Shown here one piece after another: positions 1 through 32,474 of a DNA stretch of 32,474 bases. The DNA lies in IMG/VR virus record IMGVR_UViG_3300030116_001840, positions 1 through 32,474 of that record. The stretch is one strand, 5' to 3'. Both the position numbers and the translations under genes were made by a program. The stretch is from a virus. Numbering within the stretch: position 1 is the stretch's first letter; each line of letters begins with the position of its first letter. The notes under the pieces were generated by a model. That model made no database searches. It was given only the letters and a program-made list of their open reading frames with translations, and had not been told where the DNA came from.

Positions 1-183
1 GCTTAATGTTGGAGCATCGCTATCTAATACAAAGATAACATCCCCTACATTAATCATTCCAGCAGCATCATTAAAATAACCAGAAGCACGCACAACAGTC
101 ATAGCGTCAGTGGAATCGTAAAACCACATATTGTGACCGCCACCACCTGTCATACGAGTTAAACCAGATGCAGAATAAGCCAT
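1..183 (-). CDS. small capsid-associated protein, copy A (3' end cut by window edge)
   Basis: The reading frame opens at ATG 183-181, just after the capsid gene stop, and runs off the left edge after 61 codons without a stop. It begins MAYSASGLTRM and contains a glycine run (GGGG) and NMWFYDSTDAM. The visible part differs from the complete 87-residue copy at 31460-31723 by one residue (T for A after the RM). Its place directly downstream of the major capsid gene suggests a head decoration or stabilising protein; that role is inferred from position only. The truncation is a window artefact, because the sequence continues in homologous form at the other end of the window. Confidence 0.85.
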   Translation of the reverse strand, partial: MAYSASGLTRMTGGGGHNMWFYDSTDAMTVVRASGYFNDAAGMINVGDVIFVLDSDAPTLS

Positions 184-934
184 TATCTAACTCCTTAGTT
201 GTTATCTAAGACTTCAAAGACGCCATCGTCATCAATAACGGCAGCACCCATTGACATCATAGATGTGGTTAAGTGTGAGACTTTTTCTGCAACATAGTTG
301 ATTTCAGTTGAAACGTCAGAGTTGACGCCTAAACCAACAGCAGAAGTATGGTAAGCAAAGTTCTTGCCACCAGCTACAGCAGATGTTGAAAAAATCTTGA
401 AGCTCAAGAACTCTTTCATTGTCATGCCACCAGCAAATGGTAGATTTTGCGGTCCAACAAAGTCAGATGATGCAAACTCATTAATTGCAAACAAGTCAGC
501 AAAACCAGCAGGTGACATTGCTAAATAGCGTTGTCCATCTTCTGGAATGTCTTCATTGCCGAATGTTTCAAATAGAGAAAGCAGATCAGCTTTTTCAAGC
601 GCACTACTTGTGTCGTGAATCTGAGTTGAGTTAGCACCAGCATCCATTGCTGTTGTAATAATCTCGTCAGTCTTACGACCCAAAGCAGCAGCAGCAGATT
701 GCGCTACAGCTTGACGCTCATTAATGTTGATCTTTAGTTCGTCTAGCTTATCAATATACTCAGCAGCATAATGATCAGCCATTGTTGCCTCTACAGTAGT
801 GTGAGCCAATTCCATTGGAGTCACGTTACCATTTCGAGACTTAGTACTTGCAGTGCCTTTTCCAATAACTTGGAAACGAGCAGTCGAACCTGTCACATTT
901 GAAGTACGCACGGTATTCCGTAGCTTAGAACCCA
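1..934. repeat. left copy of the divergent terminal overlap
   Basis: This segment aligns end to end with 31541-32474. Bases 1-78 are identical to 31541-31618; the first mismatch is at 79. Beyond that, differences fall mainly at third codon positions in the small gene and are denser in the capsid gene. The alignment stops only because the right edge of the window is reached. It is either a strain-variant overlap at the ends of a circular assembly or a real gene duplication. Confidence 0.9.
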
Positions 935-1004
935 TACGTTGATACGCCATGTGAACTTCGGTTTCGAACTGCTTGATAAAGGCTGTGTCGATTGAGTTAG
1001 CCAT
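195..1004 (-). CDS. major capsid protein (copy A)
   Basis: A 269-residue coat protein that forms the head shell. It opens MANSIDTAFIKQFETEVHMAYQRMGSKLRNTVRT and has the KSRNGNVTPMELAHT, YIDKLDELK, AAALGRKTDEIITTAMDAGA and FVGPQNLPFAGGMTMKEF blocks seen in the small phage capsid family common in marine podoviruses. The start has a good ribosome site (AAGGACTGAAAA before ATG). It follows the scaffold and gp13-like genes and precedes the small capsid-associated gene by 11 bases, as expected for a highly expressed head module. A candidate promoter motif lies about 130 bases upstream, at 1138-1148. A second copy, about 82% identical in protein over the shared part, is cut by the right window edge. 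Confidence 0.93.
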   Translation of the reverse strand: MANSIDTAFIKQFETEVHMAYQRMGSKLRNTVRTSNVTGSTARFQVIGKGTASTKSRNGNVTPMELAHTTVEATMADHYAAEYIDKLDELKININERQAVAQSAAAALGRKTDEIITTAMDAGANSTQIHDTSSALEKADLLSLFETFGNEDIPEDGQRYLAMSPAGFADLFAINEFASSDFVGPQNLPFAGGMTMKEFLSFKIFSTSAVAGGKNFAYHTSAVGLGVNSDVSTEINYVAEKVSHLTTSMMSMGAAVIDDDGVFEVLDNN

Positions 1005-1082
1005 TTTTCAGTCCTTAATTGAAGTTTCTCTCGCTACAGGTATCCGCTTTTCTACTTCAGCAAGGGTATCCTTTCGGGCCTT

Positions 1083-1664
1083 TCAGTGTATTACGGGCTG
1101 TAATAACCTATCGCTAACATTATTTTTATTTGGATTGCAACGCACAAATTCAACATACTTGTGATTTCTTTGTTCTGAGAACCCTACAGGATCAAAGCCA
1201 AGCCATACTGCCCAGTTCAAAATTAACTCATTACTTTGCAATATAGTCATGGTCATCATAGGTTGAGTCTTATCAAAAAAGTCTACAACCATTCTTGATC
1301 CACGAGCAGCAGCCGTAAAAGATTTCTTTATATTATTTGAAAACATAGCAAACATTTGTGGGCAATCCTGATCTTCATTGTACCAAAGACCCCCAACAGC
1401 AAGAAAAGTCTCTCCCTCTTTCCTAGCTATATAACATTCAGATGTTTCATACATATCAGTAATTGCTTCGCGTATATTGGTATAGCCAAGCAAAGCAAGC
1501 TCTTCTATGTTTTCAGAGCTTAGATGCTCTACAACTTCATCAATGTGATAAGGTTGAAAAGGAGTCAGATAATACTGACCCCTTTGAATAATCTTAACTT
1601 CTGTAGAGTTGTTGCCAACCCTCGTCAACTTGCTTAACAAAATCAGCATCCTTGTTGTATCCAT
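1083..1664 (-). CDS. gp13/GNAT-like phage protein
   Basis: A protein of up to 193 residues. From about residue 30 it reads like the T7 gp13 family, which has a GNAT acetyltransferase-type fold: a TPFQPYHIDEVVEHL opening helix, a CYIARKEGETFLAVGGLWY beta region, then ELILNWAVWLGFDPVGF near the end, matching the family's closing WLRWLGF-type motif. Members are thought to help virion assembly or act as small internal proteins; catalysis is not shown. The start is uncertain. ATG 1664 and ATG 1649 both lie inside the scaffold gene (overlap up to 71 bases) with weak ribosome sites, and no ATG, GTG or TTG occurs between the scaffold stop and the first conserved block. In T7 the homologue sits after tail tube B, so its place between scaffold and capsid is a rearrangement. 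Confidence 0.7.
   Translation of the reverse strand: MDTTRMLILLSKLTRVGNNSTEVKIIQRGQYYLTPFQPYHIDEVVEHLSSENIEELALLGYTNIREAITDMYETSECYIARKEGETFLAVGGLWYNEDQDCPQMFAMFSNNIKKSFTAAARGSRMVVDFFDKTQPMMTMTILQSNELILNWAVWLGFDPVGFSEQRNHKYVEFVRCNPNKNNVSDRLLQPVIH
1138..1148 (-). promoter_or_regulatory. late-gene motif TTTGTGCGTTG, upstream of capsid
   Basis: On the minus strand this reads TTTGTGCGTTG, one of four near-identical 11-mers that each precede a late gene. This one lies inside the 3' end of the gp13-like gene, about 134 bases before the capsid start, and is followed by an A/T-rich stretch with TAATGTTA. As it is also coding sequence, it is the weakest of the four. Confidence 0.35.
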
Positions 1665-2349
1665 GATACCTAGGATCAGACATCATTTCTCTTAACTGAG
1701 CTTCAGATAATCCAGCCGTAGGTTGTGTATCTCCAGCAAATGAACCATCCTTCATTTTTTCCATAATAACTTCAAGAGCCACAATACCTTCAGATGTTTC
1801 ACATAAACGCTCAATAGCTGGTAAAGTTTCTTCTGGAAAAAAGTTATTTGCCCAAAGTGATGCAGCTTCAATCCTGTCTTGTGCGCTATCACCAAGCTTT
1901 GCAGTCTCAGCCTCCAAGTCAGGTTCAGCACCATTAATAGCTTGAGCATACATCTCTATGCCTTTTTGAAACTCTTCTTGGCTGTAACCATTTTCAAAAG
2001 AATGTTCTGACCACCACTGAAGCAACTCATTATCAACAGCCATTTCTTCATCAACCATTTCTGGTAGCTGATAATCCCCAGCTTTTTCTGGCCTGTCACT
2101 AAATGCTTCAGATTGTATTTCTTCGATCAACTTATTTCGAATGTCTTCCTCACGACTACCTAACTTAGACTCAAGCTCCTTGTATGCCTTAGCTAAGTCC
2201 TCACCAGTATTATACTTCTCAGGAAGCCACTCAGGTCTATCAGATGTTTGAGTTACCTTTTCAACATCTTCTTGAGTTACAAAATCACGACCATCAGCTT
2301 CTGCTGCTTCAACTGCTGTTTCACTCACTTGCTCTGTTCCTTGCTGCAT
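1594..2349 (-). CDS. capsid scaffolding protein
   Basis: A 251-residue acidic, glutamate- and glutamine-rich protein. RPEWLPEKYNTGEDLAKAYKELESKLG near residues 38-65 is the usual signature of T7 gp9-type scaffolds. The middle is helical and charged, and the C-terminal tail (SDPRYHGYNKDADFVKQVDEGWQQLYRS) resembles the capsid-binding helix region of this group. It is expected to direct procapsid assembly and leave before DNA packaging. A clear ribosome site (AAGGATACAAC) precedes the ATG. It overlaps the preceding Bbp19-like gene by 29 bases and the following gp13-like gene by up to 71. Confidence 0.88.
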   Translation of the reverse strand: MQQGTEQVSETAVEAAEADGRDFVTQEDVEKVTQTSDRPEWLPEKYNTGEDLAKAYKELESKLGSREEDIRNKLIEEIQSEAFSDRPEKAGDYQLPEMVDEEMAVDNELLQWWSEHSFENGYSQEEFQKGIEMYAQAINGAEPDLEAETAKLGDSAQDRIEAASLWANNFFPEETLPAIERLCETSEGIVALEVIMEKMKDGSFAGDTQPTAGLSEAQLREMMSDPRYHGYNKDADFVKQVDEGWQQLYRS

Positions 2350-2596
2350 GTTGTATCCTTGCCTGTATTAAACCTACAATAAATCTCTGACCTTCATGAT
2401 GACGAAGTTCTTCGCTAGAAGTTGCTGCCCCATGAACCATATCTATAGTAATTGATTTTAAATATTTAAGTGTTGCTTCCCCTGACGGAGTTTTAAATGT
2501 CTCAGCTAATACTTGACTGATTTCTAAATCAGATTCAGAAGACCTTTTAAACCCATCAATGCCAAGATTAGCTGTCGCTTCACTCTTCTTGCTCAA
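2321..2596 (-). CDS. Bbp19-like small structural protein, TTG start
   Basis: A 91-residue protein starting at TTG 2596-2594. AAGGAG lies six bases upstream inside the end of the portal gene; a further upstream TTG at 2620 lacks such a site. The C-terminal half (LKYLKSITIDMVHGAATSSEELRHHEGQRFIVGLIQARIQH) matches the pattern of small Bbp19-type proteins that sit between portal and scaffold in podoviruses: a helix, a loop, then an EGQR followed by a final helix. Its role in the particle is unknown; location suggests head assembly. It overlaps the portal by 17 bases and the scaffold by 29. Confidence 0.72.
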   Translation of the reverse strand: MSKKSEATANLGIDGFKRSSESDLEISQVLAETFKTPSGEATLKYLKSITIDMVHGAATSSEELRHHEGQRFIVGLIQARIQHAARNRASE

Positions 2597-4106
2597 TTGG
2601 TACTCCTTGTTGCTGTGCAATTTGCTGCGCTATTGCAGCTATTTGTCTACGCTGTTCTTCATCACGAATCAAGCTTTCTGGCACACCAAATTTTTTAGCA
2701 AGGAAAATTGCGGTTTGTTCTGAGTCAATTAGGAGCTGCAAAGTCTCTGGTCCAAAGGTAGCACCAGTAAGTTCTAGGAACCTTGCAACACTCGATATAT
2801 CCTGATTAGCCTGAGCTTGCGCTAATGGAGATACTGATCTGACCTTTACTTCTCTTCCGTTTACTGTAGGAACCTCTATGCGGCCTTGCTTCTTCAAGAT
2901 ATAAATCACTCGTTGAAGTACAGGCTGCACAAGTTCTGCTTGTAATCTACCAAAAGCAGCACCCATTCTTCTTGATAAATCAGCCATACGTTCAGCAACT
3001 TCTGTTGCTGTTGCAGGTGTTCGATCAGGATTCCCAAGCATATCGTTGTAAAGCGCACGTTTAATATTCAAACGCATGTCACTCAAAACAAGTTGAGCTA
3101 CATCAAAACGACCAGCAGCCTGTATTGGCTGTAATCCAGCAGACCCCATAGCTTTTGGTATAATACTTCCTGGAACGAGATTGATTGTATCAGGGTTTAT
3201 AACGCCATCATCTTCCATCTGATAGATTCCAGATATAGACATCTGAGCATTTTCAAGAATTAATTCTATGGTTAAGTTTGTAGTTTTGATTGCAGATAAA
3301 GCGTTCAATAGTGGTCCTCGACCATATATTTCACCTGCACACTTGTTCCAGCGAAAGCAAATAAAAGGATTTGACCCAATGCCTGAAAGCTCTTTTGAAT
3401 GTAGCAAAGTCTTTGTCGTCATGCAGATTGCATAATGTAAGTAAGCTTCTTGGTTCTTTTTGGAGTAATCTCTGCAAACAACTTCAAGAACAGTCGTTTC
3501 TTTATCTGCTCCCATTTGAGATAAAACACGCTGATCAAACTTTCCATCAGGATACATAATAGGTAAATGATCAAACTTTACCTTTTTACGCTCCCTATAA
3601 ACGTGATCTATTCTATCGTCAGGGCCAGTATCAAGTACGACATGGGGTAGGGGGATTGCGCTAAAAGTAATAGGATTAAGTGAGTCTCCTTCCTCAACGC
3701 ACAAGATACCAGTCCCAACAGCCAAATCCATGAAAGACTCATGAACCTCTTGGCTAAAGTTGGAATTGTTTAAAACCTCAAATACATACTCTGTAACTTC
3801 ATCTAAAACATTATCAACTTCTTCGCGCTGCTCTACAGGAACTTCACTCCCTGCGGTAAGGTCTGCCCATCGAGCAAAGTTAGGAACAATACCCGACTGT
3901 AATCTACTTGCAAACTCTTGCGTACCTACTACAGCAGTCTCATCAAATATCTTTTCATCTCTACGCTGACCAGCCTCTTCATAGTAAAAAGACTCTCTCT
4001 GAGGTAAAGCATACTCATAGCACTCTTCAAAAAGAGGAACCCAGTTTTCTCGAAAGGCTTTTGCTTTCTTATAACTCTGAATGTATTGGCTGGCTATTTT
4101 ATCCAT
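2580..4106 (-). CDS. portal protein (head-tail connector)
   Basis: A 508-residue protein of the T7 gp8-type connector family. It forms the ring at the packaging vertex through which DNA enters and leaves. Recognisable blocks are the N-terminal WVPLFEECYEYALPQRESFY, FDETAVVGTQEFASRLQSGIVPNFARWADL, FMDLAVGTGILCVEEGD, the GPLLNALSAIKTTNL helix, NPDRTPATATEVAERM, and a glutamine-rich C-terminus (IAQQIAQQQG). Length is normal for the family. The start overlaps the stop of the preceding small gene (TAATG), so translation is probably coupled. Confidence 0.94.
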   Translation of the reverse strand: MDKIASQYIQSYKKAKAFRENWVPLFEECYEYALPQRESFYYEEAGQRRDEKIFDETAVVGTQEFASRLQSGIVPNFARWADLTAGSEVPVEQREEVDNVLDEVTEYVFEVLNNSNFSQEVHESFMDLAVGTGILCVEEGDSLNPITFSAIPLPHVVLDTGPDDRIDHVYRERKKVKFDHLPIMYPDGKFDQRVLSQMGADKETTVLEVVCRDYSKKNQEAYLHYAICMTTKTLLHSKELSGIGSNPFICFRWNKCAGEIYGRGPLLNALSAIKTTNLTIELILENAQMSISGIYQMEDDGVINPDTINLVPGSIIPKAMGSAGLQPIQAAGRFDVAQLVLSDMRLNIKRALYNDMLGNPDRTPATATEVAERMADLSRRMGAAFGRLQAELVQPVLQRVIYILKKQGRIEVPTVNGREVKVRSVSPLAQAQANQDISSVARFLELTGATFGPETLQLLIDSEQTAIFLAKKFGVPESLIRDEEQRRQIAAIAQQIAQQQGVPIEQEE

Positions 4107-4309
4107 TAGTCGAACCTACCTAAAAATCCACCACGACCAGCAGAAAACAAAGACCTTCTGGTTCTGCCCTGTCTTTTTAATATTGCTTCCTGAATATCTT
4201 CACGCTTTTGCATTGCTCGCTTTTCAGCTTCTCGCCTTTGAGCTTCATCAGCTTCCATGCGTTGAGTTACAGCCGCTTGTTTCTCTGCTCTACTTGGACC
4301 AAAACACAT
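4106..4309 (-). CDS. small basic MCFG-type protein between TerL and portal
   Basis: A 67-residue protein starting MCFGPSRAEKQ, then a long charged helix (about residues 8-48, rich in E, K, R and A), and ending GRGGFLGRFD. MCFG-starting small proteins are common beside terminase or portal genes of podoviruses and have no settled function. A strong ribosome site (AAGGAGATAGTT) precedes the ATG. It ends in a TAATG junction with the portal. A second MCFG protein lies at 7437-7625. A head-assembly accessory role is possible but is inference from context. Confidence 0.75.
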   Translation of the reverse strand: MCFGPSRAEKQAAVTQRMEADEAQRREAEKRAMQKREDIQEAILKRQGRTRRSLFSAGRGGFLGRFD

Positions 4310-4357
4310 AACTATCTCCTTGTGTTATCTTTCGTAAGCACAAAAAGAAAAAAATCT

Positions 4358-4368
4358 CAATGCACAAA
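4358..4368 (-). promoter_or_regulatory. late-gene motif TTTGTGCATTG, upstream of the portal operon
   Basis: The minus strand reads TTTGTGCATTG starting at the base next to the TerL stop codon. It is followed by a T-rich stretch and TGTGCTTAC, about 49 bases before the MCFG gene start. It shares the 11-mer with 7946-7956 exactly and with two other sites except for one A/G change. Likely a promoter or regulator site for the portal-head genes. Confidence 0.5.
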
Positions 4369-5889
4369 CTACATTCTAGCCCAAACACTTTGTTTGCGCT
4401 GTCTGGGACTTTTTTTAAATACATCAAAGTTTCTACTAGCAACAACAGCTCTTGCTGGTTTTTGTGTATTTAACAAAGCTCTACCCTCACCAGCACCAAG
4501 AAACAAGTATTGAGCAGCATCATGAACGTGAGAAAACATATTCTTATCTGGTTTATCTGCGTATCTTTCCCCAGAAACTTCCATACGCTTATAGGCATAA
4601 CCACCCTCAAAACCCTTAATAAGCTGAGGGCAACGCCTGTCTATTAAAAGTGCTGGCTTACCTTCAACCATCTTGGTCAACTGGGAAGAGACAGCCTCAA
4701 GTCGAAGATCAACAGAGTTGGAGGGGGCTGGAAATGCCCTCAAGCCAGCACCGCGCAAAATATGAAAGGGAGTTGATTCATCTGTTTGCGCTCTAAAATC
4801 ACCAGCAGGGTCGCCATAAATAATTACCTCAGAGGCAGCAGCAAACCGAGTCGATAGCTCTTGCCTAAGAACTTCTGCAAAACGAACGATACCCATGTCT
4901 ACGGCTACAATTTCTGATTGCAAATACCATCGACCTCGTACTTTCTGCCCAAGAACTGCGGCTGGTGTTAATCCAAAGTCTACGCCAACATACACAGGAA
5001 CATTGGCGGCTACTGGTATTTCTTCTTTTGCAATGTGAACTTCCGATGCAAACATAGGGTACACTGGCTTTCCGTCCTGTATGTGACCCAAACGATTCAT
5101 CACATACACATCTATCCATGATTTTGTCTTACCTCTAATAAGATTGGAATAATAGTTTGCAAGCATATTCTTACAATTCTCAGCTTCCTTATTAGGTAAA
5201 TAATCAAGAATCTCTCCTTCCTCATCTTTCTTTTCAATCATTCCAGAGGGTTGCGTAAAGAAAGACCAGTTGTCTGGCTTTACTAACATCTTAGCTTGCT
5301 CTCTAGGAATATGGTCAGGAATGGGAACTTCGCCCGACATAATAGGCCACCAGTGATCTTCTTCTGGTGCGTTAGTATCAGCTATTACACCTGTCCAAGA
5401 TGGACCTCCATCACGCATTGAAGGATAACGGCCAACACGCATAGTACAAGCATCAATAATAGATTTGGGAATCTCTCTTGCTTCATTAATCCATATCCCT
5501 GTTAATTCAAGCGAAAGAAGTTTCTTTACATCCTCAGGTCTATCTAAAGCTAAGAAGAGAACCTCAAGATCAATGTCACCCTTTTTGATATGGTGGGTAT
5601 AAGGTACAGACCACATAAACTTACCCCAATCAGTTTCAGGAAACCAATCAAGCCAAGTCTTTATTGTTGTTGTTCGAAGTTGTGGGTTGGTATTTCGAAT
5701 GATAGCCCATCTACTTTTACGAATACCATCTGGACCTTTCTTCTGTTGCAAAGCTCTGCGAAAAACCTCAACACAGCAACCAACGGATTTACCAGAACCT
5801 ACTGGCCCTCTAATGCCACGAAAGAAGGTGTCATCTTTCATAAAGTGCTTTAGTACATTCCCATCAGGTTTGTACTTAAAATTTATCAT
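4369..5889 (-). CDS. terL: terminase large subunit
   Basis: A 506-residue DNA-packaging motor with ATPase and nuclease halves. Walker A is GPVGSGKS at residues 28-35. A Walker B-like strand ending in acid (TGIWINEARE) follows at about 127-137. The C-terminal RNase H-like nuclease shows VYVGVDFG with Asp304, YGDPAGDF with Asp360, and HDAAQYLF with Asp457, a plausible metal-binding triad. Length is normal. The start overlaps the stop of the upstream 66-residue gene by ATGA. The gene sits directly before the MCFG and portal genes, as in many marine podoviruses. The packaging mode (headful or cos) cannot be read directly, though apparent circular permutation of the contig would fit headful packaging. 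Confidence 0.96.
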   Translation of the reverse strand: MINFKYKPDGNVLKHFMKDDTFFRGIRGPVGSGKSVGCCVEVFRRALQQKKGPDGIRKSRWAIIRNTNPQLRTTTIKTWLDWFPETDWGKFMWSVPYTHHIKKGDIDLEVLFLALDRPEDVKKLLSLELTGIWINEAREIPKSIIDACTMRVGRYPSMRDGGPSWTGVIADTNAPEEDHWWPIMSGEVPIPDHIPREQAKMLVKPDNWSFFTQPSGMIEKKDEEGEILDYLPNKEAENCKNMLANYYSNLIRGKTKSWIDVYVMNRLGHIQDGKPVYPMFASEVHIAKEEIPVAANVPVYVGVDFGLTPAAVLGQKVRGRWYLQSEIVAVDMGIVRFAEVLRQELSTRFAAASEVIIYGDPAGDFRAQTDESTPFHILRGAGLRAFPAPSNSVDLRLEAVSSQLTKMVEGKPALLIDRRCPQLIKGFEGGYAYKRMEVSGERYADKPDKNMFSHVHDAAQYLFLGAGEGRALLNTQKPARAVVASRNFDVFKKSPRQRKQSVWARM

Positions 5890-6086
5890 CGTAAGCCTTT
5901 ATCAACCAATACCTTCATTGATTTCTCTACAACCTCTGGACCATACCAATCAATAATCTGATCTACCATTGCATTGGTAATAGCTGACTTGCCATGCTTT
6001 TTACCCACATAATGAAAGTGAACACGCTTCACAGCTTCACGCAAAAGATTTAAGTCTTCTTGCTTTAACGTATTTACAAAGCTCAC
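5886..6086 (-). CDS. small protein upstream of TerL
   Basis: A 66-residue protein (MSFVNTLKQEDLNLLREAVKRVHFHYVG...). It is predicted all-helical, with KHGKSAITNAMVDQIIDWYGPEVVEKSMKVL in the C-terminal half. It is joined by four-base ATGA overlaps to the genes on both sides. The tight coupling to TerL suggests a DNA-packaging accessory role. I do not recognise a named domain, and the small terminase candidate is elsewhere (8027-8401). Confidence 0.75.
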   Translation of the reverse strand: MSFVNTLKQEDLNLLREAVKRVHFHYVGKKHGKSAITNAMVDQIIDWYGPEVVEKSMKVLVDKGLR

Positions 6087-6301
6087 TTCTTTGCTTTCTT
6101 TGTCTTTGATTCATCGATGTTAGGCGTAGAAGGGTCATCAGCTTTGAATGTTCCCTTCTTGGTTCTTGCTTTTACTGGTTCATCACCTTCTTCAAGCTTT
6201 ACAGAATAACTCATATGAGTTGCCTCTGTCCAAGTAAAACCATGTAATTCATGAGTTGGGCCTGTCCACAACTCCCCAGTGTTTCTAATATACCAAGCCA
6301 T
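6083..6301 (-). CDS. hypothetical protein, MAWYIRNTGE type
   Basis: A 72-residue protein. The first 40 residues look folded, with aromatics (MAWYIRNTGELWTGPTHELHGFTWTEATHMSYSVKLEE) and a paired-histidine feel; the tail is lysine-rich and probably disordered (KARTKKGTFK... KTKKAKK). It overlaps the next gene by ATGA and starts one base into the previous gene's end. Similar short proteins with an MAWYIRN opening occur in marine phages from memory, without a known role. Confidence 0.7.
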   Translation of the reverse strand: MAWYIRNTGELWTGPTHELHGFTWTEATHMSYSVKLEEGDEPVKARTKKGTFKADDPSTPNIDESKTKKAKK

Positions 6302-6537
6302 TATGTTCTATATCTCCTTACTTTCCTAGCAATCTTTTTCGGTTGAGCCACAAACTGCTTACCCTTAGCCTTACCCTTTCGTTTAGCTCTGGTTGTAGCT
6401 GCATATTCAGCATCACTAAGAGCAGCAATAGCCGCGCTAGGTAAGTACCGTTCACCTGTTTCACTAGACTTCTTCCCAGATTTAGTGCGCCACTTCTGCT
6501 TGCCCCAGTTTAATAATGATCGTTGTGACTTTTTCAT
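6301..6537 (-). CDS. small basic protein with WRTKSGKxSxxTGERYLP motif
   Basis: A 78-residue, very basic protein. Its blocks are SQRSLLNWGKQKWRTKSGKKSSETGERYLPSAAIAALS, EYAATTRAKRKGKAKGKQF and a closing PKKIARKVRRYR. I recognise this pattern from small phage proteins and from proteins of large DNA viruses, where it can be fused to a WSARKAQ-type module (DUF5872-like; name from memory). The other module is encoded separately here at 6872-7039. High charge suggests nucleic-acid contact; function is unknown. It overlaps the next upstream gene by four bases. Confidence 0.72.
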   Translation of the reverse strand: MKKSQRSLLNWGKQKWRTKSGKKSSETGERYLPSAAIAALSDAEYAATTRAKRKGKAKGKQFVAQPKKIARKVRRYRT

Positions 6538-6872
6538 CTTTTTAATAACGATTTAGCTTTTTTCTTTAATTTTTTTAATTCTTCAGACTCTGCTGCACTT
6601 TTACCAATTTTTTCCATATCATCATAAAGTTCTGCAAATTTACTATCTTTCCCACTTTTATCTCTTATTTCTTTTGCTTTAGCACCACTAGCTGCTGCTC
6701 GCATTCGTTCTAAAATTTCAAGCATTTTAGGAGTGGGGTTCTTTAAAAATTTTTTAAAAGCTATTTCTTCATGCTTCCTAGCATCTGCTGATGAACCATA
6801 CTGTCGTGCGCCAGTAGATGTTATATACATTTTGTTTGTGCTTACACTACTTACTGTTTTTTTCTCAGCCAT
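6534..6872 (-). CDS. hypothetical lysine-rich protein
   Basis: A 112-residue protein with an N-terminal low-complexity serine/threonine stretch (KKTVSSVSTNKMYITSTGARQYGSSADARKHEE), then helical, lysine- and alanine-rich sequence ending KKLKKKAKSLLKR. It starts in a TAATG junction with the WSARKAQ protein gene upstream and overlaps the following gene by four bases. No family is recognised. The charge resembles its neighbours, so it probably belongs to the same accessory packaging or head set. Confidence 0.7.
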   Translation of the reverse strand: MAEKKTVSSVSTNKMYITSTGARQYGSSADARKHEEIAFKKFLKNPTPKMLEILERMRAAASGAKAKEIRDKSGKDSKFAELYDDMEKIGKSAAESEELKKLKKKAKSLLKR

Positions 6873-7039
6873 TATCTATATCCTCCACCACGCTTTTTAT
6901 ACTCTTTGGCAAGTAACTGCGCTTTTCGAGCAGACCACTGACCAGCAGCAGTGCCATGAGTCGCCCTTGCTTTTATTCTTCGAAACAAAGTCGCCCTCAT
7001 TCTAGGCTTAGTATAATTACCTGCCTCATTTACCGCCAC
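6872..7039 (-). CDS. small GQWSARKAQ protein, GTG start
   Basis: A 55-residue frame that begins at GTG 7039-7037 with GGAAAAG about five bases upstream, and stops at TAA 6874-6872 overlapping the next ATG. It contains NEAGNYTKPRM, RRIKARA, then HGTAAGQWSARKAQLLAKEYKKRGGGYR. The last block is a strong signature of a widespread small phage and giant-virus protein module. The GTG is preferred over ATG 7000 because AGNYTKP, upstream of that ATG, is usually part of this protein. It overlaps the preceding gene by 14 bases. Function is unknown; high basic charge fits DNA or RNA contact. Confidence 0.72.
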   Translation of the reverse strand: MAVNEAGNYTKPRMRATLFRRIKARATHGTAAGQWSARKAQLLAKEYKKRGGGYR

Positions 7040-7310
7040 TGATCTTTTCCTGTATCTCTATTAATTGATCATTCAACTGATTATACCTTGGACTCGAAAC
7101 GAGTTGATTCTCTCTTTTGCTAAGAAGAAAGTTAAGAATCTTCATAATCCCTTTTGTTGCAAGCCCTTTATCTTTAGAACTAAATCTCTCGCCCTCGCCC
7201 TGCATTTTCTCAACAAGACCAACGCCAGCAGATTCCTCTAACTTAGCAACTTCCTTCTTTAACAAAGAAGCCCTCTTACGAAGAGGAGCTATCGAAACCT
7301 GCTCAGCCAT
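7026..7310 (-). CDS. hypothetical coiled-coil protein
   Basis: A 94-residue protein (MAEQVSIAPLRKRASLLKKEVAKLEESAG...). Heptad-like stretches at residues 8-27 and 70-90 surround a lysine-rich middle (SSKDKGLATKGIMKILNFLLSK). No family is recognised. It overlaps the MPMGKGTYG protein gene by eight bases upstream and the WSARKAQ protein gene by 14 downstream, and so belongs to the same polycistronic block. Confidence 0.7.
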   Translation of the reverse strand: MAEQVSIAPLRKRASLLKKEVAKLEESAGVGLVEKMQGEGERFSSKDKGLATKGIMKILNFLLSKRENQLVSSPRYNQLNDQLIEIQEKISGGK

Positions 7311-7437
7311 TCTTCTTCATCTTTGCCTTCATAATCTTCTTTTTCAAAGCTTCAGGCAATGTCTTCTGCTTTGCAGTCAATAAACTCTTCTTAGGTCTTC
7401 CAACCTTAGAACCATAAGTTCCCTTACCCATCGGCAT
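7303..7437 (-). CDS. tiny basic protein MPMGKGTYGSK-type
   Basis: A 44-residue frame read directly from the sequence. ATG 7437-7435 shares one base with the stop of the upstream gene (TAATG), and the stop is TGA at 7305-7303. It begins MPMGKGTYGSKVGRPKKS and ends in a lysine-rich helix (ALKKKIMKAKMKKNG). Short MPMGKGTYGS(K/R)xGRPP proteins recur in podoviruses near the terminase. Their role is unknown; composition suggests a nucleic-acid-binding or particle-associated peptide. Confidence 0.75.
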   Translation of the reverse strand: MPMGKGTYGSKVGRPKKSLLTAKQKTLPEALKKKIMKAKMKKNG

Positions 7438-7625
7438 TACGAATCTCCTTTATATGGATTTAACAATGAACGTCTTTCACTTCCCATTCTTACATCACGA
7501 AATACTGGCTTCGCTATAGACTTTTTGCCAGACTTAGCCTGACTCATAAGCAAAGAAGGTAACGGACCAAAGCTCTTCTTCTGCTTCTGATACATACTCT
7601 CCGCACTAGGACCACCAAAACACAT
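7437..7625 (-). CDS. second MCFG-type small protein
   Basis: A 62-residue basic protein starting MCFGGPSAESMYQKQKKSFG and ending SERRSLLNPYKGDS. It shares only the MCFG start and general basic character with the protein at 4106-4309. The start shares one base with the preceding gene's stop, and the stop overlaps the next ATG, so it is embedded in the coupled run of tiny genes after TerS. Unknown function. Confidence 0.7.
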   Translation of the reverse strand: MCFGGPSAESMYQKQKKSFGPLPSLLMSQAKSGKKSIAKPVFRDVRMGSERRSLLNPYKGDS

Positions 7626-7912
7626 CAGCTCTTCTTATGCCTCCTTGCAAAATTCCTAGCACTTGCCTTGCTTCTAAAACCCCAAGCCTGAAGTGCTTTC
7701 AATAATCTAGTCGGCCTACCCTTCTCATCACGCTCAGGACCAGCCATACCACCAAATCTAGCAGCAAAAGAAACCTTCCTACTAAACCTCTTACTCCCAG
7801 CCTTAGGAGTCTCCTTAACTGGAGGCTTTAAATTAGCCCCCTCCTTCTTCGCAAAATATCTACGACCTTCAGGAGTTAAACCACCCTTTGGGTCTTTGTG
7901 TTCCTGTCTCAT
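7625..7912 (-). CDS. DUF6321-like basic protein
   Basis: A 95-residue basic protein with HKDPKGGLTPEGRRYFAKKEGANLKPPVK at the N-terminus, SRKVSFAARFGGMAGPERDEKGRPTRLLKALQAWGF in the middle and a basic tail (RNFARRHKKS). The GGLT..GRR.F..KEGANLKP and DEKGRPTRL.LA...WG blocks match a small phage family I know as DUF6321; the label is from memory. It is the first gene after the TerS intergenic gap, with a candidate promoter motif at 7946-7956 and an AAGGG ribosome site before the ATG. The family role is unknown. Confidence 0.72.
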   Translation of the reverse strand: MRQEHKDPKGGLTPEGRRYFAKKEGANLKPPVKETPKAGSKRFSRKVSFAARFGGMAGPERDEKGRPTRLLKALQAWGFRSKASARNFARRHKKS

Positions 7913-7945
7913 AAAAAACCCTTAGCATACAAAAAATATTCTTGG

Positions 7946-7956
7946 CAATGCACAAA
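7946..7956 (-). promoter_or_regulatory. late-gene motif TTTGTGCATTG, upstream of the small-protein block
   Basis: The minus strand reads TTTGTGCATTG, followed by an A/T-rich spacer and TATGCTAAG, 34 bases before the ATG at 7912. It matches the motif at 4358-4368 exactly. It lies in one of the few noncoding gaps of the late arm, which supports a promoter or regulator-site role. Confidence 0.5.
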
Positions 7957-7977
7957 CCTTTTTTAAGAAAAATGTGA

Positions 7978-8022
7978 GTAGGGGACTATTACAGTAACAT
8001 AGCTACTAGTTTTTCCCCCTAC
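7978..8022 (-). terminator. weak hairpin after TerS, possible attenuator
   Basis: On the minus strand GTAGGGG (8022-8016) can pair with CCCCTAC (7984-7978) around a 31-base loop, followed by TCACATTTTTC. The 7-bp GC-rich stem and short U-run could give weak termination or attenuation just after the TerS stop. The loop is long, so the call is tentative. The remaining gap (7913-8026) also holds the late-gene motif. Confidence 0.3.
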
Positions 8023-8026
8023 CCCC

Positions 8027-8401
8027 CTATGTCAGGTCAATAGAAACTTTAATATCTCCTGCAACTTGTACTTGGGAACGGTCTATAGGTTTATATCCAG
8101 CTCTATCAAGCAAATCCTTACTCGCTTCGAGCTGAACGTACTCAGACTTAGCATTAGAAGATAGCCTACGAACTGTAGCCAGCGCACTTGTAGCACTCAA
8201 TCCAAAAGTCTCATTCATCCTCTGCATCATGTACTGTTGCACGTGTGGAGCTTTCAATGCTCTGTGTGCGCTTACTCTTCCGCTATCGCCTTTAGCGTAA
8301 CCAGCTTTGATAGCTGCATCTTTTATGCTAAGTCCTTCTGCTACGAGTGTATCCACTAGAGCTATCTGTTTATCTGTCAGCTTTCTATCTGCTGGGAGCA
8401 T
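8027..8401 (-). CDS. terS: terminase small subunit
   Basis: A 124-residue DNA-recognition subunit of the packaging machine. LTDKQIALVDTLVAEGLSIKDAAIKAGYAKGDSGRVSAHRALKAPHVQQYMMQRM (residues 8-62) is the classic Terminase_2-type helix-turn-helix opening. ATSALATVRRLSSNAKSEYVQLEASKDLLDRAGYKP follows as the oligomerisation part. It is the first leftward gene after the divergent control region, with AAGAAGG upstream of the ATG. It lies more than 2 kb from TerL, separated by about ten tiny genes, which is unusual. The stop codon overlaps a C-rich tract. Confidence 0.9.
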   Translation of the reverse strand: MLPADRKLTDKQIALVDTLVAEGLSIKDAAIKAGYAKGDSGRVSAHRALKAPHVQQYMMQRMNETFGLSATSALATVRRLSSNAKSEYVQLEASKDLLDRAGYKPIDRSQVQVAGDIKVSIDLT

Positions 8402-8429
8402 CTCATATCCTTCTTCTTAGTGTTGTAAG

Positions 8430-8449
8430 CAGCACTTATCTAGGTGCTG
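8430..8449. promoter_or_regulatory. inverted repeat CAGCAC-N8-GTGCTG upstream of TerS
   Basis: A perfect six-base inverted repeat with an eight-base centre, about 29 bases upstream of the TerS start. In the leftward transcript it would form a small 5' UTR hairpin; as DNA it could be an operator. No U-run follows. Confidence 0.35.
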
Positions 8450-8473
8450 TCTACTAACATATAGCTAAGAGTT

Positions 8474-8481
8474 TGACGTCA
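8474..8481. promoter_or_regulatory. palindrome TGACGTCA, candidate operator
   Basis: A perfect eight-base palindrome that shares both half-sites (TGACG and CGTCA, overlapped) with the spaced palindromes at 8589-8601 and 8610-8622. Its position in the divergent control region suggests a third regulator-binding site for leftward transcription. Confidence 0.4.
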
Positions 8482-8530
8482 TTCAAATAGAAGGATTGAG
8501 ATACTGACTAGCCATTGTTTTATCTACTAG

Positions 8531-8553
8531 CCCCCCTCTCCCTCTCTCCCCCC
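8531..8553. other. homopyrimidine tract (23 bases)
   Basis: An uninterrupted C/T run on the plus strand: six C, then alternating CT clusters, then six C, nearly mirror-symmetric. The complement is a G/A run. Such tracts can form triplex or G-quadruplex-like structures. A related C-rich tract preceded by the same CTACTAG lies at 8003-8026. No gene covers this tract. Confidence 0.5.
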
Positions 8554-8578
8554 ATTACGACACTAGTTTGTACTAACC

Positions 8579-8584
8579 TGTCAA
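8579..8584 (-). promoter_or_regulatory. consensus -35 (TTGACA) facing the late arm
   Basis: The minus strand reads TTGACA, a perfect sigma-70 -35 element, at 8584-8579. The -10 is not clear: GTCGTA at 17 bases or CGTAAT at 19 are poor matches. The palindromic operator at 8589-8601 lies just upstream of it, which suits a regulated promoter for TerS and the late genes. Confidence 0.4.
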
Positions 8585-8588
8585 TATG

Positions 8589-8601
8589 TGACGTGGCGTC
8601 A
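8589..8601. promoter_or_regulatory. operator 1, TGACG-TGG-CGTCA
   Basis: A perfect five-base inverted repeat with a three-base centre. With 8610-8622 it forms a direct repeat of GTGACGTRGCGTC spaced 22 bases start to start, about two DNA turns, as expected for cooperative dimer binding. It lies next to the leftward -35. The two HTH proteins at 10939-11374 are the obvious candidate binders; that link is inference. Confidence 0.55.
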
Positions 8602-8609
8602 TTAGTATT

Positions 8610-8622
8610 GTGACGTAGCGTC
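8610..8622. promoter_or_regulatory. operator 2, GTGACGTAGCGTC
   Basis: The second copy of the 13-base GTGACGTRGCGTC element, differing from the first by one base. GACG-TAG-CGTC is a perfect inverted repeat. It faces the rightward transcription unit and may control it. No convincing -35/-10 pair for the rightward promoter was found; TATGGT at 8633 and CTATAA at 8647 are possible -10 elements. Confidence 0.5.
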
Positions 8623-8720
8623 TACTACTACATATGGTATTGACTACTATAAAAGCTTTCATGGTCTTTCGTTGAAGTTCTGCCAGTTGACTCACCTCTA
8701 TGTTCTCTCTGTTTCACTGC

Positions 8721-8860
8721 GGCCACCTCGCATTCCTCCTTCGTTGCATCGGGCAGAAACAGTTTGCAAGGTACGCTTCGCTTTGCTCCTTGCAAACTGC
8801 AAGCACCTTTGGGCGTTTCTGCTCCGTGCATCTCCTCGTCATTGCGAGGGTGGTCCTCGC
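8721..8860 (+). ncRNA. strongly folded leader RNA of the early operon, possible switch
   Basis: Three nested inverted repeats fill the space before the first early gene. The outer arm 8721-8732 pairs with 8843-8855 (one bulge and one wobble). The middle arm 8745-8760 pairs with 8815-8830 (16 positions, one mismatch, two wobbles). The inner arm 8760-8771 pairs perfectly over 12 bases with 8788-8799. Two competing hairpins exist: GCGAGG (8844-8849) with CCTCGC (8855-8860), and CTTGCA (8789-8794) with TGCAAG (8798-8803). TCTCCT at 8831-8836 is complementary to the AGGAGA ribosome site at 8868-8873. The stretch is GC-richer than its surroundings, and the open frames on either strand look like products of the palindromes. 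It could be a regulatory leader, a small RNA or a captured palindromic repeat. Confidence 0.6.
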
Positions 8861-8881
8861 TAAGAACAGGAGAACCTAGAA

Positions 8882-9265
8882 ATGACTAAACTTGTTGAAC
8901 TTAAACTACAGACCATTCAGTATCACAACGGTGATAACATGGATTACTTAATGACTAGTATGGCGCGAGACGCCTGTTACACTAGCTACAACTCACTTAC
9001 CTACAAGAAGAAACAGATGGCAGATACCATCACTGACTTCGAAACTGCGGTAACAGAAGGACGCGACATGAGAGCCGAAGCTATCACTCGCAAGCTTGAC
9101 AACATGGAGATCGAACTCGAACATCTTGCAGAACGACATGACGCTGATTGTCAGGTCTATGCAATCATCACAGATGGTCAAGCTTGGACACCAGAACGCA
9201 AGCAACGCAACGTCAAAGGCGCACTTGCTAAGAAAGTTGCAGAACTCAAGAAAAGGGTAGCGTAA
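8882..9265 (+). CDS. first early protein, unknown function
   Basis: A 127-residue soluble protein (MTKLVELKLQTIQYHNGDNMDYLMTSMARDACYTSYNSLTYKKKQMADTI...). A long charged helical middle (DMRAEAITRKLDNMEIELEHLAERHD) precedes a lysine-rich C-terminus. No family is recognised. AGGAGA lies nine bases before the ATG. The long folded leader ahead of it suggests strongly controlled, probably immediate-early expression. The stop codon lies in the loop of a perfect 7-bp hairpin (9255-9274). A host-takeover role would be typical of the position, but that is inference. Confidence 0.8.
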   Translation: MTKLVELKLQTIQYHNGDNMDYLMTSMARDACYTSYNSLTYKKKQMADTITDFETAVTEGRDMRAEAITRKLDNMEIELEHLAERHDADCQVYAIITDGQAWTPERKQRNVKGALAKKVAELKKRVA

Positions 9266-9274
9266 CAGCTACCC
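9255..9274 (+). promoter_or_regulatory. hairpin around the stop codon of the first early gene
   Basis: GGGTAGC (9255-9261) pairs perfectly with GCTACCC (9268-9274) around a six-base loop that holds the TAA stop. No T-run follows, so it is not an intrinsic terminator. Protection of the 3' end or RNA processing is more likely. From here to 9488 there is no gene; the gap holds the promoter and operator candidates listed below. Confidence 0.5.
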
Positions 9275-9381
9275 ACACCAAGGTTTATGAAGCGATGTAC
9301 CTTGAATATACAAAACATCACTTCGCATACGCTTAGGTCGATGAGAGTAACGTACCCATAGCGATATGTTTTATTAAACCG

Positions 9382-9436
9382 TTACCCAACACCTGAGTAA
9401 GTGTATAAACTGCTCATTTAAAGTGACGTAACGTAA
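9382..9436 (+). promoter_or_regulatory. candidate promoter and operator for the second early operon
   Basis: TATAAA at 9404-9409 could be a -10 box, with a weak -35 (TTACCC, 9382-9387) at a 16-base spacing. Just downstream, GTGACGTAACGTAAC at about 9423 repeats the left half (GTGACGT) of the control-region operators, where a repressor would overlap the start of transcription. The box match is moderate. Confidence 0.35.
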
Positions 9437-9451
9437 CAAATGACAGTACTG

Positions 9452-9463
9452 CACAAGTGCAAC
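9452..9463. promoter_or_regulatory. inverted repeat TGCAC-AA-GTGCA
   Basis: A perfect five-base inverted repeat with a two-base centre in the leader of the second early operon, about 26 bases before the start at 9489. Too tight for a stable RNA loop, so it is more likely a protein-binding site if it is functional. Confidence 0.3.
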
Positions 9464-9488
9464 TACTATCTATTTGAAAGGAAACGCA

Positions 9489-9698
9489 ATGGAGTTCTTT
9501 ACTCTACTGACTATAGCTTATGTGATTGACGGACATCAGCTTGAAGCAAAGATTTGGTTTGAAAAAGAAAGTGATTGTTGGAGTGTTCTTTTGAAAAACG
9601 AAACACTCTATGACCAAATTAATGGTGAAGCTGGATGGTGTGACGTAAGCGAAATACCTTCAAAAATAATCAGACCAAAGATAAGGCCACAAAACTAA
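9489..9698 (+). CDS. small early protein, unknown
   Basis: A 69-residue protein (MEFFTLLTIAYVIDGHQLEAKIWFEKESDCWSVLLKNETLYD...). The start is set at ATG 9489 because AAAGGAAACGCA lies just before it; a further in-frame ATG at 9474 lacks a site. The first 14 residues are hydrophobic and could be a short membrane or export segment. Two cysteines (SDCW and GWCD) could form a disulfide. It ends nine bases before the next gene. Confidence 0.65.
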   Translation: MEFFTLLTIAYVIDGHQLEAKIWFEKESDCWSVLLKNETLYDQINGEAGWCDVSEIPSKIIRPKIRPQN

Positions 9699-9707
9699 GG
9701 AGAACAA

Positions 9708-9839
9708 ATGATAGTTAAAGCAGAAGATATGGAACCATTCCTTGAGTGGATTCAAACTTGCCCTGTATCGTACAGCATAAGCTCGATGCAAGGTGGGTAC
9801 TTTCATGTGAAGTTTATGCTTCAAGTGCAACCAATATAA
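9708..9839 (+). CDS. tiny early protein (43 residues)
   Basis: A short frame read directly: ATG 9708 to TAA 9839, MIVKAEDMEPFLEWIQTCPVS... ending KFMLQVQPI. AAGGAGAACAA immediately precedes the ATG, the same ribosome site used by at least six other early genes, which is the main support that it is real. No family is recognised. Confidence 0.65.
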   Translation: MIVKAEDMEPFLEWIQTCPVSYSISSMQGGYFHVKFMLQVQPI

Positions 9840-9851
9840 AGGAGAACAAAA

Positions 9852-9986
9852 ATGAAAACACTTCAAGAAGAACTGCGTAAAGCATTAGAAAAAGAACTTG
9901 GCAAAGAAGCCAAGCCTTGGCTCGATGAGAAACTAATCATCGTTACACCAAATAATAAAGGAGAACAAAATGCAGATAACGTATAA
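9852..9986 (+). CDS. tiny early protein (44 residues), charged helix
   Basis: A frame from ATG 9852 to TAA 9986: MKTLQEELRKALEKELGKEAKPWLDEKL..., a strongly amphipathic charged helix followed by a short tail that overlaps the next gene by 17 bases. It is preceded by AAAGGAGAACAAAA, the stereotyped early ribosome site. No family is recognised. Confidence 0.65.
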   Translation: MKTLQEELRKALEKELGKEAKPWLDEKLIIVTPNNKGEQNADNV

Positions 9987-10347
9987 TAAAAAAGATTATC
10001 CAAAATTAAATACGAATGATCTTATGTCTTGGGGTGGATTTATTCCAATCTGGATTGTGGAATGGAATCTACGCAAAGCTATGGGAGTTGATGTAACTCT
10101 CTTCGATCATCTTGATAAACAGTACGAAGCTCGTTCTGGTATGGGTATCAAGGGTAGAGAAATGGGTGGAGAAATAAATGATGAGGGTATTTATGAATAT
10201 CCTGATGACCCACCTATGAAACCATTTATGACATGGGAAGTTGAAGAGGGTACAGTTTATTTCTACCCATATTCAATCATGGGCATACCACTACAAAGAC
10301 CAAGCATTACTACTGGTCAAACACATTATGTAACAAGGATGGACTAA
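9970..10347 (+). CDS. hypothetical early protein
   Basis: A 125-residue protein rich in aromatic residues and glycine: SWGGFIPIWIVEWNLRKAMGV, RSGMGIKGREMGGEINDEG, then a proline- and tyrosine-rich C-terminal half (YPDDPPMKPFMTWEVEEGTVYFYPYSIMGIPLQ). It looks like a compact beta-rich fold and is not membrane-spanning. AAAGGAGAACAAA precedes the ATG. The stop shares bases with the next ATG (TAATG), indicating coupled translation. I do not recognise the family. Confidence 0.78.
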   Translation: MQITYNKKDYPKLNTNDLMSWGGFIPIWIVEWNLRKAMGVDVTLFDHLDKQYEARSGMGIKGREMGGEINDEGIYEYPDDPPMKPFMTWEVEEGTVYFYPYSIMGIPLQRPSITTGQTHYVTRMD

Positions 10348-10541
10348 TGGACATCGATGAAACAGATTTGAAATTTATGATACGAAAAACAATAGTAGAA
10401 CTATTCAAAGAAGTATCAGAAGGAAATTTACAAACAAATCAAGAAATAGAATTAGAAGACTGCTTAATGGATATTCTTAGTAATAAGTTAAATAATTATA
10501 GAGTAGACATTTATGGAGTATCACTAAGGGAGGGCTTATAA
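10347..10541 (+). CDS. hypothetical small acidic protein
   Basis: A 64-residue, all-helical, acidic protein (MDIDETDLKFMIRKTIVELFKEVSEGNLQTNQEIELEDCLMDILSNKL...). TAATG junctions link it to the genes on both sides. No family is recognised. The composition resembles small phage inhibitors of host proteins, but that is only a guess. Confidence 0.7.
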   Translation: MDIDETDLKFMIRKTIVELFKEVSEGNLQTNQEIELEDCLMDILSNKLNNYRVDIYGVSLREGL

Positions 10542-10765
10542 TGCCAAGATCAACACCTAGATTTACACGCAGAGACTATGAGTTTATCGCAGATAAGATT
10601 GCTCCGCATCTTAGCTGGGCAACAGCAATCAAGTATGTTGCTGATGAACTGAAAGCTACGAATCCAAACTTCAACTATGATAAGTTTGTAGAACGTGCTG
10701 AACGAGCATGGGAAGAAAACTACAACTTAGGCAAGGAAAACTTTAACGATGAAATCCCCTATTAA
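10541..10765 (+). CDS. hypothetical protein
   Basis: A 74-residue protein: MPRSTPRFTRRDYEFIADKIAPHLSWATAIKYVADELKATNPNFNYDKFVERAERAWEENY. Its three predicted helices and DYEFIADKI opening recall short phage proteins of unknown function that occur beside early replication genes. The start shares TAATG with the gene before it, and the last 17 bases overlap the zinc-ribbon gene. Confidence 0.72.
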   Translation: MPRSTPRFTRRDYEFIADKIAPHLSWATAIKYVADELKATNPNFNYDKFVERAERAWEENYNLGKENFNDEIPY

Positions 10766-10931
10766 AGTTTGTGAAGTATGTGAGGGCGAAGGGCGTATCG
10801 AATATGATAAGCCTGTCCCTCACAACTTTGGTAGAGATGTTGGATACATAGATTCTGTTTGGGATGACTGCTATGAATGTGATGGCTTCGGAGCAATGCC
10901 TATTGACGAGTACGATGATTTTTCTGCATAA
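10749..10931 (+). CDS. small zinc-ribbon protein
   Basis: A 60-residue protein with two CxxC pairs: C8-EV-C11 followed by EGEG, and C41-YE-C44 followed by DGFG. Two CxxCxGxG-like knuckles are the layout of half a DnaJ-type zinc-binding domain. It should bind one zinc ion and may contact protein or nucleic acid. It starts inside the preceding gene. The tail is acidic (PIDEYDDFSA). Confidence 0.75.
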   Translation: MKSPIKVCEVCEGEGRIEYDKPVPHNFGRDVGYIDSVWDDCYECDGFGAMPIDEYDDFSA

Positions 10932-10938
10932 GTGCAGT

Positions 10939-11223
10939 ATGAAGTCATATCTAAACTATTTGCAAGATCGAGCAAAGGAGGCTGATGTCTCCTTGCTCAA
11001 ATGTTTTAAACGTGCTGAGATTCCTACCTCAACATACTACAGAACAATCAATGGCAATACAGAACTCAGATATGATACAGCTGTGAAAGTCATCAATGTC
11101 ATCGAAGAACTTGACTCGATACAAAAAGCCAGTGAGCATACCAAGAGACTACGAGAAGCTAATAAGCCTGTTAATAGAAGCTCGATTCGAGCGAGGTTTA
11201 AGCCAAGAGTCATTAGCTCATAA
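10939..11223 (+). CDS. HTH regulator 1 (Cro/XRE-like)
   Basis: A 94-residue protein starting at ATG 10939, eight bases after the zinc-ribbon stop. MKSYLNYLQDRAKEADVSLLKCFKRAEIPTSTYYRTINGNTELRYDTAVKVINVIEELDS reads as a five-helix lambda-repressor-type DNA-binding domain, with the recognition helix near TSTYYRTING. The last 40 residues (KASEHTKRLREANKP...) overlap the next regulator in another frame and may be unstructured. It probably binds the GACG-N3-CGTC operators. No ribosome site of the AAGGAGAAC type is present. Confidence 0.72.
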   Translation: MKSYLNYLQDRAKEADVSLLKCFKRAEIPTSTYYRTINGNTELRYDTAVKVINVIEELDSIQKASEHTKRLREANKPVNRSSIRARFKPRVISS

Positions 11224-11374
11224 GATTGGTTGCACTTCTTCACTCATTCACAAGTGGGAAGCGCATAAGCGTATTCCATCTGGGTTCATGTTAATTTGTT
11301 GGTTGGATGCTTTAGGTTATGACATCGAGGTCACGAAAAGGAAGAGCGACAATATGTATAGCGTGTCAGACTAA
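11096..11374 (+). CDS. HTH regulator 2 (XRE family)
   Basis: A 92-residue protein with a textbook XRE domain at about residues 20-78: LISLLIEARFERGLSQESLAHKIGCTSSLIHKWEAHKRIPSGFMLICWLDALGYDIEV. It is likely a DNA-binding repressor or activator. The assigned ATG at 11096 lies 128 bases inside regulator 1 and has a weak ribosome site; GTG 11132 is an alternative. The domain itself begins about 50 bases before the regulator 1 stop, so the overlap is unavoidable. Frameshift-linked expression is possible. Confidence 0.78.
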   Translation: MSSKNLTRYKKPVSIPRDYEKLISLLIEARFERGLSQESLAHKIGCTSSLIHKWEAHKRIPSGFMLICWLDALGYDIEVTKRKSDNMYSVSD

Positions 11375-11639
11375 AACACACTGGTATGTTGCCATCCTAA
11401 AAAATAACTCAGGACATACTATGCAGAAGCACTGGTATGTATGCCTAAACTGTTATGAGGAAGACAAATGGCAAACCGTAACAAAAACAAAGGAACATAC
11501 CATGAGAAGTGGTTTGTCAAATGGCTCAAAGAAGCAGGGATCAAAGCGAAGAGGCAGCCCCTCTCAGGAAGTTTGGGAGGCGAGTATTCAGGCGACATCA
11601 AACTCGAACTCAACGGAGAAGAACTGGTGGGAGAAGTAA
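11319..11639 (+). CDS. possible zinc-ribbon protein overlapping the nuclease gene
   Basis: A 106-residue frame whose first half looks real: ICIACQTKTHWYVAILKNN... and KHWYVCLNCYEEDKW, giving C13-x2-C16 and C42-x2-C45 with repeated HWYV. The second half (from about residue 55) lies out of frame over the nuclease gene and looks like shadow sequence. It is the only frame that fills the 93-base gap between regulator 2 and the nuclease. It may be a gene that lost its stop by frameshift, or a false call. Confidence 0.4.
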   Translation: MTSRSRKGRATICIACQTKTHWYVAILKNNSGHTMQKHWYVCLNCYEEDKWQTVTKTKEHTMRSGLSNGSKKQGSKRRGSPSQEVWEASIQATSNSNSTEKNWWEK

Positions 11640-11794
11640 AGTACAGAGATAAGTCTAACTTCCCTAGCCCATTCAAAGTATTAGAAGGCAGAGACATTGC
11701 TTTCTATAAAAGGCGGACTGGACAACCGCAAACAATAGTCATCATGAGTGGTGACAGATTTATAAAATTAATGGAGAACAAAGATGAACCTTAA
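11468..11794 (+). CDS. PD-(D/E)xK nuclease, resolvase-like
   Basis: A 108-residue nuclease-fold protein. Likely active residues are E13 (KGTYHEKWFVKWL), D43 (GGEYSGDIKL) and E56-V-K58 (ELVGEVKYR), the order expected for the PD-(D/E)xK fold. RQPLSGSLGG before D43 is typical of Holliday-junction-resolvase-like phage nucleases. In this genome it would process branched or concatemeric DNA made by the recombination genes downstream. The ATG follows GAGGAAGACAA. It overlaps the next gene by 11 bases. Confidence 0.8.
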   Translation: MANRNKNKGTYHEKWFVKWLKEAGIKAKRQPLSGSLGGEYSGDIKLELNGEELVGEVKYRDKSNFPSPFKVLEGRDIAFYKRRTGQPQTIVIMSGDRFIKLMENKDEP

Positions 11795-12095
11795 ACAAAA
11801 GTGGTGGGAGTGGCACAAGCAAAACCCACATGTATTTAGATTGTTCGAAGAGTTTACTTTCAGAGCAATTAACAAGGGCCACAAAAGATTAAGCGCATGG
11901 CTTGTCGTCAATAGAATTAGATGGGAAACCAGCATTGAAACAACGGGTGATGATTTCAAAATAAGCAATGACTACATTGCTCTGTATGCCAGATACTTTA
12001 TGCACCTGCATCCACAGTATGATGGCTTCTTTAAAATTAAGAAAATGAAAAGAGTAGAAATACAAGGAGAACACCATGAAGAATCTTACGCATAA
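11784..12095 (+). CDS. conserved phage protein of unknown function
   Basis: A 103-residue basic protein: WWEWHKQNPHVFRLFEEFTFRAINKGHKRLSAWLVVNRIRWETSIETTGDDFKISNDYIALYARYFMHLHPQYDGFF. The NPHV..LF..FT..AI..G...LS...(V/I).RIRWET..ETTGD.FKI.N......AR.FM..HP.Y..FF pattern is one I recognise from many phage and prophage proteins without assigned function. GGAGAACAAAG precedes the ATG. It usually lies near replication or recombination genes, as here. Confidence 0.78.
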   Translation: MNLKQKWWEWHKQNPHVFRLFEEFTFRAINKGHKRLSAWLVVNRIRWETSIETTGDDFKISNDYIALYARYFMHLHPQYDGFFKIKKMKRVEIQGEHHEESYA

Positions 12096-12351
12096 AGCAG
12101 TCCAAGCAAATGTCTGGGATGCCCACATTGCCAAAGCAAACAGCTCAGTGTCAGCTCTCAAAGAATACAAGAAGTCCAGCTATCAAGTCGATGGCTATCG
12201 AATCAATGCCAACCGCATTGTCAACGGTGAGCGTGTTGGTGAAGACTGGCTCAAAGGTAAGCTGAAAGAACAGCTTATCAAGCTTGGCTACTGCAAACCA
12301 TCAGACTTTGAAAAGTATAACAAACCTAACGGCAGTTTAAATATTGGTTGA
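12076..12351 (+). CDS. hypothetical early protein
   Basis: A 91-residue basic protein (MKNLTHKAVQANVWDAHIAKANSSVSALKEYKKSSYQVDGYRINANRIVNGERVGEDWLKGKLKEQL...). It overlaps the preceding gene by 20 bases and uses the stereotyped ribosome site (CAAGGAGAACACC). No family is recognised. Its position directly before the exonuclease suggests a link to DNA metabolism. Confidence 0.7.
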   Translation: MKNLTHKAVQANVWDAHIAKANSSVSALKEYKKSSYQVDGYRINANRIVNGERVGEDWLKGKLKEQLIKLGYCKPSDFEKYNKPNGSLNIG

Positions 12352-12355
12352 CCAT

Positions 12356-12371
12356 ACTGCACTATTGCAGT
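12356..12371 (+). promoter_or_regulatory. hairpin ACTGCA-CTAT-TGCAGT before the exonuclease
   Basis: A perfect six-base stem with a four-base loop, five bases after the stop at 12351. No T-run follows. It is one of several hairpins that mark gene ends in the early operon. Confidence 0.4.
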
Positions 12372-12402
12372 AAGCTAACCATTATAAATAAAGGAGAACA
12401 AC

Positions 12403-13188
12403 ATGAACCGCAAAGGTTTCATAGGTGGCTCGGACTGTGTAAAGATTATGCAAGGCCACTGGTTAGAATTATGGCAGATCAAAACTGGTAGAGAATTACC
12501 AGAAGATTTAACAACAAACATTGCTGTGCAGCTTGGTATTTGTACTGAAGACTTCAACCTTAGTTGGTTCGAGCAACAAAGAAAGTGTATCCTTTCTAAG
12601 CATCAGTATGAGTATGAGCAAACTATTGGCTCAGTTCCAGTAAGAGGTACTGTCGATGCTCAGTGGAATAAAGCTATTGTTGAGGCAAAGCATACAAATG
12701 CTTTCAACAAAATGGAAGATGTCATTAAACTGTATATGCCGCAGATACAACTCTACGCGCATCTAGCAAAAGCAGAGGGTACTTACCTGTCTGTCATCTT
12801 TGGTAACAGTAAATGGGAATCTACCTATGTCGAATACAACGAACAGTATTTCAATTCTATGTGGGCGGTGGTCTCAGATTTCTGGGGTTACGTGCTTCGC
12901 GATGAAGAGCCGATTGGTGTTGACACGGAACAACTCTCGCATGACCACATTGCGGTGGACAACATGGTCAAACGAGATGCAACAACAGACAACCAGTTTG
13001 TCGATGCAGCCATCACATATATACAAGGTTATGAGCAGAACAGAGTTTTCGAGAATGCAAAGAAAGACCTTAAATCAATGGTCGGGGCTAACGAAAGAGA
13101 AGTCTACTGTGATTACCTTTCCGTCAAGCGAGACAAGAAAGGATCGCTTAGAATAACCAAAAGAAAAAAGGAGAACAACAATGAGTAA
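12403..13188 (+). CDS. YqaJ/lambda-type recombination exonuclease
   Basis: A 261-residue 5'-3' exonuclease that would resect duplex ends to give 3' single strands for the annealing protein encoded next. The YqaJ core is visible: IGGSD at residues 7-11, LGICTED at 44-50, GTVDA with D85, VEAKH with E94 and K96, and PQIQLYAHL with Q114 and Y118. These match the catalytic Asp, Glu-x-Lys and Gln...Tyr of the family. Length is near the usual 200-300. AAAGGAGAACAAC precedes the ATG. It overlaps the annealing gene by eight bases, so the two are probably made together. Confidence 0.88.
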   Translation: MNRKGFIGGSDCVKIMQGHWLELWQIKTGRELPEDLTTNIAVQLGICTEDFNLSWFEQQRKCILSKHQYEYEQTIGSVPVRGTVDAQWNKAIVEAKHTNAFNKMEDVIKLYMPQIQLYAHLAKAEGTYLSVIFGNSKWESTYVEYNEQYFNSMWAVVSDFWGYVLRDEEPIGVDTEQLSHDHIAVDNMVKRDATTDNQFVDAAITYIQGYEQNRVFENAKKDLKSMVGANEREVYCDYLSVKRDKKGSLRITKRKKENNNE

Positions 13189-13642
13189 TAAACTAGACAT
13201 TTGGAACAAGCTGGCTGCTTCAGACCCCAAATATCTGAAGCAAGTCAGCTTTGGCAGTAGATCATTTACAGCCATTGATCCTCAGTACCAAGTCAGAATG
13301 ATGACCGAACAGTTCGGACCGATTGGTTTAGGCTGGGGCTGGTTCAATACAACTGAGGTAGTGTCTGTCAGCAACGGAGACAGTGCTGTACTAGCGCATG
13401 TAACTGTTTGGCATACAGATAACCATCATTCCTTTGGGCCATTCACAGGCTGTCGAAAGTTCTTTGACGCAGCGAAGGGTCGTATGGCAGAGGATGCACC
13501 AAAGATGGCTATCACTGATGGTCTTACCAAAGCACTGTCGCACATTGGCTGTAATGCTGATGTCTTTTTAGGTGAGATGGATGGTAACAAGTATGCTGCT
13601 GATAGCAACAAAACTGCTGATGATGGTAAACCCAAATGGTAA
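13181..13642 (+). CDS. single-strand annealing recombinase (ERF/Rad52-like)
   Basis: A 153-residue protein. FTAIDPQYQVRMMTEQFGPIGLGWGW and AEDAPKMAITDGLTKALSHIGCNADVFLGEMDGNKY are the paired blocks of phage annealing proteins in the ERF/Rad52-like group: a start strand-helix, then an alanine-rich helix followed by G-x-NADVFLG. It should coat and anneal the 3' strands made by the exonuclease that overlaps it upstream, giving concatemers. Exact subfamily is unsure. The tail is short and hydrophilic. The stop is followed immediately by a long inverted repeat. Confidence 0.78.
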   Translation: MSNKLDIWNKLAASDPKYLKQVSFGSRSFTAIDPQYQVRMMTEQFGPIGLGWGWFNTTEVVSVSNGDSAVLAHVTVWHTDNHHSFGPFTGCRKFFDAAKGRMAEDAPKMAITDGLTKALSHIGCNADVFLGEMDGNKYAADSNKTADDGKPKW

Positions 13643-13704
13643 TTCTTGGGAAGACAACCCCCAAGTTGTTATGAGCCTGATCGGGGGGGCAGGTTTCCCA
13701 AGAA
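13643..13704 (+). promoter_or_regulatory. long intercistronic hairpin
   Basis: TTCTTGGGAA (13643-13652) pairs perfectly with TTCCCAAGAA (13695-13704); inside, CCCCC near 13657-13662 can pair with the G7 run at 13683-13689. The arms start at the base after the annealing protein stop. There is no T-run, and C6 follows. Likely an RNA stability or processing element between the annealing and SSB-like genes, which need different amounts of product. Confidence 0.55.
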
Positions 13705-13738
13705 CCCCCCACTTAACTTAAACAAAGGAGCCAGAAGC

Positions 13739-14098
13739 ATGGCAGAATATGACGATACAAATAGAGGCGCAGCTTTCACACCATTCCCAACTCAGAAGAT
13801 GATTCTTCAAGGCAAGGTAAATGTTGAAGGCATTGACCATAAAGTTATCTTGGTCAAAGATACAACAAGAGATGGCACAGAGATTATTGAGATGTACACA
13901 AAGATGGGTGCAATGTTTGACAATGATAAGAAGGGCAATGAGTCTGCTCCCGATTACTCTGGGCCTGTTGGTAGCGATAAACGTATTGCAGGGTGGAGAC
14001 GCATGAAGGATGAAAAACCATATATGAGTTTCCAGATTACTGATAAACAACAAAAAGATTCAGGAAACACCTTGAAAGATGATGACATACCGTTCTAA
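13739..14098 (+). CDS. SSB-like single-stranded DNA-binding protein
   Basis: A 119-residue protein. The start is ATG 13739 with AAAGGAG just before it; an in-frame ATG at 13646 would place the inverted repeat inside the gene and is rejected. The body (FTPFPTQKMILQGKVNVEGIDHKVILVKDTT... SAPDYSGPVGSDKRIAGWRRMKDEKPYMSFQI) looks like a beta-rich OB-type or DUF736-like fold. It ends GNTLKDDDIPF, the acidic DDDIPF tip that SSB proteins use to recruit partners. It would protect strands produced by the exonuclease. The sequence identity of the OB fold is inferred. Confidence 0.75.
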   Translation: MAEYDDTNRGAAFTPFPTQKMILQGKVNVEGIDHKVILVKDTTRDGTEIIEMYTKMGAMFDNDKKGNESAPDYSGPVGSDKRIAGWRRMKDEKPYMSFQITDKQQKDSGNTLKDDDIPF

Positions 14099-14114
14099 CA
14101 TAAGAATGTTCTCT

Positions 14115-14156
14115 GGAGGTTCATACACTGTTCAAAGTCCGTTTTGCCGAACCTCC
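14115..14156 (+). promoter_or_regulatory. inverted repeat GGAGGTTC / GAACCTCC
   Basis: A perfect eight-base stem (14115-14122 with 14149-14156) around a 26-base loop, immediately upstream of the intrinsic terminator. The two structures together may form a tandem stop or a control point for read-through into the last two early genes. Confidence 0.4.
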
Positions 14157-14163
14157 CAAACTT

Positions 14164-14193
14164 GGCGCACCTCTTTTGGTGCGTCTTTTTTTT
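14164..14193 (+). terminator. intrinsic terminator of the early operon
   Basis: The arms GCGCACC and GGTGCGT pair (6-7 bp) around a TCTTTT loop, followed by C and eight or nine T. This is the clearest Rho-independent terminator in the window. It ends the main early operon after the SSB-like gene, with two short genes beyond that depend on read-through or a promoter not seen. Confidence 0.85.
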
Positions 14194-14206
14194 GAAGGAA
14201 TAACAC

Positions 14207-14491
14207 ATGACACCCCTTGAACGAATGATTGCAGATGCAAAGGTCTGCAACTCAAGACTAAAAACAAACAAGAATACTATCGAGCCTAAAATACCAAACA
14301 AACCACCAGAACCTGCTGCTCCTAAGCAAGGTAAGGGTTGGCGCAACAGCTCTTTGTCTACCAAAGAAATAGAGGACATCCACTATTTCAGAAGCAAAGG
14401 TTGGTGCGTCAGCTCAACAGCTATGGTTGTAGGAGTCAGCATCAAAACAGTGAGGAAGTATGATGCAGATTACAGAGGCACAGAAAGCTGA
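14207..14491 (+). CDS. small HTH protein
   Basis: A 94-residue protein. The N-terminal half is proline- and lysine-rich (KPPEPAAPKQGKGWRN); the C-terminal half STKEIEDIHYFRSKGWCVSSTAMVVGVSIKTVRKYDADY reads as a helix-turn-helix of the resolvase/transposase-type fold (RSKGW...ST...GVS..TVRKY). Likely a DNA-binding regulator or packaging adapter. GAAGGAATAACAC precedes the ATG. It sits right after the terminator, so its expression probably depends on termination efficiency. Confidence 0.72.
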   Translation: MTPLERMIADAKVCNSRLKTNKNTIEPKIPNKPPEPAAPKQGKGWRNSSLSTKEIEDIHYFRSKGWCVSSTAMVVGVSIKTVRKYDADYRGTES

Positions 14492-14642
14492 ATTAAAGTT
14501 TCTTCGAAGAGAAGTAGATAAATGGCAAGATGAGCTATACAGACTGGACGCTCATCCCAATGTAAAAACAAATCTCTGGGTTGCCAGAAAAGAACTACAA
14601 AAGTTTACTTCTCAGCTAAGAATAAAAGGCGTTAATATCTAA
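14460..14642 (+). CDS. last early protein, coiled-coil
   Basis: A 60-residue protein (MMQITEAQKAELKFLRREVDKWQDELYRLDAHPN...) with a heptad-like charged helix and a basic C-terminus. GAGGAAGT lies before two adjacent ATG codons, and the overlap with the HTH gene is 32 bases. Its stop codon at 14640-14642 lies in the stop region of the convergent endolysin gene. No family is recognised. Confidence 0.65.
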   Translation: MMQITEAQKAELKFLRREVDKWQDELYRLDAHPNVKTNLWVARKELQKFTSQLRIKGVNI

Positions 14643-15100
14643 ACACTTAACTCAAAGTGAGGCGCATCGATAAAAGGTCTTCTGCCTTGCGACCTTCGAA
14701 GATCAATGTAGTCAGTCATAGCTTGCTCCATTGTTCCGTCATATTCACCAATAGAGTTAATATGCCAAGCAGCTCCCCATCTCAAATGAACACCAATATC
14801 TTTAGCTGCTTCTTTCATTGCATCTGCAATATCGTCATACAGATTCAATTCCCAAGATACTCTTGGCCCAATATAAGCAACAACATCTACAGCTATTCCT
14901 TCAAGATGTTTTGACTTCATAGTCTGGCTTACTTTTTTATTAACTAATTCTAATTGTTGATCGTGAGTTCTTAAACCTCCAAGATGAGGAATACCAAAAT
15001 CAATCGGAGTTATACCAATAGCATACTTAACAACAGCTACTAAGTTCTCATCAACGCCTTCCAGTCTATCCAAGCTTCTTTGACTTAATTTAAAACTCAT
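14639..15100 (-). CDS. M15-family endolysin (L-Ala-D-Glu / D-Ala peptidase type)
   Basis: A 153-residue cell-wall hydrolase. The start ATG 15100-15098 overlaps the upstream stop as ATGA, and a further in-frame ATG at 15163 is rejected. SKHLEGIAVDVVAY gives H65 and D72, and DAPHFELSV gives H148: the three zinc ligands of the Peptidase_M15_4 group (SxHxxGxAxD and PHFE). RTHDQQLELVNKKVSQT before H65 is also typical. It cuts peptidoglycan cross-links at the end of infection, after the holin opens the membrane. There is no signal peptide, so release depends on the holin-like neighbours. It ends four bases inside the convergent early gene. Confidence 0.9.
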   Translation of the reverse strand: MSFKLSQRSLDRLEGVDENLVAVVKYAIGITPIDFGIPHLGGLRTHDQQLELVNKKVSQTMKSKHLEGIAVDVVAYIGPRVSWELNLYDDIADAMKEAAKDIGVHLRWGAAWHINSIGEYDGTMEQAMTDYIDLRRSQGRRPFIDAPHFELSV

Positions 15101-15438
15101 TTCTTTAATCCTTTCATTGTACGGATACCAAAGCTTGCAGCTATCGAAGCATACATAGCCCAACTAAACCACTGCGGAGCAGCCTGAAGATTCTCAAAAC
15201 CTTGTTTCATGTACGGTTGTAACCAAGGAACAAATGAACCTAAAACAATAGCTATGAAGCACAGAGTCCAAGCCTCGTCTTTCCAGCTGTCTGCGCTGGC
15301 CTCAATAGCTGCTTGCTCCCAGCTAATCTCACCAGTCGCAATCTTCATTTTGGTTTCAGCTTCAGCAGCTTTAACTTTTGCTTTGCTATCAATGTAAGTT
15401 GTAGCTAATCCAGCTACGCTTTGCAGTATCCCAATCAT
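15097..15438 (-). CDS. holin-like membrane protein (113 aa)
   Basis: A short hydrophobic N-terminus (MIGILQSVAGLATTYI) is followed by an alanine- and lysine-rich amphipathic part, then two probable transmembrane segments (TLCFIAIVLGSFVPWL at about 59-75 and WFSWAMYASIAASFGIRTM near the C-terminus) and a basic tail (KGLKK). ADSWKDEAW before the second segment resembles the conserved stretch of three-segment holins. It directly precedes the endolysin with an ATGA overlap. Likely holin, or a partner of the next protein. Confidence 0.72.
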   Translation of the reverse strand: MIGILQSVAGLATTYIDSKAKVKAAEAETKMKIATGEISWEQAAIEASADSWKDEAWTLCFIAIVLGSFVPWLQPYMKQGFENLQAAPQWFSWAMYASIAASFGIRTMKGLKK

Positions 15439-15659
15439 TCTATCATCCTATCTGTTTTAGCTTCTTTGCCTAGCCATAACGCAAAGCTTGCACTCAACAT
15501 AGCAGTAACCAAAGAAACAAATGCTGACTGTTGTGTTGTTGGGTCTTCGAGCGTCATAAACCAAAGACAAACTTTCCAAGTCAAAATAATCTGACAAAGA
15601 AAAGCTAATCTAGGCAGTATCTTCAGTTGGTCTATCGCGCTTGCTGTTATCTTTACCAT
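15435..15659 (-). CDS. small membrane protein, holin candidate (74 aa)
   Basis: It has two hydrophobic segments: LPRLAFLCQIILTWKVCLWFM (about 15-35) and SAFVSLVTAMLSASFALWLG (about 45-64). The short loop LEDPTTQQ between them and the LTWKVCLWFM..PTTQQSAF pattern recur in phage holin-like proteins. The tail is charged (KEAKTDRMIE). The stop and the next start overlap by four bases. Both this and the 113-residue neighbour are candidates for the pore; a holin and antiholin pair is possible. Confidence 0.7.
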   Translation of the reverse strand: MVKITASAIDQLKILPRLAFLCQIILTWKVCLWFMTLEDPTTQQSAFVSLVTAMLSASFALWLGKEAKTDRMIE

Positions 15660-15753
15660 CTAAAAACTTCCTCGCTATCCTTGTATCGCTTACCTGTATA
15701 ACCAGTTTGTTGTCATCTGTATATACAACCCATCTATTGTACCTAACTTCCAC
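15610..15753 (-). CDS. possible 47-residue gene, GTG start
   Basis: A frame from GTG 15753-15751 to TAG 15612-15610. The protein (VEVRYNRWVVYTDDNKLVIQVSDTRIARKFLDGKD...) reads like a short beta-beta-helix domain, not noise, and the frame overlaps the upstream gene by 11 bases and the holin gene by 50. The ribosome site is weak. It could be a small gene or a remnant. It would explain most of the gap between 15659 and 15743. Confidence 0.4.
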   Translation of the reverse strand: MEVRYNRWVVYTDDNKLVIQVSDTRIARKFLDGKDNSKRDRPTEDTA

Positions 15754-15913
15754 TAACTTCAAGACACTCAACTTTCATACTTGAGTGAGTAACTAATATC
15801 TCTGCTTTTTCTTTCTCTGCCTGACATTCGTTATAGTCTGAAAATGTTTTAATCTGATAATATTTAAGATGATCTGTGTTTACAAAGTGTAAGAAAACTA
15901 AAACATAAATCAT
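15743..15913 (-). CDS. small membrane-anchored protein (56 aa)
   Basis: A frame read directly: ATG 15913-15911 shares bases with the preceding stop (TAATG), and the stop is TAG 15745-15743. MIYVLVFLHFVNTDHLKYYQIKTFSDYNECQAEKEKAEIL... has a short hydrophobic N-terminus and two cysteines (NEC and VEC) about 20 residues apart, suggesting an exported disulfide-bonded domain. Such proteins are common in phage lysis regions. Function is unknown. Confidence 0.65.
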   Translation of the reverse strand: MIYVLVFLHFVNTDHLKYYQIKTFSDYNECQAEKEKAEILVTHSSMKVECLEVSGS

Positions 15914-16389
15914 TACCAAGTACCTCTAACTTTACCAATGAAATAAATAATTCCACCAAATAAAGCAAAACCAGTTAATACAATTAATATCCCTACAATC
16001 CAGTTTATTAAGTTGTCTATCTTTTCTTGCCTACGATATACAGCTTCTTTCTGCATTCTGCGCTGCTCTGCTTCGATCTGAACAATGCTTTCCCATGCAG
16101 ATGGTCCATAGTATAGCGAGATGTGTTCCCTTAACTCCTCGCGCATCTCCTTGGCTCTCTGTTGTGCTGCCCATATCTCGATAGCAGAAGTATCAAACTT
16201 AGGGTCAAGTCGTTTCCAAAGAGGAGGGTCTTTAGCTTTATTCCCTAAATAATCTAAATCAGATACAGCCTTACCGAACTGAGATATATCTTTGCCAAGC
16301 TGAGAAATTTCTTTTCCAGCAGCTACCGCTTTCTTAATGCCAGTAAATGCTGTGGTTGCTATTGCAATAGCTGATGCTGGATCGATCAT
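15913..16389 (-). CDS. tail-anchored membrane protein in lysis region (158 aa)
   Basis: The N-terminus (MIDPASAIAIATTAFTGIKKAVAAGKEISQLGKDISQFGKAVSDLD) is an amphipathic helix of glycine- and serine-rich repeats. The middle (SAIEIWAAQQRAKEMREELREHISLYYGP... QRRMQKEAVYRRQEK) is charged helix. A C-terminal transmembrane segment (LINWIVGILIVLTGFALFGGIIYFIG, about 126-151) and short basic tail follow. I know related proteins from marine podoviruses with no assigned role. It may act in lysis, for example spanin- or holin-associated, or in DNA entry. The start overlaps the preceding stop as ATGA. Confidence 0.75.
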   Translation of the reverse strand: MIDPASAIAIATTAFTGIKKAVAAGKEISQLGKDISQFGKAVSDLDYLGNKAKDPPLWKRLDPKFDTSAIEIWAAQQRAKEMREELREHISLYYGPSAWESIVQIEAEQRRMQKEAVYRRQEKIDNLINWIVGILIVLTGFALFGGIIYFIGKVRGTW

Positions 16390-16706
16390 CTGCCATTATC
16401 ATGCCGTGAACTATTAAGAAGATAGTCAACAGTACGCTCCATAGAATTAATACGACCTTCCATTTGAATCATTCGAGTGTAATACTCATTGACCAACTTA
16501 ATCGTATTCTCGTCTAAATCTTCTTGTAGTTTTTCATCTACTAGCATGAGATCATCCTCTGTCTCTACTAGCACTTCCAATAACACATCAATCTTTTCTG
16601 AGTTGTCACTAATATCTCGCAGTATATTAGCACCCCAAAATATGAAGCCACCAATCTGTGCAATCACTACGCCTATAATAGCTATGTTTGCTTTTGGTAG
16701 CTGCAC
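16386..16706 (-). CDS. coiled-coil membrane protein, GTG start (106 aa)
   Basis: Start is GTG 16706-16704; no ATG precedes QLPKANIA in this frame. An N-terminal transmembrane segment (NIAIIGVVIAQIGGFIFWG, about 7-25) leads into a long acidic coiled coil (NSEKIDVLLEVLVETEDDLMLVDEKLQEDLDEN...YYTRMIQMEGRINSMERTVDYLL). One inner-membrane anchor plus a long periplasmic coiled coil is the i-spanin (Rz-like) plan, though Rz proteins are usually longer and basic. It ends ATGA with the next gene. Confidence 0.68.
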   Translation of the reverse strand: MQLPKANIAIIGVVIAQIGGFIFWGANILRDISDNSEKIDVLLEVLVETEDDLMLVDEKLQEDLDENTIKLVNEYYTRMIQMEGRINSMERTVDYLLNSSRHDNGR

Positions 16707-16710
16707 ATCA

Positions 16711-16902
16711 TTATCCCATAAATGTCATGCGTAACAGTAACAGTAAACTCGCACCACCAATACCAATCATAATAGCTTCAAGCCTTTTGATTCTATTATA
16801 CAAGTCTTTGAACTGGATTTTCATTTCAGTTTGAATCTCAATCATCTGTTTCTCCAGTGCATCTATTCGTGAGTGAGCTGACTGTACTGTACGCTTGTCC
16901 AT
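16711..16902 (-). CDS. small coiled-coil protein with C-terminal membrane segment
   Basis: A 63-residue protein: a heptad-rich helix (HSRIDALEKQMIEIQTEMKIQFKDLYNRIKRLEAIM) followed by a C-terminal transmembrane segment (IGIGGASLLLLLRMTFMG). The mirror-image topology of the next gene product (N-terminal anchor plus coiled coil) suggests the two may pair. TAATG junction with the gene upstream. Confidence 0.7.
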   Translation of the reverse strand: MDKRTVQSAHSRIDALEKQMIEIQTEMKIQFKDLYNRIKRLEAIMIGIGGASLLLLLRMTFMG

Positions 16903-17114
16903 TAGTTTACCGCTTCTTCTGGTGGATTCAGTGAGTCAGCAAGCATCTTCATAAATCCTTCTCGACCAACTTGCAGTTGCGCTAAGTTAAACTGAGCCGA
17001 TGCAATCTTCTGGTCCAAAGAGCTAATATGATTTATGCAAACCTTTGACTCGTCTGATAGTTCACTTTCTTTGTATTCAACGTCATCAATCACGACCTTT
17101 TTTTCTTCAGTCAT
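16902..17114 (-). CDS. small coiled-coil protein, DUF6447-like
   Basis: A 70-residue acidic protein: MTEEKKVVIDDVEYKESELSDESKVCINHISSLDQKIASAQFNLAQLQVGREGFMKMLADSL. The short beta start (VVIDDVEY) followed by a coiled coil with SLDQKI...L.QLQ..R..F...L..SL is a pattern seen in small phage proteins labelled DUF6447; the label is from memory. Strong ribosome site (AAGGAGTTCAAGA). Unknown role; coupled to the coiled-coil membrane genes below it. Confidence 0.7.
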   Translation of the reverse strand: MTEEKKVVIDDVEYKESELSDESKVCINHISSLDQKIASAQFNLAQLQVGREGFMKMLADSLNPPEEAVN

Positions 17115-17135
17115 TCTTGAACTCCTTCTAAGTTA

Positions 17136-17462
17136 TTACCAAGGCGTTCCTGTGCCAGTGGTAGGGGTTTTGGATGCTGTAATCTCAGCGGCAATACCGC
17201 TCTCAACATCACTTTTATTTACTTCGGCTTGCGCCCAAGCAATACAGTTAGCCTCAGTTACGCTGTCGTATGCAATGAAGCCGTCAGCACTAGCGTCAGG
17301 TGTATGAGTTGTTACGCCATACTTTGACACTGTGTGTGTTACTGCGTCATCTCCAGAACCAACTGTTTCTGAACCTTCGCATCTCCAATGAATAACAGTA
17401 ATACCGCCATCAGATAGATTGCGTTCCACTGTAGGTATTGTCCAAGTATATGTAATTGCCAT
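17136..17462 (-). CDS. fibre-adjacent beta-rich protein
   Basis: A 108-residue protein: MAITYTWTIPTVERNLSDGGITVIHWRCEGSETVGSGDDAVTHTVSKYGVTTHTPD... The TYTW.IPT.E.......G.I...HWRC pattern is common in phage proteins next to tail fibre genes, and the whole looks like a beta sandwich. The start overlaps the tail fibre stop by one base, so it is made along with the fibre. Possible fibre chaperone or particle surface protein; function is unknown. Confidence 0.75.
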   Translation of the reverse strand: MAITYTWTIPTVERNLSDGGITVIHWRCEGSETVGSGDDAVTHTVSKYGVTTHTPDASADGFIAYDSVTEANCIAWAQAEVNKSDVESGIAAEITASKTPTTGTGTPW

Positions 17463-20400
17463 TAGTTAGCCTCCAATGCTGCTATTTTTGTTTCAAGTGT
17501 TTCAATCTTGGCCATTGCCTCTTGCAATGCTTTAATAATTATTGGGGTAGTTCTGCCATAATCAACAGCCCAAGATTTTTTTGTTACATCCTCGTCACCT
17601 TCGCTAACTGCATCTGGAAAAATGGTATGTAATTCTTGAGCAATAAACCCTGTTACTGTTTTATTCGATGTATCTGCAGTCCATTCATAATCACGAACTT
17701 GTATCTGTTTTAATGCGTCCCACTTTGAACCTGTGTCACGAATGTTTGATTTAAGACGCCTATCTGAGCTAGTTTGATAAGCAACAGAACCTGCGCCTGC
17801 TCCTTCAATTCTGCCTTGCTGTCCGCCACTATCAAAGAAGTTAATATAATTAGCGGTGCTAAAAGAGTTGTCAGCTGAAAAACCAATAGCAAGAAGTGTT
17901 GAACCACCTTCAACAGTAGAATCTTCATCTACAATCATTTGAACAGCATTAGAAGAAGTATTAGAACCACCAACAACCGCTAATCTAGTTGCATCAATAC
18001 CTCCAAATGTTGAAGCGGTAGACCCCATTAATATGACACCTGAGCTATTAAGACGAAGCCGCTCCGTAAACTGCCCAGAAGCACCAGTTAATCCATGATG
18101 ACCAATAGTTATATGGTCGCCAGTTGCAGCAACAATATCGCCTTCATCCGTAGAATTTCCGTCCACAATAAGAGCGGGTAAATTGTTAGTACCAACAGCT
18201 CTTACAGTTCCATTTACTTCTAAAGGGTACGCAGGATTTGAATCATTTATTCCAACATTGCCATTATTTTTAAAAAAAGCTGACTCTGTTACATTTGAAG
18301 GAGAACCTGAACCACCACCGTCTGCATAACGAATAGCAAGACCATCTCCTAGAGCAATAAGAAACCAATCTCTTGTTTGTCCAGTGTCACTTATAGCAAT
18401 TGCAGGACTTGAACTATCCTCAACAACTAAGGTTGCTTGACTGTTTGCATATGAAGTTGGACTGCTAGTTCCTATGCCTAATCTATTTACAACAAGTCGC
18501 ATACGCTCTGTATAAACATCAGAACCAATATTACCTGTTGTTGTGTAGAATGCTTGAGTAGAAGCCGCAGGGGAGCCAATAGCTGAACCCGCTCCACCAT
18601 TAAAATTAAATTGTGCAAAGCCACCGCCTGATGAATTTATAACAAGTTTTACATCACTAGAAGATGGGCTTGTAGTTGTTCCAATTCCAACATTACCTGA
18701 ACTATCAATACGCATACGTTCTGCAATAGACGCAAGGTCACCAGTATGAAATGTCATTGCTTCAGTTGAAGATGAGTATCCTATTCTGCCAGATGGATTG
18801 CCTGACCCACCGCCAAGAAAATCTAAATTCATTACAGATGTACTTGAAGCACTACCATTTAATGCAATAGTTTTTGTACCAGTTGCACCATCACCGACAG
18901 TTAATTGGCCTTTGTTTGCTGTTGTACCAATTAAAACATTTCCTGAACTATCAATACGCATACGTTCTGAACCACCAGTTTGGAAAGCTAAAACATCTGA
19001 ACCTGCTATATTAACTCCAGTGTTAATATCGCTTTTGCCTCGAATATAATCTAAATAAATAAAAGAGTTAAACGTAGCTGCCCCTGCATTAGACATATCA
19101 AGGGTTAAGGCAGTTACGATAGACCCATTATCTACCCCTCTAAAGATCATATCTTTATCGTTAACTTTTGACTCAATTAGTAAGTCACCTGCATTATTTT
19201 GAAACCTAGCAAATGTAGTTCCTGCATCATTGAAAAAAATATCCCCATCATCAGCATCGAGAATAATGTCCCCTGCTACATCAAGAGTAAAATCACCAGA
19301 AGTATTAGCTATGTTGCCAGTTACAGTTACACCAGAAGAGGTAGTGGCAATTTTAGCTGCGTTATCATAGTAAAGAGTTACTGCACCATTATTAGCAGCA
19401 AACAAATAGTTTTCACTGTTATCAGCATTGTTTAACTCTAAATTGTTAGCTTGTATTCTAAGATTGCCCGTCCCATTGTCTTGAATTATGCTGCGACTAC
19501 CATCATGATATATGCTTAAATCTGCATCTGCACCAAACGTTAACCTATCATCAGAAGCCCCAGAACTATCACCAAAAACAATATTATTCCCTGCGGTAGT
19601 ATTACCTATGCCAAGAACAGTAGATAAGTTTCCTGCGCCACCCCCTGCAACCTGAGCATCAACATATGCTTTAATCGATTGCTGAGTTGCTAAGTGACTA
19701 GCACTATTAGAAGCCATACTATCTTCATCTTTAATCGATGAACCACCTATTGATCCATTTAAAGTAGGGCTTGTTAAAACTTTATTTGATAAAGTTTGTG
19801 AACCTGTAAGCGTTACCACACTTGAATCAATAGAAAGAGTTGATGAAGTTGCAGTAAGACCAGTTGTAGCATTAATATTTAAAGTTACAGTCCCACTTGT
19901 ACCACCACCAGTTAAACCTGTACCTGCAATAACTCCAGTAATATCACCTGTTGGAACAGTTGCTACCTGTGCATCAACATATGCCTTGATTGATTGTTGC
20001 GTTGCTAATCGTGATGATGAGTTAGATGCCATATTATCTTCATCAAGAATAGCAGAACCCGATACATTGCCATTTAAAACAGCACTTGTAAGCGTCTTGT
20101 TTGTTAGCGTATCTGTAGTCGCTTTACCAACCAAAGTGTCAGTCGCATCAGGTAAAGTAAGTGTTCGAGTTCCAGTAAGTGTAGCAACATCAATATCTAA
20201 TGTATTACTATTTTGATAAAATCTAATCTCAGGAGTTGTTGTTGATTGTAACTGAATAGATTGTGCGCCACCATTTGTTAAGAAATCTACATAACCCAGT
20301 GCAGCTTTCATACTAATAGCACCAGCACTTGTTTCTATTGTAGTAGCACTATCAGCAAGAATCCTATTACCAGCAGCACTTATTCTAAAAGTAAACTTAC

Positions 20401-21196
20401 TTGTACCACCATCTTTAAAATATATCTCTCCACCATCAGCATCTAAAGTAATATCACCAGAAGAGTCTACTAGAACATCTCCAGAAACTAATCGAGTACC
20501 ACCTCCAGTTGCAGTAATATCAACAACGTAAGGTGATGCATTACCATCTAATAAAACCTTGCCAACACCAGAGCCTTTGTTTGACTGAAGTATTAAAGTG
20601 CCATTTTCAGAAACTATTCTTGAATCTGCATCTGTATTAGCTCTTAAAAAAGTGCCCTCCCCTGGAGTGCCAGAGTAAGCAATAGTAAGTGAGTCAACTG
20701 TTAAGTCAGCAGAAGCAGTGCTTATATTACCACTACTATCAAAGCCAAGTAATTTATCAGCACGATTTGCAACACTTGGTAATGTTAAGGTTGCATCAGC
20801 ATCCCAATCAGCAAGACGTACTGTTCTAGTATTTACATCCTTAATATCAGAAGTAATAGCTGTTAGCTTATCAAGCTGCTCGTTTAATGCAGCTCTGTTG
20901 ATTGCAGCACCACCAGTAAAATCAGTAACACGCTCAATATCAATGTTTCTAACAATCGTTATAATGTGATTGAGAGTAATCCCAGTGCCAAAGGTAATGC
21001 TACCTGTTGAGCCACTGCCACCAGTTACAGTGTAATGTGTTGTTAATGTTTTCTGCGTTACCGACCCAGATGTATCTTCTTCGAACACATCAAAGTCATC
21101 GTTGTCAAAAAACTCAAAAGGTACAGCAAACACAGTTTGACCGCTAGTTGCTGTGTACCTTACTCTTGGATCGTTATCAGATAAAGAAATAGCCAT
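17462..21196 (-). CDS. tail fibre protein with S74 self-cleaving chaperone
   Basis: A 1244-residue receptor-binding fibre. The N-terminal 150 residues (DPRVRYTATSGQTVFAVPFEFFDNDDFDVF... NIDIERVTDFTGGAAINRAALNEQLDKLTAI) are the T7 gp17-type virion anchor. The middle holds two diverged repeats (LTNKTLTSAVLNGNVSGSAI...ATQQSIKAYVDAQV and its copy) and several ERMRIDSSGNVGIGTT-type units. The C-terminal 101 residues, from about S1144 (SSDRRLKSNIRD... VTGFIAQELHTIFPDAV), are a Peptidase_S74 intramolecular chaperone that helps the trimer fold and then cuts itself off. It closes with a coiled coil. It decides host range. The late-gene motif at 21241-21251 lies just upstream. Confidence 0.93.
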   Translation of the reverse strand: MAISLSDNDPRVRYTATSGQTVFAVPFEFFDNDDFDVFEEDTSGSVTQKTLTTHYTVTGGSGSTGSITFGTGITLNHIITIVRNIDIERVTDFTGGAAINRAALNEQLDKLTAITSDIKDVNTRTVRLADWDADATLTLPSVANRADKLLGFDSSGNISTASADLTVDSLTIAYSGTPGEGTFLRANTDADSRIVSENGTLILQSNKGSGVGKVLLDGNASPYVVDITATGGGTRLVSGDVLVDSSGDITLDADGGEIYFKDGGTSKFTFRISAAGNRILADSATTIETSAGAISMKAALGYVDFLTNGGAQSIQLQSTTTPEIRFYQNSNTLDIDVATLTGTRTLTLPDATDTLVGKATTDTLTNKTLTSAVLNGNVSGSAILDEDNMASNSSSRLATQQSIKAYVDAQVATVPTGDITGVIAGTGLTGGGTSGTVTLNINATTGLTATSSTLSIDSSVVTLTGSQTLSNKVLTSPTLNGSIGGSSIKDEDSMASNSASHLATQQSIKAYVDAQVAGGGAGNLSTVLGIGNTTAGNNIVFGDSSGASDDRLTFGADADLSIYHDGSRSIIQDNGTGNLRIQANNLELNNADNSENYLFAANNGAVTLYYDNAAKIATTSSGVTVTGNIANTSGDFTLDVAGDIILDADDGDIFFNDAGTTFARFQNNAGDLLIESKVNDKDMIFRGVDNGSIVTALTLDMSNAGAATFNSFIYLDYIRGKSDINTGVNIAGSDVLAFQTGGSERMRIDSSGNVLIGTTANKGQLTVGDGATGTKTIALNGSASSTSVMNLDFLGGGSGNPSGRIGYSSSTEAMTFHTGDLASIAERMRIDSSGNVGIGTTTSPSSSDVKLVINSSGGGFAQFNFNGGAGSAIGSPAASTQAFYTTTGNIGSDVYTERMRLVVNRLGIGTSSPTSYANSQATLVVEDSSSPAIAISDTGQTRDWFLIALGDGLAIRYADGGGSGSPSNVTESAFFKNNGNVGINDSNPAYPLEVNGTVRAVGTNNLPALIVDGNSTDEGDIVAATGDHITIGHHGLTGASGQFTERLRLNSSGVILMGSTASTFGGIDATRLAVVGGSNTSSNAVQMIVDEDSTVEGGSTLLAIGFSADNSFSTANYINFFDSGGQQGRIEGAGAGSVAYQTSSDRRLKSNIRDTGSKWDALKQIQVRDYEWTADTSNKTVTGFIAQELHTIFPDAVSEGDEDVTKKSWAVDYGRTTPIIIKALQEAMAKIETLETKIAALEAN

Positions 21197-21240
21197 ATGT
21201 CACCTCGTTATTTCCTTGTGTTTTAAAAATACAAAAAGAT

Positions 21241-21251
21241 CAACGCACAAA
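21241..21251 (-). promoter_or_regulatory. late-gene motif TTTGTGCGTTG, upstream of tail fibre
   Basis: The minus strand reads TTTGTGCGTTG immediately after the stop of the large ejection protein, followed by ATCTTTTTGTATTTTTAAAA, 45 bases before the fibre start. It is one of four copies. The fibre is one of few late genes not overlapped by its upstream neighbour, so an internal promoter is reasonable. Confidence 0.5.
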
Positions 21252-24200
21252 TTAGTAGCGTCCAAAACCAAGCGGAGAATCTAACTCACCCTCAATCATA
21301 TTGGTAAGTTCATTCATCTTACCTTTCCAAAACCACATTCTAGCAAAAGGTAAGTTACGAATAATCTCTTTTGTACCTTCACCAATATTGCCAGTTGTAA
21401 GGTCATAAACACCTCGCCCGATGTCTGTCGCAATACTAGGGCCAGCACCAAGCAAGCCTGTTGCAGCATCCAAAGCATCTGGTTTCTGAGGAAAACGTGG
21501 TTGAAGCACACCACCAGTAATATTAGGTCCACCTAATGCTAAGGAAGTAGACATCGCTGTATAAAACATATCTGAATATAAAGCAGCTACACCAGAGTAA
21601 TCAAAAGCTCTAGCAAACTGATCTTGAAACTCCATCTCAACAAAATCAGGAGTCTTGTATTGAAGAACCATATATCCAAGCCCCATAGACATAGCAGTAC
21701 CAATCCACTGATTTTTTAACTGACCATGACCATAAGCGGCTGTAATCTTGTTTACGGCTGCTAAACTATAGCTATAGAACTGAAATGGTAATCCAAGAAG
21801 ACCGCTTTCAACACGAGCATAGCCTTTAAACTCTACATCTTCTTTCATGCCAAACTGACGAGCAACACGCATAGGAATATATACAATACCATCTGTAATA
21901 ATTGGTTTATCTGCTGGAGTCCCCATTAATATTGTATTCATAATTCCAGAACTCAAAGCATTACGAAACGTCTGGACAGTATCAGGGCTAACTCTTGCTT
22001 GCTTTTCTATTTCAGCAATAGCCAAATCATTAATAGCATTTTCGTATGCAACCTTGTCTGCTTTTTTACGCACATCAAAACCCATATCTTTTGGCCTGTT
22101 GAGTGAGTGCATAATCTCGTGCATCTTAATGAAAGTCACATAGTCATCTGGCGTATTGATGATACCTTTTTTAATAGGTTTAATACCTTCAACTCTTGGA
22201 TTCTCCCAACCACGCTGTTCATACATAACATCTTTAATATACTCTTCATCTATGTATATTTTCTTTTCTTTGTCACGATAAAATGCTGGTTTATATCTAC
22301 CATCTCTTGCAAAAGATTCAGTTGGCCCAGAAATAACTTCAGCTCTAGTTGCTGGAAATTCAATAGCATTTGTCCAAGCATCAGTGTTTGCCATATAAAA
22401 ACCAGCTTCTGATTTTTGCCAAGGTGCATTAGCAATTTTCTGAGCGTCTTCTAAATCAATATTATATCTAAGAAGATATTCTTGCTCTTGTTTGGTTGCT
22501 TTACCCTGAGTCCATTTAATGGAATAATCAATCAAGCTATGAGATCGAACCATAGCATCAAAATCTTTGAAGATTCTGGTCAAAGGTCCAAGACCATTTA
22601 GCAAATAAAAAGGCTCTTTAGCTCTATCAAGTATATCAGACCTAAATGGATTATTATTTACATCATCAACTAATCTAAGATGCGCTGAGTTCATTAAATT
22701 ATCTAACGCTTCTCCAGCATATCTTGCTTCTTTGGCAGCTAACTTTAGCTGATTGTTTTTCATTATTGAAAACAAGCCACGAAATGTAGGACCAAGACCA
22801 TGTTCCATCATGATCTTAGCTGGCTCAGTAATTGTAGATATACCAGCAGAACCAAGGTAATTTAGCTGTGCAAGATTTCTTAATATTCTAGCTGTTGATT
22901 GCTCCCAGCTATCTGGATCACGCTGAAGACCGCCAATAACACGCTTATACAAATGGCGCATATCTTTCATAGCAGCATATGCTTTTTCTGGCGATTTACC
23001 AGCATCCATCATTTCATTAAAAGTATCATCAAGAACATCATCAATGGTGTTTCCATTGAACATACGAGCAAACTCATAACGTGCGCCTGTTCTCTGTGTA
23101 TACGCTTTCATTACAGCTATTGGATTAGTTTGAATATAATCTAAAACTAATTCATTAGGTATATCGACTAATCGATGCTTAAAGTGTTTTGACTTACCAG
23201 CACCATAATAACCTATTTCTGGATCAAGAATATCTTTTATACCTAAAATAGAAGCAACAGTTTCATCAACACGCTTAGCAATATCTTTTCTAGTTGTAGA
23301 TAATTCAACACGAGCAAATTTTCCGTCTTTATTTTTTCTAATTACAGATGGATTATTTGAATACCATTCAAAAAGAATATCTCTAAAACCATTTATATTT
23401 GCTCGAATAGCATCTTGATCCCAATATCGAGGACGAAACACTTTTTCATTAAGTGGTAATACAGGACCAGAATATTTTAAGTCTTCTAAAATTTGTTTGG
23501 CTTCGTCTATCTGGCTGCCGTAGCGCCTTATCTGCTCTTCTAATTTCATACGGTAGTCTATGTTACGAGCTTTCTCTAAACGCTTCTGAGCGGCCTCTAC
23601 GCGCCTCTCACGGTCTACTACAAACCGTTCATAGTAGGGAGTTGTTCCAATTAAGCCTTGTTCGCTAAGACGCTCTTCCCACTTCTCATAAAACTTATTG
23701 ATTTTCATCATGGCTTGAGCTTCCAAATCATCGGCTGGCTCAATGCCACGCATAGCTTTCGAGTCAACACCCTCAAGCCAAGTTTCAAAATCTTTTCTTT
23801 GAAAAGTATAGTCTAATGCTTGAGTAACACCCTTACCTGTACTTTGCCCCCAAATATTCATTGTTTCATCGTAAACTCTAACCCACTCACCTTCGAGCAA
23901 CTTAGCATTTTGATAAACAGAGTTACCTACCTTTTGACCTTGTTTGTTTGCTGCGAGTAGCAAGCCAGAGTCATTAGCTATTTTGAGTGTACGCAACTTA
24001 ACTGAGTTCGGGATAGTGTCGTCAGTAAGAATACGTTTCATAGGAGTGGTGACAGCTTTATAAAGCCAAGAATCGGTAAACAAACTTGGAGCTATATCGC
24101 CTCTAGGCTCTTCACCTTCTGGAGCAATCTGACGTTGTAGGTTAGTAATTTCTTCTTCAGCAGACTTTTGTGCAGCTATTCGCCTTTGAACAGGAATGCT

Positions 24201-24749
24201 AACTAATCCAGATATAGCACCACCAATAACAAATGCAGAACCTACATTAATTGCAGCCTCTTCTGGAGTTGCTAAAGGATCAAGAGGATAACGAATAGCT
24301 TCCTGACCAGCTACAACAGTTGCAGTCGAAGCACCGCCACGAATAACATTGCCAGCAAAACTTGCACCACGAGCAAACGGAATACCTACATAATTAATAG
24401 GATCAAATAACTCAGCGCCAAACTGAGCAATAATACCAGATGAAGCAAGTGTTTGTCGTGTCTTAATACCATCACGAACTTGCCTAATTAAATAATCCAT
24501 ATGCTCCTGATTAGTTGCCCTTAAAAGCGTAGAAGCATAAGGAGTTAAGTCCTCTGGAATATAATCTCTAGCTCTATATCCGTCTTCTGGAACAGTAGGA
24601 AACTTAGAGCGTTCATTAACAAAGCTAATTAATGGATCGTACTTATATGCTAAACTTGCACTAACTGTTTCCATAAAAGATACTTCTGGAGTAGGCTGAA
24701 CACCTTGAGCAGCTTGAATGTCACGAAGTACATTAAATCCATTTTCCAT
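21252..24749 (-). CDS. large internal virion / DNA ejection protein with HExxH motif
   Basis: A 1165-residue protein at the T7 gp16 position (last internal protein before the fibre). After a mixed N-terminus there are hydrophobic stretches (FARGASFAGNVIRGGASTATVVAG; AFVIGGAISGLVSI), then long helical regions, and QFYSYSLAAVNKI and GTAMSMGLGYMVLQY near the end. No lytic transglycosylase block was found. At residues 877-881 it has HEIMH, preceded by INTPDDYVTFIKM and followed by VAYENAINDLAIAE with E903. This is a plausible zinc metallopeptidase motif of the gluzincin type inside an ejection protein. It may act on the cell envelope during DNA entry. It starts in a TAATG junction. Confidence 0.82.
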   Translation of the reverse strand: MENGFNVLRDIQAAQGVQPTPEVSFMETVSASLAYKYDPLISFVNERSKFPTVPEDGYRARDYIPEDLTPYASTLLRATNQEHMDYLIRQVRDGIKTRQTLASSGIIAQFGAELFDPINYVGIPFARGASFAGNVIRGGASTATVVAGQEAIRYPLDPLATPEEAAINVGSAFVIGGAISGLVSIPVQRRIAAQKSAEEEITNLQRQIAPEGEEPRGDIAPSLFTDSWLYKAVTTPMKRILTDDTIPNSVKLRTLKIANDSGLLLAANKQGQKVGNSVYQNAKLLEGEWVRVYDETMNIWGQSTGKGVTQALDYTFQRKDFETWLEGVDSKAMRGIEPADDLEAQAMMKINKFYEKWEERLSEQGLIGTTPYYERFVVDRERRVEAAQKRLEKARNIDYRMKLEEQIRRYGSQIDEAKQILEDLKYSGPVLPLNEKVFRPRYWDQDAIRANINGFRDILFEWYSNNPSVIRKNKDGKFARVELSTTRKDIAKRVDETVASILGIKDILDPEIGYYGAGKSKHFKHRLVDIPNELVLDYIQTNPIAVMKAYTQRTGARYEFARMFNGNTIDDVLDDTFNEMMDAGKSPEKAYAAMKDMRHLYKRVIGGLQRDPDSWEQSTARILRNLAQLNYLGSAGISTITEPAKIMMEHGLGPTFRGLFSIMKNNQLKLAAKEARYAGEALDNLMNSAHLRLVDDVNNNPFRSDILDRAKEPFYLLNGLGPLTRIFKDFDAMVRSHSLIDYSIKWTQGKATKQEQEYLLRYNIDLEDAQKIANAPWQKSEAGFYMANTDAWTNAIEFPATRAEVISGPTESFARDGRYKPAFYRDKEKKIYIDEEYIKDVMYEQRGWENPRVEGIKPIKKGIINTPDDYVTFIKMHEIMHSLNRPKDMGFDVRKKADKVAYENAINDLAIAEIEKQARVSPDTVQTFRNALSSGIMNTILMGTPADKPIITDGIVYIPMRVARQFGMKEDVEFKGYARVESGLLGLPFQFYSYSLAAVNKITAAYGHGQLKNQWIGTAMSMGLGYMVLQYKTPDFVEMEFQDQFARAFDYSGVAALYSDMFYTAMSTSLALGGPNITGGVLQPRFPQKPDALDAATGLLGAGPSIATDIGRGVYDLTTGNIGEGTKEIIRNLPFARMWFWKGKMNELTNMIEGELDSPLGFGRY

Positions 24750-27700
24750 TACAACCCACCTGCCCCTAGACCTCTAGTAAAAGCAGAAATGCTAGGGTCC
24801 ATATCTCTTATCTTTTTTTGTAATGCAAAACCTTTAGATTGTTTTTGCTCTAAAGCATCAAGCTCAGCTTTATTTTCAGCTTCTTTCTTTTTGTAATAAT
24901 CTGATATATCTTTTTTACTAAATGTAGGCCACATAGATATACCGTCTTTCTCAAAGATTAATGGGCGCAACTCTTCATTCTCATCTACAAAGTAAGAAAA
25001 ATACAAAACACCAGCAGTGCTTTCATCTGGAGCTAAATAAACCTTTTTTTGCTCTGCTCGTCTTTCTTCAGGTGAAACAAATTGTTCTGGTAATTGACTT
25101 AAATTAGGATCAAGAGAATAATCAGAAGGTAAATTACTTTCTACAGCAGCAATAAATGCTTTTCTTTCTTCTTCATCTGGGAATTGCTTTTCTAAAGCAT
25201 ATCTTGATCGCTTTATACTACCAACAGGAAACCTTGGATCAACAATATAGGTAGACTTAGGATAATGCTGATCTTTTAAAGTTTCTAATCTAGCATTAAT
25301 TTGTTTTTTACTTTTGCCACTTCTTGCTAAATATTCAACAGAAGCAGACAGCTCAGTACCAATAATTTGATCCCCTCCAAAATAATCTGTTGCATATTCT
25401 GTTGGTGTTTTATCTCCTAAAACTAAGTCCATCTGAACACTAGACTTTGGATCATTCTGCCTTTCTACTAATGTTGTTATAATTTCATTAGCATTGCCAC
25501 CAATCGTAGTTCGTATTGAGTTTGCATCATTAAGTAACTCAATAGTTTTTTGATCTAAAGCATCCCCAAATCTATTAATAAACAATCCTGTTTTTGTAGG
25601 ATCGTTTGAAAGAATAGCAAACAAATCAAGATAACTATCTGCATTTTCTATTGGCAAACCAGAAGCAAGCTTATCCATCTGATCAATATATCCTTGAGGT
25701 GCAGCACTACGCATCAAAGAAATAACAGTGGTTTTTAATGTAGGATCAAATGTATTAAACTGGCCTAAATCAATATCTTTATTATCTAATATATCTTGAG
25801 AATATTGCCTATCATCTTTATTATTAACATCACCATTACCGCTAAGAATCCTTTTTTGATTATTTCTAAGATTAATAGCATCTTCCAATTCTTTTTCTTC
25901 AGCAGCAACGGTAGACTTTAAACCATTAATTTTACTTACTACAGCATCTCTTTGCCCTGCTTCTGTTCTCTCAAGAATATTATTACCAGCATTAATAATA
26001 TCTTCAGACATACCCTCTGTACGCTGACCACCACTATCAATGTAAATTGCAAGATTATTTAAATCACGAGAACTAGCAAACCTAGCAAAAGATTCAACTA
26101 AACCTAATGCACGTTGTTTAGTTAATCTGTTTATTTCTGATTCAGCTTGATCTGCAGTTAATTTATTTGGACCAATGCTATTCTTAACATCGTTTACTAA
26201 ACTATTGAAAGCTTCATCAGATAGACCGCCTGTCTCAGCAAGCACCCCTGCCTCAGTGATTGATTCAGATATTTCAAATCTAAATTTTTCACGTTCAGCA
26301 GCTATTCTTAAATCATTCTTAGATGCAGATAAAACTTCACGAACAAATCCAATGTCTTCTCGTGCATTAAACATATCTGATTTATAAATATCATTAATAA
26401 CCTGCTTTTGCTCAGCAGTTAAATTTGCCATGTCTTCAGGATTGCGTGTATTAAAAGCAATACGAAACTCTTCTACATTACCTTGTGCAGCAGCTTGTAT
26501 AAGAAATGGACGTAATGCTTCTTGTCGAGCATCTTTAAGATTAGACTCAAACTCAGCTCTAGTATAAGTCTGATCCGCTTTAAATCTTGCTTCTTCAGCA
26601 TCTTTGATTGCATTATAAAGATCATTAGTTTTACCGATTACTGAAGAAATAGCAGATGGGTTTTCAAAGCTAAAACCAAGTGTAGCAAACCCTGTTGCCT
26701 GAGTACCAAAGTCTAATAAACTATCACTAAACTGAAGCTCAGAAGCTCTTGATTTCTCTGCAAGCTGATCTTTTAATATCTCAGCCATATCTTGTTCAAC
26801 AGCATTATAATCAGCAGCTACGGTTGAGCTATGACTAAGAACACGTTCTATATTTGATGGCTCAACATATTTAAGAAGCTCTTTTAAATCATCTCTTAAA
26901 TCTGTAGGGACTGCACCTATAACCTCACCACGAGTACGAATAGCAAGCTCAATAGCATTTCTTTCTAATGAAGAATAAGTTCTGCTCATTAAATGCTCTA
27001 CAGCACCTCTAGCAATAGCTTCATTAATCTTTTGCTTTGCTACAACATCAGAGCCAACATCAACTAAACCTGAGTTAATACCATTTACAGTATTTGCTAC
27101 TTCACGACTAACAATAGCATCTGTTTCACTTTGTTCTTCGCCTTCTCTTGCTTTATATCCACCAGCTCGAGCAAGTGTATAAGCATCATCAGCCGCAGCA
27201 TCTACAGAAACACCTATTGATTTAGCCGCATCTTCTCTTGCTTTTGTAGCAATGCGCTCTGTAATATTTAATTTAGTTAAAGCTAAATACTTACTCCCAG
27301 TTGTCTCTATGTAAGATTTATACTTACCTTGAGCATTTTTAGACATTTCGGATATATAACTATCCATAGCCTCATCATATGCTTCTGGAGCAAATGGAAA
27401 CTTTAATGATATTTCTTGAGCTTTTAATCTAAGCTCAGTATTCATTGAGTCTTCAAAGCGTTTATCAATAACACGTTGATATGACTCAGCAGCAATCTGA
27501 CCAAATGTTGATGGAGCTTTGTATGCCTCTGGCTTACCTGTTTCTGGATTAATAGTTCTTAATCCTTTTTCTTCTACAGCTTGAGCAAGCTCAATACCTT
27601 TTTTCTGAGCTTCATCTGCAGCATCTTGATAAGCTAACTGAGCCATTGTATTAGCAGCTCTACTGATTGAACCTGCTACTTCCTGAGCACCAGCCCTTGT

Positions 27701-27757
27701 TTGAACTATACCTACTGGCTGATTAAAAACTTGCGTTCTTTGTCTTCGTACAGCCAT
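24749..27757 (-). CDS. internal virion protein, gp15-like
   Basis: A 1002-residue, almost entirely helical, charged protein (MAVRRQRTQVFNQPVGIVQTRAGAQEVAGSISRAANTMAQLAYQDAADEAQKKGIELAQ...). The opening, then long alanine- and glutamate-rich helices, and the position between a gp14-like and a gp16-like gene fit T7 gp15. These proteins leave the head with the DNA and build a channel across the envelope. No enzyme motif was seen. The C-terminal 100 residues contain lysine-rich coiled coil (KKKEAENKAELDALEQKQ). A ribosome site (GTGAGGACATAACT) precedes the ATG, two bases after the preceding gene. Confidence 0.82.
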   Translation of the reverse strand: MAVRRQRTQVFNQPVGIVQTRAGAQEVAGSISRAANTMAQLAYQDAADEAQKKGIELAQAVEEKGLRTINPETGKPEAYKAPSTFGQIAAESYQRVIDKRFEDSMNTELRLKAQEISLKFPFAPEAYDEAMDSYISEMSKNAQGKYKSYIETTGSKYLALTKLNITERIATKAREDAAKSIGVSVDAAADDAYTLARAGGYKAREGEEQSETDAIVSREVANTVNGINSGLVDVGSDVVAKQKINEAIARGAVEHLMSRTYSSLERNAIELAIRTRGEVIGAVPTDLRDDLKELLKYVEPSNIERVLSHSSTVAADYNAVEQDMAEILKDQLAEKSRASELQFSDSLLDFGTQATGFATLGFSFENPSAISSVIGKTNDLYNAIKDAEEARFKADQTYTRAEFESNLKDARQEALRPFLIQAAAQGNVEEFRIAFNTRNPEDMANLTAEQKQVINDIYKSDMFNAREDIGFVREVLSASKNDLRIAAEREKFRFEISESITEAGVLAETGGLSDEAFNSLVNDVKNSIGPNKLTADQAESEINRLTKQRALGLVESFARFASSRDLNNLAIYIDSGGQRTEGMSEDIINAGNNILERTEAGQRDAVVSKINGLKSTVAAEEKELEDAINLRNNQKRILSGNGDVNNKDDRQYSQDILDNKDIDLGQFNTFDPTLKTTVISLMRSAAPQGYIDQMDKLASGLPIENADSYLDLFAILSNDPTKTGLFINRFGDALDQKTIELLNDANSIRTTIGGNANEIITTLVERQNDPKSSVQMDLVLGDKTPTEYATDYFGGDQIIGTELSASVEYLARSGKSKKQINARLETLKDQHYPKSTYIVDPRFPVGSIKRSRYALEKQFPDEEERKAFIAAVESNLPSDYSLDPNLSQLPEQFVSPEERRAEQKKVYLAPDESTAGVLYFSYFVDENEELRPLIFEKDGISMWPTFSKKDISDYYKKKEAENKAELDALEQKQSKGFALQKKIRDMDPSISAFTRGLGAGGL

Positions 27758-27759
27758 AG

Positions 27760-28206
27760 TTATGTCCTCACTTTTTCAGCCATATATTGAGCTTCGCCTA
27801 TTGTCCCAACAGCATTAAACAAAGAAGCATAAAGCGCATTACGCCCCCTTCTTCCTTCAGCCATCGCCATCATATCAGCTCGTAAATCCTCAATATCAGT
27901 TTGTCTTGCAATACGACCAGTATCTTGCCTAGCAATTTCTTTTTGTTTTTCTAAGAAAGCTTCAACACTTCGATCTGTAGTAATATCACGACCTTGCAAG
28001 GCAAAAGCAGCAATATTAGCAGAAGTTGCTAAATCATACTCTTCTCTTCTAGCCCTTGCTTGTTGAGCAGCAGTAACTCTGTTTTGTTGTTTCTGAGTTC
28101 CTATCTGGAATTGTGTTAGTTCAGCTTCCTGTTTTGCACCTATGCCACCAAGAATCTTACCCCCAGCATTTAAAGCTGCTGCTATTATCATTGCTTCTGC
28201 TGACAT
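27760..28206 (-). CDS. internal virion protein, gp14-like
   Basis: A 148-residue protein. MSAEAMIIAAALNAGGKILGGIGAKQEAELTQFQIGTQKQQNRVTAAQQARARREEYDLATSANIAAFALQGRD shows the small hydrophobic, glycine-rich start and helical body typical of podovirus internal protein B. It lies between tail tube B and the two large internal proteins, as gp14 does in T7. It is expected to insert in the outer membrane as part of the ejection channel. TAATG overlap with the tail tube B gene. Confidence 0.82.
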   Translation of the reverse strand: MSAEAMIIAAALNAGGKILGGIGAKQEAELTQFQIGTQKQQNRVTAAQQARARREEYDLATSANIAAFALQGRDITTDRSVEAFLEKQKEIARQDTGRIARQTDIEDLRADMMAMAEGRRGRNALYASLFNAVGTIGEAQYMAEKVRT

Positions 28207-30842
28207 TAAACTATTAACTCCACTACTAATCCATTAACCTGTAGTGGTAATGGCTCTGATTGCTCGATTGTAACTTGAGGACTGCGAGTATATCCTGTTG
28301 TCCTTACTTCCTTTTTACCAACTAAAGGATCAAGTATTGATTGTGTTGGTGTTTCAGGATTTGTTTTGCTTGAAATAGGTATGCTCTTATTGTTTACTTT
28401 GAGAGAGAAAGCATCTTTTACATCAAGTAAAATTCTTCCTATCCCTCTTACCTCACCAGTTACAGGACCATTACCCATAGAAGCATCTATCTCATTAGTA
28501 ACAATCTTAGCGTCAAACTTCTTGCCAACATAAACATATGTATGACCTAATCCAGAATATGCAGATAAATCAATCTTCTCATTAGAATCAACAGTAAATG
28601 TTCCTAAGTATTCTTGATAGCTGTCGATGACATCAGTTCCTATAACATCAACAACATCACCCTGATTATAAGCAGCACTTACATCAGCTTCATTGCTAAA
28701 AATAAGTTGATGCAACCAAATATCTAAGCCAACATTCTGCGTTGATTTAGGGGCAAACTCACAAACATGAAGCTGTCCACTCGTATCGTAAATCTCAGCA
28801 AACAATCTGTCCTCAATAGCACAGACAGAACCAAACTTACCTTCAGTAGTAAACTGTACCCAAGATGCTTTTCTTTCAGCTCTGTTTGAAGAAAATACAA
28901 TGAGGTTATTGCCTGTTGTAGTCATAGCTGCATAGGAATCTGGTTGACCAAAACCACTATGAACAACCGCCATATATCTTGGCGTATCAATCATATGTGA
29001 CGCTATGCTAGATACAGGCACAGAAGTATAAGCATCCTCTCCGTCTGTAAATAAATACTCTCGAACAACCTTACCATTACGCTGAACAAACAAAGTAGCT
29101 CCATCAAGCTCTATTGGCTGCACATGAGAAATACCAAATGGAGTTTGCTTTTTAATCTGTAAGTTTGTTGGTGTTAATGCCTGATTCTGAAATGTAGGAA
29201 TATATAACTCAGCACCAGCAGCAAAGATTTGTAAGTCTCTGTTGGAAACTAAATACCTGATTTCATTTACATCGCCAGTAGCAGCAGTCACCTGTATTGC
29301 ATCATCATCAGCAGCATCACCAAGATCAAAGTTAGCAAACTTACCAATCTTGCTAAAAAACAAAGTATCAGGCTCATCAAGTGTACCAGCAAAGACTAAG
29401 CGGTTTTGATGAAACTCTACAGCAGCAGGGTATCCCCTTACCTCAGAAAATGACTGCTCATCAAAGTCAGTTGTAGGTGCATGACTTGTAATCTTAGGAA
29501 ATCCACCGCCATCAGCAGAAGAGTTTGCAGTGCCTCCAGCAGTAAAGCTGTAAGTATTTTCATCAATAACTTCATGTATTGTTCTAGCACCATTTATATT
29601 ACTAGCATTTATACCACCAAGAGCGGTTGCATCTGAAACAGTAATAGCCTCACCTACAGAAAAGCCATGTTGAGGCTGACTAACTTCAACCTTATCACTA
29701 CCATCATTAGCCCTAAGAGGATTTTCTATTTCTAATCTTGTAGAAAGGGTATCAAGAATATCTGCTCGAAACTGATTAGAGTTATAAACTGTATCTATCT
29801 TTAATTCATTCTTATGATACCGAAGTAAAATATCTTTATGTTTTGATGCACTATAGTTTTGCAACTTTCCACTACCAGTATCTTTTGACCCAGTAATATC
29901 TAAATAAGTAACACCCCTTTTATTTGTGTGACCAATATTTACAGAATTTGCAAAATTACCATTAGCATAAATAGTCGAAACAGATTTAAACATTCTATCT
30001 AAATATATTGTCGTATTATTAGGGCCATCTATAGATTCAGTAAGAGCTACACCGTCCTGATCTGTTCCAGTAAAAGTAAATGTTACTCCACTAATATTAC
30101 CAGTAGATGTAAGACTTATTTCAACAGCGTTATCAAAAGCATCAGTTGCACCAGTATTTAGTGGTAAATTTCTAGCACCTAAGGTATTAGTTAAATTATA
30201 ATAATGTGTAGCATCAGTAGTGCCATCTGTAGTGTAGATGCTAAAATCTATATTATCTCCACTTGTGGCAGTAGAATCAAGTTTTACATTTGCATCTGCA
30301 AAACGAGAATAGGGTTGAAAAGTAACAAGCGCATCAGCTCTTTGATCGAAAGCAAAAGTTCTAACATGAAAACTAGTAGCACTTGTTCTCCGTAATATTC
30401 TAGGCGCAAACAATGGATGACAGATAAACATGTCATTCCCAAGTTGTGCTACCGTATATTCCTGAAGATATGCTTTATCAAAAGGTAAAGTAGTACCATC
30501 TTTATCTGTTGTTGTGTTTAAACGCTGAGTTAAACTTGTTGCATTAACCTGATGAACCCTTATTCTTTGATGCTGTATAGCAACTATATACTCTTCGTTC
30601 TCATCATAAATAAATGGAAATAAATGAGATTGTTCTGTATTATTAGCATCATAGGTAATTCCACCATACTTAGCCATATGTTTAGCCCCATAACGCTTAG
30701 TTACAGAACCCTCTGGCATAACAACCATGTTTTGTAATGTCTGAACAGATGAAGCATAAACAGGGCTATCTACTCTCATCGAAAGAGAATCACTGACTTC
30801 ACCAAATTGAAAGCTATTAATCGGAACTCTAACTCTCTGCAT
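28206..30842 (-). CDS. tail tubular protein B (gp12-like)
   Basis: An 878-residue nozzle protein. The opening RVRVPINSFQFGEVSDSLSMRVDSPVYASSVQTLQNMVVMPEGSVTKRYGAKHMAKYG is the conserved start of gp12-type tail proteins. The middle is beta-rich with FDQRADALVTFQPYSRFA-type and FHQNRLVFAGTLDEPDTLFFSKIGKFANFD blocks, the latter a strong family mark. It forms the tail tip through which DNA passes and to which fibres attach. The protein is somewhat longer than T7 gp12 (about 794). TAATG junction with tail tube A. Confidence 0.9.
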   Translation of the reverse strand: MQRVRVPINSFQFGEVSDSLSMRVDSPVYASSVQTLQNMVVMPEGSVTKRYGAKHMAKYGGITYDANNTEQSHLFPFIYDENEEYIVAIQHQRIRVHQVNATSLTQRLNTTTDKDGTTLPFDKAYLQEYTVAQLGNDMFICHPLFAPRILRRTSATSFHVRTFAFDQRADALVTFQPYSRFADANVKLDSTATSGDNIDFSIYTTDGTTDATHYYNLTNTLGARNLPLNTGATDAFDNAVEISLTSTGNISGVTFTFTGTDQDGVALTESIDGPNNTTIYLDRMFKSVSTIYANGNFANSVNIGHTNKRGVTYLDITGSKDTGSGKLQNYSASKHKDILLRYHKNELKIDTVYNSNQFRADILDTLSTRLEIENPLRANDGSDKVEVSQPQHGFSVGEAITVSDATALGGINASNINGARTIHEVIDENTYSFTAGGTANSSADGGGFPKITSHAPTTDFDEQSFSEVRGYPAAVEFHQNRLVFAGTLDEPDTLFFSKIGKFANFDLGDAADDDAIQVTAATGDVNEIRYLVSNRDLQIFAAGAELYIPTFQNQALTPTNLQIKKQTPFGISHVQPIELDGATLFVQRNGKVVREYLFTDGEDAYTSVPVSSIASHMIDTPRYMAVVHSGFGQPDSYAAMTTTGNNLIVFSSNRAERKASWVQFTTEGKFGSVCAIEDRLFAEIYDTSGQLHVCEFAPKSTQNVGLDIWLHQLIFSNEADVSAAYNQGDVVDVIGTDVIDSYQEYLGTFTVDSNEKIDLSAYSGLGHTYVYVGKKFDAKIVTNEIDASMGNGPVTGEVRGIGRILLDVKDAFSLKVNNKSIPISSKTNPETPTQSILDPLVGKKEVRTTGYTRSPQVTIEQSEPLPLQVNGLVVELIV

Positions 30843-31426
30843 TAGCTACGCCTTTGTGCAATAAACCTCGAGGTATTGAGCTTTCTTGTAGTTTGCTGTT
30901 GTGAATCAAGTGTTTTTGCTTTTCTCATTTGCTGTTCAGCCTTTAGCTCCATTGCTGAACTCAAAGCTCCATCACGAGCAACAGATACCGCAAAAATACT
31001 AGCTAGAAAAAACTCAACCCCAAGAATAAAATATGCAGGCCAGTTTTCTTCCGTTACCCTAAATATATAGTCAGCAATCACAACATCAGCACTGTCTGCA
31101 TTACAGAAAGCTTTGTTTCCGTAAATATCATATTTAATAGGTAAGTCCTGAACAGTAATGGCATTTACCATTAATGTGTCAGCAGGGAGCTGGTAAGCAG
31201 CATCAAACCTTCCTGTTGGTGCGTCTGTAAGCCTACCAAGTTGCTGTTGATTTGTTGCAAACCTCCAGCGGGTTCTTGTTAAACAAGATTGAACAACATC
31301 TTCATAAATATTATTAGCAACATCTGCTTCAGTTGTTCCATCCGTAAACGATTGAATCGCATCACCACCAATCAAGATGGATGCGCGAGATGCTATTTTT
31401 ACTGCACTATCAGCTATTGTTGGCAT
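30842..31426 (-). CDS. tail tubular protein A (gp11-like)
   Basis: A 194-residue adaptor ring protein. MPTIADSAVKIASRASILIGGDAIQSFTDGTTEADVANNIYEDVVQSCLTRTRWRFATNQQQLGRL is the standard gp11-type opening: the ILIG...SF.DGT.EA..A..IYE......L..TRWRFAT motif. It joins portal to tail tube B. It follows a tetraloop hairpin (31433-31452) that separates it from the capsid genes, and it overlaps tail tube B by one base. Confidence 0.9.
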   Translation of the reverse strand: MPTIADSAVKIASRASILIGGDAIQSFTDGTTEADVANNIYEDVVQSCLTRTRWRFATNQQQLGRLTDAPTGRFDAAYQLPADTLMVNAITVQDLPIKYDIYGNKAFCNADSADVVIADYIFRVTEENWPAYFILGVEFFLASIFAVSVARDGALSSAMELKAEQQMRKAKTLDSQQQTTRKLNTSRFIAQRRS

Positions 31427-31432
31427 GTTAGT

Positions 31433-31452
31433 ATGGGGGCCGAAGCCCCCAT
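31433..31452 (-). promoter_or_regulatory. stable UUCG hairpin between capsid and tail genes
   Basis: A perfect eight-base inverted repeat (ATGGGGGC with GCCCCCAT) whose minus-strand loop is TTCG closed by C-G, the very stable cUUCGg tetraloop. It lies seven bases after the small capsid-associated gene stop and just before the tail tube A start. No U-run follows on the transcript, so partial termination, 3' protection of capsid mRNA, or a processing site is more likely than full termination. Confidence 0.7.
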
Positions 31453-31459
31453 CCCTTTA

Positions 31460-31723
31460 TTAATCGCTATCTGTTACAGTAATTGCTGTACCATCAGATA
31501 TGTCAACAACACTACCAGTGTTCGAAAGAACAAGAGCAACGCTTAATGTTGGAGCATCGCTATCTAATACAAAGATAACATCCCCTACATTAATCATTCC
31601 AGCAGCATCATTAAAATATCCAGATGCACGAACTACAGTCATAGCATCAGTGGAATCGTAGAACCACATATTGTGACCCCCACCACCAGCCATGCGAGTA
31701 AGACCAGATGCAGAATAAGCCAT
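31460..31723 (-). CDS. small capsid-associated protein, copy B (complete)
   Basis: An 87-residue acidic protein with no charge-rich helices: MAYSASGLTRMAGGGGHNMWFYDSTDAMTVVRASGYFNDAAGMINVGDVIFVLDSDAP... ending VDISDGTAITVTDSD. It looks like a single beta-barrel domain. It follows the capsid gene by 14 bases with its own ribosome site (AGAGGAGACTTAATA). Small beta proteins after the capsid gene are often head decoration proteins; here that is inference. The sequence is nearly the same as the truncated copy at 1-183. Confidence 0.85.
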   Translation of the reverse strand: MAYSASGLTRMAGGGGHNMWFYDSTDAMTVVRASGYFNDAAGMINVGDVIFVLDSDAPTLSVALVLSNTGSVVDISDGTAITVTDSD

Positions 31724-32474
31724 TATTAAGTCTCCTCTTAGTTATTATCTAGCAGTTCGTAAACGCCGTTGTCATCAATAACAACTGAACCCATTGACAT
31801 CATTGATGTCGCTAGGTGCGATACTTTTTCTGCTACATAGTTTACTTCAGTTTGAACATCTGAGTTCACACCAATACCTACTGCTCTCATGTGATAAGTA
31901 AAGTTCTTACCACCAGCAACAGCTGATGTTGAAAAGATCTTGAAGCCCAAGAACTCTTTCATTGTCATACCGCCAGCAAATGGTAGGTTTTGTGGCCCAA
32001 CAAAGTCGCTAGAAGCAAACTCTGTAATGTTGAACAAATCTGCAAAACCAGCTGGGGACATAGCAATATAACGCTGTCCGTCTTCTGGAATATTAGCAGT
32101 ACCAAATGTTTCAAAGGTAGAAAGAAGATCAGCTTTACTTACAGCAGAACCACCAGCACCTAACTGAGTTGAGTTAGCACCAGCATCCATAGCTGTTGTA
32201 ATAAGTTCATCAGTCTTACGACCTAAGGCAGCAGCAGCAGATTCAGCAACAGCTTGACGCTCATTGATGTTTGTTTTCAACTCGTCAAGTTTGTCGATGT
32301 ACTCAGCAGCATAGAAGTCAGACATTGTTACTTCCACATTAGTATGTGCAAGTTCCATTGGCGTGACGTTGCCGTTTCTTGATTTAGTTGTTGCTGATCC
32401 AGTTCCTATTTTTTGGAATCGAGCAACATTGCCTGACACATTCGTGGAACGAATGGTATTACGCAGTTTAGAAC
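31541..32474. repeat. right copy of the divergent terminal overlap
   Basis: Homologous along its full length to 1-934, in the same orientation. It starts inside the small capsid-associated gene, where 78 bases are identical, and ends at the window edge inside the capsid gene. The unit between equivalent points is 31,540 bases, the probable circular genome length. Confidence 0.9.
31738..32474 (-). CDS. major capsid protein (copy B), 5' end cut by window edge
   Basis: The frame is open to the right edge. It begins within SKLRNTIRSTNVSGNVARF, equivalent to residue 26 onward of copy A, so the first 25 or so residues lie outside the window; the internal GTG at 32439 is not the start. About 44 of 244 comparable residues differ from copy A. 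The largest cluster is the loop QLGAGGSAVSKAD, against QIHDTSSALEKAD in copy A, while YIDKLDELK, FVGPQNLPFAGGMTMKEF and AEKVSHL are kept. Changes are spread along the gene with an intact frame, as expected for two functional variants. Confidence 0.92.
   Translation of the reverse strand, partial: SKLRNTIRSTNVSGNVARFQKIGTGSATTKSRNGNVTPMELAHTNVEVTMSDFYAAEYIDKLDELKTNINERQAVAESAAAALGRKTDELITTAMDAGANSTQLGAGGSAVSKADLLSTFETFGTANIPEDGQRYIAMSPAGFADLFNITEFASSDFVGPQNLPFAGGMTMKEFLGFKIFSTSAVAGGKNFTYHMRAVGIGVNSDVQTEVNYVAEKVSHLATSMMSMGSVVIDDNGVYELLDNN

Follow-up and report, generated by a model that had tools for sequence, protein, structure and literature searches.

A divergent control region between two gene arms

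The IMG/VR virus record analysed here (32,474 bases; hereafter the window) is organised in two divergent arms. Leftward genes encode the terminase small subunit (8027-8401), the terminase large subunit, a head-tail adaptor and capsid proteins, and the rightward genes, from 8882 on, include a CII-like regulator, a RusA-like resolvase, exonucleases and an SSB-like protein. A folded element sits between the arms, immediately 5′ of the first rightward gene (gene 1); on its leftward side the first gene downstream is that of the terminase small subunit. Among cultured phages, Pelagibacter phage EXVC031P Hodr has the closest terminase (65% identity). The phages that share the element form a large, podovirus-like group; many of them are apparently marine, and gene control in the group has been little studied. 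A literature search on non-coding RNA in pelagiphages and on phage Hodr found nothing of relevance.

Several short sequences recur around the element. Upstream of it, adjoining the terminase small subunit gene, lies a polypyrimidine tract (GCCCCCCTCTCCCTCTCTCCCCCC, 8530-8553) that about 120 or more IMG/VR contigs from the same phage group carry in near-identical form; when bacterial genomes were scanned with this tract, the only matches were three MAG contigs of mixed taxa, which pointed to no host. Operator-like palindromes of the TGACGT..CGTCA type (8471-8484, 8589-8601, 8610-8622 and 9423-9437) precede gene 1 and recur ahead of the gene that follows it. Immediately left of the rod, at 8640-8654, a TTGAC-n-CTATAA box is conserved, with a spacing that does not fit sigma-70; in three relatives (L012, L028 and L033) it takes the form of tandem CATACTATAAC repeats of 11-13 nt.

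Architecture of the folded element

The interval 8721-8860 has a GC content of 57%, compared with 39% for the window, and is the GC-richest of all its 140-nt stretches, in agreement with the initial annotation. All three nested inverted repeats described there are present: 8760-8771/8788-8799 (12 nt, perfect), 8745-8760/8815-8830 (16 nt, 81%) and 8831-8849/8855-8873 (19 nt, 79%). Among 120-nt windows, the two with the lowest folding energy begin at 8731 (−49.5 kcal/mol) and 8761 (−47.0 kcal/mol), against a mean of −20.2 kcal/mol (sd 6.2) across the window, and 8699-8878 gives the most stable fold of all.

The fold is a rod of about 150-220 bases in which P0, P1, an internal loop and P2 lead to a three-way junction of P2, P3 and P4 (Table 1); the linker CAAG and P4 complete the junction. 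The junction and the base of the P3 stem are near-invariant in sequence. The tip of P3 is free to vary in length and sequence, and relatives carry long inserts in its place. In P4 a G·U pair is retained on the minus strand where the plus strand shows A·C. The segment 8844-8849 has two possible partners, as the initial annotation had proposed in describing two alternative hairpins: it can pair with 8855-8860 to form a local hairpin (H) or, within 8843-8853, with 8723-8732 to form P1.

Table 1. Positions of gene 1 and of the parts of the folded element in the window.
Feature	Position	Strand	Content	Basis
Gene 1	8882-9265	+	ORF, 127 aa; first rightward gene	
Outer arm of P0 (anti-Shine-Dalgarno arm)	8699-8713		GTTCTC 8702-8707; CTGTT 8709-8713	Pairs with 8865-8878; minimum-energy folds of both strands
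Other arm of P0	8865-8878		Gene-1 Shine-Dalgarno sequence AGGAG 8868-8872	
P1, left arm	8719-8732		CCACC 8723-8727; TCGCA 8728-8732	Covariance alignments A5 and A7, helices 1-2
P1, right arm, with hairpin H	8843-8860		8843-8853; partner 8723-8732	Minimum-energy folds; covariance alignment
Hairpin H	8844-8849/8855-8860		Loop 8850-8854; competes with P1	
P2, left arm	8745-8760			Helix 4: both-sided change in 12 of 12 pairs
P2, right arm	8815-8830			Inverted repeat; covariance alignment
P3 with loop	8760-8799		Pairs 8760-8771/8788-8799	
Junction linker and P4	8800-8815		CAAG (minus strand: CTTG); small hairpin P4 8804-8807/8812-8815	
Whole modelled structured RNA	8716-8864	−		Covariance model R1; strand from wobble asymmetry

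Conservation and covariation in relatives

IMG/VR yielded 34 relatives of gene 1, a search by the P3 hairpin pattern six further contigs, and a search by the upstream polypyrimidine tract about 120 contigs. The first genes of the tract-bearing contigs fall into several families, which may perhaps be remotely related, although a profile comparison (5%) did not establish this. Altogether 77 non-redundant leaders were extracted. A covariance model (R1) was built from nine relatives and searched in 78 loci, where it found 37 places with E ≤ 0.001: the window, a seed sequence (168.9 bits), and 36 others, all at related loci.

The initial annotation had named covariation among related phages as the observation on which its proposal should stand or fall, and the relatives do show it. 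In the R1 alignment 91% of the cells pair, both partners have changed in 37 of the 47 pairs, and covariation scores 0.381, compared with 0.121 for shuffled and at most 0.055 for slid alignments; the alignment is fitted to the structure, so these counts lean towards it. An alignment fitted to the other strand agrees, with both-sided changes in 38 of 47 pairs and a score of 0.298 (0.093 shuffled). These covariance-model alignments were used in place of a MAFFT alignment of 15 distant members, in which the outer arms were misaligned and the consensus fold gave only H and P3. The element is therefore a real, conserved rod with covariation, a three-way junction and a competing hairpin, and it belongs, as a conserved structured RNA, to the control region that separates the leftward terminase operon from the divergent, rightward gene 1.

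At the gathering score, cmscan matched no Rfam 15 family to the window or to any of 11 related loci; relaxing the threshold to E ≤ 5 returned just WLE3 and CDKN2B-AS, both far under their own cut-offs. DNA and protein searches of GenBank phages with the leader and gene 1 gave no match either. As a structured RNA the element is thus strongly supported; Rfam has no entry for it, and it is missing from public RNA catalogues.

The initial annotation also stated that CGTCATTGCGAGG, at 8837-8849, resembles the cores of dispersed palindromic repeats, and raised the idea of a captured host repeat. We regard such a repeat, of the REP-like kind, as extremely improbable: CGTCATTGCGAGG occurs once in the record, where the whole element is single-copy, Rfam gave no match, and CGTCATTGCGAGG belongs to P1 and drifts with its pairing partners in relatives. 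A dispersed REP-like repeat, which is marked by many copies, was rejected on the single copy in this phage record.

The gene-1 ribosome-binding site and hairpin H

In 37 of 41 leaders of the gene-1 family the Shine-Dalgarno sequence is predicted to pair more than 100 nt upstream (mean probability 0.80), whereas the same holds for 29 of 150 control genes (mean probability 0.23). The partner, some 160 nt upstream, is conserved, and the anti-site sequences change in step with the Shine-Dalgarno contexts among leaders. The site is thus predicted to be sequestered by a conserved, co-changing helix, as in a translational lock. P0 extends in some relatives past the start codon as far as codon 2-3, and in Pelagibacter phage Hodr (L047, OQ414635.1, 12175-12395) to about codon 11; the inverted repeat at the first rightward gene of Hodr is very long and encloses the Shine-Dalgarno sequence, the start codon and about 11 codons. 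Leaders of the other first-gene families show the lock no more often than control genes (8/33).

Involvement of the gene-1 ribosome site had been suggested from the outset, by way of a local match between TCTCCT (8831-8836) and AGGAGA (8868-8873). Both sequences are present and the site is indeed implicated, but the local match does not hold as the main lock: the relative L003 has GAAGTC at the TCTCCT position and the pairing with AGGAGA is not kept. From the sequences compared, TCTCCT is a clade-specific local alternative.

Most of the 42 family leaders have a hairpin some 36-43 nt ahead of the start codon, and H-type stems in relatives have changed in sequence and still match. In one relative (L015, 2400-2418) a T run comes after H, which there has the look of an intrinsic terminator on the plus strand before gene 1; the window shows no such terminator.

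These observations bear on the possibility that the plus-strand leader alone controls gene 1 in cis, with the long-range anti-Shine-Dalgarno arm blocking translation until the rod is cut or is refolded through H, much as with the hairpin of the lambda N leader. The leader switch of the initial annotation survives in this form as the main rival to the explanation given below, and we judge it unlikely, though worth serious attention. The lock itself and the constant distance between element and start codon would suit it, as would the plus-strand terminators that follow gene 1 in many relatives, the terminator-like H of L015, the Hodr helix that buries the start codon, and wobbles near H that lean to the plus strand. 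The wobbles in P0, P1 and P2-P4 point to the minus strand, however, with zero G·T in P0.

The strand under selection

An A·C mismatch on the plus strand is a G·U wobble on the minus strand, and wobble asymmetry can suggest the strand on which a covarying element works. G-U pairs were disallowed in folding, so that the two strands are treated nearly equally, and single mismatches within helices were counted. In plus-strand letters the helices contain 35 A·C against 5 G·T mismatches, compared with 228 against 214 in shuffles. The excess recurs over the whole intergenic region (44 versus 7; by locus, 25 versus 5), in the rod when the folds of both strands are summed (79 versus 12; by clade, 9 versus 1) and in the other first-gene families (66 versus 28). 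P0 has 19 A·C and no G·T, a count biased by the purine-rich ribosome site. The alignment fitted to the plus strand still favours A·C over G·U (15 columns versus 5), and in columns 9-269 and 14-263 of alignment A7, near H, the wobbles lean to the plus strand. Flanking coding DNA gives A·C:G·T counts of 139:217 where it is rightward-coding and 131:55 where it is leftward-coding, so that composition, with a 2.4-fold A·C excess in the latter, could explain part of the asymmetry; that of the rod has the same sign as leftward-transcribed DNA but is larger.

Relative to its own shuffles, the minus strand folds deeper in 34 of 41 leaders and, when the whole intergenic region is taken, in 33 of 41 and in 28 of 33 from the other first-gene families. 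Locus by locus, covariance models of the plus and minus strands have about equal scores and are neutral on strand. These data suggest that selection probably acts mainly on the minus strand, and the excess of A·C over G·T indicates a fold constrained on the strand antisense to gene 1, as in an antisense regulator. The initial description of the element as the leader of the first early gene is accordingly doubtful.

Constraint on the minus strand is also what a 5′ leader of the leftward late (terminase) operon would show, perhaps one acting in cis on RNA polymerase in the manner of put RNA. The intergenic region is structured on the minus strand in all families, and the terminase small subunit gene comes first downstream. 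We nevertheless think such a leader decidedly unlikely, because no sigma-70-like promoter for a leftward RNA was found at the start of gene 1 and the rod does not resemble put RNAs. The HK022 put RNA is likewise a phage-encoded folded RNA at an operon start, but is about 70 nt long and has two stem-loops (PMC9378689), whereas the element, at about 150-220 nt, is a single rod that includes a three-way junction and does not have this layout.

The wobble test cannot tell RNA from folded single-stranded minus-strand DNA, in which G·T is tolerated too. An element acting at the level of DNA or single-stranded DNA (an origin, a priming hairpin or a cruciform), its minus strand folding during replication, is highly unlikely in our view: the P3 tip varies freely in length and sequence, the tie to the gene-1 start site is strict, and no replication initiator was recognised among the genes scanned.

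Gene 1 and its link to the element

The gene-1 protein has no sequence match in PHROG, Pfam or the PDB and belongs to no named family. Its AlphaFold2 model (pLDDT 90.9) has helices at residues 3-13, 21-58, 62-96 and 114-126, and is predicted to be a helical hairpin of two long antiparallel helices. Structural matches of the model were all generic helical hairpins, among them a lengthened Rop variant (Z 10.2), a seryl-tRNA synthetase arm and UvsY; matches at this level are expected of any helical hairpin and we give them no weight as clues to function.

Whether it works on the plus or the minus strand, the element accompanies gene 1. Viral contigs were scanned with a 15-base core pattern, which on its own gave many matches that the covariance model did not confirm; after filtering by the model, 12 of 65 new loci were kept. 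Each of the ten strongest new matches, found by a search of DNA only, is followed 16-21 nt later by a gene-1 homologue. Conserved synonymous sites or a conserved block inside gene 1 were looked for and none was convincing.

Proposed sense-antisense control of gene 1

We infer a leftward RNA, sense-antisense control and a junction that serves as the sensor. The explanation that we favour, at close to even chances, is that the fold has been selected mainly as a leftward RNA antisense to the leader and start of gene 1, through which the gene would come under sense-antisense control. The minus-strand RNA would be the antisense of the gene-1 leader and start site and would point at the terminase operon. 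On the rightward transcript, the same inverted repeat would close the gene-1 Shine-Dalgarno sequence in P0 and shut translation, and the outer arm of the leftward RNA would itself contain the antisense of the start site. A switch from P1 to H or back would open or close the outer helix, and the conserved three-way junction may be the part read by a protein or ligand.

This explanation is consistent with the covariation in two separately fitted alignments, the wobble asymmetry and the deeper minus-strand folds, and also with the lock on the start site, the cis link to gene 1 and the retention of H in most leaders. Several observations sit less well with it. The negative search for a sigma-70-like leftward promoter at the gene-1 start, the lack of a clear conserved block inside gene 1, the equal scores of the two strand models and the A·C excess of the leftward-coding flank all count against it; the constant 16-21 nt spacing to the start codon, the promoter-like boxes on the left and the plus-strand terminators after gene 1 fit a rightward leader; and the other first-gene families show the lock at control level. 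A more specific version, in which the leftward RNA is at once the antisense of the first-gene start and the head of the late transcript, and its bistable fold sets the early-to-late decision, is quite unlikely. The switch and the small RNA of the initial annotation are both possible, and its structured element with competing folds stands, unlike its captured repeat and its local anti-site.

The element predicts a leftward RNA, a closed start site and a bistable P1/H switch. Were the more specific version correct, the leftward RNA with its conserved three-way junction would be a phage RNA machine of a new class, present across a widespread marine phage group.

Comparison with known systems

In the lambda N leader (nutL, an RNase III hairpin and N), a long structured leader precedes the first gene, a terminator follows, and the start of translation is tied to the fold. 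The element would resemble it in having a long structured leader before the first gene, a terminator after that gene in many relatives, and a start tied to the fold. It differs in that the wobbles favour the opposite strand, the three-way junction is conserved in sequence and the lock comes from the start site itself.

CopA/CopT, FinP/traJ and RNAI/RNAII with Rop are plasmid sense-antisense regulators, to which the element may be likened in the mirror-image folds of both strands over a start site. With RNAI/RNAII-Rop there is the further likeness that gene 1 is predicted to encode a helical hairpin and has the lengthened Rop variant among its best structural matches, although a Z of 10 is common for helical hairpins. 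The phage element also differs from the plasmid systems in its much longer rod and in that no sigma-70-like antisense promoter was found. GOLLD and ROOL are large, ornate bacterial RNAs (PMC12286853). They are known from phages too and are much larger than the element, which is without an Rfam match.

Other structured stretches of the region

A second region of the window, 9201-9400, folds better on the minus strand (−59.7, compared with −36.6, sd 4.4, for shuffled sequences). It ends in a terminator-like minus-strand hairpin at 9255-9274, over the gene-1 stop, and GTGGCGTAAGCCACC recurs in relatives at this stop region. In intergenic regions of the other first-gene families (L063, L075, L129, L139 and L159) a structured stretch recurs near the polypyrimidine tract (GGATGGAAGCCCGAAGGG...).

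Follow-up and report, generated by a model that had tools for sequence, protein, structure and literature searches.

The window analysed here is the single IMG/VR virus record IMGVR_UViG_3300030116_001840, taken in its whole length of 32,474 bases. Its genes include those for a portal protein (Pfam Head-tail_con), a major capsid protein, and a T7-type capsid assembly protein. The virus is a podovirus, and the nearest cultured relative found in this analysis infects the ocean bacterium Pelagibacter. Two major capsid genes, both assigned to PF19821 and 82% identical over 233 aa, were located on the minus strand at opposite ends of the record (195-1004 and 31738-32439), the latter of which may be cut by the record end; the pair would be tandem paralogues if the genome were circular. 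The minus strand also encodes a separate M15-type peptidase (14639-15163; Peptidase_M15_4, E 9.1e-7), likely an endolysin, and a 1244-aa tail-fibre-like protein (17462-21196) that ends C-terminally in a chaperone domain, Peptidase_S74 (Pfam E 2e-13).

Three minus-strand genes occupy the positions of T7 gp14-gp15-gp16. The gp14-position protein (27760-28206, 148 aa) gave weak PHROG matches only, to phrog_3517 'head morphogenesis' (E 0.0059) and phrog_418 'internal virion protein' (E 0.036). The gp15-position protein (24749-27757, 1002 aa), named by its position and length, had no Pfam match at E<=1 and a best PHROG match at 0.18. The last and largest of the three, the 1165-aa protein in the gp16 position (21252-24749), matched phrog_342, 'internal virion protein with endolysin domain', at E 5.6e-38, and an HMM match paired its residues 78-158 with T7 gp16 residues 294-380 (14.6 bits). 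The top two VIA matches of its full-length model (mean pLDDT 70) were the T7 virion core chain 9jyy_I (Z 9.3, 290 aa), which from its length is probably gp16, and the PhiM1 ejectosome 8vb2_A (Z 8.5, 285 aa); these structural matches support the gp16 assignment. Both sequence and model point to a homologous T7 gp16-type backbone, and homology together with gene order suggests that the protein is packaged in the virion and injected.

The phrog_342 alignment of this ejection protein begins at profile position 221 of 1235. In T7 gp16, residues 1-156 form a transglycosylase, described as phage-specific, and residues 157-228 a 'tape' (as given in the text of PMC8954989). In view of this T7 layout and the late start of the match, both N-terminal segments appear to be largely missing from the window protein. 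The original prediction had likewise reported no lytic transglycosylase in it, and no Pfam domain of that kind was detected in any of the three ejection proteins at E<=1.

The ejection protein carries the motif HEIMH at residues 877-881 (22107-22121, minus strand), which comprises two proposed metal-binding histidines and a catalytic glutamate. The proposed third metal ligand, E903 (22041-22043, minus strand), lies on the next helix within AYENAINDLA. Translation of the ORF showed both features to have been placed correctly by the original prediction, and the four residues whose invariance it had put forward for checking proved to be invariant. In an alignment of 64 rows (motif-region loci and the window), H877, E878, H881, and E903, as well as Y902, were identical in all 61 rows covering the motif region, window included, while several neighbours varied; the same five residues were identical in 28/28 rows once rows at least 90% identical had been removed. 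This set is partly motif-biased, since nine of its loci had FIKMHEIM as their only exact seed. The composition of such a protein (10 H, 78 E) predicts about 0.006 HExxH by chance, and T7 gp16 has an HERLH at 559, far from the window site and without any evident surrounding domain. A lone HExxH proves little; its conservation in sequence is real evidence.

A survey free of this motif bias was carried out with the C-terminal backbone (residues 936-1110), which lacks the motif, as the query. Among the best 80 of 413 relatives, near-copies included, 63 had HExxH in the site, 15 had an empty site (flanking blocks separated by under 40 residues), two were truncated before it, and none carried a broken motif. 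The pooled loci, which contain the motif-seeded ones, yielded 202 ORFs with both flanking blocks; the 54 below 97% backbone identity comprised 45 with HExxH, eight empty, and one from Pelagibacter phage Hodr. The pattern [Y/N]E..I, third-ligand Glu included, was kept in 45/45 nonredundant HExxH copies. Loss of the motif with retention of its neighbours, named beforehand as the observation that would speak against an enzyme, was seen in 0/63 domain-bearing loci at the window site; it did occur at another site in the distant Hodr clade, in 20/20 copies that extend to the motif.

An AF2 model of residues 772-945, built with 51 sequences, had a pLDDT of about 90 over residues 802-911 and defined an inserted zincin-like domain at residues ~800-925 (21975-22352, minus strand). 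In fragment numbering it consists of strands 33-36, 51-54, and 59-62, helix 64-74, the HEIMH helix 96-112, and the Glu helix 125-145; the same elements are in place in the full-length model. The top VIA matches were PprI (8sln, Z 7.5, rmsd 2.3 over 85 aa), IrrE (3dte, Z 7.3), and, tied with them, YbeY (1oz9, Z 7.2); the IrrE/PprI matches ranged over Z 7.2-7.5 with rmsd 2.3-2.4 over 85 aa. ArdC was also matched (6sna, Z 5.6; 6i89, Z 5.5), and the remaining titles listed were mostly metallopeptidases. Z values of 7-8 are also reached by models that have no clear relatives, and values below 8 can be common; a Foldseek search of the domain against PDB was weak (best E 0.13). The argument for the modelled fold is carried by its agreement with the motif. 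The end pairs of the VIA alignments (fragment 145 = 126 in 3dte; 147 = 244 in 6i89) would put E903 on the metal ligands IrrE Glu113 (PMC5552922) and ArdC E229 (PMC7213743), by arithmetic on the ranges, provided that the last helix is ungapped and that entries and papers number their residues alike. In the model, as in the zincin superfamily, a small sheet overlies the active-site helix that bears HExxH, and the Glu on the following helix indicates, from conservation and predicted fold alike, the gluzincin type that had been proposed with E903 as the likely third ligand. The domain would accordingly be expected to coordinate a metal through these residues and to cleave protein.

Profile comparison gave a possible, low-probability link to ArdC. 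By hhalign, 41 of the 45 nonredundant copies matched 29 ArdC-type domains with a score of 28.5 (E 4.2e-4, probability 34.5%). The highest-scoring of 50 column shuffles reached 19.3, and the reversed and two backbone profiles 11.7-16.2. In this alignment the two HExxH motifs coincide, but E903 falls opposite ArdC E228, which immediately precedes the ligand E229. Scores of the domain profile against six single ArdC sequences were 12.5-26.2. The N-terminal ssDNA-binding domain of ArdC (ArdC-N) was not matched anywhere in the window protein (Pfam, E<=1).

No curated peptidase family was matched above its cut-off, and the domain is therefore classed simply as a zincin and assigned to neither PF18818 nor M78. 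A search of the window with PF18818 (MPTase-PolyVal, curated cut-off 27.5 bits) found nothing at E<=10; among 16 records this family matched the ejection protein of one, L130, below that cut-off (13.4 bits, E 7.9e-4). PF06114 (Peptidase M78, the ImmA/IrrE family; curated cut-off 22 bits) matched 0/16 records at E<=10 and was absent from the 10 Pfam families matched by the 51 members. Those Pfam matches were scattered and weak, the best (0.012) being to an unrelated family; Peptidase_M4_C was matched by 5/51 members (best 0.044) and DUF4344, 'Putative metallopeptidase', by 1/51 (0.14). The best PHROG match of the members was to a tape-measure family (0.0032; 12/51), and 'metallo-protease' phrog_87 was matched by 5/51 at 0.033. 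NCBIfam gave nothing useful for the domain. In PDB, the domain sequence profile had no match at E<=10, the full-protein profile had three (E 1.1-2.6), and Foldseek of the whole protein gave long spurious matches with none at E<=0.001. Four BFVD matches to the domain reached E<=0.001 (best 3.0e-5), all large phage proteins with no given function. A search for M78 relatives matched 3/77 genomes, with no usable HExxH stretch in those loci, too few for an M78 profile.

To locate the insert, 13 rows were aligned with MAFFT: those of the window, T7 gp16 (V01146, L220), Hodr, eight further relatives, and one relative each from a Vibrio phage and an E. coli phage. T7 gp16 is divided into TMH I (243-410), gp16-C (411-1118), which is placed in the host cytoplasm, and TMH II (1119-1290), according to the text of PMC8954989. 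The counterpart of TMH I was found at window residues ~40-190 (24180-24632, minus strand; residue 60 = T7 275, 190 = T7 408) and that of TMH II at residues ~1002-1128 (21366-21746, minus strand; 1000 = T7 1117, 1130 = T7 1292). The insert falls at T7 residue ~1065-1070, just before TMH II, where the T7, Vibrio, and E. coli rows have no HExxH. This placement depends on the multiple alignment, since only residues 78-158 are covered when the profile is matched directly to T7 gp16, and it conflicts with the structural match to the T7 core, which ends at 930 = 1273 where MAFFT gives 930 = 1075. Backbone and membrane/cytoplasmic order are the same as in T7 gp16, which has the transglycosylase and no zincin, whereas the window protein shows the reverse. 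By homology and the composite T7 model, the insert probably lies on the cytoplasmic side.

Sequence comparison showed the zincin domain to be an insert in the gp16 backbone. Both flanking blocks are kept in the 15 domain-less relatives of the survey, and one such relative, L200, aligns to phrog_342 straight across the site (57-856 to 248-1042). Run on 11 domain-less virus records, perhaps fragments, and one MAG, the domain profile found flanks only, plus one negligible match (E 7.9). The empty sites need at least two changes on a backbone-only tree, in which the empty L053 is nested among intact relatives at 98-99 SH-aLRT; the tree was built by a quick method, with 17/51 inner branches open. 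Judged from these sequences, the domain is dispensable, yet the motif is kept wherever the domain is kept at the window site. The genome-contig scan added one relative, L216 (PBGS01000051.1), domain-less and in a MAG labelled Euryarchaeota; it is possibly a phage contig binned with the MAG and says little about the host.

The domain also appears to be exchanged. L054 carries a divergent version (HELHH...YEKRIDDLA), and between L031 and L054 dS was 0.24 in the backbone vs 1.42 in the domain, which indicates swapping and looks like allelic domain replacement. Ten pairs from 30 sequences passed a saturation and coverage filter for dN/dS; seven domain values were 0.085-0.198 and three were 0.44-1.02, two of the latter involving the swapped HELHH version, and these values reveal little about selection acting on the domain. 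Extra inserts were observed within the zincin of L048, between HEIMH and YENAINDLA, and of L133, before HEIIH. By eye they resemble ADP-ribosyltransferase-like sequence. This assignment was dropped, as PF18760 matched 0/16 records and Pfam returned nothing for it.

In Hodr (L063), the family profile located the module at ejection-protein residues 260-373, with E 9.5e-13 when the entire Hodr record was searched. It lies between blocks aligning to T7 ~408 and ~510, just after TMH I and at the opposite end of the cytoplasmic region. Both motif histidines are lost (FAMKKEVYR). MKKE was present in 20/20 Hodr-clade copies reaching the motif, near-copies included, with R, K, or A at the second-His position; the E878 counterpart is kept, as is that of E903 wherever the row reaches it. 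These copies, from Hodr and its relatives L254-L264 and L302-L309, comprise 12 rows, Hodr included, and eight of 15 further rows. They were found through Hodr, at 49-99% identity, and so are the copies likeliest to share its state. The other seven of the 15 rows comprise three that leave the contig before the motif, two full-length with no detectable module, and two of the window's own family. By its sequence, the Hodr-clade module is a putative pseudo-peptidase. Hodr separately encodes a stand-alone ArdC-type antirestriction protein (L223:774-1655, plus strand; annotated as hypothetical), which matched PDB 6i89 at E 3.8e-35 and PF18818 at E 4.4e-47 and is 44% identical to an ArdC-type protein of Pelagibacter phage HTVC011P. 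The 51-row domain alignment gave no zincin-to-zincin match with this single ArdC sequence.

The clean loss of the domain in some lineages makes a core structural role unlikely, and its position makes an envelope role unlikely. This leaves an enzyme (a binder in the case of the Hodr clade) that would be presented cytoplasmically at entry. The explanation favoured here, to which we give an even chance, is that an injected gp16-like protein with a gluzincin-type insert cleaves a protein at entry, one of the host more probably than one of the phage. The zincin-bearing ejection protein would be packed in the virion and enter the cell with the DNA, the domain would refold on the cytoplasmic side beside the inner-membrane segment of the ejectosome, and it would cut a protein at the moment of entry. 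A target on the host side, defensive or regulatory, is suggested because a domain that is swapped and lost looks more like an accessory effector than like part of the core machinery, and it is ranked above self-processing for this reason.

Under self-processing, the domain would cut the ejection proteins, in the capsid or after entry, so as to release or refold parts of them. Such a role has been proposed for the zincins of polyvalent phage proteins in the text of PMC5512222, and the location of the domain, at the junction between the counterparts of gp16-C and of the second membrane segment, would suit it. However, with 15/80 relatives (best 80 of 413) domain-less, and no HExxH at this place in the T7, Vibrio, and E. 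coli relatives, ejection seems generally independent of the domain; moreover, the N4 vRNAP is packaged unprocessed (PMC5512222). Self-processing is considered unlikely.

Slightly less plausible again is a binding module, in which the fold is kept to bind a host protein, DNA, or the ejectosome and the metal site is structural and does not cleave. The Hodr clade, which has lost both histidines and kept the counterparts of E878 and E903, would accord with it. An E229A mutant of ArdC still works, the peptidase centre being dispensable for the conjugation phenotype, as stated in the text of PMC7213743; together with the Hodr module, this result implies that the fold can have a non-proteolytic job. 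At the window site, however, the full catalytic set, including the HExxH Glu, is identical in 61/61 rows, which is more than a metal-held structure seems to demand.

The suggestion that a virion-borne protease clears a path through the envelope is disfavoured. An envelope hydrolase would take the place of the T7 transglycosylase and clear peptidoglycan or a periplasmic protein, and in the three ejection proteins no transglycosylase was found and no enzyme-like domain other than the zincin was seen. But the domain maps to the cytoplasm-assigned part of gp16, and some lineages do without it. A late start in the gp16 profile is likewise seen where the site is empty (L200, from position 248), and among the closest folds are those of IrrE and ArdC, both of which work intracellularly; this role is regarded as highly improbable. 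A chance HExxH in a helical protein with no enzyme, for which the T7 gp16 motif could be cited as a precedent, is scarcely credible, being already contradicted by the invariance, the fold, the third ligand, and the presence/absence pattern.

Zincins of other delivered proteins are among the nearest known parallels to the inserted domain. The zincin-like MPTases of phage and plasmid polyvalent proteins (Iyer et al. 2017) have a three-stranded sheet, an HExxH helix followed by a Glu helix, and variable inserts between the helices (PMC5512222); the window domain resembles them in that layout and in its carrier, a protein expected to be delivered with DNA. PMC5512222 does not name T7 gp16-type ejection proteins as carriers, and the terms 'gp16', 'ejection', and 'pelagibacter' never occur in its text. 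The C1 subdomain of the N4 virion RNA polymerase, a giant podovirus ejection protein, is described as an HExxH zincin type (PMC12633501, preprint; PMC5512222), and is likened here by that description; the N4 carrier is an RNA polymerase, whereas the present one is a gp16 homologue. Going by these texts, such domains had already been published for injected polyvalent proteins and for the N4 vRNAP. No report of a zincin in a gp16-type ejection protein was found in a literature search that covered a minority of subscription journals. Within that coverage, the new elements are a gp16-type protein as carrier, insertion at two sites, the apparent swapping, and the putative pseudo-peptidase.

A broader proposal is offered tentatively and considered somewhat unlikely as a whole: that marine podoviruses inject an ejectosome with an interchangeable peptidase at the cytoplasmic mouth of the DNA channel, cutting a host defence or regulatory protein before phage expression, with the Hodr module at the opposite end as a non-cutting pseudo-peptidase that binds its target. 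The role of injected zincins has been raised and left as a prediction in the text of PMC5512222; the natural alleles described here (active-looking, empty, and dead) are ready controls for it. PMC8954989 presents proteins of the gp16 type as conduits and DNA clamps. In the phages studied here, for which the nearest cultured relative found infects Pelagibacter, among the ocean's commonest bacteria, such a protein seems to have a second role, bringing in an exchangeable enzyme module ahead of gene expression.

Follow-up and report, generated by a model that had tools for sequence, protein, structure and literature searches.

The DNA analyzed here (the window), which spans 32,474 bp and forms one IMG/VR virus record, carries capsid coding sequence at both of its ends. 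The end overlap is real, and we are highly confident that the capsid duplication is an effect of assembly and that the genome has one capsid gene and a circular map of about 31,540 bp. A capsid is found at both window ends because the assembly would have run full circle onto another strain's version of the region. Almost certainly, the doubled capsid is not a real feature of the phage and the second copy is an artefact.

Terminal overlap and capsid copies

Self-BLAST of the window aligned positions 1-931 with 31541-32474 (E = 0); across 938 columns, the DNA identity was 80.2%. The initial annotation had aligned 31541-32474 with 1-934 throughout; this was borne out for 1-931, but not without gaps, since an ungapped comparison of the two ends gave 43% identity only. 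The low value is due to small indels, which make a gapped alignment necessary. The overlap starts with 78 exact bases, as previously noted, shared by positions 1..78 and 31541..31618 (minus strand in both cases). This stretch, designated X, was delimited by self-BLAST (on the left also by site comparison) and lies within a small gene; its first instance is the left contig end and its second instance is the point at which the circle closes.

Capsid copy A (195..1004, minus strand) is a complete gene for a major head protein of 269 aa, with 99.1% DNA identity to L155 (also L218; IMGVR_UViG_3300045135_000392), the closest relative, which is uncultivated. Its assignment to PF19821 (Phage_capsid_2) and phrog_3437 is based on a full-length profile match above the cut-off: the PF19821 match scored 210 bits, with a cut-off of 25, and covered residues 4-264 of 268, and the phrog_3437 match had an E value of 2.5e-56. 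Copy B (31738..32472, minus strand) also matched phrog_3437 (E = 3.1e-45) and is 95.5% identical at the DNA level to L085 and 80% to copy A. The contig breaks off within copy B, so that the N-terminal 25 residues are missing. Both frames are open, in line with the initial annotation, but copy B is not a whole gene, and the window content is one complete and one 5'-truncated capsid gene.

The two capsid proteins are 82.0% identical over their 244 common residues, which agrees with the earlier estimate of about 82%. Their genes differ at 39, 25, and 106 first, second, and third codon positions, respectively, and the change is mostly synonymous (NG86 dN 0.13, dS 1.19). Judged from the reading frames and substitutions, this divergence pattern is that of two functional alleles or genes. 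Intact frames and mostly synonymous change would be expected of two working genes, as in a real tandem duplication with the order capsid A, small gene, capsid B, small gene, gp11 in one phage; two strain alleles, however, would equally have intact frames. Furthermore, the capsid A and capsid B regions are located at opposite ends of the window and not in tandem, and each of them is truncated.

Single capsid genes and inexact end overlaps in relatives

Related loci were gathered with four queries: capsid A, capsid B, gp11, and the small protein. This yielded 289 loci including that of the isolate Hodr, some of them being overlapping stretches of one contig. One capsid gene was present in 284 loci, none in 5, and two in not a single one. 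In all 271 loci with a complete capsid gene and gp11 start, which correspond to 215 distinct sequences, the capsid-gp11 distance was at most 346 bp, so a second capsid cannot fit. In none of these 271 relatives, all with a complete region, did a molecule carry two capsid copies between portal and gp11. Similarly, 27 longer related records (17-35 kb) had one capsid each; the sole second capsid match among them covered 31 residues at one end of G018 and corresponds to an exact 99-bp terminal repeat. In light of these counts, the tandem pair of different capsid genes that the initial annotation had offered as its alternative is very improbable.

We also compared both ends of 19 near-full-length related contigs. 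An inexact end overlap like that of the window was detected in about six: G002 (1,063 bp, 88.0% identity), G008 (1,100 bp, 93.9%), G015 (320 bp, 97.5%), G022 (148 bp, 99.3%), G020 (143 bp, 96.5%), and, as the least clear case, G013 (172 bp, 99.4%, about 540 bp inside the right end). The end structure occurs at arbitrary genes: terL in one place, an exonuclease gene in another, and elsewhere the region that holds the internal virion protein and fibre genes. Real duplications would need a different gene doubled in each contig. The overlaps fit a circular map assembled from a mixed population and speak against a duplication in the window as well. G002, G008, and G015 resemble the window in that the inexact overlap has an exact run at one or both sides, while their overlaps are in other genes and diverged less (2.5-12%). 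The end pairs of these three contigs (L331/L332, L333/L334, and L337/L338, respectively) could be missed by circularity tests based on exact repeats. Other sister contigs had exact terminal repeats of 77, 99, and 123 bp, which are typical sizes of assembler k-mers, or a short one of 22 bp, and in three, exact matches of 98 bp lay no more than two bases from the ends. For HTVC010P-like phages, it was described that high microdiversity tangles assembly graphs and fragments short-read assemblies (PMC6487183). The circles implied for the relatives are about 32-35 kb.

Terminal repeats of phages are renewed from each other in replication and are hence identical. The copies in the window are 20% different, and a packaged terminal repeat was rejected for this reason. 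Such a true long terminal repeat, with ends that diverged from each other, would have a counterpart in the 125-bp direct terminal repeats of the related pelagiphage Polarivirus skadi, but the skadi repeat includes terL and not the capsid gene (PMC10504331). Moreover, the gene in the overlap differs from contig to contig among the relatives, which argues against a fixed packaging end. We consider the probability of this explanation negligible.

Joining the ends at X gave the 31,540-bp circle that had been proposed, with the order capsid, small protein, gp11, as in L155. The joined small gene (183 + 81 = 264 bases) is intact and encodes an 87-aa product. Thus, the same locus at both ends, an exact junction, and a coherent joined gene order were all found, as for an assembly overlap. 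The window would then derive from one HTVC010P/Hodr-like marine podophage, as a metagenomic contig of its circularly permuted or terminally redundant genome. The assembler would have circled this genome once (about 31,540 bp), back to the small gene between capsid and gp11. There, X would be common to two kinds of molecules in the sample, one of capsid A type and one of capsid B type, and we infer a fork: one branch would be the left contig end, and the other would have been extended 856 bp further, giving a right end inside capsid B. Capsid B would be another allele of this gene, contributed by a co-occurring phage whose backbone is either different or, in a recombinant, that of the window.

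Two observations count against the assembly overlap. First, a 78-bp exact match is not equal to a usual odd k-mer; the exact overlaps of the relatives are 77, 98, 99, and 123 bp, so that 78 bp is within their range, and the assembler is not identified by the size. Second, copy B (80% identity) is more diverged than the overlaps of the sister contigs (88-99%).

Origin of copy B and the capsid/small-gene cassette

The nearest DNA neighbours of the window were L155/L161/L156/L157-like from the portal to capsid A and in gp11. For capsid B, they were L085 (95.5%) and L084 (90.8%). All complete B-like capsids found in IMG/VR (at least 92% aa identity) were in another backbone, with 73-78% aa identity to the window in the portal and 53-61% in gp11. 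The internal virion protein gene of the window's backbone is about 97% identical to L155, whereas the value for B-lineage phages is about 43-49% (aa). No complete B-like capsid was found in the window's own backbone, the case of L158 being 41 capsid residues at a contig edge. By these similarities, copy B is from another lineage and is not a near variant of the window's phage. The closure of a circular or permuted genome onto a strain variant, as initially annotated, is supported by the single-copy order in relatives and by the inexact overlaps at unrelated genes, with the refinement that the variant is a distant one.

The gp11-like tail protein gene (30842..31426, minus strand; phrog_394) has 96% DNA identity to L155 and thus belongs to the same lineage as copy A. 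Next to it, a gap with the hairpin GGGGGCTTCGGCCCCC (31427..31459) separates it from the complete small gene (31460..31723, minus strand; 87 aa, phrog_18004, function unknown, no Pfam match). The latter is 95.8% identical to L217 overall, 100% over X, and 81.4% to L155. Across the gap, the sequence switches from L155-like on the gp11 side to L217-like on the small-gene side. The switch coincides with the stop codon of the small gene; of the next 159 bases, 155 are identical to L155, and a GC-rich 14-base hairpin is all that is shared there with L217. Since this is shorter than the usual assembler k-mers, the gp11-side junction is probably a real recombination border.

The small gene after capsid A (1..183, minus strand) is represented by its 5' part, 61 codons out of 87, as the contig ends there. 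L155-like and L217-like sites are mixed in it as far as base 79, and inside X, all 11 informative sites are L217-like. The 60-bp core of X was found exactly in one other IMG/VR contig only, L217/L292. No further IMG/VR contig has this core and could join X to either capsid, and consequently the two assembly branches are not visible in other contigs.

In the DNA profile of L157, the region from the portal through the internal virion protein is mostly 86-94% identical to the window, with portal and internal protein mostly at 88-94%, the capsid 74-85%, the small gene 64%, and gp11 83-92%; L159 has a similar pattern by protein identity. Other phages with this backbone thus show capsid exchange, and capsid and small gene together behave as an exchangeable mosaic cassette. 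The small gene (phrog_18004) also varies independently of its neighbours (98% for the small gene and 58% for gp11 in L217; 60% and 86%, respectively, in L161) and is missing in 45 of the 215 distinct relatives. For its product, a role as a variable head or decoration protein is possible.

If the contig closed onto another strain's version, capsid B and its small gene could also be present in the window's own backbone in a part of the population, as a result of cassette exchange. We put this forward tentatively, at somewhat below even probability. It is consistent with the contig itself, which joins capsid B and the L217-like small gene to the L155-like gp11 across a shared hairpin of about 14 bases, and with the other capsid alleles in the same backbone (L157, L159). 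The phage, moreover, encodes a RecE/YqaJ-like exonuclease and a possible ssDNA-binding protein. On the other hand, every complete B-like capsid was found in a different backbone, and X is also next to capsid A: an exchange may have involved the small gene tract only, with the contig running on from there into a foreign phage. The coexistence, in one population, of two capsid alleles with 82% protein identity as an exchangeable cassette of capsid and small gene is a possibility that we hold with less than even confidence. The cassette borders would be the hairpin before gp11 and a second site in or near the capsid gene, and otherwise similar phages would display different coats.

The adjoining early genes at 12403-14098 comprise the RecE/YqaJ-like recombination exonuclease, a second exonuclease, and a weak match to a ssDNA-binding protein, a set that would fit a high recombination rate.

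Significance and comparison with related phages

The analysis keeps the phage from being wrongly described as having two capsids, and it indicates that the genome probably measures about 31.5 kb and has a circular map. Inexact end overlaps were present in about one-third of the examined near-full-length contigs of the group, and circularity tests demanding exact end repeats could miss such contigs, even though they represent essentially complete genomes. For coat variation in abundant marine phages, the mosaic capsid/small-gene cassette offers a modest biological lead.

The window encodes proteins of a marine podophage: the PF19821/phrog_3437 capsid, the portal or head-tail adaptor (2580..4106, minus strand; phrog_332), terL, the tail proteins phrog_394 and phrog_376, an internal virion protein, and a fibre. 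An internal virion protein-like gene (1083..1664, minus strand; weak match to phrog_308) is located upstream of capsid A, in the same position as in relatives. The large tail fibre gene (17462-21196) ends in a Peptidase_S74 intramolecular chaperone and has internal diverged repeats (18675-18723 with 18921-18969 and 19646-19774 with 19961-20089). Between gp12 and an internal virion protein with an endolysin domain, 24749-27757 encodes a 1,002-aa protein that had no match in PHROGs; its nearest relatives have about 88% DNA identity.

L155 has 97.4% DNA identity over window positions 1-3211, and its capsid is 99.6% identical (aa) to capsid A, its small gene 91%, and its gp11 97% (aa). It has one capsid and the same order of internal virion protein, capsid, small gene, and gp11. 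Unlike the window, it lacks capsid B, its small gene has 81% DNA identity to the complete copy, and its internal virion protein genes match more weakly.

Among annotated isolates, the nearest is Pelagibacter phage EXVC031P Hodr (OQ414635; 34,238 bp, circular record), for which no paper was found in a literature search. Hodr has the same order of capsid, small gene, and gp11 with one capsid, but is distant: aa identity is 62% for the portal, 53% for the capsid, and 43% for gp11, and a DNA-level match was obtained in the portal region only. Nevertheless, tblastn with Hodr (portal, capsid, small gene, gp11, gp12) and the PHROGs matches revealed a shared order of the structural module, which places the window among the HTVC010P-type/Hodr-like phages. 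The G+C content of the window is 39%, compared to 31.5-32.5% in skadi (PMC10504331). A SAR11/Pelagibacter host is suggested by the distant isolates only. The HTVC010P-type pelagiphages, with genomes of about 35 kb, have a capsid of the same family with about 30% aa identity.
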